Assembly (NCBI GenBank): GCA_002711845.1
Contig: PASF01000002.1
Location: forward strand, 534,224 to 598,223
Direction: 5' to 3'
DNA length: 64,000 nucleotides
Origin: Gammaproteobacteria bacterium
GTDB lineage: Bacteria; Pseudomonadota; Gammaproteobacteria; Pseudomonadales; Pseudohongiellaceae
How positions within the stretch are numbered: the first letter of the stretch is position 1; every line of letters begins with the position of its first letter. Shown here in pieces: positions 1-64,000 of the stretch. The notes below the pieces were generated by a model. That model worked only from the letters and a program-made list of their open reading frames with translations. It was not told the origin of the DNA and ran no database searches. A program made the translations under genes and the position numbers.

Positions 1-30
1 CAACGTCTGATCAACCGAATGGAGTAGACA

Positions 31-1605
31 GTGAGCCTGCCTTTGTATACCGCCAGTCAGGTGCGAGCCATTGATCAGCGGCTGATAGCCGCTGGCACCC
101 CGGGTATCACACTCATGCAGCGCGCCGGCGAAGCAGCGTTGAGGGCGCTGCGGCAACGCTGGCCACAGACCACGCATGTCATTGTTGTATGTGGTAAGGG
201 CAATAACGGCGGTGACGGTCATGTATTGGCTGGCCTGTTGCTGCAGACCGGGGCAAAGGTACATGTGCTGCAGATCGGCGATATCGGCAGCCTGAGCGGT
301 GACGCCCGGACGGCGGCTGACAAAGCTGCCACGCTGGGCGTTGCGACCACGCCGTACAGCCCAGATCAGCTGGCGTCCCTGCTGGCGCTGAATAGCGAAG
401 CACGGCTGGTGATTGTCGACGCCATGCTGGGAACGGGATTTCACGGCACGTTACAAGGTGATTTTGCCGATGCCGTCGAGCAGATCAATAACAGCGGCCG
501 GCCTGTCCTGGCCATCGATATCCCCAGTGGCCTGCATGCAGATACCGGTCACGTTGCTGGCGATGCTGTCAGCGCCGACGCCACCGTCACTTTTATTGCC
601 CGCAAGCGAGGCTTGTACACCGGTGATGGTCCTGACTATGTTGGCGACGTGGTCTTTGACGACTGCGGGGCAGCGTCCGCGACGGCGGGTCCAGAGCGGC
701 CTGCTGTGCGTGCCATTGATGCAGAGTTGCTGACAGCCGTGCTGAAGCCTCGTCTGCGGTCGGCCCACAAGGGACATGCCGGCAGTGTCCTGGTGATTGG
801 TGGCGATGCCGGCTTTGGGGGTGCGGCCATGATGGCGGCTGAAGCTGCCGCTCGCTCGGGGGCGGGGACAATCAGCCTGTTGACCCGGCCTGTGCATGTC
901 AGTGCCATGCTGGCGCGACGACCCGAAATCATGGTCTGTGGCATGGATGACTGGCAGGGTGACGCGGGTGCGTTGGCCAGGCAACTGGTCGAAAAGGCCA
1001 GCGTGCTGGTCATTGGTCCGGGACTAGGGCAGTCGGCCTGGTCCAGGCACATGCTGCAGAACAGCATGATGTGGGCCACGACGTTGGAAAAACCCCTGGT
1101 GCTTGATGCCGATGCGCTAAACCTGGCAGCGCAGGATGACAAATTCTGGGCTGAATCCGCGGTGCTGGCACTGAGACGTCAGTGGGTGATCACGCCACAT
1201 CCCGGCGAGGCGGCAAGACTGCTGGCAACCACCACGGCACAGGTGCAATGTGATCGGTTTGCCGCCATCGTGCAATTGCAGGCGCTGACCGGAACCCAGT
1301 GCCTGCTTAAAGGCGCCGGTTCGCTGCTGGCGTTCGCCTGTGCGGACGATGCCGACCGGCCGCCGCTGGACCTGTGTACGGAGGGCAACCCGGGTATGGC
1401 GTCCGGGGGCATGGGCGATATTCTGACCGGCGTGATCGCGGCGCTGATAGCGCAGGGATTGTCATCTGCGGATGCGTTGCGTTGTGCGGTCTGCGCCCAC
1501 GGCGAAGCGGCCGACCAGGCGGTGGCGTCTCTCGGAGAGCGCGGGCTGTTGGCCACTGATGTGTTGTCGTTTTTGCCTAACGTGTTGAATACCAATGATA
1601 AATAA
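31..1605 (+). CDS. nnr: Bifunctional NAD(P)H-hydrate epimerase/dehydratase Nnr (YjeF)
   Basis: This 524-residue protein repairs damaged NADH and NADPH. The N-terminal YjeF_N domain (about residues 10-215) epimerises NAD(P)HX and carries GKGNNGGDG at 55-63. The C-terminal ribokinase-like domain (about 225-520) is the ATP/ADP-dependent dehydratase, with the GNPGMASGGMGD segment ending at the probable catalytic Asp near 463. The length matches the fused bacterial enzyme. The start is GTG after a GGAG ribosome site, and the 30 bases upstream hold only this leader. Its end overlaps tsaE by 11 bases, which suggests an operon. This is the first gene of a block conserved in gammaproteobacteria. Confidence 0.95.
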   Translation: MSLPLYTASQVRAIDQRLIAAGTPGITLMQRAGEAALRALRQRWPQTTHVIVVCGKGNNGGDGHVLAGLLLQTGAKVHVLQIGDIGSLSGDARTAADKAATLGVATTPYSPDQLASLLALNSEARLVIVDAMLGTGFHGTLQGDFADAVEQINNSGRPVLAIDIPSGLHADTGHVAGDAVSADATVTFIARKRGLYTGDGPDYVGDVVFDDCGAASATAGPERPAVRAIDAELLTAVLKPRLRSAHKGHAGSVLVIGGDAGFGGAAMMAAEAAARSGAGTISLLTRPVHVSAMLARRPEIMVCGMDDWQGDAGALARQLVEKASVLVIGPGLGQSAWSRHMLQNSMMWATTLEKPLVLDADALNLAAQDDKFWAESAVLALRRQWVITPHPGEAARLLATTTAQVQCDRFAAIVQLQALTGTQCLLKGAGSLLAFACADDADRPPLDLCTEGNPGMASGGMGDILTGVIAALIAQGLSSADALRCAVCAHGEAADQAVASLGERGLLATDVLSFLPNVLNTNDK

Positions 1606-2083
1606 AACGGACATCTACCCTCTGCATACTGAATCTGACACCCAGCGTGCGGGCGACTGCCTGAGTCAGGCGCTGGGCAGTGACGGCGCCATCATTTATC
1701 TGACCGGTGACCTCGGTGCCGGTAAAACCACCCTGAGTCGTGGGTTGATTCGCGGCCTGGGTTACCAGGGTGCCGTGAAAAGTCCGACATATACTCTGGT
1801 GGAACCTTATGAGTATTTTGAATTTCCTCTCTATCACTTTGATCTGTATAGACTAACAGATCCGGAGGAGGTAGAATTTCTCGGTGTTGATGAATACTTT
1901 GTGCCGCCTGCCGTGTGCCTCATTGAATGGCCGTGTCGGGGGCAGGGTTTTCTGCCGTCGCCTGACCTGGCCATCACGCTGGAAATCGCCGGCAAAGGGC
2001 GTTGTCTGACGTTCGAGGCAGCCAGTACCAAAGGGCTTGAAATCGCTGATCGCTTACGGGTTTTATTGCAAGATGCCGGATGA
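1595..2083 (+). CDS. tsaE: tRNA threonylcarbamoyladenosine biosynthesis ATPase TsaE
   Basis: TsaE is the small P-loop ATPase that works with TsaB and TsaD to make the t6A modification at position 37 of ANN-decoding tRNAs in the cytoplasm. The 162-residue protein has a Walker A motif GDLGAGKTT at 38-46, followed by the family segment SPTYTLVEPY and an acidic LYRLTDPEEVEFLG stretch. Length is normal for the family. Its ATG lies inside the end of nnr and its stop overlaps the likely amiB start, so the three genes are probably translated in a coupled way. Confidence 0.95.
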   Translation: MINKTDIYPLHTESDTQRAGDCLSQALGSDGAIIYLTGDLGAGKTTLSRGLIRGLGYQGAVKSPTYTLVEPYEYFEFPLYHFDLYRLTDPEEVEFLGVDEYFVPPAVCLIEWPCRGQGFLPSPDLAITLEIAGKGRCLTFEAASTKGLEIADRLRVLLQDAG

Positions 2084-3659
2084 CAGGAATAGCCACCACA
2101 CGTGTCATATCGCGTCCCGATCGCCGGCGGTCTGGCTACGCCTGCTGTTGTGTGCCGCACTGTTATTGCCCGCTATTGCGTCGGCCAGCGATATCCTTGA
2201 TCTGCGGGTATGGCGCTCACCCGATTACACGCGCGTGGTCATTGACCTGGACCGGCGCGCGGAATACAGCGTGTTTGTACTGGATAACCCGCACCGGGTG
2301 GTCATTGATGTCAACGACTCCCGCATGCTTGCCGATACTGCGCAGGTGGATTTGCACGACAGCCCGGTCCGATCGGTGCGCAGCGCAGCCCGGAACCAGA
2401 GCGATACCCGCATCGTGCTGGACATGGACGGCCCCGTTAACCCTTCCAGTTTCACCTTGCCGCCCAATGACGAGTTTGGCGACCGCCTGGTGGTCGATCT
2501 GTATGACCTGGGCGCCGAGTCTCCGGCCCGCCCGGCTGAAATAGCGCCCAGCAGTCCAGCCGAGCGGCAGACCGTAGCGTCCTCAAGTCAGCGCAATATT
2601 GTGGTCGCTATAGATGCCGGGCATGGCGGTGACGATCCCGGTGCCATCGGCTATGACGGGCGTATCCGCGAAAAAGACGTGGCACTGGCGATCTCGCGAG
2701 CTGTGTTTGAGCGTTTGCAGGGTATCCCCGGCTATGAACCCGTCATGATCCGCCAGGGCGATTATTATGTCCGGCTGCAACAAAGGCCGCAACTGGCGCG
2801 TCAGAATCGCGCCGATATCTTCCTGTCCATCCATGCCGACTCGTTCAGCACGTCACGGGCTGAAGGCGTGACTGTTTATGCCTTGTCGCAAACCATTGCC
2901 GAAGACGAGAACATTCGCCGGGTCGCCGAGAAGGAGAACTCGGCCGATCTGTTGGGCGGCGTATCCGGAGACACCAGTCTGAAAAACTTTGAGGATGACC
3001 TGGCATTGACCTTGCTCGACCTCTCGATGGCGTGGAGCATTGAGCAAAGCGTCGCGGCCGGGTCGTATATCCTCAATGCCATGGGATCTGTAGCCAGATT
3101 GCGCCGGGACGTGCCGCAGCAGGGCAATCTGTGGGTGCTGCGTTCGCCGGATATTCCGTCGCTGCTGATTGAAACCGGCTATCTGTCGAATCCCCGCGAG
3201 GCGCGGCTGCTGACCTCGGCCGACTACCAGCGTCGGCTGGCAGATGCCATCGTGCAGGGAGTGATGAATTATTTCTACGAGCGTCCTCCCGAAGGAACCC
3301 TGGTGGCCTGGCAGAAAGCCAACAATCAGGGGCCGGACCGGCAGTATGTGGTGCAGCGTGGAGACAGTCTGTCGCTGATTGCCCAGCGTCACAATGTCAA
3401 TATGTCGCAGCTGCGCGCAGCCAATAACCTGCGTGGCGATATCGTGCAGCTGGGCCAGACCCTCACCATTCCTGGTGGCGGGCCAATGCCGGTGGTGTCC
3501 GCGCCACCCACGGTGTCTGAGCACACCATCAGCCGGGGCGAGACGCTGTCGGGCATCGCCGAGCGCTATCGAGTGAGTTTGTCACGGCTGCGCGAGGCAA
3601 ACGATCTGCGCAATGATACAATCCGCATTGGCCAGGTTTTGCAGATTCCTGCCTTTTGA
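2073..3659 (+). CDS. amiB: N-acetylmuramoyl-L-alanine amidase AmiB with AMIN and two LysM domains
   Basis: This is a periplasmic zinc amidase that cuts the stem peptide from muramic acid and helps daughter cells separate. From the ATG at 2073 it is 528 residues long. A signal peptide (hydrophobic stretch about 20-38, ending AIASA) is followed by an AMIN domain, an Amidase_3 catalytic domain with zinc ligands in DAGHGGDDPG, REKD and SIHAD and the catalytic Glu in IETGYLSN, then two LysM repeats that each begin with a GDSLS or GETLS segment. Two LysM repeats make it longer than E. coli AmiB. I preferred the ATG at 2073, which overlaps the tsaE stop, to an in-frame TTG at 2037. Confidence 0.94.
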   Translation: MPDDRNSHHTCHIASRSPAVWLRLLLCAALLLPAIASASDILDLRVWRSPDYTRVVIDLDRRAEYSVFVLDNPHRVVIDVNDSRMLADTAQVDLHDSPVRSVRSAARNQSDTRIVLDMDGPVNPSSFTLPPNDEFGDRLVVDLYDLGAESPARPAEIAPSSPAERQTVASSSQRNIVVAIDAGHGGDDPGAIGYDGRIREKDVALAISRAVFERLQGIPGYEPVMIRQGDYYVRLQQRPQLARQNRADIFLSIHADSFSTSRAEGVTVYALSQTIAEDENIRRVAEKENSADLLGGVSGDTSLKNFEDDLALTLLDLSMAWSIEQSVAAGSYILNAMGSVARLRRDVPQQGNLWVLRSPDIPSLLIETGYLSNPREARLLTSADYQRRLADAIVQGVMNYFYERPPEGTLVAWQKANNQGPDRQYVVQRGDSLSLIAQRHNVNMSQLRAANNLRGDIVQLGQTLTIPGGGPMPVVSAPPTVSEHTISRGETLSGIAERYRVSLSRLREANDLRNDTIRIGQVLQIPAF

Positions 3660-3681
3660 CAGACCGGCGTGCCGTGTCTGT
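3659..3681 (+). terminator. Possible weak hairpin between amiB and mutL
   Basis: Arms of ten bases (ACAGACCGGC and GCCG-T-GTCTGT, with one bulged T) begin inside the amiB stop codon. Only two T bases follow, so it would be a weak terminator or a processing site. The call rests on base pairing alone. Confidence 0.3.
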
Positions 3682-3735
3682 TCACGCGCTAACTACTGCA
3701 CTGCGTGGCGGTGCTGACACCGAACAGGGCTGCTC

Positions 3736-5628
3736 ATGAAAAGAATCGCATTGCTCAGCCAGCGTCTGGCGAATCAGATCGCCGCCGGCGAAGTTGTTGA
3801 GCGCCCGGCCTCCGTGGTCAAAGAGTTGCTGGAGAATAGCGTTGATGCCGGTGCTGCGCGTATTGACGTGGAAGTCGAGCAGGGTGGCAGCAAACTGATC
3901 CGGATTCGTGACGATGGCCAGGGTATCAACAAAGAAGACCTGGCGCTTGCGCTCAGTCGTCATGCGACCAGCAAGATTGCCGACCTGGACGACCTGGAGA
4001 ATATCGCCAGTCTGGGTTTCAGGGGTGAGGCGCTGGCGAGTATCAGCTCGGTATCACGTTTGCTGCTTGCCTCCCGATCTGCGGATGCCAGCGGCACAGG
4101 CGGCTGGCAGGTAGAGGCGGCCGGTCAGGAGATGACGCCAACACTGGCGCCAGCGGCGCATCCGCAAGGCACCACGGTTGAAGTGCGTGATCTGTTTTTT
4201 AACACGCCGGCCCGCAAAAAATTCCTGCGCACAGAGAACACCGAGTTCGGCCGGATCGATGAGGTTGTCAAACGACTGGCCCTGAGCCGGTTTGAGCTGG
4301 CATTTTCGTTGCGCCACAATCAGCGTACCGTGCATCAGCTGCAGGCGGCTCAGTCCATGCAGGAAAAACAGCGCCGTATCGGGCTGGTCTGCGGGCCTGC
4401 ATTTCTGGAACATGCTGTCTATATTGATATTGAGGCATCCGGCCTGCGCCTTTGGGGGTGGGTCTGTTTGCCGACCTTCTCGCGCAGCCAGCCTGATCTG
4501 CAGTATTTCTATGTCAACGGCCGGGTGATACGTGACAAGCTGGTGTCACATGCAGTCAAGCAGGCTTACCGTGACGTGCTGTTCCATGGTCGGCATCCAG
4601 CCTTTGTCCTGTACCTGGAATTGCAGCCGGCGCTGGTCGATGTCAATGTGCATCCGACCAAGCATGAAGTTCGCTTTCGTGATCAACGGCTGGTCCACGA
4701 TTTTCTGTTCCGTTCCCTGCATAAGGCGTTGGCTGATGTCCGCCCGGCAGACCACATGGAGCCGGCGGTGGCCGCGACCGGGGCTGGCACGGCGACGCAG
4801 CCGCACACGGAGTCGCCGGTGCAGCAGGTGCCTCTGGGCCTGCGTCTGGACGAAAGTACGGGAGAACTGGTTGCCCCGCCGGATATCCCTGCGGGTGCCG
4901 GGCCCGGCGCGACCCATGGCTGGGGAGCCGGCGTTCCCGGCTCGGCCAGCGCTGACCGTGGTGGCTGGCGAACGGGCGCATCACCGGTAGCCGGCCTGGC
5001 AGAGCAGTCGGCGCTGTATCAGCGGTTAAGTGAGGATGCCGAGGTGCCCCCGCTGGGGTATGCACTGGCGCAACTGCATGGTGTCTATATCCTGGCGCAG
5101 AATCAGCATGGTCTCATCGTGGTCGATATGCATGCCGCGCATGAGCGCATTACCTATGAACACATGAAAGCGGCCAGCGATAACCAGAGTATCAAGGCAC
5201 AGCCGCTGCTGGTGCCCATCTCCATCGCAGTCAGTCAGGCGGAAGCAGAATGTGCCGAGGCCCAGGCCGATGAGCTGGCAGCACTTGGCTTTGACATGGC
5301 GAGGGTTGCCGGGGAGTCGGTGATTGTCCGACAGGTGCCGAGCATTCTGGCCCGCGCTGACATTGAGCAGCTGGTGCGTGATGTACTGGCCGATGTCCGC
5401 GAACACGGTCGCAGTGAGCGCATCAGCGCCTATCGCGACGAATTACTGTCTACGATGGCCTGTCACGGCTCGGTGCGCGCCAATCGCCAGTTGAGCATCG
5501 CCGAGATGAATGCGTTGTTGCGCGACATGGAACGCACCGAACGCAGCGGGCAATGCAACCACGGGCGCCCGACCTGGGTGTATCAGAGCATGGCCGACCT
5601 GGATAAACTTTTCCTGCGTGGGCAATGA
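3736..5628 (+). CDS. mutL: DNA mismatch repair protein MutL, endonuclease type
   Basis: MutL couples mismatch recognition by MutS to strand removal. The 630-residue protein has the GHKL ATPase N-terminus ([12 protein letters not shown], then [11 protein letters not shown], then GFRGEAL), a variable linker around 350-430 rich in Ala, Gly and Pro, and a C-terminal dimerisation domain. That domain carries [12 protein letters not shown] at 464-475, which fits the nicking-endonuclease motif DQHAx2Ex4E with Met for Gln, and near the end CHGSVRA and CNHGRP, which fit the other metal-site motifs. Such MutL proteins occur in bacteria without MutH. It starts 76 bases after amiB, and miaA follows closely. 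Confidence 0.96.
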
Positions 5629-5665
5629 TGATCACCATGCCGGCGCCCGGCAGGGAGTGAAGGAC

Positions 5666-6613
5666 ATGGATCTGAATGCGCAGCGGTGTCCGGCACTCTG
5701 TCTGATGGGGCCGACGGCGTCGGGTAAAACTGCCCTGGCCATCGAACTGGTGCAACGGCACCCATTCGACATCATCAATGTTGACTCGGCGCAGATATAT
5801 CGTGGCATGGATATCGGCACCGGCAAGCCTGACGCCGCCACTCTGCGCCGGGCGCCACATCGACTGATCGACTTCCTGGACCCGGCAGAAGCTTACTCGG
5901 CAGCACGGTTTCGCGCCGATGCCATTGCCGAAATGGCTGATATCCGCCGCAAGGGTCGCATTCCTCTCTTGGTAGGCGGCACCATGTTGTACTTCAAGGC
6001 TTTGCGCGACGGACTGGCGGTGCTGCCCGAGGCGGATCCGGGCGTGCGGGCAACCATCACGGCGCTGGCCGAGCGGCACGGCTGGGCGGCTGTCCATACC
6101 CGACTGGCAGATGTCGATCCGGTTGCCGCCCGGCGCATCCATCCCAATGACCCGCAGCGACTTCAGCGCGCACTTGAAGTATTTATGGTCACCGGCCGGT
6201 CTATGACTGACTTGCAGGCCCGGAACCAAGCCGCCGACAGCTTGTCAGAAGACCTGATGTTTGTGTCAATCCAGCCGACAGAGCGTAGCGTATTACATAC
6301 AGGAATTGCGCAGAGGTTCCGGCAAATGCTTGACGATGGACTGGTTGACGAAGTGCGCAGGCTCCACCAGCGCGGTGATCTTCATACCGGTCTGCCGTCG
6401 ATCAGAAGTGTCGGATACCGGCAGGTTTGGCAGTATCTGGACGGTGAAATCAGCTTTGATGCCATGGTGGAAAGAGGTATCATTGCCACACGACAGCTGG
6501 CTAAACGGCAGGTGACCTGGTTGAGAAGCTGGGGCAAATTGCACAATTTCGACAGCGAAAGTCCGGAAACCATGGCTAAGGTCTTGAAATTGATCCACTC
6601 GGCCTCAATATAA
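5666..6613 (+). CDS. miaA: tRNA dimethylallyltransferase MiaA
   Basis: MiaA transfers a dimethylallyl group to adenosine 37 of tRNAs that read UNN codons, the first step of ms2i6A formation. From the ATG at 5666 the protein has 315 residues, typical for the family. It opens with a P-loop GPTASGKT, then has [15 protein letters not shown], a Walker-like segment LVGGTMLY, and [16 protein letters not shown]. The reading frame stays open upstream into mutL, but the chosen ATG has a GGAGTGAAGG ribosome site and gives the family's usual N-terminus. It lies in the mutL-miaA-hfq order seen widely in gammaproteobacteria. Confidence 0.95.
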
Positions 6614-6714
6614 ACGCTACGGTTAGAGTGGCTGATCGCTGCAACAGGGCGATGCTGGACGGATCCAAACTGCTTTTTAACGTTTTTTAGCTGAATTTTT
6701 TAAGGAGAATATCA

Positions 6715-6990
6715 ATGTCAAAAGGGCATTCCCTACAAGACCCTTTCCTGAATGTGCTGCGGAAAGAGCGCATCCCGGTTTCCATCTATCTGGTCAGCGG
6801 CATCAAGCTGCAGGGACAGATAGAGTCATTCGACCAGTTTGTCATTCTGTTGAAGAACGCGGTAAACCAGATGGTGTACAAGCACGCAATTTCCACTGTT
6901 GTTCCGGCGCGTACGGTGAAGATCCCGACCACGAACGGTGGTGAATTCACTCACGAAGACGATGAGTCTGCACCAGGTAATATGGCCTGA
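6715..6990 (+). CDS. hfq: RNA chaperone Hfq
   Basis: Hfq forms a hexamer that pairs small RNAs with mRNAs and binds poly-A and U-rich tails. The 91-residue protein begins with the typical [10 protein letters not shown] segment, has the Sm1 region ([20 protein letters not shown]) and the Sm2 core [10 protein letters not shown], and ends with a short acidic tail. A strong AAGGAGAAT ribosome site precedes the ATG. The 101-base spacer after miaA is T-rich just before the gene. The C-terminal tail is shorter than in E. coli (about 102 residues), as in Pseudomonas. Confidence 0.97.
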
Positions 6991-7003
6991 ATCGAGGGCA
7001 TGA

Positions 7004-8281
7004 TTGTTTTTTGAGCGTCCCGAGGGTGGAGAATCCTCAATTCTTGTTCACATAGATCTCGATTCTGAGCGCGAACAGGAAGATCCCGTAGAGTTTGAAG
7101 AATTGGTGCGCTCATCCGGCGCTGACCCGGTTGCCTTTATCAAGGGTAGCCGCAAGTCGCCGGATGCCCGTGTCTTCGTCGGTTCGGGCAAGCTGGCAGA
7201 AATTGCCGCCGCCGTTCAGGAGCACGACGCCGAACTGGTTCTGTTCAACCATTCGCTGTCTCCCAGTCAGGAGCGAAATCTCGAAAAGGAATTGAAGTGC
7301 CGGGTGCTGGACCGCACGGGCCTGATTCTGGATATTTTCGCGCAGCGGGCCCGGACGCATGAGGGCAAGCTGCAGGTCGAACTGGCCATGCTGCAGCATA
7401 CGGCTACCCGGCTCAAGCGAGGCTGGACCCACCTTGACCGGCAAAAAGGTGGCGTCAATCTGCGCGGTGCCGGTGAGACCCAGCTGGAAATGGACCAGCG
7501 CATGATTCGTCAGCGCATCAAGAATATCAATAAAAGCCTGGCCAAGGTCCGTGCCCAGCGTGAGCAGGGCCGTCGCTCCCGCAAGCGGGCCGAAACCCCG
7601 GTGGTATCATTGGTGGGGTATACCAACGCCGGCAAGTCATCAGTTTTTAATACCATTACCCATGCTGGTATCTATGCTGCTGACCAGCTGTTCGCCACAC
7701 TGGATGCGACGTTGCGACAAATCCAGCTGCCTTCGTTTGGCGAGGCCGTGCTGGTTGATACTGTTGGCTTTATCAGCCATCTGCCGCACAAGCTGGTGCA
7801 GGCGTTCAGGGCGACGCTGGAAGAAACCGTGCAGGCCGATTTGCTATTGCATGTGGTGGATGTTGCCAATGAGGCGCATGATTACTATATAGAACAGGTC
7901 AATGAAGTACTGACTGAAATAGGTGCAGATGACATTCCCTGCCTTCAGGTGCTTAACAAGATCGATCTGGCGCAGGGTTTCCAGCCCCGGGTGGACAGAG
8001 GCGAAGATGGTAAGCCGACCCGGGTCTGGGTGTCGGCCAAAACCGGCGCCGGCATTGATCTGCTGCTGGCAGCCATCAGCGAAATGCTGAGTGAAGATGT
8101 TGTCAATCAGGCCCTGACCATCCGTCCGGACGAAGGGCGTCTGCGCGCTCGCCTATATGCGCGGGGGGCGGTAAAGACGGAAACCATGGGTGACGATGGT
8201 AGGGTGGTCTTGCAGATCAAATTGCCCCGGCTTGATTTTGAGCGTCTGCTACAGGAGGAGCGGCTCCCGCAAGACCAGTAA
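7004..8281 (+). CDS. hflX: GTPase HflX (ribosome-associated, splits stalled ribosomes)
   Basis: HflX is an Obg-like GTPase that binds the 50S subunit and dissociates ribosomes under stress. The 425-residue protein has the HflX N-terminal domain with the nucleotide-binding GEGK-like VGSGK segment, the FAQRARTHEGKLQVELA helix region, a coiled-coil linker, and a G domain with GYTNAGKSS, DTVGFISHLP and NKID. The start is an unusual TTG at 7004. The nearby ATG at 7000 is in another frame and stops after four codons, and the TTG gives the conserved N-terminus MFFERPEGGE. It begins 13 bases after hfq, so it is probably cotranscribed with it. Confidence 0.94.
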   Translation: MFFERPEGGESSILVHIDLDSEREQEDPVEFEELVRSSGADPVAFIKGSRKSPDARVFVGSGKLAEIAAAVQEHDAELVLFNHSLSPSQERNLEKELKCRVLDRTGLILDIFAQRARTHEGKLQVELAMLQHTATRLKRGWTHLDRQKGGVNLRGAGETQLEMDQRMIRQRIKNINKSLAKVRAQREQGRRSRKRAETPVVSLVGYTNAGKSSVFNTITHAGIYAADQLFATLDATLRQIQLPSFGEAVLVDTVGFISHLPHKLVQAFRATLEETVQADLLLHVVDVANEAHDYYIEQVNEVLTEIGADDIPCLQVLNKIDLAQGFQPRVDRGEDGKPTRVWVSAKTGAGIDLLLAAISEMLSEDVVNQALTIRPDEGRLRARLYARGAVKTETMGDDGRVVLQIKLPRLDFERLLQEERLPQDQ

Positions 8282-8365
8282 CGACACTGCCGGCTCCTGA
8301 AAAGCTGGGTTAATGCGCAATTATTCGTTAAAATCATCCGGCATTCGCTGGGTACGGAGTAGACG

Positions 8366-9574
8366 ATGGCTTGGAATGAACCTGGAAACAAAGGTAAAGA
8401 CAATGATCCCTGGGGCAGTGGCGGCGGGGGAGGTCGACGTGGTGATGACCAGGGTCCGCCTGACATTGATGAGCTGATCAAGAACCTGAGCAAAAAGTTC
8501 AATGGCCTGTTTGGCGGCAAAAGTGGCGGTTCATCGGGCGGCGGTGGCAGTGCCGGGGCGTCTGCCGGGCTGCTCGGCGGTCTCGTGGTGCTGGCCGTGG
8601 TGGTGTGGGGCGCCATGGGTTTTTATACCGTCGACGAGGCGGAACGCGGCGTGGTCATGCGCTTTGGTGAGCTGCGCGATGAGGTGGTGATGCCGGGTCT
8701 GCGCTGGAATCCACCGCTGATCGACGAAGTTCAGAAGGTCAATATTTCTCGCGTCAACACCCGGTCCTACTCCAATGACATGCTGACCACGGACGAGAAC
8801 ATCGTGACAGTGTCGTTGTCGGTTCAGTACATCGTTGAAAACCCGATTCAGTACGTGGTGCGTGTCCGTGACCCGCAAAGCGGCCTGGATCAGGCCGTGG
8901 AATCGGCGATCCGTCATGTGGTCGGCGGGACGACGATGGACCGTGTCCTGACCCAGGGTCGGGCTGACGTGGCGGCTGAGGTGCGGGAACGCGCGCAAAG
9001 CTACATGCAAAATTATCAGACCGGCATTCTGGTGACCCAGGTCAACGTCGAAAACGCCCAGCCGCCGGTCGCGGTGCAGGGTGCATTCGATGATGTGATC
9101 CGGGCCCGTGAGGACGAACAGCGGGTGCAGAACCAGGCACTGGCCTATGCCAACCGGGTCATCCCGGAAGCGCGTGGTGAAGCCCAGCGTATTATCGAGC
9201 AGGCCAATGCCTACCGCGACGAGGTGGTGGCCCGGGCTGAAGGTGAGGCCTATCGTTTCGAACAATTGCTGACGGAATACCAGATTTCGCCGCAAGTCAC
9301 CCGGGAGCGTATCTACATCGATTCGATCCAGGAAGTGCTGCGTAACTCCAGCAAGGTGTTGATCGATGTCGAAGGGGGCAACAACATGATGTTCCTGCCG
9401 CTCGATCGCATGATGCAGCAGGCAGGCACTGGCGCCATGGGCAGCGGATTCAACGGTCTGCAGCTCAACAACCAACAGCTCCGTGAGCTTGCCGACCAGG
9501 TCAGCCGCGAACTTTCATCCCAGTCAACGACGGACCGGTCTCGTTCGCAGATGCCGGCAAGGGGGCCTCGTTAA
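8366..9574 (+). CDS. hflK: HflK subunit of the FtsH-regulating HflKC membrane complex
   Basis: HflK and HflC are SPFH/band-7 proteins that form a large periplasm-facing cage in the inner membrane around the FtsH protease. This 402-residue protein has a Gly-rich N-terminal tail (residues about 15-70, typical of HflK), one membrane segment near 75-95, a band-7 domain beginning FYTVDEAERGVVMRFGE, and a long Ala/Glu/Arg helix (about 240-310). hflC follows one base after the stop, so the pair is surely cotranscribed. Confidence 0.95.
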   Translation: MAWNEPGNKGKDNDPWGSGGGGGRRGDDQGPPDIDELIKNLSKKFNGLFGGKSGGSSGGGGSAGASAGLLGGLVVLAVVVWGAMGFYTVDEAERGVVMRFGELRDEVVMPGLRWNPPLIDEVQKVNISRVNTRSYSNDMLTTDENIVTVSLSVQYIVENPIQYVVRVRDPQSGLDQAVESAIRHVVGGTTMDRVLTQGRADVAAEVRERAQSYMQNYQTGILVTQVNVENAQPPVAVQGAFDDVIRAREDEQRVQNQALAYANRVIPEARGEAQRIIEQANAYRDEVVARAEGEAYRFEQLLTEYQISPQVTRERIYIDSIQEVLRNSSKVLIDVEGGNNMMFLPLDRMMQQAGTGAMGSGFNGLQLNNQQLRELADQVSRELSSQSTTDRSRSQMPARGPR

Positions 9575-9575
9575 T

Positions 9576-10448
9576 ATGAAAAATTTTGTTGCAGGTGCAG
9601 TTTTATTTCTGATCGTTGTCGTGGGTGCCAATTCGGTATTCGTGGTCAAGGAAACCGAGCGTGCGGTCATGCTGCAATTCGGTAATATCGTGGAAACCGA
9701 TATCCCTCCGGGTTTGCACTTCAAGATTCCATACGTCAACTCGGTGCGCAAATTTGATGCTCGCATCCTGACGGTGGATGCTACACCGCAGCGTTACCTG
9801 ACGCTGGAACAGAAAGCCTTGCTGGTTGATTCCTATGCCATGTGGCGCATCACTGATGTTGAGCGATTCTATACCGCGACCTCAGGCGATGAGTCGCGCG
9901 CCAATGCGCTGTTGGCACAGCGGGTCAACGATGGTTTGCGCAACAAGTTTGGTGAGCGTGACCTGCAGGAAGTGGTATCCGGTCAGCGTGATGCGCTGAT
10001 GAACGAACTGACCACCGAGCTGAATACGTATGTGGCTGACGAATATGGCATTGAAGTCATTGATGTCCGGGTCAAGCGTATCGATCTGCCGGACGATGTG
10101 CGTTCCTCGGTTTATGAACGGATGACGTCCGAACGTCAGCGTGAAGCCCAGCAGCTGCGTTCGCGTGGTAACGAGCTGGCCATCGGGATCGAAGCGGACG
10201 CAGACCGACAGGAAGCAGTGCTGCTGGTGGAGGCGTATCGTGATTCAGAGCGTATCCGCGGTGACGGCGACGCCCGGGCAGCGTCGATCTACTCGGCGGC
10301 CTATACCCAGGATCCTGAATTTTATTCGTTTACCCGGAGTCTGAATTCGTACCGCGACACCTTCTCATCGAAAAGTGATGTGATGTTGCTGGACCCGGCC
10401 AGTGACTACTTCAAATATCTCCGTAGCGACGAAGCTCAGTCTCAGTAA
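9576..10448 (+). CDS. hflC: HflC subunit of the FtsH-regulating HflKC membrane complex
   Basis: HflC pairs with HflK in the inner membrane. From the ATG at 9576 the protein has 290 residues: an N-terminal membrane anchor (about 4-22), a band-7 domain starting FVVKETERAVMLQFG, a helical stalk with REAQQLRSRGNE, and a C-terminal helix with TQDPEFYSFTRSLNSY, which is typical of HflC. The reading frame continues upstream inside hflK, but the ATG one base after the hflK stop gives the family N-terminus. A terminator-like hairpin follows the stop. Confidence 0.95.
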   Translation: MKNFVAGAVLFLIVVVGANSVFVVKETERAVMLQFGNIVETDIPPGLHFKIPYVNSVRKFDARILTVDATPQRYLTLEQKALLVDSYAMWRITDVERFYTATSGDESRANALLAQRVNDGLRNKFGERDLQEVVSGQRDALMNELTTELNTYVADEYGIEVIDVRVKRIDLPDDVRSSVYERMTSERQREAQQLRSRGNELAIGIEADADRQEAVLLVEAYRDSERIRGDGDARAASIYSAAYTQDPEFYSFTRSLNSYRDTFSSKSDVMLLDPASDYFKYLRSDEAQSQ

Positions 10449-10455
10449 TGGATAC

Positions 10456-10480
10456 AGCCGGCGTCAAGCCGGCTTTGTTC
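10456..10480 (+). terminator. Intrinsic terminator after hflC
   Basis: A perfect 7-base stem (AGCCGGC / GCCGGCT) with a 5-base loop begins 8 bases after the hflC stop and is followed by TTGTTC. The T-tract is short and interrupted, but the place fits the end of the hfq-hflX-hflK-hflC transcription unit. Confidence 0.6.
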
Positions 10481-10565
10481 GACCACGGCGATACGCAGAA
10501 CCGCATTGATTCAGTGCCGGCTTGGCAATGAATTTCAGCACAAAAGATTAGGCAGGAAGGGATAC

Positions 10566-11759
10566 ATGACACGCGCTGACCGCTGGCTGCTGCCGGAAGG
10601 GGTTGAGGAGGTTTTGCCTCCCCAGGCTCACAGACTGGAAACCTTGCGCCGCGAGATACTGGATCTGTATCAGGGCTGGGGCTATCAATTGGTGATTACC
10701 CCGATGATCGAGTATCTCGATTCGCTGCTGGTGGGTTCTTCACACGATCTGGATCTGCACACCTTCAAAATTACTGATCAGTTAAGTGGCCGCATGATGG
10801 GCGTGCGCGCGGACATCACGCCGCAGGTCGCCCGCATTGATGCCCGCAATCTTCATCGTGCTGGCCCTGCACGTCTGTGTTATGCGGACAGTGTGCTGCA
10901 TACCCGGCCGCAAGGCCTGCTCAGCTCCCGAGTGCCCATCAAGATCGGTGCCGAACTGTTCGGGCATGGCGGGGTTGCCTGTGATATCGAACTTATCCTG
11001 CTGATGACCGAAACGCTGCGCCTGGCCGGCATTCGCCCCATACATGTGGTTTTGGGTCACGTCGGTATTTTCCGTGGACTGGTGGCTGCGGCGGGGATAA
11101 GCACCGAGGCGGAAACCGAGTTATTTGACCTGGTGCAGCGCAAGGCACATGCAGAAACTGACAGCTGGCTGGACGCCAACATAGGTGAACAGAGCATTCG
11201 TGAGCTGTTACGCGGCCTGTCGCAGCTCAGTGGTGGTGCTGAGGTCATGGCGCAGGCAAAGGCGATGCTGGCGTCGGCACCGGCTGGCGTACGGGATGCG
11301 TTGCTCGAACTGCAACAGATCAGCGACGCGCTGAGTCAGCGGATCGGGGATGTCAGTCTGGGATACGATTTGTCCGAGTTACGCGGTTATCAGTATCATA
11401 CCGGCACCGTGTTTGCCGCATACACGCCGGCGCATGGCCGGGCTGTCGCCAAGGGCGGGCGTTATGATGAGATTGGCAAGGTGTTCGGGCGCGCACGTCC
11501 GGCCTCCGGCTTTGATGCCGACCTGAAAATCCTGGCGCAACTGAGTGATCGTGATTACCCGTCGGCCCGGGTCGTACTGGCACCTGACCACCCTGATGCC
11601 GATCTGCAGGCATTGATTACGCAGTTGCGCAGGGATGGCGATATTGTCATTCAGCATCTGGGCGCCGAACCGGCCGACGACGAATTGATGCATGAGCTGC
11701 AGTGCAGCGCCTGCATCGTCGCCGATGAAAAACTTGGCTGGCGCGTAGACGAACGCTAG
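10566..11759 (+). CDS. hisZ: ATP phosphoribosyltransferase regulatory subunit HisZ
   Basis: HisZ resembles histidyl-tRNA synthetase but has no aminoacylation activity; it binds the short form of HisG and is needed for the first step of histidine synthesis. The 397-residue protein starts TRADRWLLPEGVEEVLPP, has the class II core with MMGVRADITPQVARI, and ends with a shortened C-terminal region without a normal anticodon-binding domain. The ATG at 10566 follows an AGGAAGGG ribosome site; the frame is open about 60 bases further upstream without a good site. Its place between hflC and purA matches Pseudomonas. It implies that a short hisG lies elsewhere in the genome. Confidence 0.92.
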   Translation: MTRADRWLLPEGVEEVLPPQAHRLETLRREILDLYQGWGYQLVITPMIEYLDSLLVGSSHDLDLHTFKITDQLSGRMMGVRADITPQVARIDARNLHRAGPARLCYADSVLHTRPQGLLSSRVPIKIGAELFGHGGVACDIELILLMTETLRLAGIRPIHVVLGHVGIFRGLVAAAGISTEAETELFDLVQRKAHAETDSWLDANIGEQSIRELLRGLSQLSGGAEVMAQAKAMLASAPAGVRDALLELQQISDALSQRIGDVSLGYDLSELRGYQYHTGTVFAAYTPAHGRAVAKGGRYDEIGKVFGRARPASGFDADLKILAQLSDRDYPSARVVLAPDHPDADLQALITQLRRDGDIVIQHLGAEPADDELMHELQCSACIVADEKLGWRVDER

Positions 11760-11813
11760 ATGCGGGCGCCCCGCCAGGAATTTCGACGGCATTTTTTAGA
11801 CACTTTTATGTAA

Positions 11814-13136
<1,323 letters not shown>

Positions 13137-13187
13137 TCAGAGGCTCAATAAAATCTGTAGGGCCGCAGCATAAGTCTGGAACATGAC

Positions 13188-14912
13188 ATGGATTTATTGG
13201 CCATCAACAGTTTTTTTCTGATCGGTGCCTTGCTGGTAGGATTCAGTGTGCTATTCAGCGCTGTTTCCTCCCGCCTGGGTGTGCCGATCCTGCTGATATT
13301 CCTGGGTGTTGGCATACTGGCCGGCGAGGAAGGTATCGGCGGCATCCTGTTCAACGACTACTCTCTTGCTTTTTTTGCCAGCAACCTCGCACTGGCCATC
13401 ATTCTGTTTGACGGTGGCATGCGGACCCGGGTTGCCAGCTTCAAGGTGGCGCTGTGGCCGGCCTTGTCACTGGCGACGTTTGGTGTCGTGATCACGGCCG
13501 GTCTGACCGGCGTGGTGGCTGCCTGGCTGTTCGGGCTCAGTCCGCTTCAGGGGCTGCTGATTGGCGCCATTGTGGGTTCCACTGATGCCGCGGCCGTGTT
13601 CTCCCTGCTGGGCGGCAGGCATATCAATGAACGGGTTCGTGCCACGCTGGAAATCGAGTCCGGCAGCAACGACCCGATGGCGATCTTCCTGACCGTGACG
13701 CTGATCGATATCCTGGCGACGGCGCAGGGAGGAGGCGACAATTCGGCACTGGGGTTCATTGTCAGCCTCGTGCAACAGTTTGGCGTCGGTGTGTTACTGG
13801 GTGGCGCGGGTGGCTGGCTGTTGTTGCAACTGATCAATCGCAGCACACTGGCCAATGGCCTGTATCCATTGCTGGCTGTCAGTGGCGGGCTGTTTCTGTT
13901 TGCTCTGACGGCCTATGCGGGGGGCAGTGGTTTCCTGGCAATCTATCTGTGTGGCGTGTTTCTGGGCAACAGACCGCTGCGCAGCCGCACCTCGATTCTC
14001 AGTGTGCTTGATGGTCTGGCCTGGCTCAGCCAGATCGGCATGTTCCTGGTACTGGGTTTGCTGCTGACGCCCAGCGAGTTGCTGCCGATTGCCGTACCCG
14101 GGCTGCTGCTGGCGTTATGGATGATCCTGATTGCCCGCCCGCTTGCGGTGTTCATCAGCCTGGCACCGTTCAGCCGCTTTCGGATGCGCGAGCGCTGGTA
14201 TCTGTCCTGGCTGGGCCTGCGCGGCGCTGTACCGATCATCCTGGCAGTATTCCCGGTGATGGCAGGGTTGCCCGATTCGCAGTTGTATTTCAATCTGGCA
14301 TTTTTTGTGGTGCTGGTGTCATTGCTGGTGCAGGGGACATCCATACCCTTGGCGACACGCCTGGCCAAGGTCCAGGTCCCGTCACAGCCCATGCCCATCT
14401 CCCGCGCGGGTCTGGAGATCCACCACACCAGTGAGTGGGAGCTGTTTGTCTACCGACTGGGCGCAGAAAAATGGTGCATCGGGCGCGAACTCAGGCGTCT
14501 GAAGATGCCTGACGGTACGCGTATCGCGGCGCTGTTCCGTGGCCGCGAGCTGCTGCACCCGACCGGCAGTACACGATTGCTGGCAGATGATATCCTGTGC
14601 ATTATTGCGCATGAGCACGACCTGCCAGCGCTGGGTAACCTGTTCAGCGTGGCGCCATCCACAGGCATGGATGACTGGTTCTTCGGTGACTTCATTCTTG
14701 ATGCTTCGGCCAGTATTGCGGATCTGGCACCGGTCTACGGCCTGCATCCTGACCCGTCGGTCAGCGCGCTCAGCATTGGCGAGTTCCTGAACCAGCGCAT
14801 GGGCGGCAAACCGGTCCTCGGCGACCAGCTGGAGTGGCAGGGATTTGTCTGGACAATTGCGGCCATTGAAGAGGGTCAGGTCAGACGCATCGGCCTGAAG
14901 CTGGCGCAGTAA
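13188..14912 (+). CDS. nhaP2: K+/H+ antiporter of the NhaP2/CvrA family
   Basis: This is a cation:proton antiporter (CPA1 family) of the inner membrane, expected to export potassium in exchange for protons. The 574-residue protein has about 12 membrane segments in the first 390 residues, including the conserved LFDGGMRT and [14 protein letters not shown] segments, whose Asp residues are the usual ion-binding ones. It then has a cytoplasmic RCK_C (TrkA_C)-like domain (about 400-480) and a CorC/HlyC-like C-terminal domain ending in the RRIGLKL segment. Length matches E. coli NhaP2 (about 578). It begins 51 bases after purA. Confidence 0.9.
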
Positions 14913-14982
14913 CAGCCACCGCAGTTTCGTGTAAACTGATACAGGCTAATACCCAACAGGCCAACAACAACAGGAGAAAATA

Positions 14983-16017
14983 ATGCCTCTATCAAGACTA
15001 AATCGCCGGCTGTGCTCATGGGCCCTGGCAAGTGTGCTACTTGGCAGTGCCGGCCAGGCAATGGCGCAGGGTGAGCCACCCAGCGAGCCGCCGGCAGACT
15101 GGGGGCCGGTATCAGCGTCGATGGTGGAGATCGACTATCCCCATCCGGTTGATTACATGCCAGTCACTCATTTTGGCCAGGATGGTCTGAAAGCCTATAT
15201 GGATGTCGCGCCCACCGGCGCCGCGAATGGTCAAACGGTGATGCTGTTTCATGGCATGAACTTCGCGGGTATCGGTTTCGCCCCGACCATTGATGCCCTG
15301 TCAGCAGCCGGGTTTCGTGTCGTGGTTCCCGATCGCATCGGGTACGGGCGCTCATCGAAGCTGGACATTCCCTACAATCTGCACATTTTTGCATCCGATG
15401 CCAGAAAGTTGCTGGATCATCTGGGCATAGCGCAGACCGCGATTGTCGGCCACTCCATGGGCGGCATGCTGGCGGCACGGTTTGCCATGACCTATCCGGA
15501 TATCACCACGCACGTGGTCTTTGTGAACCAGATTGGCATGAGTGACCAGCGCCAGGGCCGTCCCTGGCGGGATATCGAGGAAGCCGCACAGAGCGTGCGC
15601 GAGAACACCAGCTACCGATCCATCCTGGCCAATCACATGCGTTACTACAATACCGAAATCAAGCCAGAGTACCTGGAGTTTGTCCGCTACCAGTATGGCC
15701 AGACGCTGATCTCGGACTGGCCATTGCTGGCGCGGATCAGAGCCTGGCAACAAGCGATCCTGTACTTTGACCCCGTTGTCTACGACTGGCAGCATATTGA
15801 TACCAAGGCACTGGTGCTGGGCGGCGCGGATGACAGGTTGACCAATGACTTCGCCGGTCAGGCACGCATGGTGGCGGAAACCCTGCAAAACGCCGAATTG
15901 AATCTGTATCCCGGCATCGGTCACAATCCACATTTCGAATATCCAGAGCAATATCATGCGGACCTGATTGCGTTCCTGCGTTCTGATCCTGACGAGCCCG
16001 CCAGCACTGACTGGTGA
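14983..16017 (+). CDS. Secreted alpha/beta hydrolase
   Basis: This is a 344-residue serine hydrolase with a signal peptide (hydrophobic region about 11-28, cleavage near AMA-QG), so it acts in the periplasm or outside. The alpha/beta hydrolase fold is shown by the oxyanion segment HGMNFAG at 90-96, the nucleophile elbow GHSMGGM with Ser158, a likely acid Asp in GGADDRLTND, and a likely His in GIGHNPHFEYPEQ. An AGGAGAAAATA ribosome site precedes the ATG. The substrate cannot be read from the sequence; relatives include esterases, lactonases and haloperoxidase-like enzymes. An 8-base inverted repeat (16033-16040 and 16053-16060) after the stop has no T-tract. Confidence 0.85.
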   Translation: MPLSRLNRRLCSWALASVLLGSAGQAMAQGEPPSEPPADWGPVSASMVEIDYPHPVDYMPVTHFGQDGLKAYMDVAPTGAANGQTVMLFHGMNFAGIGFAPTIDALSAAGFRVVVPDRIGYGRSSKLDIPYNLHIFASDARKLLDHLGIAQTAIVGHSMGGMLAARFAMTYPDITTHVVFVNQIGMSDQRQGRPWRDIEEAAQSVRENTSYRSILANHMRYYNTEIKPEYLEFVRYQYGQTLISDWPLLARIRAWQQAILYFDPVVYDWQHIDTKALVLGGADDRLTNDFAGQARMVAETLQNAELNLYPGIGHNPHFEYPEQYHADLIAFLRSDPDEPASTDW

Positions 16018-16050
16018 GGCGTGCCAGGGCTGGCAATGCCCATTTATGAG

Positions 16051-16099
16051 TTGGCATTGCGGTTGGCATAAGCGTTATAATAATTCGAACGATTGTTCG
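16051..16099 (+). promoter_or_regulatory. maeB promoter with dyad operator at the start site
   Basis: A perfect -10 box TATAAT (16076-16081) has a -35-like TTGGCA (16051-16056) upstream; the 19-base spacing is longer than ideal. The dyad CGAAC-GATT-GTTCG (16086-16099) covers the place where transcription would start, which is a normal place for a repressor to bind. No regulator gene is adjacent. The boxes are seen; the role is inferred. Confidence 0.5.
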
Positions 16100-16104
16100 G
16101 TCGC

Positions 16105-16130
16105 ATTATCGCCCTCTCGAGGGCGATAAT
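16105..16130 (+). promoter_or_regulatory. Hairpin in the maeB leader, possible attenuator
   Basis: A perfect 12-base-pair inverted repeat (ATTATCGCCCTC and its complement, two unpaired bases between) ends in TTTT. It lies 6 bases after the dyad and 50 bases before the maeB start, so it would form in the leader RNA. It could be an intrinsic terminator or attenuator, or a second protein-binding dyad. Confidence 0.5.
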
Positions 16131-16179
16131 TTTGTGCGCACGCCCATGTTTACCACGCCACAGAACAGGAATGACCTCA

Positions 16180-18465
16180 ATGTCAGAAGACTCTTTCAAG
16201 GATAGCGCGCTTCGTTACCACATGGAGCCCACACCCGGCAAACTCGCCATACGGCCCACGAAACCCCTCGCCAATAACCGTGACCTGTCCCGGGCCTATT
16301 CTCCGGGCGTGGCGTTCGCCTGTGAGGCGATCGCGGGAAATGCCAGCGAAGCGGCCAATCTGACGGCGCGGGGCAATCTGGTGGCGGTCATAACCAACGG
16401 TACGGCGGTACTGGGACTGGGCAATATTGGTCCGCTGGCCGCCAAGCCGGTGATGGAAGGCAAGGCCGTGCTGTTCAAGAAGTTTGCGGATATTGATGTC
16501 TTTGACATCGAAATCAACGAAACCGATGTCGACAAGCTGGTTGATATCATTGCCTCTCTGGAGCCGACTTTCGGGGGTATCAACCTGGAGGATATCAAGG
16601 CGCCAGAGTGCTTTCTGGTCGAAAGACGCCTTCGCGACATCATGAACATTCCGGTGTTCCATGACGACCAGCATGGTACCGCGATCGTGGCGGCGGCGGC
16701 GGTCTACAACGCACTGCGCATCGTCAACAAGAAATTTGAAGATATCAAGCTGGTCGCGTCCGGCGCGGGCGCCGCAAGTATTGCCTGCGTCGAACTGCTG
16801 ATCAGTATGGGCGTCAAAAAAGAAAACGTCCGCATGCTGGACCGCAATGGCGTCATTTACCAGGGCCGACAGCAGGGCATGAACCCCTGGAAGGAACAGT
16901 TTGCAGTCGACACGCCCGACCGCACCATTGAGGACGCGATCGTGGATGCCGATCTGTTCCTTGGGCTGTCCGGGCCCGGTGTCCTCAATGGTGCCATGAT
17001 CAAGACCATGGCACGGGATCCACTGATCCTGGCAATGTCAAATCCGATCCCGGAAATCATGCCGGAGGAAGCACGGGCGGCCCGGCCTGATGCCATTCTG
17101 GCGACGGGCCGCTCGGATTACCCCAACCAGGTCAACAACGTTCTGTGTTTTCCGTTCATTTTTCGGGGTGCGCTGGATTGTGGTGCGACGCATATCAATG
17201 ATGAGATGAAGCGCGCCTGCGTGCGTGCCATTGCCGACCTGGCGACCCGGGAAATATCCGAAACTGTTGCCAAAGCCTATATTGATGAGGATCTCAAATT
17301 CGGCCGAGAATACCTGATTCCCAAGCCGTTTGATCCGCGGCTGATCGAAGAGGTGCCGCTGGCGGTAGTCAAGGCAGCGATGGCCAGTGGCGCAGCAACG
17401 CGCCAGATTGATGATCTGGATGCCTACCGCAACAAGCTCAGCGCTTACGTCAACAGCAGCCGTCTGTTCATGCAGCCGTCAATTGACCTGGCCGCCAAAC
17501 ACCCGGCCCGTATCGTGTACGCCGAAGGCGAGAACGAGGATGTATTGTTGGCAATGCAGGCCGTGGTAGATGAGGGTGTTGCCAAACCCATCCTGATTGG
17601 CCGACCGCAGATCATTGATGCCAAGATCGAAAAAATGGGCCTGCGGCTGGTGCCAGGTACGGATTTCGACGTCTTTAATTCGGAAGAGGCCGACGTCCAC
17701 CAAAAATACTGGCAGTTCTATCACCATCATGTCGGGCGTTCCGGTGTGTCAGTGGAAGCTGCCAAAACGACTGTGCACAGCAACACGACGGTGTTGGCGG
17801 CGCTGATGGTCGCGATGGGTGAGGCCGATGGTATGGTGTGCGGCAAAGTTGGCCGCTTCGATACGCATCTGAAGGACATACGACCCATCATCCGTTCGAC
17901 CAAGTCGGGAGGCAGACTGTCATCTGTCTGCGTCCTGTTGATGGATGATGGACCACTGTTCCTGACGGACCCTTTTGTGAACGTCAATCCCAATGAGGAT
18001 GAAATCGTTGATATCGCCAAGGATGCGATACACTTCGTGCAACAGTCATTCGACATCGAGCCGGTGGTGGCCTTCCTGTCGCATTCAAATTTCGGCACCT
18101 ACGAGGATGAATCGGCACTGAAGATGAAAACCGCGGCACATCGTCTGCGCAATCAAATGCCTGATGTCCAGATCGACGGAGAGATGCATGCGCTGACGGC
18201 ACTCAATCCCGAGCTTCGCGCCACGGTGTTTGAGGGATCCACTATCAAAGGGCGCGCCAACGTGCTGGTCATGCCGAACATGGATACAGCCAGTATTGCG
18301 CTGGGGTTATTGCGTTCGTTTACCAATGGCCGCCTGATTGGCCCGTTCCTGTGCGGTCTGGAGAAACCGGCGCATATTCTGATTCCTTCGGTATCAGGTC
18401 GCGGTATCCTCAACCTCACGGCGCTGGCGTCAGCAGGTATTTATCAGCATAAACAAAATCTTTAA
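16180..18465 (+). CDS. maeB: NADP-dependent malic enzyme MaeB with phosphotransacetylase-like C-terminus
   Basis: MaeB oxidises malate to pyruvate and CO2, giving NADPH. The 761-residue protein has an N-terminal malic enzyme part (about 1-430) with [42 protein letters not shown] and a Rossmann motif in [11 protein letters not shown], and a C-terminal PTA_PTB-like domain (about 435-761). In MaeB that domain is regulatory and binds acetyl-CoA rather than making acetyl phosphate. The ATG at 16180 has ACAGGA before it. The frame stays open to 16093, but this start matches the family. Its product pyruvate and the acetyl-CoA sensing fit the fatty-acid oxidation genes downstream. Confidence 0.94.
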
Positions 18466-18491
18466 ACGTTTCCGGTTTCAGGAGTTACCAG

Positions 18492-19733
18492 ATGTTGCCA
18501 GGCAAGCCAACGCGGCTTTCAATCGTTGGTATTGCCGCCCTGGCAATCTTGCCGGCTGTGGTGAGCGCCGACAGCCCCTGGCGTGATCCGCACCCGCAAC
18601 GCCTGGACGGCTTTGTCCAGGGTCGCGAGTTCCTGTACAACAGTGCCAGTTTTATCAATCGCTTCAGCTACCGGCAATTGTCCGACTTTCCTGCCCCGGG
18701 GGAAGACGGTTTGTCTGGTAGCGGAGGCAGCATCAGCGGCGATGAGCTCTATCTGGAAACCAATCTGCAGAAAACCCTCTACTTCGATGATGATCGCTAT
18801 GGCATCGTGGCGCGAGTGCAGCGTCGTGAAGACTTTGACGGGCGCTTTGACCGGCAACTGCTGGGTGTCGTCAGGCGGTTCGGTGAAGACTGGCAGGCGG
18901 CTTTTGCGGCGGACGTTTCCGGTGACAAGGGCGACATCGATTTTCAGTACGAAGTGACCTGGCACCCAGACGATAACCGCAAACTGCGGCTGGCCCTGGT
19001 GCAGGTTGACCGCCTCTACAACAATAAAGGCAACAGCAACAACAAATACCAGCGCACGCCGGTCACGCTCTTCGCCCACTACCAGCAGCAGTTAAGCACA
19101 GGTCTGGGGCTGGATCTTGCCGTCAATTACTCACCACACGCGCAGTATGAAGACCGTGACAGTAACCTGTACATTCGCGGCGATCAGCTTCGTGTCGCCG
19201 GCGCTGTGCACATTGATGTGGCCACCGGGTGGCAGGCCGGGTTGTCGTTCAAAACGGAAAGTACCAGGCGTGAGTTCCGCGCGTTGACGCCGGGCAATAG
19301 CGATCCGCGTGACAGCTTTGATCGGGAAATGCGCAGTGTGACGTTGTCAGTGAGATCGGAGGCGGCCACACAAATGCATGGCGGTATTCACTATCTCACG
19401 CTGGACGAGCAAGGCTGGTTTGGCAGTAACCTGGCCACATCGGGATTTCACAAGCGTGAGGACGTGTTGCTGTTTGCAGGTATGACACTGGCACGCCGCG
19501 CATCAAGCTGGTGGCAGCCGACACTGACCATCGGTGCTATCGATGTCGACCGGCAGTTGACCCAGCGGCCGGCAGACAATCGCCGGGACGATGACTGGCA
19601 AGCGCGGCTGACCCTGCCCTGGCGCTATGTCGTGCACCAGCAAAGTGGTGCCATCCTGACCCTGAACCCGACGTTGAATCTTGATTCTCTGAAATTTGGC
19701 GGTGGCAATATTCAGTTGCACTGGCCGTTCTAG
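18492..19733 (+). CDS. Putative outer-membrane beta-barrel protein of unknown function
   Basis: I do not recognise a specific family. The 413-residue protein has a signal peptide (hydrophobic part about 8-25, ending VVSA-DS), then alternating hydrophobic and polar stretches rich in Tyr, Trp, Arg and Asp, and ends in Trp-Pro-Phe. A terminal Phe after an amphipathic strand is the usual outer-membrane barrel signal. It starts 26 bases after maeB behind a CAGGAG ribosome site, so it is probably cotranscribed with maeB. It could be a substrate porin or a structural barrel. It is convergent with fadI. Confidence 0.65.
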   Translation: MLPGKPTRLSIVGIAALAILPAVVSADSPWRDPHPQRLDGFVQGREFLYNSASFINRFSYRQLSDFPAPGEDGLSGSGGSISGDELYLETNLQKTLYFDDDRYGIVARVQRREDFDGRFDRQLLGVVRRFGEDWQAAFAADVSGDKGDIDFQYEVTWHPDDNRKLRLALVQVDRLYNNKGNSNNKYQRTPVTLFAHYQQQLSTGLGLDLAVNYSPHAQYEDRDSNLYIRGDQLRVAGAVHIDVATGWQAGLSFKTESTRREFRALTPGNSDPRDSFDREMRSVTLSVRSEAATQMHGGIHYLTLDEQGWFGSNLATSGFHKREDVLLFAGMTLARRASSWWQPTLTIGAIDVDRQLTQRPADNRRDDDWQARLTLPWRYVVHQQSGAILTLNPTLNLDSLKFGGGNIQLHWPF

Positions 19734-19757
19734 CGCGTCGGCGGGCGACCGCCAGCA

Positions 19758-21053
19758 TCAGTCGCGCTCCACGATGGCGGCTACCCCCATGCCACCGGCG
19801 GTGCAAATCGATATCAGCCCGCGGCCGCTGCCTTTTTCGTCCAGAATCGCTGCCAGTGACCCCAGAATGCGTGCGCCGGTTGCGGCGAAAGGGTGACCGA
19901 ACGCCAGCGACCCGCCCTTGATATTGATTTTGCTGCGATCAATGGCCCCCAATGGCTGTGACAATCCAAGCTTGTCACGGCAGAATCCCTCATCTTCCCA
20001 GGCCTTGAGTGTGCACAGCGCCTGCGCCGCGAATGCCTCGTGAATCTCGTAGCAGTCAAAGTCCTGCAAAGTCAGTTTGTGCTGTTGCAGCAGTTCGCTT
20101 ACGGCGACCGTGGGCGCCATCAGCAGGCCCTCGCCGTGCACGAAATCAATGGCGCTGCTGCGCCCACCACTCAGGTATGCCTGAATGGGCAGATCATTGG
20201 CACGTGCGTATTCTTCACTGCACAGCAAGACGGCTGCCGCACCATCAGTCAAAGGTGAGCTGTTGCCAGCACTGAGCGTGCCATTTTCACGGTCAAAAGC
20301 CGGTTTTAGCGTGGCCAGTTTCTCGAGACTGCTGTCGGCACGAATGTTGTTGTCACGGCTGACGCCCTGATACGGTGATACCAGGTCTTCGAAAAAACCG
20401 GCTTCATAGGCCGCGGCGGCGTTGAGATGACTTTCTAGCGTCAACTGATCCTGATCCCTGCGGGAGATGCCCCACTCCTGCGCCATCAGTTCACAATGCT
20501 GGCCCATCGACAGGCCGGTGCGCGGCTCTGCATTGCGTGGTGGTTGAGGTGCCAGCTCACCCAGTCTGAGGCCTTTCAGCGCCGCCAGGCGAGCCTTTAA
20601 CGACCGGGCCTGCTGCATTTTTATCAGGCGTCGCGCGAATTTGCGTTTGAACACAATGGGAACGTCACTGGTGGTATCCGTGCCGGCCGCGATGGCGCAG
20701 TCTATCTGACCAGTGGCAATCTTGGCAGCGACCATCAATGCCGCCTGCAACGATGTGCCGCACGCCATCTGCAGCGTGATGCCGGGTGTTGCCGGGGACA
20801 GGTCAGTGCTCAACACGGCTTCCCGTGTCAGATTCCAGTCCTTGCTATGCGTGGTGACGGCGCCGGCCAGCACTTCATCAATCTTCTTGCCTGCCAGATC
20901 AAATTTGCTGCTTAACTGCTGCAAGGTGTCTGCCAGCAGGTCAAGATTGCTCAGTTCCGCATACACGGTGTTGGAGCGGCAGAACGGTACACGAATGCCG
21001 CCGGCGATGACAACCCGGCGCAGCGCCGGTGTGTTTTGAGGTGCATTATCCAC
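19758..21053 (-). CDS. fadI: Acetyl-CoA acyltransferase (3-ketoacyl-CoA thiolase) FadI
   Basis: FadI cleaves 3-ketoacyl-CoA to acetyl-CoA and a shortened acyl-CoA, the last step of beta-oxidation. The 431-residue protein has the thiolase nucleophile Cys98 in QMACGTSLQA, the His of CYEIHEAFAAQ, the GHPFAATGAR segment and the second Cys in CTAGGMG. The spacing, the C-terminal half and the partner gene match the FadI type rather than FadA. The start is GTG, which overlaps the fadJ stop by eight bases (GTGGATAA), so translation is coupled and the two subunits should form one complex. Confidence 0.9.
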   Translation of the reverse strand: MDNAPQNTPALRRVVIAGGIRVPFCRSNTVYAELSNLDLLADTLQQLSSKFDLAGKKIDEVLAGAVTTHSKDWNLTREAVLSTDLSPATPGITLQMACGTSLQAALMVAAKIATGQIDCAIAAGTDTTSDVPIVFKRKFARRLIKMQQARSLKARLAALKGLRLGELAPQPPRNAEPRTGLSMGQHCELMAQEWGISRRDQDQLTLESHLNAAAAYEAGFFEDLVSPYQGVSRDNNIRADSSLEKLATLKPAFDRENGTLSAGNSSPLTDGAAAVLLCSEEYARANDLPIQAYLSGGRSSAIDFVHGEGLLMAPTVAVSELLQQHKLTLQDFDCYEIHEAFAAQALCTLKAWEDEGFCRDKLGLSQPLGAIDRSKINIKGGSLAFGHPFAATGARILGSLAAILDEKGSGRGLISICTAGGMGVAAIVERD

Positions 21054-23139
21054 GTGTATTCTCCTGCGCGTTATCGGTTTTTTCGTCAGTGTCGGCTGAT
21101 CTATCTGAGCTGGCTACTTTGGGCTGGCGTTCGAGATTTTCCAGATAATGCATGGGGCCTCCGCGGAATGGCGCAAAGCCGGTGCCAAAGATCATGCCGG
21201 CATCCAGCAGGTCTGCATCGTCAACGACGCCCTCAGCAAGTGCCGCCTGGCATTCCTTTATATAAACGTCTATCAGCTTCTCGGATAACGCTGCCAGATC
21301 GTGTCCGTCAGCGGCGCCATCACGCTTTTTGGGTTTTTCCTTGTCCCAGACGTAGATACCTTCGCCAGATTTTTTGCCCAGTTTGCCATCGTCAACCAAT
21401 GACTGTATGAACGCCTGCTGCGGATTGTCGGGCTGTTTTTCGCTGCTGTTGCCATGCAGTACCTCGGTCACCATCAGGCAGACATCCAGTCCGACAGTAT
21501 CCGCCAGTTCGACGGGGCCCATCGGCATGCCGAAGGCTTCGGCTGCCGCATCAAGCGCCTCAGGTGGCACACCTTCCTGGTGCAGTTGCAGAGCGGTCAT
21601 CATATAGGGTGCCAGTACCCGGTTGACCAGAAAGCCGGGCGTGCTTTTGACCGGCAGCGGAAATCGGCTGATCTGTTGACAGAAAGCGGCGCCTTTCTTG
21701 CGGTACTCGGCGTCTGTGTCCGGCCCGTAGACCACTTCCACCAGCGGCATCTTGGCAACCGGATTAAAGAAATGCAGGCCGATCAGTCGCGAAGGCTGTT
21801 GCAGAACGCTGGCCAGCTTCTCGAGTGGAATGGCAGATGTATTGGTCGCGAGGACTGCGCCATCCTTCAGTTTTGGCTCGATGTCCCGGAACAGTTCCTG
21901 CTTGGCCTGGGCATCTTCAAATATGGCTTCAATAACGACGTCCGCGCGTCCCGCCAGGCTGGCATCCAGGTCCGGCTGCAGGCGGTCGAGAGCGGCTTTG
22001 ACCTTGGCCGGATCACGCAGTTTTTTGCGGAACAGTTTTTCCGCGCGTTGCAGTGCCGGCTTGATGTATTTCATTTCGCGGTCCTGCAGGCTGACATCCA
22101 TATTGCGCAGGACACACCAGGCAGCGATGTCACCGCCCATGGTGCCGGCGCCAATGACATGGACATGACGTACAGTGAAGTCGGTGCCTTTGCCCTGGGA
22201 TTTGAGGCGCTCCATCAGGTTGTAAACCCGCCGCAGGCCTTCGGCGGTTGGCGACACCATCAGTTCACCCACCACGCGCGCTTCCTCGCGCATCATTTTC
22301 TTGCGACTGCCACCGAAACGTTCCCAGGTGTCTATCAATCGATAGGGGGCCGGGTAGTGTTCGGGATTGGCCTTGCCACGGGTCTGTTTCCGCATCTGCA
22401 TGGCCAGCAGTTTGCGTGCCGGCATCACATTGCTCAGGCGCGCGATGAGGCCGGGTCCGTTGCTCTTCCTGCCTGCCAGAATGGCGCGCCGGGCAGCCCA
22501 GACGAGCTCTTCGTGCCGGCCAATGACTTCGTCCACCAGGTGTATTGCCCGGGCGGCCCGGGCGTTGATCTGCCGGGCGGTCAGCATCAGTTCCATGGCC
22601 TTGAGGCCGCCGATGGTTTTGACCGAACGGGCCGAGCCACCGAAGCCCGGAAAAATACCCAGTTGCACCTCGGGAAATCCCAGCCGGGTTGCGCTGACGT
22701 CTTTGGCGATACGGTAGTCACAGGCCAGCGCCATCTCCAGCCCGCCGCCCAGGCAGTACCCTTCGATGGCGGCAACCGTGACACAGGACAGATTCTCAAG
22801 ACGGGTAAACATGTCATGTACCCGGGAGATTTCCCGGGTGACGCTTTCCGCCGAATCGAAACCGTCGAACTCTTTAACATCGGCGCCGAACACAAATCCG
22901 GTAGATTTGCCGGACAGGATAACCAGACCGGTCAGTTGTTCCTGCTCTGCGACCATGAGCAATTGTTCGAACTCCTCGAGCACTTCACGAGACAACGCAT
23001 TGACGCGTTCACCTTCACGGTCCAGATAGGCGTAAATGATATTGTCGCGGTCGCGGGTCAGACGCCAGTGCCGGAACTTGTCCGCCATGACGTCATGGGC
23101 AGTTTCTTTCAGATCCTGGTGTGCATTGGACTGGCTCAT
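21046..23139 (-). CDS. fadJ: Multifunctional fatty-acid oxidation protein FadJ (enoyl-CoA hydratase / 3-hydroxyacyl-CoA dehydrogenase)
   Basis: FadJ hydrates enoyl-CoA and oxidises the 3-hydroxyacyl-CoA formed. The 697-residue protein has an N-terminal crotonase domain (about 20-200) with GADVKEFDG and EGYCLGGGLEMALACDYR, a middle linker, and an NAD-binding domain with VIGAGTMGGDIA, NTSAIPL and HFFNPV, followed by two C-terminal dehydrogenase repeats. The chosen ATG at 23139 has a CGAGG ribosome site; the frame is open 36 bases further upstream with a weaker context. It leads the fadJ-fadI operon. A palindrome 28 bases before the ATG may be an operator. Confidence 0.92.
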   Translation of the reverse strand: MSQSNAHQDLKETAHDVMADKFRHWRLTRDRDNIIYAYLDREGERVNALSREVLEEFEQLLMVAEQEQLTGLVILSGKSTGFVFGADVKEFDGFDSAESVTREISRVHDMFTRLENLSCVTVAAIEGYCLGGGLEMALACDYRIAKDVSATRLGFPEVQLGIFPGFGGSARSVKTIGGLKAMELMLTARQINARAARAIHLVDEVIGRHEELVWAARRAILAGRKSNGPGLIARLSNVMPARKLLAMQMRKQTRGKANPEHYPAPYRLIDTWERFGGSRKKMMREEARVVGELMVSPTAEGLRRVYNLMERLKSQGKGTDFTVRHVHVIGAGTMGGDIAAWCVLRNMDVSLQDREMKYIKPALQRAEKLFRKKLRDPAKVKAALDRLQPDLDASLAGRADVVIEAIFEDAQAKQELFRDIEPKLKDGAVLATNTSAIPLEKLASVLQQPSRLIGLHFFNPVAKMPLVEVVYGPDTDAEYRKKGAAFCQQISRFPLPVKSTPGFLVNRVLAPYMMTALQLHQEGVPPEALDAAAEAFGMPMGPVELADTVGLDVCLMVTEVLHGNSSEKQPDNPQQAFIQSLVDDGKLGKKSGEGIYVWDKEKPKKRDGAADGHDLAALSEKLIDVYIKECQAALAEGVVDDADLLDAGMIFGTGFAPFRGGPMHYLENLERQPKVASSDRSADTDEKTDNAQENTRG

Positions 23140-23166
23140 GAATACCTCGGGCAGTAATGTTGCTGC

Positions 23167-23178
23167 TGAATGCATTCA
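23167..23178. promoter_or_regulatory. Perfect palindrome TGAATGCATTCA before fadJI
   Basis: This 12-base perfect palindrome lies 28 bases upstream of the fadJ start. Near-copies lie before fadE (24979-24990) and after fadE, before the next gene (27301-27312). It could be an operator for a fatty-acid responsive repressor. TGAATGA half-sites are known for the TetR-type FadR of Bacillus, but the protein that would bind here is not in this window. Confidence 0.4.
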
Positions 23179-23235
23179 TTCTGCCTGAGGCCGGCTGACG
23201 TTACAAACGTGTCGGTGCGGCTTGCTGCCAATCAG

Positions 23236-24852
23236 CTACCAGCCCAGCGCATGACGCATGACATGGTAGATGTAATGTTGCTCATGTGTGCTGTGGATGA
23301 GATGCGCCCAGGGACCACGCGCATAAATCGCAACATCCTCACCGGCATGGCCTTCGGACTCAAGCGGCACCAGCGCTTCCTGATGGAAGTCCGGGTGAGT
23401 GGTGTCAACCTCCCGCAGATCATGCCGACCGCTGGCGATGGGCATCAGGTAGCGACGGTCGCCGCCGGCGTCTTCCGCGAACCCAAGCCCGTCGCGGTAG
23501 CCAAGTGTCGTGTAGGGCATGTTGTCGTCGGCGACACTCAGGCCCGTTTGCGGGTGACCATGGCTGTCATTGCCAACAACTGCCCCGAGAATCGGGTTGC
23601 CGCGGGTCGCGTAGCCACCAATCGTCAACGTGTGGCTGTGATCGGCTGTCACAATGATCAGTGTATCTTCGTCGCTGGTCAGAGCCATGGCGCTCTGAAT
23701 GGCGGCGGCAAACTCACGGGTATCCTGCAGCGCCCGGTAAGCATTGCCAGCATGGTGAGCGTGATCGATACGGCCGCTTTCCACCATCAGGAAAAAGCCG
23801 TCCTCCTGTCCCTGTTGCTGCAGCAGGCGGATGGCTGTTTCGGTCATGGTGGGCAGGTCTGGTTCGCTGGCCTCGTCGCCCGCACGGTCATGTGAGTAAC
23901 TCATCTGGGAGCGATTGAACAGGCCCAATACATGCCGGGTGTTGCTGATGTCCAGGTCCGCCAGTTGCTCGCGGTTCCAGATGAAAGCGCTGTCTGGGTA
24001 CTTCTGCAGCCATTCACGGGTCAGATTGCGCCCATCCAGGCGTTGCCCGGCCTGCCCGGTCAATGGTTCAGTTTCCGTGGCTGGCACGAAGGCCGCCAGC
24101 CCGCCACCCATGGCAACATTGATGCCAGCGCCAAAATCGAAGGCCAGCAGCTGGGCAGCAATGTCGCGGCATCCAGCAGCAATGGCGTCTGCACTCATGT
24201 TGGCGTCACTTTCCCAGTCGCGTTCCGGGGTGTGTGCGTAGGTGGCCGCCGGTGTCGCGTGTGTGATGCGGGTAGTGGTGACAATGCCGGTCGCCAGGCC
24301 GCGGGCGGCAGCATCCTGCATCAGGCTGGGCACTTCTGTGCCCTGGGATGACTGGCAGTCGGCACGGTCCGCATACTGGTTGACGCCGATGACGCCGGCC
24401 CGGGTTTTGATGCCGCTCATCATGGCCGTCATGGTGCCTGCCGAATCAGCCGTTTGCTGATTGGTATTGTAGGTTTTCGACAAACCGACGTAGGGAAAAT
24501 TTTCAAACGCCAGCAGGTTTTCCTCACCGGCACTGCCACGCATCTGGGCGTCGAAAATGCGTGCGGCGGTTACGGTGGATATGCCCATGCCGTCGCCGAC
24601 AAACAGAATGACATTTTTCGCCCGGGCGGTGATTGGCGTTCTTGCCAGGGCCCGTTGCAGTTCGGCTTGCCCCAGCGCCTGCCAATGTTCCGGTGATTCT
24701 TCCGCAGGTGCCGGGTAGAAGGTCTGCGAGCTAGCCACTGACGCCGCCGTGCTGAGCGCGACACAAAGGGTCGCGAGCAGCGCTGTGCGCGAGCGAAATC
24801 GAACGGTGGCAGGTGCATCTGATGTCGTGTGATGAGGGCAGCTGATTGGCAT
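23236..24852 (-). CDS. Secreted alkaline phosphatase
   Basis: This 538-residue enzyme should release phosphate from monoesters in the periplasm or outside. A long N-region is followed by a signal peptide (hydrophobic stretch about 23-41). The alkaline phosphatase core has NVILFVGDGMG with the metal-binding Asp87, the catalytic Ser137 in TADSAGTMTAMMSG, a metal-binding cluster in MVESGRIDHAHH, and VTADHSHT near the C-terminal third. It belongs to the PhoA superfamily. I cannot tell the phosphate-regulated PhoA from relatives, so I give no symbol. It stands between the divergent fadJI and fadE units without clear cotranscription with either; I see no Pho box. Confidence 0.88.
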   Translation of the reverse strand: MPISCPHHTTSDAPATVRFRSRTALLATLCVALSTAASVASSQTFYPAPAEESPEHWQALGQAELQRALARTPITARAKNVILFVGDGMGISTVTAARIFDAQMRGSAGEENLLAFENFPYVGLSKTYNTNQQTADSAGTMTAMMSGIKTRAGVIGVNQYADRADCQSSQGTEVPSLMQDAAARGLATGIVTTTRITHATPAATYAHTPERDWESDANMSADAIAAGCRDIAAQLLAFDFGAGINVAMGGGLAAFVPATETEPLTGQAGQRLDGRNLTREWLQKYPDSAFIWNREQLADLDISNTRHVLGLFNRSQMSYSHDRAGDEASEPDLPTMTETAIRLLQQQGQEDGFFLMVESGRIDHAHHAGNAYRALQDTREFAAAIQSAMALTSDEDTLIIVTADHSHTLTIGGYATRGNPILGAVVGNDSHGHPQTGLSVADDNMPYTTLGYRDGLGFAEDAGGDRRYLMPIASGRHDLREVDTTHPDFHQEALVPLESEGHAGEDVAIYARGPWAHLIHSTHEQHYIYHVMRHALGW

Positions 24853-24978
24853 GATTGATCCCGGAACTCTGGTTGATGTGATGGGTTACCTGATCTTGAC
24901 AGCATACCCGCTGAGCTTATCAGCTGGATGACAGGGTGTCGCATTTTTGTGACAGTGGTTCGGTGTGCGACAGAAAAA

Positions 24979-24990
24979 TGAACGCATTCC
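24979..24990. promoter_or_regulatory. Dyad TGAACGCATTCC before fadE
   Basis: This imperfect copy of the fadJI palindrome differs at two positions and lies 69 bases before the fadE start. A consensus -35 box TTGACA (24896-24901) lies further upstream, and a 7-base inverted repeat (TGTCGCA ... TGCGACA) lies between them. A shared regulator is inferred only from the similarity. Confidence 0.35.
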
Positions 24991-25058
24991 AATTTCGTTC
25001 AATCCCAGTTATTCTGTGGGGTACAGCTATGCAATGATGTTCGCGAGGAACACGGTTT

Positions 25059-27269
25059 ATGTTTTCAATGATTATGAAGTTCATGCGGGACAACAATGTG
25101 CTACCGCGTATTTCGGACACCGAGAGACAGGCACTGGAGGCCGGTACCGTCTGGATTGACGGCCAGATATTCTCTGGCAACCCGGATTTCGCCAATATGC
25201 TGGAGGAGCCCTACAATCAGCTGTCTGCCGAAGAGCAGGCATTCATGGATGGCCCGACCGAAACACTGTGCAAGATGATCGACAGTTACCAGATTGCCAC
25301 GTCGCGCAAGGTGCCCAACGAGATCCTTGATTACATCAAACAGCAGGGTTTCATGGGCCTGCTGATTCCCAAAGAGTATGGCGGCAAGGCGTTCTCAACC
25401 CTTGCAATCTCATCGATCATGGCGAAAGTGAATGCTTACTGCCCAACAGCCGGCACCTTTGTTGTGATTCCCAACTCCCTGGGCGCTGCGGAACTGCTGA
25501 AGCACTATGGCACCGACGCCCAGAAAAATGATTATCTGCCTAAACTGGCCAGCGGTGAATACGTGCCCTGTTTCGGCCTGACCGAGCTGACGGCGGGTTC
25601 TGATGCTGCCTCTATCAGGGCAGAAGGCGTGGTGTTCAAGGATGAAAACGGCGACACCAGAATCCGCATGAATTTCCGCAAGCGCTATATCACCCTGGCG
25701 CCGGTCGCCAACCTGATTTCACTGGCGTTCCAGATGCACGATCCCGACAACCTGCTGGGTAAGGGTGAGTACCCGGGTATCACTGTGGTCATGCTGCATA
25801 AAGGCACACCGGGACTGACCAACGGTGACCACCACCTGCCGATCGGCATGAGCTTCTACAACGGCCCCCTGATTGGCGAGGATGTGATCGTCTCGCCCGA
25901 ACAGATCATCGGTGGACCGGATTATGCCGGCCAGGGCTGGCGCATGTTGATGGAGCAGCTCGCGGGCGGGCGTGCAGTGTCATTGCCTGCTGGCGCCATT
26001 GGTGGCATGAAACTGGTCGCCGCCGCCACCGGCGCGTACTCGATGATTCGTCATCAGTTCGGCATTCAGATAGGTCTGATGGAAGGGGTGCAGGAAAAAG
26101 TCGCGCGTATTGCCGCCTTTGCCTACATCTTCGAGGGCGCGCGGGTATATTCCTGCTCCGCGCTCGACAATGGCCAGCAGCCACCGGTCATTTCGGCACT
26201 GTTGAAATCCAGCAGCACGGACTATGGTCAGCGCTCACTGATAGACGGCATGGATGTGTTCTCGGGCGCCGGTGTTATGCAGGGGCCACGCAATATTCTG
26301 GGCGGTGGTTACAGCAGTGCGCCGGTCAGTATTACGGTGGAAGGGGCCAATATTATGACCCGTACGCTGATTACCTTTGGCCAGGGCGCGACACGTTGCC
26401 ACCCCTATGCTCTGCCGCTGGTCAAGGCTGTAGAAGATAACGATGCCACGGCCTTCCGGCAGCGACTGCTGGGTTGGCTGTGGCAAACTGTCAGCAACTT
26501 TTTCCGCAGCAAGGTGCGCGGCCTGACGCGTGGCTTCAGTGCCGGCAGTCCGGAGTCCGGCGAGGTTGCCACGTATTACCGGCGCCTGGCCTGGGCTTCG
26601 TCACGGTTTGCCTTGCTGGCTGACCTTGCCCTGTACCTGATTGGCGGCAAGCTCAAAGTCAAAGGCAGCCTGGGTGGCCGCTTTGCTGATGCGCTGACCT
26701 GGCAGGTGCTGGCGATCTCGACGCTACGTCGATTCAAGGCCGAGGGCAGTAAACCCGAGGATCTGCCCATCGTCAAATACAGCTGCGAGTTTGCGCTGGC
26801 GCAGATTCAGGATGCCTTTGAGGGCATTCACGCCAATTTTGATGCGCCGGTGGTCGGCTGGTGGCTGCGAGGCCCGTCGTCGTGGTTCCTGCGCCTCAAT
26901 CCGCTGTCGCGAGGCCCTTCGGACAAGCTGATCCCGCCAACTGCGGGCGCCATTCAGCAGCTCAATGATCAATTCAAACGGATGACCGACGGTATTGCGC
27001 CCTTTGCCGAAGACGAACCGGGGATGGGATGTCTGATGAAAGCCTTCCGCCTGCATTCGGAAGCAGCGCCGGTGATGAGCAAGATCCATAAGGCACAGAA
27101 GGCGCGCAAGCTGCCCAAAGGTCTGTCTTTTGATGTCGTCGATGAGGCGCTGACGGCGAACATCATCAGCAAGGACGAAGCGACGCTGATGAAGGATGCC
27201 AATGCGGCCGCGATGGCGGCGATTGAAGTGGACGTATTCAAACCCGAAGACTACTTTCAAGGCGCATGA
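25059..27269 (+). CDS. fadE: Acyl-CoA dehydrogenase FadE
   Basis: FadE makes the first double bond of beta-oxidation and passes electrons toward the respiratory chain. The 736-residue protein matches E. coli FadE across the central FAD-binding acyl-CoA dehydrogenase domain: KEYGG, TELTAGSDAA, KRYITLAPVANL, GGPDYAGQGWRML, GGRAVSLPAGA and ITVEGANIMTRTL, with the FadE-specific C-terminal region. It starts at the position matching E. coli residue about 75, so the N-terminal membrane segments of the E. coli protein are absent here. The ATG has GAGGAA eight bases upstream. It lies apart from fadJI but probably shares regulation. Confidence 0.92.
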   Translation: MFSMIMKFMRDNNVLPRISDTERQALEAGTVWIDGQIFSGNPDFANMLEEPYNQLSAEEQAFMDGPTETLCKMIDSYQIATSRKVPNEILDYIKQQGFMGLLIPKEYGGKAFSTLAISSIMAKVNAYCPTAGTFVVIPNSLGAAELLKHYGTDAQKNDYLPKLASGEYVPCFGLTELTAGSDAASIRAEGVVFKDENGDTRIRMNFRKRYITLAPVANLISLAFQMHDPDNLLGKGEYPGITVVMLHKGTPGLTNGDHHLPIGMSFYNGPLIGEDVIVSPEQIIGGPDYAGQGWRMLMEQLAGGRAVSLPAGAIGGMKLVAAATGAYSMIRHQFGIQIGLMEGVQEKVARIAAFAYIFEGARVYSCSALDNGQQPPVISALLKSSSTDYGQRSLIDGMDVFSGAGVMQGPRNILGGGYSSAPVSITVEGANIMTRTLITFGQGATRCHPYALPLVKAVEDNDATAFRQRLLGWLWQTVSNFFRSKVRGLTRGFSAGSPESGEVATYYRRLAWASSRFALLADLALYLIGGKLKVKGSLGGRFADALTWQVLAISTLRRFKAEGSKPEDLPIVKYSCEFALAQIQDAFEGIHANFDAPVVGWWLRGPSSWFLRLNPLSRGPSDKLIPPTAGAIQQLNDQFKRMTDGIAPFAEDEPGMGCLMKAFRLHSEAAPVMSKIHKAQKARKLPKGLSFDVVDEALTANIISKDEATLMKDANAAAMAAIEVDVFKPEDYFQGA

Positions 27270-27300
27270 TATCGAGCCGCACAGCCTGTTCGGCGAAAAA

Positions 27301-27312
27301 TGAATGAATTCA
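27301..27312. promoter_or_regulatory. Dyad TGAATGAATTCA upstream of the 27390 gene
   Basis: This differs by one base from the palindrome before fadJI. It ends just before a promoter-like -35 box and lies 31 bases after the fadE stop. It may be an operator for the next gene, or a remnant. Confidence 0.35.
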
Positions 27313-27313
27313 T

Positions 27314-27361
27314 TTGACCTGTTTTGGTACCCGTGTTACTAAATATTCACGTGGTACCAAA
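27314..27361 (+). promoter_or_regulatory. Promoter overlapped by a long dyad (TTTGGTACC ... GGTACCAAA)
   Basis: A -35 box TTGACC (27314-27319) and a -10 box TACTAA (27337-27342) stand 17 bases apart. The dyad arms TTTGGTACCCGTG (27323-27335) and CACG-T-GGTACCAAA (27348-27361) pair over 13 bases with one bulged T. The left arm fills the spacer and the right arm covers the start site, so bound protein would block transcription. The regulator is not in the window. Confidence 0.55.
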
Positions 27362-27389
27362 CACTAATAACAAACAAAGAAGTGGTCCT

Positions 27390-28400
27390 ATGAATGTTTA
27401 TCTGCTGCAAAAAAAGACGGCGTTGCTGTCACTGTCCCTAATGACTGCCGGCGTGTTCACTACCTCCGTTTTCGCTGCTGATGAGGCGCAAGCGCCGGTC
27501 ACTGCCTGGGGGGTTCCGGATCTGCAAGGCATCTGGGATTACTCCTCCAGAACGGCTGTCGAGCGTCATCCACGGTTCGAAGGCCGGCTGACCATCAGTC
27601 AGGAAGACGCCGAGCGCCTGGTGCCTTCACTTCAGGAGTATACGGATGCGCTCGAGGAGCGTGGGGCTGAGGCACCCGGGCCTCACAATGTGGGTGGATA
27701 TAATGCGTTCTGGATCAATCCGGGTGACTGGCTTGCCGTTATCGATGGTGAGCTGCGCACGTCACTGATCATCGAACCAGAAGATGGTCGCATCCCCTGG
27801 GCTGAAAACGGCCGTGATATCCGGGCTGCACAACGGGCTGTCATGGCTTACCCGGAGTTGGATGAAAATGACGGCCCGGAAGGACGCTCACTGGCAGAAC
27901 GATGCATGCTCAGTTTTGCGTCCATCGTGCCGTTTACACCGTCACTGTACAACAACACCACGCAGATCGTGCAAAGCCCGACGCATGTGATGATTCTGGC
28001 AGAGATGGCGCATGATGCGCGCATCGTGAAAATTGATGGTGAGCATGATCCGCACGGTGTACCGCGCTGGCATGGCGATTCAATTGGTTATTATGACGGC
28101 GATACACTGGTAGTAGAGACCATCAATTTCCACCCCGAGCAGGTCGCTCGCGGGAGCGGCTACACCTCGGCCAATGCCAGAATCACAGAGCGGTTTTCAC
28201 GGGTCAACGAGCGTGAGCTGCGTTACCAATTCACCATTGAAGATCCGGAACTGTACGAAACGCCGTGGACGGGGGAATTGCCCATGTTTGCAGCGCCGGA
28301 CCTTTATGAATATGCCTGCCATGAAGGCAATCACTCCATGCCCGGCATCCTGATGGGCGCGCGCGTGCTGGAGCAGATGGCTGACGACGGCGGCGAGTGA
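27390..28400 (+). CDS. Secreted protein of unknown function
   Basis: The 336-residue protein has a signal peptide (hydrophobic part about 10-27, ending VFAA). I recognise the WGVPDLQGIWDY opening and the TPWTGELPM segment from secreted proteins of unknown function that are common in environmental proteobacteria and acidobacteria, but no catalytic motif is visible. The chosen ATG at 27390 gives a clean signal peptide; the frame is open 66 bases upstream, but that would include the promoter dyad. It has its own promoter with an operator-like dyad and is convergent with the diheme cytochrome gene. Confidence 0.7.
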   Translation: MNVYLLQKKTALLSLSLMTAGVFTTSVFAADEAQAPVTAWGVPDLQGIWDYSSRTAVERHPRFEGRLTISQEDAERLVPSLQEYTDALEERGAEAPGPHNVGGYNAFWINPGDWLAVIDGELRTSLIIEPEDGRIPWAENGRDIRAAQRAVMAYPELDENDGPEGRSLAERCMLSFASIVPFTPSLYNNTTQIVQSPTHVMILAEMAHDARIVKIDGEHDPHGVPRWHGDSIGYYDGDTLVVETINFHPEQVARGSGYTSANARITERFSRVNERELRYQFTIEDPELYETPWTGELPMFAAPDLYEYACHEGNHSMPGILMGARVLEQMADDGGE

Positions 28401-28416
28401 ACTGAAAGCAATATTG

Positions 28417-29583
28417 TTATTGGCAATTACCTGACTGGTTGCTTATCCAAGCATTGATAAGTGCCAGTCCTTCCTCGTGTACCAGGCTGCGACCCAGTTC
28501 CGGCATCAGCACGCCTGTCTCCTGGCTTTCGATGCGGTAACTCAATATTGAGTGTTCAGGTTGTCCGGGGACAATGGAGAAGCGATGCCCGCCCGCGCCG
28601 CGTCCGGCAGCAACGGGCGGCTTGCATACCCCCAGGCGCATGGCAGACGTTTCGGCAGCATGCAGAAACAGTCCCGATGTGTCACCGCTGCCTCCAGGTT
28701 GATGGCAGTGTCCGCAGTTGATGTCGAGGTATGCCCGGGCGCGCGCCGCGACGCTCGCATGTGAATCCTCCGAGGCGATCGACGTCTCCCACACGGCGTT
28801 GGCGGGGACCTGTTCAGGTGCCGGAGACTGTGCCAGCCAGCCACGCTGCTGCCACAGTGACAATTGTTGCTGTTCACCCGCCGATGAACTGACAAGCCGG
28901 TTCAGATGTCGGGCTGATGGCCCGATAGGCGTCAGGCCTCCTTTATTTTGGTCGAGGACATGGCAGCCTGCGCACTCATTACGATTTGGGACCACATAAA
29001 CAAACGGCGTGTGTTCCAGCTGCAAGCGCTGAATGTCACCGGTTATCTGCAGTGACGCATCGCTCTGTTCGTCGTTCCAGACATAGGGCAAAGCCTCCCA
29101 GCCACTGGCCTGGTGAACCAGCAGGCGGGTTTCGACAAGCCGATAGCGATCCAGGTCCAGCTGACGAGTCAGTTTCGCCGGGTTGCTGTCGGCTTTTAGC
29201 AGGCGTGGTGTTTCGTCATTGGTGCGCACGGCCGTGGCGCCATCAATCGGATAATAGAAGGTTTTGCTGATGACCGTGCCGACCGGAAAATCGAACGGCT
29301 CGTGATCATGGTATTGCGCGGTGGCGCCGTCCGGCAGCCAGACGGTGCGCAACTTCAGTGCATAGTCGCTGAACAGTGGCGTTGCCAGTTGGTAGGGCAG
29401 TACCGAGTCACTGAGCCGCAGTTGCTGATCCTGGACCTGCAACAGCTGCCATGCCGACAGCTGGGCCGGGTAACTGTCACTGTCGAACACTTGCGGTCCG
29501 GAGTCCTGGCAGGCACCCAGGATGCCCGATAGTGCCAGGGCCGCGACAGCGTGAAGGCGAACAGCGGTACCGGCAACGGGCAT
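28417..29583 (-). CDS. Diheme c-type cytochrome lipoprotein (SO2930/HNE_0200-like)
   Basis: The 388-residue protein is exported and probably lipid-anchored: the signal segment ends LGAC with Cys25. It has two c-type heme sites, CAGCH at 204-208 and CGHCH at 290-294. The region between the lipid anchor and the first heme (about 50-200) resembles the family once called HNE_0200 (TIGR03806). Members usually stand next to a beta-helix lipoprotein (TIGR03805), as here, where the two genes are 13 bases apart. The family's function is unknown. The hemes suggest an electron-transfer or oxidoreductase role in the periplasm or at the outer membrane. Confidence 0.8.
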   Translation of the reverse strand: MPVAGTAVRLHAVAALALSGILGACQDSGPQVFDSDSYPAQLSAWQLLQVQDQQLRLSDSVLPYQLATPLFSDYALKLRTVWLPDGATAQYHDHEPFDFPVGTVISKTFYYPIDGATAVRTNDETPRLLKADSNPAKLTRQLDLDRYRLVETRLLVHQASGWEALPYVWNDEQSDASLQITGDIQRLQLEHTPFVYVVPNRNECAGCHVLDQNKGGLTPIGPSARHLNRLVSSSAGEQQQLSLWQQRGWLAQSPAPEQVPANAVWETSIASEDSHASVAARARAYLDINCGHCHQPGGSGDTSGLFLHAAETSAMRLGVCKPPVAAGRGAGGHRFSIVPGQPEHSILSYRIESQETGVLMPELGRSLVHEEGLALINAWISNQSGNCQ

Positions 29584-29596
29584 GGTGGGTAATCTC

Positions 29597-30865
29597 CTAG
29601 TCTGTTAACCCGACAGGCAGGGCCACCGCTGCCAGTTTATCATGCTGACAACTGTGTCTGGCCATGTCGACATGCGGGTTGGCGTTGCTGTTGGCGGCAT
29701 CAATGTTCAGGACTTCGCTGTCGCCATTGTCAACACAAATGGCGTAGATCATGTCAGCGCGTTCAGGGTGCGTGACGCCGTCCCAGATGATATCCGGAAA
29801 GCTGCCGTCGTCACCAAACAGTGCCAGTCGCAGCATGTCCAGCTCGTCTCTGCCGGGTGCATCGCCACCGTCGGTAAAGGTATTGTTGTAGATGAAAATG
29901 GTCTCGGGGTAGGGGTCAAAGGCTTCTGCCATTTCCCGCTCTGAATATCCGGCGCTGAAGTAGCTGGAGATCAGGATGTTGGCAGTCTGGTTGTGCCCCA
30001 CATCGTTGTCGAAGATCTCGACCTTGTCGTTGGAATTGATGATGATACCGGACCCGGCGGGTACACTGGCCACGGCAGTGCCCGGAGGCGCAAAGTTCTC
30101 GGTATTGTTGTGATGCACACGATTGTCATAGACACGCGTGGTATGACCTTCGACCGGCAGGTTGGGCATGTTGAATATCAGGATGCCGCCGGTATTGTTG
30201 GTGGCGACGTTGTCATACACATCGGCGCCGATCGTGTTTTCGATCTCGATCCCGGCCACATTGAATTCGGCGCGATTGCCACGCACGATCACATTCTGCG
30301 ACTGGCCGACATAGATGCCGGCGTCCGAGGCTGCGATGGCGACCGATCCTTCGATCAGTGTGTGCTGTGTCTGCACCGGGTAAATACCGTAGGCACCATT
30401 GCTGGTATCCGGCCCGTTGGTCCACTCAGTGCGCACGCGCCGGATGACGATGTGGTCGCCTCGTGCAATTTTCAGGGCATCTCCGCGCGAGTCTTCAATG
30501 GCCAGGTCTTCAATGGTGAAATTGCTGGCGTTGACCAGCAGGCCTTCGCCACCGGTAATCTGGTCTTTGAATGACAGGATGGTCTCGTCCATGCCTGCGC
30601 CGCGCAGGGTAATGTTATCGACATTGAGCGTCAGGCTGCGCTCGAAGTTGAAAACACCGGCGGGCAGGATAATCACATCACCCGGCGTCGCTTCCAGAAA
30701 GCGCAGCTGCAGATCAGCCGATGGATCGCTGACCGCATTGATATTGCTGTTGGCGACGGTGTCGGATGGCGTCGGGGTATCGGGCGAGCAGGCTGCCAGC
30801 GCCCCACCGAGGGCCATGGTCAATATGAACAGGCGAATTGAAGAGCTTGTAGGAGACTGATGCAT
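29597..30865 (-). CDS. Parallel beta-helix repeat lipoprotein
   Basis: From the ATG at 30865 the protein has 422 residues. A lipoprotein signal ends ALAAC with Cys26. The rest is a right-handed parallel beta-helix of short turns with repeated Val/Ile and Asn (IVIRRVRTEW, VIVRGNRAEFNVAGIEIE, GADVYDNVATNNTGGILIF), of the kind found in pectate lyase-like and carbohydrate-active proteins. It matches the TIGR03805 type, which occurs in two-gene pairs with the diheme cytochrome encoded just downstream. No catalytic site is evident. The frame is open to 30949, but that start would lack the lipoprotein signal. Confidence 0.8.
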   Translation of the reverse strand: MHQSPTSSSIRLFILTMALGGALAACSPDTPTPSDTVANSNINAVSDPSADLQLRFLEATPGDVIILPAGVFNFERSLTLNVDNITLRGAGMDETILSFKDQITGGEGLLVNASNFTIEDLAIEDSRGDALKIARGDHIVIRRVRTEWTNGPDTSNGAYGIYPVQTQHTLIEGSVAIAASDAGIYVGQSQNVIVRGNRAEFNVAGIEIENTIGADVYDNVATNNTGGILIFNMPNLPVEGHTTRVYDNRVHHNNTENFAPPGTAVASVPAGSGIIINSNDKVEIFDNDVGHNQTANILISSYFSAGYSEREMAEAFDPYPETIFIYNNTFTDGGDAPGRDELDMLRLALFGDDGSFPDIIWDGVTHPERADMIYAICVDNGDSEVLNIDAANSNANPHVDMARHSCQHDKLAAVALPVGLTD

Positions 30866-30913
30866 GAACGGATGCCTCTTGCAGATGCCGATCGCCGGGA
30901 ATCGGGCACGGTG

Positions 30914-30929
30914 AACAATCGTTATTGTT
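30914..30929. promoter_or_regulatory. Dyad AACAAT-CGTT-ATTGTT in the divergent intergenic region
   Basis: A perfect 6+6 inverted repeat with a 4-base centre lies 49 bases before the beta-helix gene and 79 bases before the MFS gene. It could be an operator for one or both. Only the symmetry is seen. Confidence 0.3.
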
Positions 30930-31007
30930 GTCGTTCTACTGCTGAGCAAACGCTAACCGGAATTGCCGGCTTTTGCAACTTGTACACAGAAACGCTAAGC
31001 TTTTGCG

Positions 31008-32327
31008 ATGACTGATGACGCCACCGATGACTGGAAGACTGCGCTCTATGAGCGCCTTGCCGAAGATGATGAGGGGCGGGTATGCAAGGATATCAGTGAT
31101 GAAGCCTGCCGCGAGACGCCCGGCAATTTCCTGTCTACGCTCATGGCCAATACAGCGAGCAACGTCGCTGACCGCCTGGCCAGCGCCAAAACCACACTGC
31201 CCTGGCTGTTAATACAGGTGGGTGCGCCGGACTGGTTGATCAGCCTGTTGGTACCCATTCGTGAGTCCGGCTCCATGTTGCCACAAATGCTCATCGGCGC
31301 CTGGGTTCGCGGTCAGGCAATCCGCAAATGGATATGGGTGGTTGGCGGCGCCGTGCAGGGTCTGGCATTGTTGCTGATGGTCTGGGGCGCATTGACTCTG
31401 CAAGGTCTGGTCGCGGGGTTGGTCATTGTGGCATTGTTGATGGTGTTCAGCCTGGCACGCGGCGCCTGCTCGGTTGCCTACAAGGACGTGCTGGGCAAGA
31501 CCATTCCCAAAACCCGTCGGGGGCGATTGTCGGGCTGGATCAGCGCCATCGCCGGCTTATCGGCGTTTACTGTCGGGCTGCTGTTGAGCACAACCGGTGA
31601 CAGCGAAGCGATCGGGTTCTATGCCGGGCTACTGGCGGCAGGCGCTGCGCTCTGGCTGCTGGCCATCATCGCCTATGCGCGGATCACGGAATTCCCGGGC
31701 GCCACCGAAGGGGGTGCCAACGGGCTCAGCGAGGCGTTTGCGCGGCTGTCACTGCTGCGCGAAGACAAGGCTTTTCGTCAGTTTGTGATTGCACGGGCAC
31801 TGGCGATGGGCTCTGGTCTGGTGGCCCCGTTCTATATTGCGCTGGCGCAGGACGATCTGGGCAGTGCGGCCTCCCTGTTGGGTATTTTTATTGCCGTGGA
31901 AGGGCTGGCCGGCCTGTTGAGTTCGCCTGTGTGGGGGCGTTGGGCAGACCGCTCCAGCCGGCAGGTATTTACCGTTGCCTGTGCGCTGGCTTCCGTGACC
32001 TCGCTGACGGTGGCTGCCTGGTCAACGTTGGCCGTGTCAGCCGCCGCTTCACAATGGTTCTATCCGGCCGCATTCTTCGTGCTTGGGGTTTCCCATGCCG
32101 GCGTCCGACTGGGACGCAAGACCTATCTGGTCGATATGGCCGGGGGCAACAAGCGCACGGATTATGTGGCGGTGAGCAATACCGTGATCGGGCTGCTGTT
32201 GCTGGTTTCCGGTGTGCTGGGTGCGCTGGCGGCGCTGGTGTCCGTCCCTCTGGTCATTGTTCTGTTGGGCCTGGCAGGCCTGCTTGGTGCCGGCCTGAGT
32301 CTGCGCTGGCAGGAAGTGTCAGGCTGA
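31008..32327 (+). CDS. MFS transporter
   Basis: This 439-residue inner-membrane protein has about 12 hydrophobic segments after a cytoplasmic N-terminal tail of about 60 charged residues. Major-facilitator features include the WVRGQAIRKW loop, the basic loop TRRGRLSGW after segment 4, and WGRWADRSSRQ between segments 8 and 9. I cannot name a substrate. The start is an ATG without a clear ribosome site, and the long tail leaves open a later start. It is divergent from the beta-helix gene and convergent with the CYTH gene. Confidence 0.75.
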   Translation: MTDDATDDWKTALYERLAEDDEGRVCKDISDEACRETPGNFLSTLMANTASNVADRLASAKTTLPWLLIQVGAPDWLISLLVPIRESGSMLPQMLIGAWVRGQAIRKWIWVVGGAVQGLALLLMVWGALTLQGLVAGLVIVALLMVFSLARGACSVAYKDVLGKTIPKTRRGRLSGWISAIAGLSAFTVGLLLSTTGDSEAIGFYAGLLAAGAALWLLAIIAYARITEFPGATEGGANGLSEAFARLSLLREDKAFRQFVIARALAMGSGLVAPFYIALAQDDLGSAASLLGIFIAVEGLAGLLSSPVWGRWADRSSRQVFTVACALASVTSLTVAAWSTLAVSAAASQWFYPAAFFVLGVSHAGVRLGRKTYLVDMAGGNKRTDYVAVSNTVIGLLLLVSGVLGALAALVSVPLVIVLLGLAGLLGAGLSLRWQEVSG

Positions 32328-32339
32328 GCTGGTCGGGTC

Positions 32340-32801
32340 TCAGCGAGGCTGAGGGGTCCGCGCCAGTGCCGAGTTGAAAAATCGCGGATCATCGGACACT
32401 TCCCGGTCCACCCATGGCGGCAATGGGAACTCGGTGTCCTCACTGGGCAGCTCTATTTCAGCCAGTATCAACCCCTGGTTGGCTGCCGCAAACACATCCA
32501 CCTCCCATTGATGGCCGCCATAATCAACCGGATAACGCGTTTTTTCAATCAACGGCTGCTGACATAAACTGCTCAGCATTTCTTCTGCATCCGGCAGTGG
32601 TATTGAATACTCGTATTCTGCCCGCGAATAGCCCCGGCTTGGCCCCTTGACGGTGATACAGGCCTGTTCTCCAGCTATCCGTATGCGCACAGTCACGCCC
32701 GTCCCCGGGCACAGATAACCCTGTCGATAATGCACGCCGTTGCTGTCAGGCTGCCATTTGGCCTTGTTGACCAGGAATTTCCGTTCGATCTCGGTCCCCA
32801 C
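32340..32801 (-). CDS. CYTH domain protein (tripolyphosphatase or related)
   Basis: The 153-residue protein is a stand-alone CYTH domain. It has the N-terminal ExExK signature EIERKF, then TVRIRI, TVKG, AEYEYSIPL, EKTRYPV, WEVDVF and AEIEL, which give the charged tunnel that binds triphosphates and metal ions. Small bacterial members of this kind are often tripolyphosphatases; class IV adenylate cyclase is the other known activity. The sequence alone does not decide between them. It is followed on the same strand by a small membrane-anchored protein gene in reverse order. Confidence 0.85.
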   Translation of the reverse strand: MGTEIERKFLVNKAKWQPDSNGVHYRQGYLCPGTGVTVRIRIAGEQACITVKGPSRGYSRAEYEYSIPLPDAEEMLSSLCQQPLIEKTRYPVDYGGHQWEVDVFAAANQGLILAEIELPSEDTEFPLPPWVDREVSDDPRFFNSALARTPQPR

Positions 32802-32822
32802 CTCTGTGCCCCTGCCCTATTA

Positions 32823-33251
32823 TCAAAGCGTCACATTCGCGGAGATAAAATCACGCAGAGCTTCCGCGCTGTCCGGCCGTCCCATGACTGCGATGGCGTT
32901 ACCGGAACCGTCCAGCAGAACCACTGACCCGTCGCTGACACGGTGTGTGTCTGCAAATGCCACGCCATCGGGATGGCCAGTATGTACCAGCAGGAACAGC
33001 AGCTGGTCCTGAAACTCCGGATAGATCGTCTGCATTTGTGCCAGTGTGCGCTCACCGCCCATGACATGGATCTCGCGCAGCATGACTAACGCCGGCGTGC
33101 CCTGACCTGTCTGGCTCAGGTCGCTGGAAAAAGTGCTTTTGGGCAGCATTTGCCACAACACCAGGCCGACCACAGCGAGGCAGGTCAGTACAACAAGGGC
33201 TCTGACAATCCGTGAAGAGGCGGACCGGGATACGGCGCTGCGTTGGGTCAT
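32823..33251 (-). CDS. Small membrane-anchored protein, possibly thioredoxin-like without Cys-x-x-Cys
   Basis: From the ATG at 33251 the protein has 142 residues: a basic N-terminus, one membrane segment (about 16-37), and a periplasmic part with a predicted alternating strand-helix order (PALVMLREI, then LLFLLVHTG, then VVLLDGSGNAIAVMGRP). This resembles a thioredoxin fold, but no Cys pair is present. I do not recognise the family. An AGGAGA ribosome site lies 11 bases before the chosen ATG; the frame is open 84 bases further upstream. It precedes the CYTH gene by 21 bases and may be cotranscribed with it. Confidence 0.6.
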   Translation of the reverse strand: MTQRSAVSRSASSRIVRALVVLTCLAVVGLVLWQMLPKSTFSSDLSQTGQGTPALVMLREIHVMGGERTLAQMQTIYPEFQDQLLFLLVHTGHPDGVAFADTHRVSDGSVVLLDGSGNAIAVMGRPDSAEALRDFISANVTL

Positions 33252-33421
33252 GGCGTGGAAATCTCCTGTCAATTGCGGGAAAATATCGTTGGCTGTGCCC
33301 AAGAATATCATGGCTAATGCCGGGCCACTACACACAGATAAGCGCCACGCGTTTGATGATATTCGGATGAGTCAACGACACGGGTCTGCGTTATACTGCT
33401 GCCCACAACGGAAGGAGAGAT

Positions 33422-35356
33422 ATGTTTAGTTTGCCGGACTGGCTCAGGCAGCGCTCACAGGAAAAGAATGGTATATCGCTTGGCCGCGAGGATAACGAGC
33501 GGCTCAATCAGTTTGCCCGCAGTGTCCGGCGCGTGCGTATGTCGCGCAGTCTGCTGGGCCTGGCATGGACGGCCGGGCCCGTCACCGCCGTCGGTTTGTA
33601 TGGTGGCTATTATATAGGCTTTGGCCAGGCGCCTTCGAACCAGCTGCTGGTCTATTTTATCAGTTTTACCATTCTCAGTGGTTTGATCGCTCTGGTCGCC
33701 AAAATTGTCTATGACAGCACAATGGGCTTTGCCACCGAGCGCGCACAACTGTCCATCGTCGAGGTCACTGATAAACTGGGCGATCTAATCCTCGCGACAC
33801 GGGACTTGATGATCAGCAACCTTGACGGCGAGGTGCGCGAGCGTGCGGCCGCCACTCAGCTCCTGCAACGAGTCGATCTGCCACCGGTAGGGGTGGCCAT
33901 GGCCTGCGAACAGTTGACCGGCGATGCCGAGCTGGGTCGTCTGCTGGCCAGTATCGACAATTTCCGACGTGCCGGTCTGTATTCCCGTATCGCTGACATT
34001 CACCAGGCACATGGTGAACATTTCGAATCGGTCATTGCAGGGCTGCATCAGACTGCGCCACAGTCGGCGGACGTGCTGCGGCAGCGTTATCTGGGTGACA
34101 TCGCCAATCTGCGCCATGGCATGCCACGCACTGAGCATTTTATCTCCCGGGTACTGGCGGCTATTGAACAGGATAATCTGTTGCTGATCACCATGCAGGA
34201 CGTTGAATCCATGCTGGTGCTGTGTTTCGAGTTGATCAATGGCCGTGAAATCCCCATGCTGATGTTCGATTATCGGGGGCGCTGGCGTCTTGCTGCCGCG
34301 CTTGACCGGATGGAGCGTCGACGCAGCCGCTATCGAATCGCACAGGCAGCTGGCAGCAACCGTATACGTGGTCTGGCGTCGTGGCTGGTAGAGGTTGATG
34401 TCATGAGCTATGACGATGTGCCTGAAGGTCTTTCGTCAGGTTTGCTGGTCGACCGAGTCGGCCATGCACTGGACGCGCTGGCATTGGGGATACGAAAAGA
34501 TGTTGATGCGATCAGGAAGGGCAATGCCAGTTTGCGGCCCAAGTTGCGTCGAGATGCCGAAATCATGGCCAGTGCGCTGCGTCTGTATCGAATTTCCCAC
34601 GAATCATTCAAGCGTATTGGCGAGTTGCATGCGGAGTTTCTTCTCACAGTTGAGGGCTGGAACCGGATGATGGCCGACGCCCATCTGGATGACGAGGAGC
34701 TGCAGATAGGGCCGCGTGGACGAGGTGTCCGAATTCGCGAAAAGGTCGTGCGGCTGGATGAAGAAGAGCGCAAGGAAGTCTGTCGAATTCTGGCGCGGTA
34801 CCTGCGTGAACAGCACCTGGAGTCTCATGAAACCAAGGGGTTGTTTGAACGCCGCAGCGACAAGGATAATCCTCTCACATTCGACAATGCCCGGCAGCTG
34901 GTTATTGAAGTTGCGCTGGCGCTGGAGCCGCACATCCAGCTGTCCTTCCCGGACATTCAGCGCGGGATTGGTTCGACGTTGGAAACATACCTGGGCGACC
35001 TGGAACCTGGCATGAGCGCCAAAGACAAGAAGCTGCTCGCTGAATCGATGGCGCAGGATGTGGTGGAGGACATGAGCCATGCGGCAGAGCATCTGGCAGT
35101 GGCGCTGGTGCGCCATTATCGTGTCAACCTGACCGATGAGGCCAGTCAGTTTTTGCAGGAAACCTACGGCGCACGGAAATCCGTATTGGATATACTGAGT
35201 CAGCATCAAGGTGCCGATGAGGTTTCACAGAGCCTGCTGACGAGCCGGCCGGCGGTGGTGCCGCCAGCCCAGCGCCGCTGGTATCGGGCACTGGTGCATG
35301 CGAAACGTATCGTTGGCGGCGAACGCTTTATACCGTTGTGGGTTGATCGTCAGTGA
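33422..35356 (+). CDS. Large membrane-associated protein of unknown function
   Basis: I do not recognise this 644-residue protein. Two hydrophobic segments (about 45-65 and 78-98) lie near the N-terminus; the remaining 540 residues are soluble, rich in Arg, Leu and Glu, and mostly helical in appearance with several heptad-like stretches (about 350-420 and 430-480). There is no P-loop, no metal-binding motif and no known catalytic signature that I can see. An AAGGAGAGAT ribosome site precedes the ATG. It stands alone between divergent and convergent neighbours, so the context gives no clue. It could be a scaffold or sensor facing the cytoplasm. Confidence 0.7.
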   Translation: MFSLPDWLRQRSQEKNGISLGREDNERLNQFARSVRRVRMSRSLLGLAWTAGPVTAVGLYGGYYIGFGQAPSNQLLVYFISFTILSGLIALVAKIVYDSTMGFATERAQLSIVEVTDKLGDLILATRDLMISNLDGEVRERAAATQLLQRVDLPPVGVAMACEQLTGDAELGRLLASIDNFRRAGLYSRIADIHQAHGEHFESVIAGLHQTAPQSADVLRQRYLGDIANLRHGMPRTEHFISRVLAAIEQDNLLLITMQDVESMLVLCFELINGREIPMLMFDYRGRWRLAAALDRMERRRSRYRIAQAAGSNRIRGLASWLVEVDVMSYDDVPEGLSSGLLVDRVGHALDALALGIRKDVDAIRKGNASLRPKLRRDAEIMASALRLYRISHESFKRIGELHAEFLLTVEGWNRMMADAHLDDEELQIGPRGRGVRIREKVVRLDEEERKEVCRILARYLREQHLESHETKGLFERRSDKDNPLTFDNARQLVIEVALALEPHIQLSFPDIQRGIGSTLETYLGDLEPGMSAKDKKLLAESMAQDVVEDMSHAAEHLAVALVRHYRVNLTDEASQFLQETYGARKSVLDILSQHQGADEVSQSLLTSRPAVVPPAQRRWYRALVHAKRIVGGERFIPLWVDRQ

Positions 35357-35358
35357 TA

Positions 35359-35976
35359 TCAGGCCTTGGCGGACGGGCGTTGTGACACCCGGTCATACCA
35401 GGCCTGCAAGTGCGTCTGTTCCGGCTGGATACGCTGTGCTATGACGCGATTGAAATCAACAGTACACAGGACGTTGATGTCCGCAGCGCTGAACTGGTCG
35501 CCACAAATGAAGTCGCGATCGGCCAGCTGCTTGTTCAGGAAATGCATGAATTTTGATGCCTGAATCTTGCATTCCTCTCCCCATTCCGGGAATGGCGTCA
35601 TGCGATCCTTGAAGTAGCCGGTGGTGTGCTGGAACGCCATGCCTGTGGGTGTCATGAAGTAAAAGTCTATCCATCGCAGCCATTGTTCAATCTGCGCCTT
35701 CTCCAATGGTGTGCGGCCCATCAGCGGTGTGGTGTCGGGATAGGCTTCTTCGAAGTATCTGCAGATGGCCATGGTTTCCGCAATACAGACGCCATTATCC
35801 AGCTCCAGCACCGGCACTTTTTTCAACGGGTTGCGGGTGACGAATTCAGGTGTCAGGTTTTCGCCTTTTTGCAGATCCACCTGAATGATTTCCACGTCAT
35901 CCAGCAGGCCTTTTTCGGCCAGGAACATGCGGACGCGGCGTGGGTTTGGCGCAGTGCGGGTTTCAAACAGTTTCAT
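35359..35976 (-). CDS. Glutathione S-transferase family protein
   Basis: From the ATG at 35976 the protein has 205 residues. The N-terminal thioredoxin-like domain has LFETRTAPNPRRVRMFLAEKG, then NPLKKVPVLELDNG with the cis-Pro and AETMAICRYFE, the glutathione-binding part. The C-terminal helical domain has FICGDQFSAADINVLCTVDF with the conserved capping-box Asp. Substrate unknown. The frame is open to 36024, where it would overlap the preceding gene. It is last in a minus-strand run with the DUF3047 gene, 44 bases upstream. Confidence 0.88.
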   Translation of the reverse strand: MKLFETRTAPNPRRVRMFLAEKGLLDDVEIIQVDLQKGENLTPEFVTRNPLKKVPVLELDNGVCIAETMAICRYFEEAYPDTTPLMGRTPLEKAQIEQWLRWIDFYFMTPTGMAFQHTTGYFKDRMTPFPEWGEECKIQASKFMHFLNKQLADRDFICGDQFSAADINVLCTVDFNRVIAQRIQPEQTHLQAWYDRVSQRPSAKA

Positions 35977-36020
35977 GATTTGCTCTCTGGTATTGGGGGT
36001 TATCGTCAACCGGCGGCAGG

Positions 36021-36713
36021 TCAACCGCGGCCGGTGCAGGATCCGTCGTTTTGCCGGGCACTGAATTGCAGGTCGGCATAGGCAGCGCTCAGAGTGCTGT
36101 TGCTGTCATCACCGTCGGTCATGATCGCGATGCCGTCCAGGTGATCGATACTCTCGGAAAAGGCTCGCTGCCAGTCCTGCTGGATATCACGACTGTGTGT
36201 CACCCAGCTGCCGGCCTGCTGGTTGCCGCTGTTCAGAGACCACATGAGCGCGTTGTCGCCGGCATAGGCGTTGGGCCAGCGCTGGCCAACGGGCTGCGAT
36301 GCAGACCACACGTAGTTGATGGTTTTGGTACGCCAGAATGCCAGCCCGCCGCGTTTGACCACGTACACCCGGGCGGCAAAATCATCGCCGGCCTTGCTGC
36401 GTTCATCAAGGCTGGCGGGGGCGGTTGCACCGACGCGCCACCGCCAGGTCAGGCACGGTGTGGCCTCCAGATCAATGCGGCCCTGCCGGTAAAAGGCGCT
36501 GGCCTGGCCCTCTGTTTCGGCGGTCACCACGTCAGCCCGGTCTTCGTCAGTCATGACAGTGTAATCGGTGTTGCCGCTGAAACTGCGTTGCTGCCACTCC
36601 GCAAAGTCACTGACATCAAGGGTGTCGGTGTCAAGGTCATTGGCTGCGCCGGCGACCTGGTAACACAGCATGCCAATCATGATGGCTGACAGAACGGGAA
36701 TGTTGTGGGTCAT
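36021..36713 (-). CDS. DUF3047 domain protein, secreted
   Basis: The 230-residue protein has a signal peptide (hydrophobic part about 5-22) and a DUF3047-type body with LTWRWRV, DDFAARVYVV, INYVWSA, and MTDGDDSNSTLSAAYADLQF, which contains the acidic motif near the end. The function of this family is not known; the fold is likely a beta-sandwich. Its ATG overlaps the stop of the upstream REC-EAL-GAF-GGDEF gene by one base (TGATG), so translation is coupled, which links it by position to the c-di-GMP protein. Confidence 0.82.
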   Translation of the reverse strand: MTHNIPVLSAIMIGMLCYQVAGAANDLDTDTLDVSDFAEWQQRSFSGNTDYTVMTDEDRADVVTAETEGQASAFYRQGRIDLEATPCLTWRWRVGATAPASLDERSKAGDDFAARVYVVKRGGLAFWRTKTINYVWSASQPVGQRWPNAYAGDNALMWSLNSGNQQAGSWVTHSRDIQQDWQRAFSESIDHLDGIAIMTDGDDSNSTLSAAYADLQFSARQNDGSCTGRG

Positions 36714-38869
36714 CAGTGACGGTCCTCGCTGTGCATGCGGTCACTGGCACGCAGGACCAGTTGTTGCACGCTGTCGTCGCCAGATTCCAGCAATGCCCAG
36801 CCGGCGTTGTAGCTAAACGGGTGTGGTTGTTCGATCGCCCTGGCAATGGTGCGCAGGCGTCTGAGTGCTGCCTGCGGGCCAAGCGGGTCGATATCGACCA
36901 TCAGAATGACGAAGTCATCGTCACCATACCTGGCAATGAGATCGGAGCCCCGGAAAGTCTCGCGCAGCAGGCGGCTGAACTCGATCAGCGCACGGTCACC
37001 TGCGGCCGGTCCGTGCTGTTGATTGAAGGCTTTGAAGTTGACCAGGTCAAGGAGGAACAGGCAGGCCTGTAAATCTGCGTCATGGCACAGAGAGAGGGCT
37101 TCCTGCGCCCGGGAGTCGAAGCCGCGCCGGTTTAGCATGTTGGTCAGCGGGTCAACGTGAGCAAGAAAATCGGCCGTCAGTTCGTTTTCAATCATCTGCG
37201 CGGCATGACGCAGTATGGCTTCATCATGCCGCGAGAACTCCCGTGGCTCGCGGTCAATCAGACAAAGCGTGCCCAACCTGCTGCCAGTGTCTGCGTGTAC
37301 CGGACAACCTGCATAAAAACGAATATTGGGGTCCTGCAGTACCAGCGGGTTGTTCTTGAACGCTGGGTTCTGTGTGGCATCCGGAATAACCATCACATCT
37401 TCCTGCTCGATGGCGTGGGTGCAAAAAGAAATGTCGCGAGCGGTTTCCGTCACATCAAGGCCGAGACTGGACTTGAACCATTGGCGATTGCTGTCGACCA
37501 GCGTAAACAGCGCGATCGGAACCCTGAACAGGCGGGCTGCCAGTCGTGTGATGCGGTCAAAACGCTCATCAGGGGGGGTGTCGAGAATGTTCAGTGAGTG
37601 CAGGACCTGCAGTCGTCTGGATTCGTCGCTCAGCTGTCCTTCCCGCAACCAGTCAAGCACCGCCTCAGCCGGCATGGGCCGGGCGATGGCGTACCCTTGT
37701 GCCAGATCGCAGCCAATGCTGCGCAGGTACTCGAGCGCTTCATCACTTTCGATACCTTCAGCAGAGGTGTAGAGGCCCAGCCCGTGGCCGAGATCGATGA
37801 TGGTTTTGATGACGGTGCGAGACTCTTTGGAGCCGGCGGCCGTCATGACAAACGACTTGTCGATCTTGATCTCGGAAAAAGGCAGCCTCGCCAGCTGCAG
37901 CATGGACGAATAGCCGGTGCCAAAGTCGTCGATCGACAGATGGAAACCTTTCATACGCAGTCGTGTGAGAATGTCGAGTGAGCTGATCGGGTCTTCCATG
38001 GCACAGGACTCGGTCAGTTCGAAGATCAGGCGCTCGGGACGGATGCCCATGCTTTGACAATACTCGTTCATGCGCTCGAACAGATCGATATTGTTCAGTG
38101 AGCTGGCGGAAATATTGATCGACAGTGTTATGTCGCGCAACCGCCGCCGCAAGTAGTCGAACTCTGCGGCGTCATCAAGCTGCAGGGGCAATTGCGACAG
38201 CCAGCGCAGGCCCTGCACCATGACCGATTCCGTCAGTGCGTCAATGAGGCCATAGCGCTCTGCGAGTGGAATAAACCGGTCCGGTCCCACCGGCCCGTAG
38301 TCGGGATGATGCCAGCGTGCGAGCGCCTCAAACCCGGCCAGCAGGCCGGTGCGGCAATTGATTTTAGGCTGATAAACCAGTGTTATCTGTTTCCTGTCCA
38401 GTGCTGTCTGCAAATCCTGGTGGCTGATGTCACTGTCGGAGGCGGTTGTCAGTTCCGCGACAGTAGGCATTGCCGTTGACGGGGTGTCGGCAGCGCCTTC
38501 ATCCTTAAGCAGTGCGCGCAGTCGGGCAGGAGAGAACGGCTTGGCCAGCACGCCGGCGATGTTGAGACCGTGTTCCGCCGCTGAGCGCGCCGCCGCATCA
38601 AGCACCCGGCCCCCGACGCCACTGGAAATGATGATCTCGGCGTGACAGCCCAGCCGCGCCAGCTCAACCATGACCTGTACACCGTCCATTCTGGGCATGA
38701 CCAGGTCGAGCGCGATGAAATCCGGTTGCCAGTCCTTGACCTGCTGGAAGAATGCCGCTGGCTCGTCAACATAACGCGCCTCTACTCCAGCCATGATCGC
38801 GATATTGGCAATCGTCTGCCCGGTCAGCGGGTCGTCATCCAGTATCAGTAATCGCGTCGTGGCTGCCAT
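36713..38869 (-). CDS. Response regulator with EAL, GAF and degenerate GGDEF domains
   Basis: The 718-residue protein should control cyclic-di-GMP. The domains in order are REC (1-125; acidic pocket Asp11-13, phosphorylation site Asp55, Lys110), EAL (about 150-400), GAF (about 430-570) and GGDEF (about 575-718). The EAL part is complete: EAL at 181-183, SINIS, ELTES, DDFGTGYSS, IKIDK, AEGIE and AQGYAIARPM, so it should be an active phosphodiesterase. The GGDEF part has GDDDF at 649-653 in place of GG(D/E)EF and is probably not a cyclase. This order is unusual, because GGDEF normally comes before EAL. It follows the PAS hybrid kinase by 18 bases, so the kinase probably phosphorylates its REC domain. 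Confidence 0.9.
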   Translation of the reverse strand: MAATTRLLILDDDPLTGQTIANIAIMAGVEARYVDEPAAFFQQVKDWQPDFIALDLVMPRMDGVQVMVELARLGCHAEIIISSGVGGRVLDAAARSAAEHGLNIAGVLAKPFSPARLRALLKDEGAADTPSTAMPTVAELTTASDSDISHQDLQTALDRKQITLVYQPKINCRTGLLAGFEALARWHHPDYGPVGPDRFIPLAERYGLIDALTESVMVQGLRWLSQLPLQLDDAAEFDYLRRRLRDITLSINISASSLNNIDLFERMNEYCQSMGIRPERLIFELTESCAMEDPISSLDILTRLRMKGFHLSIDDFGTGYSSMLQLARLPFSEIKIDKSFVMTAAGSKESRTVIKTIIDLGHGLGLYTSAEGIESDEALEYLRSIGCDLAQGYAIARPMPAEAVLDWLREGQLSDESRRLQVLHSLNILDTPPDERFDRITRLAARLFRVPIALFTLVDSNRQWFKSSLGLDVTETARDISFCTHAIEQEDVMVIPDATQNPAFKNNPLVLQDPNIRFYAGCPVHADTGSRLGTLCLIDREPREFSRHDEAILRHAAQMIENELTADFLAHVDPLTNMLNRRGFDSRAQEALSLCHDADLQACLFLLDLVNFKAFNQQHGPAAGDRALIEFSRLLRETFRGSDLIARYGDDDFVILMVDIDPLGPQAALRRLRTIARAIEQPHPFSYNAGWALLESGDDSVQQLVLRASDRMHSEDRH

Positions 38870-38887
38870 CGCTGGAGTCCCATCGTT

Positions 38888-41194
38888 CTATTCGATTGTG
38901 GTGACATTGTGCATCGTTTTGAGCTTGCCTAACAGATCTTCACGACGCCAGGGTTTGCTTAGCAGATGGGTGCCGGCGCCGAGTCGACCCTGACGTAACA
39001 TGGCGTTTTCGGTGTAACCGGAGGTGAACAGGACCTGAAGATTGGGTTGCAGCAGGCGAGCTGCGCTGGCCAATTCGGGGCCGTCCATGCCATCACCCAT
39101 CATGACGTCTGTGAACAGCAGGTCGAAAGGACCCCATCGTTTAAGCTTGTCCAGTGCTTCGTCGCCATGGGTGGCGCTGATGACGTCAAAGCCGAGTGCC
39201 TGAAACTGCTTCTCTGCATATTGCCTGACCAGGGGCTCATCTTCAACCAGCAGAACTTTGCCAGCGGTCAACAGGGCGTCGATGGTGTTGTGTCCGTCGT
39301 GACCGTCGTCCTGTCTGCGAGGGGCCGCAGTGTCGGCGCTGACGGGCAGATACATGCGCACCGTGGTGCCGTTCCCGGGTTCGGAGTACATCGAGATATG
39401 GCCGCCTGACTGTTTGATAAAACCGTAAACCATGCTCAGACCCAGGCCCGAACCCTGGCCTCCTGGCTTGGTGGTAAAGAACGGATCGAACGCCCGTGCG
39501 CGGACCTCGGCATTCATGCCCGCACCTGTGTCCGAGACAGCAATCGTGACATAGCGGCCAGGCACAGCTTCCGGATGCAGCTGGACATACGTTGCATCCA
39601 GCTCGCTGCTGCCAACTTCGACAAGCAATTTGCCTTGCTCGGGCATGGCGTCGCGCGCATTAAGGCACAGATTCAGCACAGCGCTCTCCAGCTGCGGCGG
39701 ATCAATGATCACCGCCGGCAGGCCGGGTTCGGCGATCAGTTTTAGACTGATACGTTCGGGTATCGCTTGTCGGACCAGTGCCTGAATATTGGCAAGCAGC
39801 GCGGCAACGTCTGTGGGCTGTGGTGTCAGTGGCTGTTTGCGGGCAAAGGCAAGCAGACGTTGGACGAGTTCGGCAGCGCGCTGGCTGGCTTCGTTGATCA
39901 TGGTGACCAGCGGGCGCTGTTCTGCGCCCAGTGCCTGATCTTCTGCCAGCAGTTCGGCGTTACCCTGAATCACCGTAAGCAGGTTATTGAAATCGTGCGC
40001 CACGCCGCCGGTCAGCTCGCCAACCGTCTGCAGGCGCTGTGCATGACTGAGCTGCTCTTCCAGCTGCCGCTTTTGCGTAATATCCGTCATGCCGGCGATA
40101 AGCCTGATGGCAGCACCGTCCTTGTCACGGATGACAAAACCGTGTTCTTCCACAATGGCGACAGAATTGTCTTTACGGATGAACCGGTACAGGCTGTGCA
40201 ATCGATCCCGGTCTGAATTGAGCGTATCGTAAATAGCCGCCACGGCCTGGTCCCGGTCATCCGGGTGCAGTCGTTCTGTCCAGCTGCCCGGCTTGGCCAT
40301 CATTTCCTCGCGGGTGTAACCAAACAGGTTGGTCACGCCCTGGTTCCACCAGATGCGGTCGGTCTGAATATCCCAGTCTGAGATCGCATCGACAGTGGCC
40401 TTGGCCAGGTGTTCAAAACGTTCGGCGTATACCCGAATATCATGGATGTCGATTGCCGATCCACACCATTTTATGACGGTGCCATCTTCGTCGCGGACCG
40501 GGGCGCCCTGCAGCAAATGCCAGCGCCAGTTGCCATCATGGCGGCAGAGCCTGCATTCCAGCTCGTAGGTAACCCGGCGTTTTGTCGCGTCCTTCCAATG
40601 TGCGCTCAAGACAGTCAGGTCGTCAGGATGGATGATGCTTTGCCATTGCTGGCCTGAGGCCAGCACGACCCTGGGTTTGCCGGTGTACTCGCTCAGCGCC
40701 AGATTGACATAGTCCAGATTGCCGTCAGGGTTCGCCGTCCAGATTATCTGGGGAATGGCGTCGGCAAACAGCTGGAATTGCCGGGGGTACTGAAACGGAG
40801 CCAGTGGATCGTCGGGCGGCGGCGTAAGCTGTTTCAGCGCCTGGTGATCGGCAGCAAGCTGCTGGACGTCGCGCTGCAGATGCTGATAACGCTGCATGAT
40901 ATACCCACACAGGCTGGCAATAATGCCCATCTGAACGATGGAAATGGCCCGGTTGCTGCCCCAGTACTGAAATGCCAGTCCGGGCGGAGACACAAAAATG
41001 CCGATCACGGTCAGCAAGATGCTGAACACCGTCATGCCGACCAGAAACCGCCGGCTGCCAGACAGAGCCCCCATGGCAATGCTGAACAGATACAGATCAC
41101 CGTGCGCGAAACCCAGCGGTGTAAAGGCATCGAGTATCAGTATCAACAGGGCGACGAGAATGCTGCCGGTCTGTAACAGAAGTCTGTGTTGCAT
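38888..41194 (-). CDS. Membrane-bound PAS hybrid sensor histidine kinase
   Basis: From the ATG at 41194 the protein has 768 residues. It has four or five membrane segments in the first 120 residues, then two PAS domains (one with YVNLALSEYTGK and the other with NLFGYTREEM, each followed by a PAC segment), a HisKA domain with the phospho-acceptor His in [13 protein letters not shown], an HATPase_c domain with DTGAGM and [14 protein letters not shown], and a C-terminal REC domain with VLLVEDEP, the Asp of LLFTDVMM, and the Lys of LLSKPWR. The signal is unknown. The frame is open to 41362, but the ATG chosen starts just before the first membrane segment. It precedes the REC-EAL-GAF-GGDEF gene and is its likely partner. 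Confidence 0.9.
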   Translation of the reverse strand: MQHRLLLQTGSILVALLILILDAFTPLGFAHGDLYLFSIAMGALSGSRRFLVGMTVFSILLTVIGIFVSPPGLAFQYWGSNRAISIVQMGIIASLCGYIMQRYQHLQRDVQQLAADHQALKQLTPPPDDPLAPFQYPRQFQLFADAIPQIIWTANPDGNLDYVNLALSEYTGKPRVVLASGQQWQSIIHPDDLTVLSAHWKDATKRRVTYELECRLCRHDGNWRWHLLQGAPVRDEDGTVIKWCGSAIDIHDIRVYAERFEHLAKATVDAISDWDIQTDRIWWNQGVTNLFGYTREEMMAKPGSWTERLHPDDRDQAVAAIYDTLNSDRDRLHSLYRFIRKDNSVAIVEEHGFVIRDKDGAAIRLIAGMTDITQKRQLEEQLSHAQRLQTVGELTGGVAHDFNNLLTVIQGNAELLAEDQALGAEQRPLVTMINEASQRAAELVQRLLAFARKQPLTPQPTDVAALLANIQALVRQAIPERISLKLIAEPGLPAVIIDPPQLESAVLNLCLNARDAMPEQGKLLVEVGSSELDATYVQLHPEAVPGRYVTIAVSDTGAGMNAEVRARAFDPFFTTKPGGQGSGLGLSMVYGFIKQSGGHISMYSEPGNGTTVRMYLPVSADTAAPRRQDDGHDGHNTIDALLTAGKVLLVEDEPLVRQYAEKQFQALGFDVISATHGDEALDKLKRWGPFDLLFTDVMMGDGMDGPELASAARLLQPNLQVLFTSGYTENAMLRQGRLGAGTHLLSKPWRREDLLGKLKTMHNVTTIE

Positions 41195-41397
41195 TGGGTG
41201 TGGCCTGTAAACCCTGTGGTCAGCTGCAGCCAGCACTGAACCACGCAGATTTGTCGCATTGTAACAACTTAATACCCGAGCGTCTGCGTCAAATGAGCGA
41301 TGATGCAGGATGCCGCCTGCCGAGCTATGATGTGCCACTGAAATCACCACATGGCCTGTCACTGACCATCAAACGGGCTGCAAAAATGGAGAGTTTT

Positions 41398-42669
41398 ATG
41401 TCAGAGACACTTGATGGCGCATTGAGTCAGCTGAAAAAAGCCGCCTGCCACACCAACGTGCCGGATGAGGTGCTGGAGGCACTGAACTTCCCCAAGGAAG
41501 TATTGACTGCGCGTATCAGTGTGCGCATGGACGATGGTAGCCGCCGCTCTTTTCAGGCCTGGCGTTGCCGCTACGATGACACCCGCGGTCCGACCAAGGG
41601 TGGTATCCGGTTCCATCCCGATGCCAATTTTGAGGAAGTGGTGACACTGGCTTTCTGGATGACCTTCAAATGTGCTGTGGTCAATCTGCCATATGGTGGT
41701 GGCAAAGGCGCCATACGGGTTGATCCGAGAGAGTTGTCACGGCGCGAGTTGGAGCGTTTGTCACGCGCCTATGTGCATGCTTTTGCCAGTATGATAGGCC
41801 CGGATCGCGATATCCCCGCGCCGGATGTCTACACCAATGCCAGAATCATGGGCTGGATGGCTGATGAGTATTCCAGCCTGGTGGGATACCCGAGCCCGGC
41901 CGTGATTACCGGCAAGCCAATTCCGCTGGGAGGCTCACTGGGCCGTGACGATGCCACGGCCCGGGGGGGATTCTATGTGCTGAACAACCTGCTCACAGAA
42001 ATAGGTCTGGAAGATTGCCAGCGCCGCGCCGTTGTTCAGGGCTTTGGCAATGCCGGTGCGACCATTGCGACGCTGTTGCACCAGGATGGCTGGAAAGTCA
42101 TCGCGGTATCCGACACGGGTGGCTGCGTGCATGATGATAGCGGCCTGGACCCGCACAAGCTGAAAGATGCCAAGCAAAAGCACGGCTCAGTGACCGGTTA
42201 TGCCAAAGATGCCAATGGCAACAAAGTGACAGTCATGAAGTGCGAGGAGATATTTGCGCTGCAGTGTGATCTGCTGGTGCCGGCGGCAATGGAGGACCAG
42301 ATCACCAGTGACAACGTTGACAGCATCAAAGCGTCCGTGATCATGGAACTGGCCAATGGCCCGGTCACCTCGGATGCCGATACCGTGCTGGAGAAAAACG
42401 GCGTGATCGTGATTCCGGATATTCTTGCCAATGCCGGTGGTGTTACGGTGTCCTATTTTGAATGGGTGCAGAACCGGCAGGGACTGTACTGGACCGAAGA
42501 GGAGGTTCAGCACAAGCTGCGGCCGATCATGGAGCGAGAGAGCGGGGCGGTCTGGCGCCTGGCACAACAAAAGGGCACTACCCTGCGGACAGCGGCCTAT
42601 GTGCTGGGCCTGGAGCGAATTGCCGAGGCAATCCAGGCGCATGGAACGCAAAACTATTTTTGTCCTTGA
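41398..42669 (+). CDS. Glutamate dehydrogenase (Glu/Leu/Phe/Val dehydrogenase family)
   Basis: This enzyme interconverts glutamate with 2-oxoglutarate and ammonia. The 423-residue protein has the dimerisation/substrate domain with TRGPTKGGIRFHP, the catalytic Lys region LPYGGGKGAI and DIPAPDVYT, and a Rossmann domain with QGFGNAGATIA. The length and these motifs fit the hexameric small GDH class. I cannot assign NAD or NADP use with confidence, and branched-chain specificity is not fully excluded. The frame is open to 41194; I chose the ATG at 41398, which has GGAG six bases upstream. The 203 bases between it and the divergent hybrid kinase hold both promoters, but I see no clear boxes. Confidence 0.88.
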   Translation: MSETLDGALSQLKKAACHTNVPDEVLEALNFPKEVLTARISVRMDDGSRRSFQAWRCRYDDTRGPTKGGIRFHPDANFEEVVTLAFWMTFKCAVVNLPYGGGKGAIRVDPRELSRRELERLSRAYVHAFASMIGPDRDIPAPDVYTNARIMGWMADEYSSLVGYPSPAVITGKPIPLGGSLGRDDATARGGFYVLNNLLTEIGLEDCQRRAVVQGFGNAGATIATLLHQDGWKVIAVSDTGGCVHDDSGLDPHKLKDAKQKHGSVTGYAKDANGNKVTVMKCEEIFALQCDLLVPAAMEDQITSDNVDSIKASVIMELANGPVTSDADTVLEKNGVIVIPDILANAGGVTVSYFEWVQNRQGLYWTEEEVQHKLRPIMERESGAVWRLAQQKGTTLRTAAYVLGLERIAEAIQAHGTQNYFCP

Positions 42670-42693
42670 TGGCCCTGAACCTGATAGACGCGC

Positions 42694-44637
42694 TTACGTC
42701 AGAATGCCGGAAAGCGCCAGTCGGGTTTCTGTACCTTGAGGGCTGCTTGTCCAGTTTACCTGCGCCGCAATCTCGGCGGCGCGGCTCCTGATATTATTCA
42801 GACCGCTCCCGCCAGACGTTGCCGCCCCCAGGCCCACGCCGTTGTCTGTCACACAAATCGTCAGTGAGTGGCTGTCCGCGCTGACCAGAATGCGGACATG
42901 ACTGGCGCCGGCGTGACGGATAATATTGCTGACCAGCTCTTTCATGATGCGATTGACATTGAATGCGGTTGCCGACGCAAGCAGTGGGTCCGGCAGCTCG
43001 CCGGTCTGCTGCCAGTCCACGGTATGGCCGGAGCCAAGCAGGCGGAGTTCGGTCTCCTCGCGAATGTCACTGAGCAATTTGCTGAGTGTTTGATCCGGCG
43101 TATTGGCCTTGGAGACGGCCTGACGCAAGCTGTCGAGCGCGGAGCGCGCCATATCTTCCATTTTGCGATCCGAGCCGGCATGAATGATGGACAGCAATCG
43201 TGAACCGACATCATCATGCAGGTCGCGATAGATCTTCAGGCGTTCATGTTCAGCTGCCTGCTGTCGTTCAAGTAAACGCCGTTCCTCATAACTGCGGGCA
43301 ATGGCCTGGCGGCCCTGTTCCAGCTTTTGCTCGAGTTCCTGGTTGAGGGTTTCAGCTTCTGACAGGGCGTCGGTAAAGCGTTTCAGGAGTACCGCAGAAA
43401 AAACCAGCAACAGCACCGGAATGCCGAAGTGTGCATAGGTCAATGCGCTGTCCCAGCGCTGAGCATTGTCAAAAAACATCTGAAAGGCACTGTAACTGAA
43501 CAGCGCCATTTGCGACAGCACGGCCAGGGTGACGACGATCGCTTCTGACTGGCGTTGGCGAACAGCGATGTGGGCCACGCGCAGAATCATGAAACCCAGT
43601 ACGGTCACGCCGACCAGGTGCATACTGTAGGCGCTGTACCAGAACCACTGGGGCGGCACCAGAAAATGTGAGCTGCAGGCAGCAAGGGTCCACAACAGGA
43701 ACAGGCGCTCCCGGCCGGCTTTGCGGACGTGGGTCAGGCGGCCAATAAAGCCGTAGAGGAAAAATGTACAGCTATCAATGGCTGAATGGACCAGAGGCAG
43801 CCAAATGTCGTAAGGCAAAGGATTGTGATAAATCACGGTGTGCAGTGTGCCCGTCGCCCACGCCAGCCCGGCGGCACTGAACCAAAGGTAGGCAGTGTCC
43901 TGGCGCCGCAGCAGCCAAAGCGCGAGTGTGAACCCGCTGATGATCACTGCAAATGCCAGCAGGATGCGGTTGATATCCACCTGGCGGAACAGGCGGGCAT
44001 CGTGAATTTCCTGAAGCGTATCCCGCGGACCAAACAGCACCGGCGCAAGGTTGCCTCCCCAGGGTGTCACACGCAACCTGATCAGCACTTCGTTGTCACC
44101 AGGTCGCCACAGGTCGTCGACAATGTTGGCCAGTAAGGGGCGGTTCCAGGCAGTGGTCAGCCGGCCCGCCCGATCACTGTTGGCGGCGATCTGGGTGCCA
44201 TTGAAGTAGACGGCGGCTGACAGATTGTAACGCCACAAGAGCAGGCTGTAGTTGCGGTCGTTGGCTGGCGCAGGCAAGTAAAACCGAATCCACACGTCGC
44301 TGCCTTCTGATGGTGTCGTTAGCGCTGACGGCAGGTCGGCGCTCATCAGGGGTAGCGTGAGCGGGCGCCAGACCCGTGAACTGTCCCGCGCCGGCAAGTC
44401 ATCAGCGGCCGTGTATTGCGCCGTGGTGACTTCTGTCAGTGGATCCTCTGTCAGCGGGGCTCCTGTCACTGGGTCAACGGCGGCGGTGTCGGCGGCATGG
44501 GCGAGCGTGCAGGACAAGGTCACCAGCACGATCATTGACCCGCCCCGCAACAGGTTCAAATTCAGGCACAGAGCCACTAAGCGGAATAGCCAACTGCGGC
44601 ACCCCGGTTGCAGCCGATGATCTGTCGTGGGAAACAT
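42694..44637 (-). CDS. 7TMR-DISM-like sensor histidine kinase (NarX/HisKA_3 type)
   Basis: The 647-residue protein has a signal-like N-terminal segment, a periplasmic beta-sandwich (about 70-215; WIRFYLPAP, VYFNGTQIAANS) that resembles the 7TMR-DISM or glycoside-binding type, seven membrane segments (about 220-430), a coiled coil, a HisKA_3-like dimerisation region with RDLHDDVGSRLL, and an HATPase_c domain with ELVSNIIRHAGA, DNGVGLG and GSGLNNIRSRA. Such kinases pair with NarL-type regulators, and one is encoded divergently 110 bases away. The periplasmic fold suggests a carbohydrate or small-molecule signal, but this is inference. Confidence 0.85.
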   Translation of the reverse strand: MFPTTDHRLQPGCRSWLFRLVALCLNLNLLRGGSMIVLVTLSCTLAHAADTAAVDPVTGAPLTEDPLTEVTTAQYTAADDLPARDSSRVWRPLTLPLMSADLPSALTTPSEGSDVWIRFYLPAPANDRNYSLLLWRYNLSAAVYFNGTQIAANSDRAGRLTTAWNRPLLANIVDDLWRPGDNEVLIRLRVTPWGGNLAPVLFGPRDTLQEIHDARLFRQVDINRILLAFAVIISGFTLALWLLRRQDTAYLWFSAAGLAWATGTLHTVIYHNPLPYDIWLPLVHSAIDSCTFFLYGFIGRLTHVRKAGRERLFLLWTLAACSSHFLVPPQWFWYSAYSMHLVGVTVLGFMILRVAHIAVRQRQSEAIVVTLAVLSQMALFSYSAFQMFFDNAQRWDSALTYAHFGIPVLLLVFSAVLLKRFTDALSEAETLNQELEQKLEQGRQAIARSYEERRLLERQQAAEHERLKIYRDLHDDVGSRLLSIIHAGSDRKMEDMARSALDSLRQAVSKANTPDQTLSKLLSDIREETELRLLGSGHTVDWQQTGELPDPLLASATAFNVNRIMKELVSNIIRHAGASHVRILVSADSHSLTICVTDNGVGLGAATSGGSGLNNIRSRAAEIAAQVNWTSSPQGTETRLALSGILT

Positions 44638-44747
44638 GCCAGGTTCCTGTTGCTGACCTCGTGAACCCCTGTCTATGGGGGGTGTACAAGCAATCTGTCA
44701 TTGTCTACAGTCAGACCGGAAAAGCAATCCCCCAGGAAGGGCATACT

Positions 44748-45401
44748 ATGTGGGCTTCTGAGCAAGGCTTGGCACTGGTCGTTGAGGATAACAGGGAAAC
44801 CCGGCGCTGGCTCGTGTCCTGCATTGCAACCGCATTCCCGGCAATGACCGTGCATGAGTCCGCTGACCTGTCGACGGCGCTGGGGCTGCTGCAGCACCAT
44901 GATTTCGATCTGGCATTGGTGGATCTGGGCTTGCCGGACGGCAGTGGCATGGACGTAATACGGGCTCTGCAGGCTCGCCCTGAGCCCTGTTATGTGGTGG
45001 TGGCAACCATTTACGATGACGACAGGAATCTGTTTGCGGCGCTGAAACTTGGCGCAAAGGGCTATATCCTGAAAGATCAGGACAGGGAGCGCATCGTCAG
45101 TTATCTGCAAGGTATCAAAAAGAACCAGCCGGCAATTTCAGCCGCTGCGTCGCAGCGGCTGATTGAGCACTTCAACAGCAAGGGCGAGGCGATGCAGACC
45201 TCTGCATTGACGCCTCGCGAAACGGATGTGTTATGCTTGGTAGGGAAGGGCTACAGCGTTGAGGATGCAGCCGCCATGCTGAGCCTTGCACCGGATACGG
45301 TGAAAGGGTACGTCAAAAGTATCTACACCAAACTTGGGGTGTCGAATCGCTCTGAGGTTACTCTGGAAGCCATTCGGCTGGGGATCATTGACCCGGACTG
45401 A
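44748..45401 (+). CDS. NarL/LuxR-type response regulator
   Basis: From the ATG at 44748 the protein has 217 residues: a REC domain (about 8-125) with VVEDN, phospho-acceptor Asp59 in ALVDLGLPDGSG, and Lys in YILKDQ, then a LuxR-type helix-turn-helix (about 145-210) with LTPRETDVL and KGYVKSIYTKLGVSNRSE. The frame is open 300 bases upstream, but an AGGAAGGG ribosome site supports this start. It is divergent from the 7TMR-DISM-like kinase, its likely partner. A perfect hairpin starts inside its last codons. Confidence 0.9.
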   Translation: MWASEQGLALVVEDNRETRRWLVSCIATAFPAMTVHESADLSTALGLLQHHDFDLALVDLGLPDGSGMDVIRALQARPEPCYVVVATIYDDDRNLFAALKLGAKGYILKDQDRERIVSYLQGIKKNQPAISAAASQRLIEHFNSKGEAMQTSALTPRETDVLCLVGKGYSVEDAAAMLSLAPDTVKGYVKSIYTKLGVSNRSEVTLEAIRLGIIDPD

Positions 45402-45419
45402 TATGACAGTCCGGGTCAA
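45388..45419. terminator. Perfect 13-bp hairpin over the response regulator stop, shared by two convergent genes
   Basis: The arms TTGACCCGGACTG and CAGTCCGGGTCAA are perfect, with a 6-base loop, and the stop codon lies at the arm-loop junction. The end of rhlE is seven bases beyond it. No T-tract follows on either strand, so it may stop transcription or protect the 3' ends of both messages without being a classic intrinsic terminator. Confidence 0.55.
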
Positions 45420-45425
45420 GGGTGG

Positions 45426-46892
45426 TCACCAGGTAGATACCAGTTTAGCGCCTTCACTGCGCCGCGGCCGGGTGTTCTGGCCGTTGCCATTGCCGCGTGC
45501 GGGTCGCGGATTTCTGGGTTTCGCTGCCACCGGACGGTCGCCGTCGAAGGTGGTGTTGCCATTGCGCTGCAGGCGTTCCTCTTCGCGATAACCACTGGTG
45601 GCGCCCGCAGGTGAAGCCGACCGGGACTGACCATGATTTGCCGACCGGGAAGCACCGTTGCGCGCGGTTGCCTGTCGGGCAGGGGCGGATCGGCCGGCAT
45701 TCTGGCCGCGTCGCTGCTGAGGGCGGCGGGTCTCGGTGTCCTTGACGTCTTCCAGGCGTTCGCGCAACTCAAAGCCGGGCACAACTTCACGCTTCATGGT
45801 GGTTTTCAGCACGCGCTCGATTTGCTTCAGCTGCTTCAGCTGGTCACCGCTGAGCAGGGAGATGGCCGCACCTTCCGCACCCGCGCGGGCTGTACGGCCG
45901 ATACGGTGCACGTAGTCTTCCGGTACATCGGGCAGGTCATAATTGATGACGTGTGGCAGCTGATCAATATCAATGCCGCGCGCGGCGATATCGGTCGCTA
46001 CCAAGACCTGCAGCTCACCATTCTTGAACTGATGCAGCACCTTGGTGCGTTGCGCCTGGCTCTTGTTGCCGTGGATGGCGCCGGCATTGATGCCGTCACG
46101 CTCCAGCAGTTGCACCAGTTTATTGGCGCCATGTTTGGTGCGGCTGAAGACCAGTACCTGGTACCAGCTGTTGGTGCGGATCAGATGACTGAGCAGCTCG
46201 GTTTTGCGAGCCTTGTCCACCGGATGCAGGGTCTGGGTAACACGATCTGCAGTGGTATTCAGTGGCGCGACATTGATCTGCACCGGGTTTTGCAGCAGGC
46301 CTTTGGCCAGTTCACGGATTTCGCCGGAGAACGTCGCCGAGAACAACAGGTTCTGTCGTTTCGGCGGCAACAATGCCAGGATTTTCTTGATATCACGAAT
46401 GAATCCCATGTCCAGCATTCGGTCGGCTTCATCCAATACCAGTACTTCCAGCTGATCAAAGCGGACGGCATTTTGCTGGTATAGATCCATCAGCCGGCCG
46501 GGTGTCGCCACCAATACATCCAGGCCACCACGCAGAATCATCATCTGCGGGTTGATCTTGACGCCACCGAAGATCACGGCAGAGCGGACCTTCTGATATT
46601 TGCCATAGGTTTTCAGACTCTCGTGAACCTGTGCAGCCAACTCCCGGGTAGGGGTCAGGATCAGTGCGCGGATCTGGCCGCCGCGAGTGCGTTCACCGCC
46701 ATCCAGCTTTTGCAGCAGGGGCAGGGTGAACCCTGCCGTCTTGCCGGTGCCAGTCTGCGCGGATGCCATAACATCCGAACCGCTTAGTATCGCGGGGATG
46801 GCTTGGGCTTGAATGGGGGTAGGGGTAGTATATTGCTGATCAGCCAAAGCTTTCAGCAGGCCTTCTGACAGGCCCAGATTTTCAAAACTCAT
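45426..46892 (-). CDS. rhlE: DEAD-box ATP-dependent RNA helicase RhlE
   Basis: RhlE unwinds short RNA duplexes and acts in ribosome assembly and RNA decay. The 488-residue protein has the Q motif with [24 protein letters not shown] (Walker A), [30 protein letters not shown] (DEAD), [26 protein letters not shown] and [10 protein letters not shown]. The C-terminal 90 residues are a low-complexity Arg/Asn/Gly/Ala tail, as in other RhlE proteins, that likely binds RNA. The start and first 40 residues closely resemble E. coli RhlE. It has a long upstream region of about 400 bases. Confidence 0.94.
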
Positions 46893-47305
46893 TGATTTCC
46901 TATTGGTCTCAAAGAAGGGGCGACGTTTGGTGAGTCGTCCCTTGGTACACCTGTAATGTGAACACTTGAAAAGCTATTGTGAACACGTTCCGGGCATGGC
47001 TGGATGAGATCATCGAGCAATGTCCTGAGGTGAGCACGCCAGTGTGGATTGTTGTCCGGGGGCGCCTTCATGGCGTGCGGACCAGCCCACATAAGTGACA
47101 GGTACCCGACAGGGCAGGTACGTGTAATGCAGTATTGCAGGATGCGGATGATAGCGTATCGCTGGCCAAATAGATACTTTGTCACAATTAGCAGCAATAA
47201 ATTCGTTGCCTGACGGGTCGATATTGCTTACCGTACCGCCCCTTGAGCGTCATTTAATACCACCCGGTTGTCCCAGAACCAATAAAAAGAAAGAGCATTT
47301 GTATA
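46893..47305. other. 413-base intergenic region between divergent rhlE and the TonB-dependent receptor gene
   Basis: This stretch holds the promoters of both neighbours. I see an AGGAAATC ribosome site next to rhlE and a run of A/G (AAAAAGAAAGAG) next to the receptor start. No convincing -35/-10 pair, terminator or tRNA is visible. A 102-codon open frame reading toward rhlE (46889-47197) has no ribosome site or family match and is treated as spurious. DEAD-box helicase leaders are sometimes long and regulated by cold, but nothing in the sequence shows that here. Confidence 0.5.
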
Positions 47306-49492
47306 ATGAAATCAATCACTTTTTATAATTTCGCACGCGCTGCTAAGTTGTCCCGCGCGATGACTCTATCCCTGAGCGCCTCTGTGCTGAGCCTGACCCT
47401 GTTTGTCGCTGCGCCGGTGAGCCACGCACAGACCGCCGAGGTTGCCGATGACTCCACCGTGACCTACCCGGCGGCATATTTTGAGCAATGGGCGCCGGTG
47501 ACAGCGCAGGACATGATCAACCGCATCCCCGGCGTGGGTTCCGCCACGGGCAGTAACTTCGGTGGCTCCAGCGGTGGCCGTGGTCTGGGAGGAGGCGGTG
47601 GCAACCAGATCCTGATAGACGGCAAACGGGTCGCGGGCAAAAGCAATGAGGCAAGCAGCCAGCTGGCGCGTATACCTGCGGACAAGGTGCGGCATATTGA
47701 ACTGATTCGCGGTACCTCTGCCGAGTTGGACGTGCGTGCTGACCAGATTGTCAATATCGTGTTGACCGAAGCGATGTCCAGTCGTTCCTTTTCGTACGAA
47801 ATAAACACCGACCGATACATGGATTCGCATGTTCAGCCCGGTGGCAAAATGGCACTTAACGGACAGCAGGGCAGCTTCAATTATCTGCTCAGCGCCGAGG
47901 CCGAACCTCGCCATGACTACCGGCCCAGCGCCGAAGTCAGTGTGCTGGGAGATTTTTCGCCCAACGACGCCATCGAAGAGGAGCGCACCCGTGATCAGTA
48001 TACCTACACCTATGCCGCCAACCTGGCCTATGAATTCTCGGCCAGCAGTAGCGCGCGCCTGAACATGCTGTATTCGGACTACGATAATACGGTGGAAGTT
48101 GATCGTCGTATTACCGACCTGACAGCGAGCCCGGCACAAACAGTTGTTGAACGTGAGGTCATTCCAGGCACCAATAATAACTGGGAGATTGGTGGCGATT
48201 ACGAACACGTTTTCAGCAACAATCATCGTTTCAAGATTCTCTTTATAGCCAATGAGAAAAATGAAGCATCCACCCGGGAGCGCTTCGCTCGTGAAGGTGG
48301 TGGCAGTGAAGAAAAAGAACTCTACCTGAACTCTGACGCGACCACGGAAGAGCGTATCATTCGAACCTCATACTCGCTGGGCCTCACCGATGGTCAGGAC
48401 CTGGAGCTGGGCGTGGAGCGTGCGCAGACGACACTGGATGCCAGGTTGCGCCTGGGCCTGCCCGGGCCCGGACCCGGCAGCGACAGCTTCGGTGGTCTGA
48501 CGCCGGTGGCGGTCAGCAATGCCAACTCAACCGTTGAAGAGATTCGCTACGAGCCCTTTGCGGTTCACAATTGGCAGATCAATTCGCGCCTGACGCTGGA
48601 GAGTTCGTTGATCTACGAAGCATCGGAGATTACCCAGACCGGCGATGTCTACAATCAGCGTGATTTTGATTTCTTCAAACCCAAACTGGATCTGCGTTAT
48701 GACCTCGGTAACGGCAAGCAATTGCGAGCGACTGCGACCAAGGCCGTGCGCCAGCTGAGCTTTTCCGACTTTGTCGCCTCCAGCGATACGCGCGATGATG
48801 ACGCAGAAACCATGGCTGGCAACGTCAATCTGCGTCAGGAACAGGTGTGGAACTTCGATCTGGGTGCTGAATACCGCTTGCCAAATGATCTGGGGGTGAT
48901 TGACGGCAGTGTCTTCTACATGCAGCACATCGATGTCATTGAACGAATAGATGTCTCGCTGACACCGGACGATCCGATCTCGGCCAATGGCAACATCGGC
49001 GACGGTGACATGTACGGTTTGCGGTTGAGCGGCAGTGTGCGTATGAACGCGATCAACATGCCCAACCTGATGATCATATCCAGGTTTGAGGTGAAAGATT
49101 CCGAGATACGGGACCCATTTTTGGGTATTGAGCGACGCTTCGAGAACTTTGAGCGTGGGCGCTTTCAGCTGGGTTTCCGGCACGACCTGCCATCACTCCG
49201 AATCAATTATGGCATGAACTGGAATAATCGGTTCGAAGGCAACATCAAGCGCTACGACATTGACAATATCGAGAACATGTACGGTGATCCGAATGTCACG
49301 GCATTTCTGGAATACGTGACCCCAAATAATATCAGGGTTCGCTTCGATGCGCGTAATGCCACCAACAACATCCAGTGCCGGGATCGTACCCGCTTTGATG
49401 GGAATATCAGCACCGGCGCGATATCGGAAATTGAGTACTACTGCGCCGAAGCGGCGCGGGTGGTTTCCATCAAGATTAACGGCACGTTCTGA
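47306..49492 (+). CDS. TonB-dependent outer-membrane receptor
   Basis: The 728-residue protein imports a scarce ligand across the outer membrane using TonB energy. A signal peptide (hydrophobic part about 20-37, ending SHAQ) is followed by a possible TonB box near 48-53 (STVTYP), a plug domain with DMINRIPGVG, a Gly-rich loop (about 85-99), QILIDGKRVAGK and VRHIELIRGTSAEL, and then a 22-strand-type barrel ending in a terminal Phe. Barrel segments such as FDLGAEYRL and YGLRLSGSV fit this. There is no N-terminal signalling (STN) domain. The ligand is not identifiable. It is convergent with the NosR-like gene. Confidence 0.88.
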   Translation: MKSITFYNFARAAKLSRAMTLSLSASVLSLTLFVAAPVSHAQTAEVADDSTVTYPAAYFEQWAPVTAQDMINRIPGVGSATGSNFGGSSGGRGLGGGGGNQILIDGKRVAGKSNEASSQLARIPADKVRHIELIRGTSAELDVRADQIVNIVLTEAMSSRSFSYEINTDRYMDSHVQPGGKMALNGQQGSFNYLLSAEAEPRHDYRPSAEVSVLGDFSPNDAIEEERTRDQYTYTYAANLAYEFSASSSARLNMLYSDYDNTVEVDRRITDLTASPAQTVVEREVIPGTNNNWEIGGDYEHVFSNNHRFKILFIANEKNEASTRERFAREGGGSEEKELYLNSDATTEERIIRTSYSLGLTDGQDLELGVERAQTTLDARLRLGLPGPGPGSDSFGGLTPVAVSNANSTVEEIRYEPFAVHNWQINSRLTLESSLIYEASEITQTGDVYNQRDFDFFKPKLDLRYDLGNGKQLRATATKAVRQLSFSDFVASSDTRDDDAETMAGNVNLRQEQVWNFDLGAEYRLPNDLGVIDGSVFYMQHIDVIERIDVSLTPDDPISANGNIGDGDMYGLRLSGSVRMNAINMPNLMIISRFEVKDSEIRDPFLGIERRFENFERGRFQLGFRHDLPSLRINYGMNWNNRFEGNIKRYDIDNIENMYGDPNVTAFLEYVTPNNIRVRFDARNATNNIQCRDRTRFDGNISTGAISEIEYYCAEAARVVSIKINGTF

Positions 49493-49512
49493 TGTTGTGC
49501 TGACCTGTGTGT

Positions 49513-49549
49513 CTGTTGCCGGTCAGTCGAGCTGACTGACCGGCAACAG
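49513..49549. terminator. Perfect 16-bp hairpin between the receptor gene and the NosR-like gene
   Basis: The arms CTGTTGCCGGTCAGTC (49513-49528) and GACTGACCGGCAACAG (49534-49549) are perfect with a five-base loop. The hairpin starts 20 bases after the receptor stop and includes the stop and last eight codons of the NosR-like gene on the other strand. There is no T-tract on either side, so a shared transcription stop or 3'-end protector is inferred. Confidence 0.6.
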
Positions 49550-51481
49550 CGTGACGCCACGAGACGTTAGCGACGCCACGCTGTGGCGACAAACCCCCGC
49601 CTTTTCAATCAGCTTGCTTTCACAAACGTCACAACGCACACATTCCTTGAAGTCAATCTCATGATTGCGGATGGCGCCGGTCGGGCAGGCGTGTTCACAC
49701 ACCTTGCAGGCGGAGCACTGAGGCACGCGTCTGATGCGACGCAGACTCAGCAGCGACAAGACACCCAATGCGGCGCCCAGCGGACAGGCATACCGGCAGT
49801 AGAAGCGTTTGACCACGGTCGATGCCAGCAGAATCAGTATCAGAATTGTCCACAATACAATGGAGGTGCTGTAAAAGAATAGCGTGCCGAAGGGTTCGAA
49901 GTACTGGAAAATGCTGATATCACTTTGCACCAACGCCATGATGACAATCAGCGCCAGGATGGCGTATTTCAGGTAAAGCGCCCGGTCATGAATAAACCCC
50001 GGCACCGTTTGTTGCCAGCGTCTGGGCACGATGCGGGTGAGCATGTCCTGCAGGGCACCAAACGGGCACAGCGACGAGCAGAATACCCGGCCCCAGATCA
50101 GCGTTGTCACCAGCGTAAACACCACGATCATCAGCAGTGGCAGGTCGCTGAGAATCATCGACGGACCCAGCTTGAGGGTGTTGGTAATGTGTGACACCGA
50201 TAGAAAGCCACCGTTGATGAAGCCCAGGTAGATCAGCGTGATACTCAGTGTCAGCCAGCGCAGGCGGGCATCCTTGCGCAGGAATGCTGTCATCACCAGT
50301 ACGAATATCAACAGCAGCGGCAGCACTCTGCTCCAGTTGATGTCAGTCAGCAGTCCTGCGCCTGATGCCCGCATCATCTCATCCATGGCGGGTTCGCCCG
50401 GCGCACGAATCTCCCGATCCAGTGCCATATCCAGGGCAATGCCGGCCAGCTGAATATCAATGGTATAGGGAGGCTCGCCGTTCTGTGGATCATAGGACAC
50501 AGTAAATGGCAGGCCCAGATCCATGGCCGGGTCCAGGATCATGGCCACAGCAAAATTGGCCTGGCCGGCGATTTTGCCCTGGTCGGCGCTGCCGGCATAA
50601 ACGGTTTGACGACGTGGCATGGGATATACAGCGTCGCGCTGCTGGATCGCGAAGCGTTCCTGACGGAAAGGATCTGAGGCATTGCCGCCGATGCCCACCA
50701 GCATCAGTTTGCCGTCATCAAAGCGGCTGCTGGCATCACGCTCGGCGCGCGAATAGGCATCACTGCCAACCAGTATTTCACCCAGGACTTCATTGCCCAT
50801 GTAGGCGAAGGACAGCGTCAACACGCTGTCGTCAGGCAGCCTGCCTTCCAGTACCTGCACCAGGCCTTGTGCTTCCAGCTCTACCCAGGTCAACGGGGCA
50901 AGATGCGCACGGGCATTGCTGGCGCTGTCCGCAGCGGCGGAAAAACCACTGCCGCTGAGATAGGCCTGTGCCACTTTCCGCGCTGCGTTGTAGACGCCAC
51001 GGCTGGTGGCCCAGCTACTGATGGTGGCACGCGATACACCATCGATGTCGCGGCCCACCCGAAACGGATCCGATAACGGTTTGCGTCGGAACTGCTCCTG
51101 GAAAGGGCGAATGGACAGGAAATCGCCACGGCTGGACAGAAAAGATTCGTTGTAGTCCAGTACCTTGATCGCGGTCACGGTGGCGTCCATGTCCAGGCCA
51201 ACCAGGACATCAATGGTGGCGCTGAAACCGACTTCTTCAGGGGGCAGATCCGAGGTCTGAAACACATAACCGGCAACCCTTTCTTCACCGGATTCCGGGT
51301 CTGTGGCAAAGGCTGTGTATACGGGAGGTGTGCCGGATTTGTCGCTGAAACGCTCCGCGGCTGGCATGACCTCTTTCAGTTGGGCTTCACTGACTTGCCG
51401 GCTGAATGGCGTCTGGGCGCCGGCACTGACGGTCATCAGCAGGCACCACATCATGACAACGGCAAGTGCTTGTCGTTTCAT
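49523..51481 (-). CDS. NosR/NirI-like membrane protein with FMN-binding and iron-sulfur domains
   Basis: The 652-residue protein has a signal peptide (about 5-22), a periplasmic FMN-binding domain with DIDGVSRATIS whose Thr153 is the likely flavin-attachment residue, five or six membrane segments (about 380-580), two cytoplasmic CP motifs (CSSLCPFGAL and CRYACPLGA), and a C-terminal ferredoxin-like part with CSACKVCEHACP and a second, unusual set CVRCDVCES with a later VCRH. This is the domain order of NosR, which supplies electrons to nitrous oxide reductase. No nos gene is in the window. It overlaps the upstream cation exchanger gene by four bases (ATGA). Confidence 0.82.
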   Translation of the reverse strand: MKRQALAVVMMWCLLMTVSAGAQTPFSRQVSEAQLKEVMPAAERFSDKSGTPPVYTAFATDPESGEERVAGYVFQTSDLPPEEVGFSATIDVLVGLDMDATVTAIKVLDYNESFLSSRGDFLSIRPFQEQFRRKPLSDPFRVGRDIDGVSRATISSWATSRGVYNAARKVAQAYLSGSGFSAAADSASNARAHLAPLTWVELEAQGLVQVLEGRLPDDSVLTLSFAYMGNEVLGEILVGSDAYSRAERDASSRFDDGKLMLVGIGGNASDPFRQERFAIQQRDAVYPMPRRQTVYAGSADQGKIAGQANFAVAMILDPAMDLGLPFTVSYDPQNGEPPYTIDIQLAGIALDMALDREIRAPGEPAMDEMMRASGAGLLTDINWSRVLPLLLIFVLVMTAFLRKDARLRWLTLSITLIYLGFINGGFLSVSHITNTLKLGPSMILSDLPLLMIVVFTLVTTLIWGRVFCSSLCPFGALQDMLTRIVPRRWQQTVPGFIHDRALYLKYAILALIVIMALVQSDISIFQYFEPFGTLFFYSTSIVLWTILILILLASTVVKRFYCRYACPLGAALGVLSLLSLRRIRRVPQCSACKVCEHACPTGAIRNHEIDFKECVRCDVCESKLIEKAGVCRHSVASLTSRGVTLLPVSQLD

Positions 51482-52464
51482 GCGGCAAGAAACACACTGC
51501 TGATCAGCCAGGCGGTATAGGCTGTATAAGCGCCTATCAGCAGCAGACCTTCGAGACGGTTGATTCGACCCTGACCCCTGAACCCGTAACCGATGACAAA
51601 CAGCGATACCGTCAGGCCTGCCATCACCGCCATGTCCCGGGTCAGCACCTCATGGCCAACGCCCATGGGATGGATGACGCCGGCGATGCCCACCACCGCC
51701 AGGGTGTTGAACAGGTTGGAACCGAGGATATTGCCCAGCGCCATGTCATGTTCGCCTTTGCGTGCCGCGATGACTGACGACGCCAATTCTGGCAGGGAGG
51801 TGCCCACGGCAATAACAGTCAGTCCGATGATGAGGTCGCTGACACCCAGTCCCTGGGCGATGCTAACGGCCCCCCAGACCAGAATACGGGAGCTGACAAT
51901 CAACAGCAGCAGACCGACCAGGGTCCACATCATGGCCCTGCGCAGCGGCATCGTCCTGGTGTCGAGGTCCGCGAGTACCTCCTGCCCCAGCGTATCGTGG
52001 CAGGCTGCCTGCTGATCACGCCGCCCCTGGATGACCGTCCAGATCATGATGATGGCAAAGACTCCCAGCAGCACCAGCGCATCAGCGCGGCTGATGAAGT
52101 CGTCCAGCAGTTGCCAGGCAGCCAGCACTGTTACCAGAGTGAGTATCGGCAAGGTGCGGCGCAGTACCTGCGAGTCCACCAGAATAGGGCTGATCAGGGC
52201 GGTAATACCCAGAATCAGTGCGATATTGGTGATATTGGACCCATAGGCGTTACCCAGCGCGATGCCCGGGTTGCCCTGCCAGGAGGCCAGTGCGGAGACC
52301 ACCATTTCCGGCGCGGAGGTGCCAAAACCGATAATGACCATGCCTATGATCAGGGGCGGGATATTGAAATGTCGGGCGGTGACGGCAGCGCCTTCGACAA
52401 AACGGTCTGCGCTCCAGACGAGAATGACGAGTCCGATGGCAATGGCCAGTGATGCAAGCAACAT
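51478..52464 (-). CDS. Calcium/sodium antiporter family protein (CaxA/YrbG-like)
   Basis: The 328-residue inner-membrane protein belongs to the Ca2+:cation antiporter superfamily. It has two inverted halves of five membrane segments, each with an alpha-repeat: GFGTSAPEMVVS with GNAYGSNITNIALILG, and VGTSLPELASSV with GNILGSNLFNTLAVVG. The acidic residues there bind the cations. A cytoplasmic acidic loop lies between the halves (about 140-170). Its stop overlaps the start of the NosR-like gene (ATGA), so the two are cotranslated. It follows the pentose operon by 79 bases and may be read through from it. Confidence 0.88.
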   Translation of the reverse strand: MLLASLAIAIGLVILVWSADRFVEGAAVTARHFNIPPLIIGMVIIGFGTSAPEMVVSALASWQGNPGIALGNAYGSNITNIALILGITALISPILVDSQVLRRTLPILTLVTVLAAWQLLDDFISRADALVLLGVFAIIMIWTVIQGRRDQQAACHDTLGQEVLADLDTRTMPLRRAMMWTLVGLLLLIVSSRILVWGAVSIAQGLGVSDLIIGLTVIAVGTSLPELASSVIAARKGEHDMALGNILGSNLFNTLAVVGIAGVIHPMGVGHEVLTRDMAVMAGLTVSLFVIGYGFRGQGRINRLEGLLLIGAYTAYTAWLISSVFLAA

Positions 52465-52543
52465 GTAATTGTTCCAGGTAATGACGTGGCTAACGGTTCC
52501 AGCATCAGACTGTCGGTCACGGGGGCGCCTAGTTTAGCGATTG

Positions 52544-52945
52544 TTAGCGGAAAGACCAGTACTTGTGACCGAGAAAACTGGTGAAAACCGGTACCACGAT
52601 ACCAACTGCATGTGCGATTTCAAGCGTGTAGCGGGTGACGCCCAGTGCTGGCAGAACGGCGTAGGCCATGAGCAAACTGACAGCCCAGGTCTGGACAATG
52701 GCCAGCACATTGACCAGCGCGAACAAAAGCATGGAGCGTTGCAGGGTCTGGGTGCTGACTTTGAAGACAAAAATGCGAGCCAGTATGTAAGCGGTCACCA
52801 TGCCGGTAAGGTACGCCAGCACCACCGATGTCGAGAATCCCAGCCAGTTGCTGTAAATAATTCGGGTGCAGAAATTGACGGCCGCGGCGGTGCCGCCGGT
52901 CAGCAGAAAAATCATGAACTGTCGTGACATGAACGGCTCGATCAT
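52544..52945 (-). CDS. GtrA family membrane protein
   Basis: The 133-residue protein has four membrane segments and matches the GtrA family (LTGGTAAAVNF at the first segment and HKYWSFR at the end). GtrA proteins are thought to help move lipid-linked sugars across the inner membrane; in mycobacteria Rv3789 of this family lies next to dprE1 and dprE2. Here it is the last gene of the pentose operon, three bases after the FAD oxidoreductase. It may flip the lipid-phospho-pentose or anchor a partner. Confidence 0.88.
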   Translation of the reverse strand: MIEPFMSRQFMIFLLTGGTAAAVNFCTRIIYSNWLGFSTSVVLAYLTGMVTAYILARIFVFKVSTQTLQRSMLLFALVNVLAIVQTWAVSLLMAYAVLPALGVTRYTLEIAHAVGIVVPVFTSFLGHKYWSFR

Positions 52946-52948
52946 GAA

Positions 52949-54286
52949 TCAGTCTCGTTGGTGGCACGCCTGTCGTGCCAGTTGCCTGCCGAACTCCATA
53001 CTCTCGGAAATGCCCCGGTCACTGGGATAATAGTGTGATGTGTCTGCCACCCACAAGCCCTTGATCGGCAATTCAGCCGGTGGCAGGCGATCGGCAAACC
53101 CAGGCTCGCAGATCGGTTGCGCGTAACGATAACGGCTGGCGCGGATGTCGATAAAGTCGTTATCCTGCAGGCGCGGATTGATTTTCTTGAGATAACTGCG
53201 CACCTTGTTGATAAACGTGGCATCGCTGTCGGCGAATTTAGCGTGCTCCCCGGGCAGATAAAACGGCACATAGACCAGATGATTTTCCATGGGGTGCAGA
53301 TTGCTGTATTCCACCAGGCCAGGAATGTCCATCTCCGGGTCATTGATATTGAGCCAGAACTTGTCGGACACCGGCTGGCGCAGTTTGGCGATGACACAGA
53401 CCACAGCAATATTGCGCAGACTGGCATAGGCTGCGCGCGTTGCGTCGGGCAGGGCGGGTATCAGTTTGGGCACGTAAGGCAGCGGAATGGTGCTGATTAC
53501 CCGCGTGAACGGCTGGAGGTCAGGTGTGACGCCATCAGGTGAGGCGACCTTCACGCCGGCCAGCTGTTGATCGTTGATCACAACTTCTGTCACGGGTGTG
53601 TTCAGGTGGATTTCACCGCCGCCAGCTCTGATGGCAGCGGCCAGCGCCTGCAACAGGGTTTCCGATCCGCCTTCCAGATAACCCAGACATTCGCGCATCA
53701 GGCTGCTGCGGGAGCGACCCACGCGATGAATCCGGCTCCAGATCCAGGCCGCCGACAGGTTGTCCGAATAATGGTAAAACTTGTAGTCAAACAGTGTGCG
53801 CCAGACTGCCTGCCACGCTTCGTCGCCGACCCAGCGGCGAATCCAACTGCGTGCGTCCTGGTGGTCAAGATCCTGCCAGCCGGTGCGTTTGGTTGAAACA
53901 AAGGCATGCAGGCCATAACGGATCTTGGCGGTCAGGCTCAGGCCGCGGAACCGAAGCAGTGCCAGCGGGTTACCCCAGTCCTGAAGTTGATTCTGATACC
54001 AGTAACCCATGCGGGTTTCGGTCCAGCGCATGCGGTCGGCAATGCCGAGATCGTCCAGCATCTGCAGCAAGCCGTGATCCGACAGGCAGTGAAAGTGATA
54101 ATAACGCTCAATCTGCAGTCCATTAAAATCGAAGCTCGCGGTCATGCCGCCCAGGCGGTCATCGGCTTCAAAGACCACGGGATGATAACCTTCCTGCACC
54201 AATTGATAGGCGACTGCCAGACCCATGGGGCCTGCGCCCAGCACGGCAATGCGGTTGTCAGTAGAATTGCTCGGCGGCGACTCCAT
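52949..54286 (-). CDS. FAD-dependent oxidoreductase (amine oxidase/UDP-galactopyranose mutase-like fold)
   Basis: The 445-residue protein has an N-terminal FAD-binding Rossmann motif VLGAGPMGLAVAYQL followed by FEADDRLGGMTASF, and a C-terminal motif in LWVADTSHYYPSDRGISES. It belongs to the NAD(P)-binding-8/amine oxidase group, which includes desaturases, protoporphyrinogen oxidase and UDP-galactopyranose mutase. The reaction is not clear. In polysaccharide and glycolipid clusters such proteins are common, and a role in furanose/pyranose or lipid chemistry is only a guess. It lies two bases after the epimerase gene. Confidence 0.75.
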   Translation of the reverse strand: MESPPSNSTDNRIAVLGAGPMGLAVAYQLVQEGYHPVVFEADDRLGGMTASFDFNGLQIERYYHFHCLSDHGLLQMLDDLGIADRMRWTETRMGYWYQNQLQDWGNPLALLRFRGLSLTAKIRYGLHAFVSTKRTGWQDLDHQDARSWIRRWVGDEAWQAVWRTLFDYKFYHYSDNLSAAWIWSRIHRVGRSRSSLMRECLGYLEGGSETLLQALAAAIRAGGGEIHLNTPVTEVVINDQQLAGVKVASPDGVTPDLQPFTRVISTIPLPYVPKLIPALPDATRAAYASLRNIAVVCVIAKLRQPVSDKFWLNINDPEMDIPGLVEYSNLHPMENHLVYVPFYLPGEHAKFADSDATFINKVRSYLKKINPRLQDNDFIDIRASRYRYAQPICEPGFADRLPPAELPIKGLWVADTSHYYPSDRGISESMEFGRQLARQACHQRD

Positions 54287-54288
54287 GT

Positions 54289-55257
54289 CTAAAACTCCAG
54301 AGCGACATCGCTGTAGCGCGAGTCATTAAACGTTTCGTGAATAGCGGTTTTGAACGGTGTGTAGGGCACGCCAAAAAGCCCCGGCCAGTCTATCACCTCA
54401 AACTCGTCTCTTGCGGTCAGGGCGGCAAGCTGCTGCGTGGTGAACGGGGGATTTTTATCAAACCGGGCCCAGGTCCACAGCAGGGCGTAAAACAGCCAGT
54501 ACGGTATGCGCAGGATCAGTGTGCGCGACCCGATCGCCTGTTTGATATCGCGGATCATGTCGATGTAGTCGATTTTCTCGTGACCGGAAATATTGTAGAT
54601 GCCGTGGCCGCGGCGCGACTCGATGCAGCTGATGATGATCGCGCAGAAGTCGCCCGCGTATAGCGGCTGGCGCATGTAGCGTCCATGGCCGGGGATGGGG
54701 AAAACAGGCACTTTGTTCATGAAGCGCGACAGCCAGCCTAGGTGTTTGCGATCAAACCAGCCAAACATCAGTGTGGGGCGCAGTATCGGGCACTCGATGC
54801 CGCTCTCCAGGACCAGGGTTTCCTGCTCGCGTTTACTGCGTGTGTAAAAATCGTCGGCCACTGATTCGACCACCGACGAGCTGATGTGCACCAGGTAGGG
54901 TTGGGTCGGACATGACTTGATGGTATCCAGTATCAGTCGGGTGGCATCCACATTATTGTGTTGAAAGTCCTGATAGTCGACACCGCCGATCTGCGCCTGC
55001 AACATGACTACCACGTCGGCATCGTCAATGTGACGCTGCCAGTCGCCAGGCTGCGCCAGATCGGCATGTTCGCAGGTCAGGCCGGGCTGGACCTGCTGCA
55101 GCACAGCCAGATTGCTGCGATGTTTATCAAGCACAACAATATTGTGGTAGCCGCGATCGCGCAGCCTGGCAACCAGGTTCTGGCCGACCAGTCCGGCGCC
55201 GCCGGGCAGTACGATCTTGATAGTCTTTTTTACGTCGGATTCTGTCTTGTGATTCAT
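54289..55257 (-). CDS. NAD-dependent epimerase/dehydratase family protein
   Basis: The 322-residue protein is an extended short-chain dehydrogenase. It has the nucleotide-binding motif LPGGAGLVGQNL, the active-site YxxxK in FYTRSKREQE with a Ser-rich HISSSV segment before it, and RPTLMFG. Sugar-nucleotide epimerase or reductase activity is expected but the substrate is not evident. Its ATG overlaps the stop of the upstream membrane protein gene (ATGA), so they are coupled. It sits in the pentose operon. Confidence 0.82.
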   Translation of the reverse strand: MNHKTESDVKKTIKIVLPGGAGLVGQNLVARLRDRGYHNIVVLDKHRSNLAVLQQVQPGLTCEHADLAQPGDWQRHIDDADVVVMLQAQIGGVDYQDFQHNNVDATRLILDTIKSCPTQPYLVHISSSVVESVADDFYTRSKREQETLVLESGIECPILRPTLMFGWFDRKHLGWLSRFMNKVPVFPIPGHGRYMRQPLYAGDFCAIIISCIESRRGHGIYNISGHEKIDYIDMIRDIKQAIGSRTLILRIPYWLFYALLWTWARFDKNPPFTTQQLAALTARDEFEVIDWPGLFGVPYTPFKTAIHETFNDSRYSDVALEF

Positions 55258-56984
55258 GGGTTCTGTCGATGTGTTGGTAGTTCAAAGGCCAGTTTGCACG
55301 CCGGCGAGTCTGCAATCAGCACGACGGTGCCACCGGCCAGCTCGCGGCTCACATAACCACGAAAGCCTGACAGGTAGGCGTTGTCATCAACGGCGTCGGC
55401 GACATCCGGTCTGGGTTGCCCGGTGAGGGCAAAGCCACTGACAATACCTGCGGCATCGGTGATGGTAATCAGCGCCGGCACCTGTTGTTGATGGGCATTA
55501 TACAACCAGCCCTGAATGGCCAGGTGAGCCTGGTCGGGGACGAGCGTCGTGGCCAGGTCAATGTGGCCTCTGCACAATGGCAGGGCGTCGCCGGTGATGA
55601 TCTCGCCAAGCGTGTCCCTGAGGTCGCGCCACGGATGCAAGGCGAACATGCCGAGCTGTCTCGCTTCGGCGACCTCAACGGTGCGCAGCAGGCCGGGCGT
55701 CAGCTCGAAAACATGCTGAATCTGGGTCTCATCCTCGACGCCCAGTGTCAATGCCAGGCCGGCGACCTGGCGATCAAACACCAGTTGATGTTGCGGGGTG
55801 GCTGCCTGCCACTGCAGAGTCAGCATCAGGGCCAGCACTGCCAGGAGGGTGGCGATCGCCGGGCGCGGAAACTGTTGTGCCTGGCGACACAGCCACGGCA
55901 GGAGCAGCACCAGCACACAGGCCCAGGCCATCAGGGCGGGCGTGGTATAGCGGTAACTGATCGCCTGGAGTACGCCAAACGTTACCCGGCCTGTTGCGGT
56001 TCCCAGCGCGGTGCCGGCCAGGTAGACAACGCCAAAAACCAGCGCCAGTGTCAGGGTATTATGCTTGGGTGTTTTGATGCCCCGGTACAGGAATGTGATT
56101 GCAATCGCGGCCATGGCAACGGTCGATGCCATGGCGATCACGCTGCCAGTGGTCCCGCGGCCGAACAGATTGAAGAATGGCGTGCCAAGGTACAGCAACA
56201 CGAACTGCACCACCTGCAACGGTTGCTGCAGCAACGTATCAATGGTGGAGCCATGATGAGGCGGTGACGCATAGTTATTGAAGTACAGACCGAGCGTGAT
56301 AACACCCAGTCCGCACAAAATCAGCAGGCGCCAGATTTGCATGCGGGTGATCAGCGCATAGAGCGCCATCAACGGCAGCGCCAGAATGCCGTTGGCCATG
56401 GTACCCGCAGAGGCGACACCGAACAGGCAGGCAACTGCAAAGGCGGTATGTGCCCGTTCATGGCTGGCAGACTTGTGCAACCAGTAAAACGCGCACAGGG
56501 GCAGCAGCTGCGCCAGGAAGAACTGGCTTTGAAATGCCCAGGCCAGGTTCTCATGCTGCATCCACTGATACAGCCAGGCGATGAGGAAGCAGGTAAAAAA
56601 ATACAGCGTGGCACGTTCAGTTTTTGTGTCCCGCAGGCGTGCATGACTCATGCGCCAGAACAACAGTACCGCCAGGGCGACAAACACATGGTTCATGACC
56701 AGCAGGAAAACGTGCAGGCCACCAAAAAACTCATAGTCCAGCCAGAACAGCAGTCGCGACAACACAATGCGATGTTCATTGTGTTGTGCCCACCATAACC
56801 AGCTGGCGCCATCAGTGATGGCGATATAAAAACCCAGCGTCGCGCCCCACATGTCCCAGAAGGGCACCGGCGTATACATTCGGGCCGTGCCGGTGATGGC
56901 AAGTGCCACAAAGGCTGTCGCTAACAGGGCTGCCAGGGCAGCCGCCAAACGTGTTCGTCCTTGTCCCGGGAGAAGTTCGATCAT
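55254..56984 (-). CDS. Multispanning membrane protein, candidate GT-C glycosyltransferase
   Basis: The 576-residue protein has about 12 hydrophobic segments in the first 430 residues and a soluble C-terminal domain (about 440-576). The first loop after segment 1 has PFWDMWG with an acidic residue and further on HNEHR, as in GT-C transferases that use lipid-phosphate sugars outside the membrane. I do not recognise a named family. Its position between the DprE1/DprE2-like genes and GtrA suggests that it transfers the pentose from lipid to an acceptor. A TfpW-type pilin arabinosyltransferase of Pseudomonas is a conceptual parallel only. Confidence 0.65.
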   Translation of the reverse strand: MIELLPGQGRTRLAAALAALLATAFVALAITGTARMYTPVPFWDMWGATLGFYIAITDGASWLWWAQHNEHRIVLSRLLFWLDYEFFGGLHVFLLVMNHVFVALAVLLFWRMSHARLRDTKTERATLYFFTCFLIAWLYQWMQHENLAWAFQSQFFLAQLLPLCAFYWLHKSASHERAHTAFAVACLFGVASAGTMANGILALPLMALYALITRMQIWRLLILCGLGVITLGLYFNNYASPPHHGSTIDTLLQQPLQVVQFVLLYLGTPFFNLFGRGTTGSVIAMASTVAMAAIAITFLYRGIKTPKHNTLTLALVFGVVYLAGTALGTATGRVTFGVLQAISYRYTTPALMAWACVLVLLLPWLCRQAQQFPRPAIATLLAVLALMLTLQWQAATPQHQLVFDRQVAGLALTLGVEDETQIQHVFELTPGLLRTVEVAEARQLGMFALHPWRDLRDTLGEIITGDALPLCRGHIDLATTLVPDQAHLAIQGWLYNAHQQQVPALITITDAAGIVSGFALTGQPRPDVADAVDDNAYLSGFRGYVSRELAGGTVVLIADSPACKLAFELPTHRQNP

Positions 56985-56996
56985 CCTTGCCAGCCC

Positions 56997-57758
56997 TTAT
57001 ATGTCCATTTTATTAAAGACAAAGCGCGGCAAGTGACGGATGATCATCATGATCAACCACCACTTACCGGGCGCATAGACGACAGGACTGCCTTTGCTCA
57101 CGCCGCGCACAATAGTGGCAGCGACGCTCTCGACGCTGGCCAGGCTGGCGCCATCCTGTTTCAGATGTGCTGTCATGGGCGTATCGGTGGGGCCTGGTTT
57201 GATCAACACAACCTTGACATTGCTGCCCGCCAGCCGGTGCTGAAGTCCTTGTGCGTAGCGGGAGACCAGCCCTTTGGCTGCACCGTAGACATAATTCGAT
57301 TTGCGACCGCGATCCCCGGCAACCGACCCGATAATGGCAATGGTGCCGGTATTGACAGCCTGCATGTGCCCGGCAAAGGCCTCGGCGAACAGCACTGGCG
57401 ACAGTCCGTTGATCTGCATGGCGTCAGCGGCCAGCGTCAGGTCTTGCTGGCACAGTTGCTGATCCGGCAGCGTGCCATGGGCGATCAGCACAATATCAGG
57501 CGTGCCACCTGCCACAATATCTGCCACGGTTTTAGCGATGGCCTCTGCGCGGCTGAAGTCCGCACACAGGATCTGGCTGGTGGCCGCCGGGTTGCGCACG
57601 CTGAGATCGCCGGCAATCGCATTGAGCCGGTTCTGATCCCGGCCCAGCAGGACGAATTGCAGTGACTCGTGGCCAGCCTGCCCAGCCCACTGACGCGCGC
57701 AGTGTTCAGCGATGGCGGAGCTGGCGCCGATGATAACGATGCGTGTACTGTCTGTCAT
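56997..57758 (-). CDS. SDR oxidoreductase, DprE2-like (decaprenylphosphoryl-2-keto-ribose reductase type)
   Basis: The 253-residue protein is a short-chain dehydrogenase with GASSAIAEHCA for NAD(P) binding, AHGTLPD, the catalytic Tyr and Lys in VYGAAKGL, and VVLIKPGPTDTPM. The end HLPRFVFNKMDI closely matches the mycobacterial DprE2 C-terminus, which ends in a similar Pro-Arg ... Phe-x-Lys segment. DprE2 reduces the 2-keto intermediate to decaprenylphosphoryl-arabinose. It lies 27 bases after the DprE1-like gene and 12 bases before the membrane protein gene. Confidence 0.85.
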   Translation of the reverse strand: MTDSTRIVIIGASSAIAEHCARQWAGQAGHESLQFVLLGRDQNRLNAIAGDLSVRNPAATSQILCADFSRAEAIAKTVADIVAGGTPDIVLIAHGTLPDQQLCQQDLTLAADAMQINGLSPVLFAEAFAGHMQAVNTGTIAIIGSVAGDRGRKSNYVYGAAKGLVSRYAQGLQHRLAGSNVKVVLIKPGPTDTPMTAHLKQDGASLASVESVAATIVRGVSKGSPVVYAPGKWWLIMMIIRHLPRFVFNKMDI

Positions 57759-57785
57759 AACCGATACCTTATTTGTTTGACGGGG

Positions 57786-59114
57786 TCAGGAGCCCAGCAG
57801 CCGCCGTGACATGGCTGAGCTGATGCCTGGGTCGCGGAATGCTGAAAATTCTTGCAGACCAGACGCGTACCCCTCAGCGAACATCTGTGCCGGCATGCGG
57901 GCATCCTTGGCAGCATAAAGGCGACCACCAGCCTGCGTCACAATGTCATCCAGCCGGGCAAACAGCCGTTCGGTTCGCGCGCCTTTGTTGGGGAAATCCA
58001 GTGCCAGCGTTGCGCCCGCCAAGGGGAAACTCAACAGGCCGGCAGCGGGGCGCTCGGCAAACGTCTTGAGGACGGCCAGAAACGACCCGTCGCCGGCAGC
58101 AGCAATGGCAGCCAGCATATCAGCGATGGCCGGTCTGGCGGTTTTACGCGGTACCACGCACTGATACTGGAAGAAGCCGCGCCGGCCGTACATGCGATTC
58201 CAGTGTTGAATCTTGTCCAGCGGGTAGAAAAAGCTCTGGTAGTGCGCCGCGCTGATACCGGCCTTACGCGCATTCATGTGGTAGTAGGCCGCATTGAAGG
58301 GGCGCAGGCTGAGTTTGTTGACCAGGGACAGGGGCGGCGTTACCGGCATATTGAGCGCTGACGGCGTGCGCGTTCCGGGTGCCGTCAGCTGTTTTTCTGT
58401 CAGCTCGGCCTCACTGGTGTGATTGGCGCGCAGGAAGATGCCGCGTGTCTGCGGTCCGGTCAGGCAGTCAATCCACGATACGGTATGTTCCCAATCGGTT
58501 TCTGAGCGATCAGCAAGGGAAAAAAAATCGTCCAGACTGGTAAATGGCACGGTATCGGTCAAAAGCCAGGGGCTGTCGATGCGCCTTAGCCGGATTTGTG
58601 CAGTACTGATGACGCCGGTCAGGCCCAGACCGCCTATGGTGGCTTTGAACAGATCGGCATGGTGGTCACGATTGCAGTCCAGGGTGCTGCCGTCGGTTCG
58701 CGCAATCCTGAAACTGGTGACATGCTCCCCAAACGTCCCCATGACATGGTGGTTCTTGCCATGGACATCGTTGGCTATTGCGCCGCCGACAGTGATCAAT
58801 TGCGTGCCGGGTGTCACAGGAAGCATCCAGCCGCGGGGCACCAGGCAATCCTGAATTTCCTTCAGTGTCACGCCTGCTTCACAGCTCAGAATGCCGGTGC
58901 CCTGGTCAAAGCTGATAAACCGGTTCATGCGCCGGGTCTGCCACAAGGTGCCTGCCGGGTTCAGACAGACATCGCCGTAGCTGCGGCCCATGCCGTAGCT
59001 GATGCCGGGCAATCCGTGCTGAATCGACTGCACCAGCGTCCGGTGATCTGCGAGCGGCACAACCTCATGTGGGTGTTCAGCAAGGCGGCCCCAGGACGCA
59101 ATTTTCATAAACAT
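57786..59114 (-). CDS. FAD-dependent oxidase, DprE1-like (decaprenylphosphoryl-ribose 2'-oxidase type)
   Basis: The 442-residue protein has an FAD_binding_4 domain with GMGRSYGD at 41-48, PGTQLITVGGAIANDVHGKNHH (about 102-123) and GTFGEHV. The C-terminal substrate domain has Tyr297 in FFYPLD, YGRRGFFQYQCVVP with Gln316 and Gln318, and Lys403 in AAKDAR. These match the active-site Tyr, Gln and Lys of mycobacterial DprE1. The Cys that benzothiazinone drugs attack in M. tuberculosis (ICVDFP) is Ala371 here (LALDFP). It should oxidise the 2'-OH of a lipid-phospho-ribose. It is 16 bases after the UbiA gene. Confidence 0.88.
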   Translation of the reverse strand: MFMKIASWGRLAEHPHEVVPLADHRTLVQSIQHGLPGISYGMGRSYGDVCLNPAGTLWQTRRMNRFISFDQGTGILSCEAGVTLKEIQDCLVPRGWMLPVTPGTQLITVGGAIANDVHGKNHHVMGTFGEHVTSFRIARTDGSTLDCNRDHHADLFKATIGGLGLTGVISTAQIRLRRIDSPWLLTDTVPFTSLDDFFSLADRSETDWEHTVSWIDCLTGPQTRGIFLRANHTSEAELTEKQLTAPGTRTPSALNMPVTPPLSLVNKLSLRPFNAAYYHMNARKAGISAAHYQSFFYPLDKIQHWNRMYGRRGFFQYQCVVPRKTARPAIADMLAAIAAAGDGSFLAVLKTFAERPAAGLLSFPLAGATLALDFPNKGARTERLFARLDDIVTQAGGRLYAAKDARMPAQMFAEGYASGLQEFSAFRDPGISSAMSRRLLGS

Positions 59115-59130
59115 GCACCGTTGTCCATGG

Positions 59131-60552
59131 TCAGGCCACCGATCCGATCACCAGCACCACCGCGAACCCAAGCCCGGACAGCAGGCTGGCCTTGTCCTTG
59201 ACCGCGAACACCAGCGGGTCGTCGTGCATATTGCCACGACTGGCCTGCATCCACATCCAGCTGACCCAGAACAGCATGAATGGAATGGCAGCCCACACCA
59301 GGGTGGGATTACGATAAAGCTCCAATACTTCCTCGCTGTTCAGGTACAGCGCCAGCACCATCACCGCCACATAACCGGATGTGACCCCAAGGGTCTGAAT
59401 CAGGGGGGCGTCACTGGTGAAATAGCCACGACCATGCGCTTTGACGGCGCCGCTTTCTGCCTGCAAGGCCAATTCGGCGTAGCGTTTGACGAAGGCCAGC
59501 GACAGGAACAGAAAAACCGATTCCGCCAGCAGCCAGAAGGACAGGTCCAGGCTGGCAGCGGCAGTGCCGGCGACAATGCGCAGCGTGTACAGCATGGCCA
59601 GCGTCAGACAGTCAACCAGCATCAGTCTTTTGAGCCCAAAGGAATAGGCGCAGGTCAGGGCCAGATAAACCAGCAGCCATTGCAGGAAGGCCACATTGAC
59701 CCAGAGTGCCAGGGCGATGCCGGATGCCAGTAAAAATGGCATCAACACCGCGCCCTGCCATGCCGGAATCAGGCCTGAAGCGAACGGACGACTGCGTTTC
59801 CGGGGGTGCAGGCGGTCACTTTCCAGATCCAGCAGGTCATTGGTGATATAGACTGCTGATGCACACAAACTGAAGGCGCAAAAAGCCAGTACCAGGGATA
59901 ACCAGGTACCCAGGTCACTGAATTGATGAGCCGCGATCAGGGGAATAAACAACAACAGGTTCTTCAGCCACTGGTGTGCGCGAATCACTCGCAACCAGGT
60001 CAGCATGCCGCTGGCGCGCAGTGGAAACTCATGCTCGATATCGCACACGGCGCGCGCCCGGTCACTCAGCCCGCTGGCCCCATTGACCACGACTGCGCGG
60101 TGCGCCACGCTCCATACCGCCAGATCCTTGTCACAGTTGCCCACGTAGACAAATCCGGTCGCGGCAAAGCGTGCGGTCAACGCCTCCGCTTTACGCGGGC
60201 CTGAGAGATTGGTCTCGCCATCGCTGGCCATGACCTCATCAAACAGTTGCAGGTGATCGGCGATGGATTGGGCAATCGACTGGTGCGACGCTGTGCAAAG
60301 TATGAGTCTGCGCCCGGCATCCTTCTGCTGGCGCAGCCAGGTCAGCAATGCTTCGTTATAGGGCAGGCTGGCGGGATCAAACCGGGAACGATCAGCCAGG
60401 CGCTGCTTGAGAACAGCTTTGCCGCGGGCCAGCCAGAGCGGGATGAACAGTGTCGCCCACGGCCGCTCACGCAGCACCTTGAGTGCTGATTCATGAAGCA
60501 TGTCCGTGTGGATCAGCGTACCGTCCAGGTCGACTACCAGCGGTTGATTCAA
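59131..60552 (-). CDS. HAD phosphatase-UbiA prenyltransferase fusion
   Basis: The 473-residue protein joins an N-terminal HAD domain (about 1-175; DLDGTL with Asp8 and Asp10, LCTASH, Lys121, GNCDKD) to a UbiA prenyltransferase with eight or nine membrane segments (about 185-473; NDLLDLESD at 238-246, then GLKRLMLVD). In mycobacteria the UbiA protein Rv3806c makes decaprenylphosphoryl-5-phosphoribose and a separate phosphatase removes the 5-phosphate; this fusion could do both. The start is TTG with a strong GGGAGG site; the ATG eight bases earlier is in another frame and gives only two codons. It leads the operon. Confidence 0.85.
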   Translation of the reverse strand: MNQPLVVDLDGTLIHTDMLHESALKVLRERPWATLFIPLWLARGKAVLKQRLADRSRFDPASLPYNEALLTWLRQQKDAGRRLILCTASHQSIAQSIADHLQLFDEVMASDGETNLSGPRKAEALTARFAATGFVYVGNCDKDLAVWSVAHRAVVVNGASGLSDRARAVCDIEHEFPLRASGMLTWLRVIRAHQWLKNLLLFIPLIAAHQFSDLGTWLSLVLAFCAFSLCASAVYITNDLLDLESDRLHPRKRSRPFASGLIPAWQGAVLMPFLLASGIALALWVNVAFLQWLLVYLALTCAYSFGLKRLMLVDCLTLAMLYTLRIVAGTAAASLDLSFWLLAESVFLFLSLAFVKRYAELALQAESGAVKAHGRGYFTSDAPLIQTLGVTSGYVAVMVLALYLNSEEVLELYRNPTLVWAAIPFMLFWVSWMWMQASRGNMHDDPLVFAVKDKASLLSGLGFAVVLVIGSVA

Positions 60553-60632
60553 GCCATGGCCTCCCGTGAAAGCCGTCAGGTTATCAGATTTGGCAGTCTG
60601 TGGGAATTTTTTGCAGCACTAGCGCTGGGCGA

Positions 60633-62924
60633 TCATCCACCGGTATCGCCGTCATCCAGCACTTTACGGACTTTGGCGGCCAGTTCCTGGCGACGATAGG
60701 GTTTGTTCAGCAGGTGCACGCCCCGATCGAGGCGCCCGTGATGGACGATGGCATTCTCGGTGTAACCTGAGGTAAACAGCACCTTGATGCCGGGGCGCAA
60801 TGTTAAAGCCAGGTCGGCGAGCTGGCGCCCGTTCATGGTGCCGGGCATGACGATGTCAGTGAACAGCAGGTCAATGTTGCTCAGCTGCTTCAGCATGTCC
60901 TGCGCCTCATCGGCGTTGCTCGCCGCGTGGACCCGGTAACCGAGCGCCTGCAGTTGTCCGGTCACATGTTCGCGTACCAGGGGATCATCCTCGACCACCA
61001 GGATACTCTCCTGTCCGCCTTCGATGGCCAGTGCCAGGTGTCCGTCATAAACGCCAGAGCCTGCCGAGACGGCGCGTGGCAGGTACAGCTTGACCGTCGT
61101 ACCTTCATTGATTTCGGAATAGATTTTGACATGCCCGCCGCTTTGTTTGGCGAAACCAAACACCATGCTTAAGCCAAGACCGCTGCCTTTGCCAATCTGC
61201 TTGGTAGTAAAAAACGGTTCAAAGGCTTTGCTGACAACATCCGGCGTCATGCCACTGCCGGAATCCGATACCGATACCATGACATATTGTCCGGCCACGA
61301 CTTCGTCGTGGCCGTCTGCATAGGTCTGATCCAGCAGCGTGTTGCATGTCTCTATGGTCAGTTTGCCGCCGTCGGGCATGGCGTCACGGGCGTTGATGGC
61401 CAGGTTGAGCAGGGCGCCCTCAAGTTGCCCCGGGTCCACCTCGGACAACCACAAGCCCCCCGCGTAGACGTTTTCGATATCGATGCTTTCCGGCAGGGTG
61501 CGGCGCAGCAGACTGTCCATACTCTGGATCAGTTTGTTGATATTGACGTTTTGCGGGTCCAGCGGCTGTCGCCGCGAAAACGCCAGCAGTCGACTGGTCA
61601 GTTCGGCACCGCGCTCGGCAGCAGTGGCGGTCATCTCCGCCAGGATCCGCAATTGCTGCTGGTCAGTAAGCTGCTCGGTGAGCAGTTCGGCATTGCCGAG
61701 AATAACGGTCAGCAGATTGTTGAAGTCGTGCGCAACGCCGCCGGTGAGCTGGCCCACTGCTTCCAGCTTCTGCGCCTGGCGCAGCCGCTCATCCATTTCC
61801 TTGCGATCAGTGATATCCATCATGCTGCCGACCATGCGAACGGCAAGGCCGTCGGTGTTGCGGATGACAAAGCCGCGATCAACGACAGTTCGCACAGATC
61901 CGTCGGCATGCATGAAACGGTATTGGTCCTGCCAGCCCGTAGCGGTACCTTTAATGACGGTGGTGATGCCATTCATTACCCGGGCCCGGTCATGCTCGTG
62001 GATGTTCTTACTCCAGGCGCCTGAACCCTGGTCGCTGGTGATCATGTCATGGCCATAGACGCTGAGCATGTTGTCGTTCCACCAGATCGTGTCATGCAGC
62101 AGATCCCAGTCCCAGATGACGTCACTGGTCGCTCTGGCGATGAGGTTGAATCGTTCGTTACTGATGCGCAGGGTTTCTTCGTTGCTCACGCGCTCGGTGA
62201 CATCGCGAAAATAAACCGCGAGCCCCTCCGGTGTCGGATAGGCGCTGACCTCAAACCACGCGCTCAAGGGTTCCGGATAGAACTCGGTAAAGCGCACGGT
62301 GCGCTGTTCGCTGACCGCCTGCTCGTAGCAGCGTCGGAAATCCGAATCGCTCGCGGCCGGGAATTCGTCCCAGATGCACTTGCCCAGCAGGTCATCCCGG
62401 CGCCGTGCCAGCAGAATTTCCGCCTGCGTATTCATGAAACCGAAGCACCAGTCATGGTCAATCAGGAAAAAGCCATCACTGATGTTTTCCATGGTCTGCT
62501 GCAATTGGCGAGACAATAGCTCGGTGCGCTCGCGTGCGCCGATCAGCTCCGAAATATCCTGAAATGCGCCATGGACAGCCACTATCTTGCCGGTATCATC
62601 CTTGACTGCCTCACCGATGGTGCGTGCCCATAACGTCCGGCCTTTGCCAGTAATAAACTGGACAACTTCGTCAAAGGCAGTGCCGTGCTGCGCGCATTGC
62701 GCAAAAACCGCCTGGATTCGGTTGCGGTGCTCTGGCGGCGCATAGAATGCAATGGCTTCGTCTACCGTGGGCTGAAAATCCGGTGCCACCTCGTGAATGA
62801 TCCGGGTCTCTGCTGACCAGTGCACCTGGTGGTTGATCAAATCGACCTTCCACCCCCCAAGCTTTGCCGCAGAACCGGCAATTCTCAGCAGGTCGCTCAT
62901 CTCATCCAGGTTCGTGCGATTCAT
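60633..62924 (-). CDS. Soluble PAS hybrid sensor histidine kinase
   Basis: From the ATG at 62924 the protein has 763 residues and no clear membrane segment. Three PAS/PAC domains (about 20-140, 150-255 and 265-390) are followed by HisKA with the phospho-acceptor His in [13 protein letters not shown], HATPase_c with DSGSGM and [14 protein letters not shown], and a C-terminal REC domain with LVVEDDP, Asp in [10 protein letters not shown], and Lys in LLNKPYR. It is a close paralogue of the hybrid kinase at 38888-41194, which is membrane-anchored and has two PAS domains. The ATG comes one base after the stop of the REC-EAL gene, so the two are coupled. Confidence 0.9.
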
Positions 62925-62925
62925 A

Positions 62926-64000
62926 TCAGTTACCCCAACCGCTGTCCCGGTCGCGGAGCCACTGCAGCGCCGCCTCGGGCGACATCGGGCGTCCGATAAA
63001 AAATCCCTGTGCGTGGGTGCAGCCCAGATCCCGCAGGAATTGCAATGACCAGGCGTCTTCAACGCCCTCGGCAGTGACATTCAGGTCGAGCGCCTTGGCC
63101 AGGCTGATCACCGCAGCGGCGATTTTCTGAGCCTCGATAGAAGTCGATGCCGACATGACAAACATCTTGTCGATTTTCATTTCCGAAAATGGCAGGCGTG
63201 CCAGCTGCACCAGAGACGAATAACCGACACCAAAGTCGTCGATGGACAAATGGAAACCCTTGATGCGGAACTGGGTCAGGTACTCGAGCGCGGCAACCGG
63301 ATTTTCCATGCTGCTGGTTTCGGTTATCTCCAGCGTCACCTGCGCAGGCGCAACGCCATAGCGGGCGCAGGCTTGCTGTATCCAGGCCGGGAACTGGGCA
63401 TCGGCCAGCACTATCGCCGACATGTTGATTGACAGCATCAGGTCGGAGTTCAGAAAGTTGTCGGCAAACCAGGCCAGGCTTAGATCAAACACCTGTCTTG
63501 TCAATTCGGCGATGTGACCGTGCTGCTCGGCCAGCGCGATGAACTGATCCGGGAAAATCATGCCACGCTCGGGGTGCTGCCAGCGCACCAGACTTTCAAA
63601 CCCCACCGCCTTCTCGGTGCCACAGGCTATCTTGGGTTGAAAGTGCACGCACAGCTGCTTCATGGTCAGCGCTGTTGCCAGCATGTCCGCGCTGACCGGT
63701 GCCATATGGCCGACGCCAGCGAACGCCCGTTTCTGGTCGGCGGGTTCCTGGTGCAACAGGCTGCGCAGCTTGGCCGGCGTGAAGGGTTTGGGAAGCACGC
63801 CAGAGACACGCAGGCCATTTTCTTCAGCTGCCCGGCTGGCAGCTTCCAGCACCCGTCCGCCCAGGCCGCTGGTGACAATGACAATGCCCTGGTGGCCCGA
63901 AAGAGCGAGTCGGTGCAGGGTTTCCACGCCATCCACATCCGGCATGACCAGGTCGACAATCAAGTGTGATGGCTGCCAGTCAGTCACCAGCCGGAAGAAT
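62926..64000 (-). CDS. REC-EAL response regulator, cyclic-di-GMP phosphodiesterase (5' end beyond the window)
   Basis: The right edge of the window cuts this gene; at least 357 codons are visible. The visible part begins inside a REC domain (phospho-Asp in LIVDLVMPDVDG, Lys in GVLPKPF) and continues with an EAL domain: FESLVRW (ESL in place of EAL), SINMSA, EITETSS, DDFGVGYSS, MKIDK, AEGVED and HAQGFFIGRPM. All metal-binding acids are present, so it should degrade c-di-GMP. It closely resembles the REC-EAL half of the protein at 36713-38869 but has no GAF or GGDEF part. The kinase downstream is its likely partner. Confidence 0.88.
   Translation of the reverse strand, partial: FFRLVTDWQPSHLIVDLVMPDVDGVETLHRLALSGHQGIVIVTSGLGGRVLEAASRAAEENGLRVSGVLPKPFTPAKLRSLLHQEPADQKRAFAGVGHMAPVSADMLATALTMKQLCVHFQPKIACGTEKAVGFESLVRWQHPERGMIFPDQFIALAEQHGHIAELTRQVFDLSLAWFADNFLNSDLMLSINMSAIVLADAQFPAWIQQACARYGVAPAQVTLEITETSSMENPVAALEYLTQFRIKGFHLSIDDFGVGYSSLVQLARLPFSEMKIDKMFVMSASTSIEAQKIAAAVISLAKALDLNVTAEGVEDAWSLQFLRDLGCTHAQGFFIGRPMSPEAALQWLRDRDSGWGN

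What the first reader, a model, noticed from the sequence alone, without database searches (positions are those of the whole stretch)
52544..60552. Seven-gene operon resembling mycobacterial lipid-phospho-arabinose synthesis in a Gram-negative
Seen: seven minus-strand genes with gaps of 27 bases or less, or ATGA overlaps, encode a HAD-UbiA fusion, DprE1-like oxidase, DprE2-like reductase, 12-segment membrane protein, epimerase, FAD oxidoreductase and GtrA protein. Known: in mycobacteria Rv3806c, DprE1, DprE2 and the GtrA protein Rv3789 make and use decaprenylphosphoryl-arabinose. Inferred: this operon makes a polyprenyl-phospho-pentose (perhaps D-arabinofuranose) and attaches it to an envelope acceptor, such as pilin, a glycan or a protein. 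Two further enzymes, the FAD oxidoreductase and the epimerase, are not part of the known pathway and could give a different sugar.
Basis: partly seen in the sequence, partly recalled or inferred. Interest (0 to 1): 0.85.

Follow-up and report, generated by a model that had tools for sequence, protein, structure and literature searches.

The report
Operon for an arabinose-derived lipid-linked sugar
A seven-gene operon in a Pseudohongiella bacterium looks like a kit that builds a rare five-carbon sugar on a membrane lipid, much as tuberculosis bacteria do for arabinose, then probably alters it once more with two extra enzymes and attaches it to a still unknown surface molecule.

Summary
In detail: seven tightly packed minus-strand genes (HAD-UbiA, DprE1-like, DprE2-like, GT-C, SDR epimerase, FAD oxidoreductase, GtrA). 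The basic idea is already published: Kelly et al. 2024 (PMC11127046) describe HAD-UbiA/flippase/GT-C pentofuranose systems in Gram-negatives, with DprE1/E2 where the sugar is Araf. What my searches did not find in print is the extra pair, epimerase plus FAD enzyme. In a 274-genome class sample, the epimerase and close FAD relatives occur in the same 8 genomes, all among the 53 with DprE1. Plasmids show the same nesting (7, 7, 64 records). In a phylum sample all 7 other epimerase genomes have both. Their distances correlate at 0.93, like DprE1 with DprE2 (0.94), but 0.43-0.51 with DprE1. The gene order is mostly kept across alpha-, beta- and gammaproteobacteria, while the membrane gene between DprE2 and epimerase varies; the window's folds as a GT-C glycosyltransferase. 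Best reading: PRPP to polyprenyl-P-ribofuranose to -arabinofuranose, then a second two-enzyme change to an unidentified pentose, flipped by GtrA and transferred by a GT-C. Boldest reading: lyxofuranose, which that paper says is absent from solved structures. No product was measured.

The parts
59131..60552 (-). HAD phosphatase domain fused to UbiA prenyltransferase; predicted polyprenyl-phosphate phosphoribose synthase plus 5'-phosphatase
   Evidence: PRK08238 660 bits; UbiA part matches decaprenyl-phosphate phosphoribosyltransferase 8j8j at 4e-31, with NDxxDxxxD and HPxKRxRPxxxG stretches shared in the printed alignment
57786..59114 (-). DprE1-like FAD oxidase; predicted to oxidise C2 of the lipid-linked ribofuranose
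   Evidence: DprE1 model 1.2e-106 and PDB DprE1 9.6e-70, with GRSYGD and HGKNHH stretches shared
56997..57758 (-). DprE2-like SDR reductase; predicted to reduce the 2-keto intermediate to arabinofuranose
   Evidence: PDB DprE2 2e-27 over residues 8-252, with the YxxxK stretch and C-terminal end shared
55254..56984 (-). GT-C fold glycosyltransferase with C-terminal beta-sandwich (about 467-572); predicted to move the flipped sugar to an unknown acceptor
54289..55257 (-). Extended SDR epimerase/reductase ('epi'), half of the add-on pair
   Evidence: GxAGLVG and YxxxK motifs invariant in 10 diverse members; co-occurs with the FAD gene and DprE1
52949..54286 (-). FAD oxidoreductase of the PRK07233 family ('FAD'), other half of the add-on pair
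52544..52945 (-). GtrA-family small membrane protein; predicted flippase of the lipid-linked sugar
   Evidence: PF04138 GtrA_DPMS_TM 47.6 bits

Best explanation
The operon encodes a full donor-to-acceptor pathway for a modified pentofuranose. [quoted passage not shown] (2) The DprE1-like oxidase and DprE2-like reductase invert C2, giving polyprenyl-P-D-arabinofuranose. (3) The FAD oxidoreductase and the SDR epimerase act as a second oxidoreductase pair that changes the arabinofuranosyl donor again, most likely at another stereocentre. (4) GtrA flips the finished donor to the periplasm. (5) The GT-C enzyme, perhaps helped by its C-terminal beta-sandwich, moves the sugar to a surface acceptor that differs between lineages. 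Steps 1, 2, 4 and 5 are inferred from homology or fold. Step 3 is inferred from co-occurrence, co-variation and the analogy of the two enzyme pairs. No step has been measured.
For: Family and structure matches for steps 1, 2, 4 and 5. The published Citrobacter prototype has the same HAD-UbiA logic and a GT-C with a C-terminal carbohydrate-binding domain; the paper reports DprE1/E2 homologues in Araf-containing cases (PMC11127046, sections 9, 11 and 12 part 1). For step 3: in one 274-genome class sample the epimerase (52% identity or more) and FAD (44% or more) occur in the same 8 genomes, all among the 53 with DprE1. Hypergeometric values without the window's genome, which treat genomes as independent, are 5e-14 for epi/FAD and 6e-6 for epi within DprE1. 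Of 72,556 plasmid records, epi (E 1e-30) and FAD (E 1e-60) hit the same 7, all present among the 64 DprE1 records. In a 349-genome phylum sample (a few genomes shared with the class sample), the 7 other epi genomes all have DprE1 and FAD. Six epi genomes without a DprE1 hit beside epi all have one elsewhere, one of them partial. Distance correlations over 42 loci: UbiA/E1/E2 0.90-0.94, epi/FAD 0.93, between the groups 0.41-0.67. A large polytopic membrane gene lies between E2 and epi in 33 of 61 loci and belongs to several families, while the donor genes stay. Simpler clusters, UbiA-GtrA and UbiA-GtrA-E1-E2, exist, so epi/FAD reads as a third tier.
Confidence: 0.6

Rival explanations
1. Plain D-arabinofuranose cassette whose FAD enzyme (and epimerase) modify the lipid carrier, for example by desaturating or isomerising the polyprenyl chain, rather than the sugar.
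For: Nearest folds of the FAD model are phytoene desaturase and protoporphyrinogen oxidase; three distant PRK07233 relatives sit in other settings without a DprE1 hit in the stretch read, and their genomes are not among the DprE1 genomes.
Against: A general lipid modifier would not be expected to be confined to DprE1 genomes; close FAD relatives were found only there in the samples examined, although UbiA clusters without DprE1 in the stretch read exist.
Confidence: 0.15
2. The epimerase alone makes the second change, as ORF13 alone makes xylofuranose in Citrobacter youngae O2, and the FAD enzyme has a separate role.
For: Nucleotide-binding and YxxxK motifs are invariant in 10 diverse members; ORF13 precedent (PMC11127046 section 11).
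Against: FAD accompanies epi in 78 of 80 loci, the other two being cut at contig ends, and varies with it at r 0.93, so a separate dispensable role is less likely.
Confidence: 0.12
3. The FAD enzyme is a ring mutase (UDP-galactopyranose mutase-like) that turns the lipid-linked furanose into a pyranose.
Confidence: 0.05
4. The epi/FAD pair acts on the acceptor or a second sugar in the same glycan, not on the DprE1/E2 product.
For: Several cassettes lie among other glycan genes.
Against: The pair persists beside different membrane-gene families in the slot and in the Pseudohongiella operon, where Pfam scans of 26 window proteins recognised no other glycan locus.
Confidence: 0.08

Closest known systems
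Three-component pentofuranose systems of Citrobacter youngae O1/O2 (Kelly et al. 2024, PMC11127046)
   Same: HAD (PRP) fused to UbiA (PPPRS), a flippase, a GT-C with a C-terminal beta-rich domain, and epimerising enzymes that set the sugar
   Different: Here the predicted flippase is GtrA, not MATE; DprE1/E2 and an additional FAD/SDR pair occur together; no O-antigen locus was recognised beside it
Mycobacterial decaprenyl-P-arabinose pathway (Rv3806c, Rv3807c, DprE1, DprE2, Rv3789, Emb/Aft)
   Same: UbiA synthase, DprE1-like, DprE2-like, small GtrA/SMR-like membrane protein, GT-C transferase
   Different: A fused HAD domain takes the place of Rv3807c; extra epi and FAD; carrier and acceptor unknown
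Pseudomonas type IV pilin arabinosylation (TfpW, group IV strains)
   Same: Proposed to use a polyprenyl-P-Araf donor made by a UbiA synthase (PMC11127046 passages; TfpW as a GT-C enzyme is recalled)
   Different: No pilin gene recognised among the window proteins scanned; no sequence comparison with TfpW was made

Membership tests
Three-component pentofuranose system (PMC11127046) | Polyprenyl phosphoribose synthase (UbiA) with phosphoribose phosphatase (HAD) | tested here: met
   By sequence: PRK08238 660 bits over residues 3-471; mycobacterial-type synthase 4e-31. Activity not tested
Three-component pentofuranose system (PMC11127046) | Candidate flippase gene encoded with it | tested here: met
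   A GtrA-family gene ends the operon; the prototype uses MATE, and flipping was not tested
Three-component pentofuranose system (PMC11127046) | GT-C fold glycosyltransferase | tested here: met
Three-component pentofuranose system (PMC11127046) | Polyprenyl-P-pentofuranose formed and transferred | not testable with these tools
   Needs biochemistry
GT136 (ORF12 family) | Sequence relationship to ORF12 | not tested
   ORF12 sequence not at hand; a HAD-UbiA search of 392 genomes of the Pantoea genome's family found only that genome and one other, so no comparator. The Asp near helix 1 and the RY pair look similar in place to D31 and R349-Y350 as described in the paper
DprE1 | DprE1 equivalog model at or above its cut-off | tested here: not met
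   357.6 bits against cut-off 500; still by far the best family, next 54.9
DprE1 | Shared stretches GRSYGD, HGKNHH and a late AKD motif | tested here: met
   Printed alignment with 4aut; their roles in FAD and substrate binding are recalled
DprE2 | DprE2 equivalog model at or above its cut-off | tested here: not met
   151.8 bits against 250; PRK07102 scores higher at 251
DprE2 | DprE2 is the closest solved structure by sequence | tested here: met
   21gq chain C 2e-27; next 1.4e-11
ORF13-type xylofuranose epimerase | SDR with nucleotide-binding motif and YxxxK | tested here: met
   GxAGLVG and YxxxK invariant in 10 members; the paper's motif is TGXXGXXG, and no ORF13 sequence was at hand for direct comparison
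UDP-galactopyranose mutase (for the FAD protein) | UGM as nearest fold | tested here: inconclusive
Mycobacterial DPA pathway | Rv3807c-type phosphatase and decaprenyl carrier | not tested
   No Rv3807c search was made; a fused HAD domain is present instead

The most novel reading that the evidence does not exclude
[quoted passage not shown] If so, lyxofuranosyl glycans would be scattered over alpha-, beta- and gammaproteobacteria and simply not yet noticed.
Probability: 0.2. Interest if true: 0.85.

Novelty: new variant of a known kind. Interest (0 to 1): 0.62.

Why it matters
It would extend a recently described way of adding pentofuranoses outside the cytoplasm by a third tier. The gene sets read as a graded line: UbiA-GtrA (ribose), plus DprE1/E2 (arabinose), plus epi/FAD (a further sugar). 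The cassette is widespread but patchy (7 of 273 other genomes of the class sample; 7 of 348 of the phylum sample; at least 520 relatives of the epimerase in the species collection). It predicts a sugar-lipid intermediate and a surface modification in many genera, where the sugar can be found by standard lipid and NMR analysis. It would also propose a role for an FAD family that NCBIfam lists only as a hypothetical protein (PRK07233).

Tried and rejected
Tried without result: viral-contig scan with the GT-C protein (4 pattern matches, no relative); epimerase in phages (none); a hunt for the Citrobacter ORF12/ORF13 comparator in 392 genomes of the Pantoea genome's family (2 HAD-UbiA matches, the Pantoea itself and one other); HAD-UbiA in phages (one partial match in an unannotated record); promoter and terminator scan (4 promoter-like sites against 3.7 expected, 4 terminator-like against 7.6). 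Sequence search of the PDB with the GT-C alignment gave no match at E 1. Six large membrane proteins from other loci (slot or nearby) gave no Pfam family. My ten paper searches found no paper on the epi/FAD add-on, judged from listings, abstract starts and, for three papers, passages or sections. They cover open-licence PubMed Central only, were mostly capped lists, and did not use the name PRK07233.

Considered and rejected: chance array (order conserved); a phage operon (no phage record holds the epimerase; 7 of 72,556 plasmid records do); a pilin-linked operon (no pilin recognised among 26 different window proteins scanned with Pfam; the window has 82 ORFs of 150 aa or more, many of them spurious); the FAD enzyme as a plain UDP-galactopyranose mutase.

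Results against a simple picture: order variants exist. L040 and L041 have UbiA-epi-FAD-GtrA-E1-E2; L038 has epi with E1 and FAD on other contigs of the genome; L036 and L039 match only the UbiA half of the fusion; L035 has no GtrA hit. L044 has the membrane gene between epi and FAD, and L115 has UbiA after GtrA.

Limits of the counts: of the 8 loci among 80 without an E1 hit, five were checked genome-wide; L055, L067 and L074, on contigs under 4 kb, were not. The DprE1 tree (quick method, 28 of 62 inner branches drawn open for low support) used 65 of 108 rows after removing near-copies with the same label (over 72% identical). Its epi-negative rows come only from the 29 other of 53 DprE1 genomes for which one search returned loci. 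The label needs 9 changes, of which starred branches force 4, and it is more clustered than any of 500 shuffles (mean 16.1). The correlation test used 42 loci with all six genes cleanly called, some of them near-copies. The neighbour-gene clusters and the slot table use crude ORF calls, some visibly merged or over-extended. The phylum sample has no DprE1 count over all 349 genomes, so no base rate there. Four of the seven plasmid cassettes were viewed gene by gene.
Full report
WHAT IS THERE. Reading from 60552 down they are: HAD-UbiA fusion, DprE1-like oxidase (E1), DprE2-like reductase (E2), polytopic membrane protein, SDR epimerase (epi), FAD oxidoreductase (FAD) and GtrA protein. Pfam and NCBIfam support these names. 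PDB sequence matches agree: decaprenyl-phosphate phosphoribosyltransferase for UbiA (4e-31), DprE1 for the oxidase (9.6e-70) and DprE2 for the reductase (2e-27, next best 1.4e-11; alignment). The oxidase and reductase score below NCBIfam's strict equivalog cut-offs, and the reductase scores best against the SDR family PRK07102. They are therefore DprE1/DprE2-like, not certified orthologues.

CONSERVATION. The genus is Pseudohongiella by record titles of near relatives. In the first relatives search 12 of 36 other genomes have the membrane protein, all in the same genus, which has 14 other genomes there; one of the 12 matches carries an in-frame TGA. Eleven of these 12 have all seven genes in the same order; the twelfth has six before its contig ends. 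Identities to the window run 71-90% for epi, 62-91% for FAD, 61-92% for UbiA, 57-79% for E1, 58-80% for E2, 59-91% for GtrA and 43-76% for the membrane protein. An epi-profile scan of public genomes returned at least 520 relatives. In the best 80 loci, by my tblastn thresholds, FAD is found in 78 (the two without it end within 70 nt of epi), GtrA in 73, E1 in 72, E2 in 72, UbiA in 70 and the window-type GT-C in 23. By title they are mostly beta- and gammaproteobacteria (Pseudomonas, Massilia, Variovorax, Janthinobacterium, Methylobacter, Pantoea and others). Four annotated plasmids, of Burkholderia, Agrobacterium, Rhizobium and a rhodobacterial strain, carry UbiA-E1-E2-epi-FAD-GtrA in exactly this order. 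Order variants exist elsewhere (see Tried and rejected). Of 61 loci with both E2 and epi called, 25 have them within 400 nt, and 33 have one or two large polytopic membrane ORFs between them, which fall into several families not joined by my clustering. So the donor-making genes are mostly constant and the predicted transferase is exchanged; only the window-type protein was folded.

THE EXTRA PAIR. Three samples were examined. (a) Class sample, 274 genomes including the window's: epi (52% identity or more) in 8, close FAD (44% or more) in the same 8, three further FAD matches at 28-30% in genomes without E1, E1 in 53 including all 8. (b) Plasmids, 72,556 records: epi in 7, FAD in the same 7, E1 in 64 including those 7, UbiA in 101. 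(c) Phylum sample, 349 genomes including the window's and a few others of the class sample: epi in 8; the 7 others all have E1 and FAD. Six epi genomes without a nearby E1 hit all have E1 elsewhere, one of them a partial match; five of these were tested for FAD and have it, the sixth has it. So in these samples close relatives of epi and FAD were found only together and only where DprE1 is present, while 45 of 53 DprE1 genomes lack them. Distances over 42 loci show two tight groups, UbiA/E1/E2 (r 0.90-0.94) and epi/FAD (r 0.93), with looser ties between them (0.41-0.67); GtrA follows neither closely (0.33-0.42). The looser ties tested also beat nearly all shuffles, as expected of linked genes. 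On the E1 tree the epi-positive label needs 9 changes, 4 of them forced by well-supported branches. One striking case is L035: E1 37% but epi 65% and FAD 66% identical to the window. The pair therefore behaves as one module that has joined, or left, different DprE1 lineages more than once.

TIERS. Related plasmid clusters are simpler: UbiA-GtrA plus a glycosyltransferase in Leisingera, and UbiA-GtrA-E1-E2 with large hypothetical proteins nearby in Ruegeria, Cereibacter (one more gene inserted) and Rhizobium leguminosarum. I read this as a graded line: ribofuranose, arabinofuranose, then an arabinofuranose-derived sugar. Only the stretches shown were read.

WHICH SUGAR. [quoted passage not shown] A cassette with DprE1/E2 plus a second pair is what a lyxofuranose pathway would look like, but inversion at C4 (an L-sugar), another modification, or a change of the lipid are not excluded. 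My paper search for lyxofuranose with polyprenyl gave no paper, and a broader one showed nothing on a bacterial lyxofuranosyl glycan among the 12 listed of 79, judged from titles and abstract starts.

VERDICT. The new element, as far as my searches reach, is the epi/FAD add-on, its nesting within DprE1 carriers and its distribution. I score it as a new variant of a known kind.

Noticed in passing
window 49523-51481 and 51478-52464, minus strand: An FMN-binding/4Fe-4S membrane protein and a sodium/calcium exchanger follow the operon; similar proteins recur in 7 loci each among those clustered (clusters 14 and 15).
   Followed up: no
window 60633-63987 and 36713-41362: Two similar sets, each a PAS hybrid histidine kinase with receiver beside a receiver-EAL protein, look like a duplicated signalling pair.
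   Followed up: no
window 33422-35356, plus strand: A 644-aa ORF with no Pfam family at E 0.001.
   Followed up: no
window 57786-59114: At the place aligned with the cysteine of mycobacterial DprE1 that I recall as the benzothiazinone target, this oxidase has alanine (alignment).
   Followed up: no
L082 and L103 (Pseudomonas sp. Irchel s3h14): Two copies of the cassette lie about 13 kb apart on one contig.
   Followed up: no
L162 (Burkholderia stagnalis plasmid): The six-gene cassette lies a few kilobases from isonitrile synthase genes, so it may also serve a secondary metabolite.
   Followed up: no
L060 and L069: MAG contigs labelled Anaerolineales and Nitrospira carry proteobacterial-looking cassette genes (76% and 73% epi identity): misbinning or transfer.
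   Followed up: no
L188 (Rhizobium leguminosarum plasmid) and other Rhizobium plasmids: Many Rhizobium plasmids carry UbiA and DprE1 genes (36 and 34 records), but only 4 Rhizobium records have epi; in L188 the order is UbiA-GtrA-E1-E2. Plain lipid-linked arabinose is likely there.
   Followed up: partly
L057 11622-12626 and other loci of cluster 10 (10 loci): A membrane protein with the lysylphosphatidylglycerol synthase TM region (Pfam tested for L057 only) follows GtrA in some cassettes; role unknown.
   Followed up: no
L172, L173, L174: Distant PRK07233 relatives (26-30% identity) lie beside a family-2 glycosyltransferase (L172, Pfam), a large membrane gene (L173) or what looks by eye like an epimerase (L174), so the FAD family may serve other lipid-linked sugars too.
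   Followed up: partly
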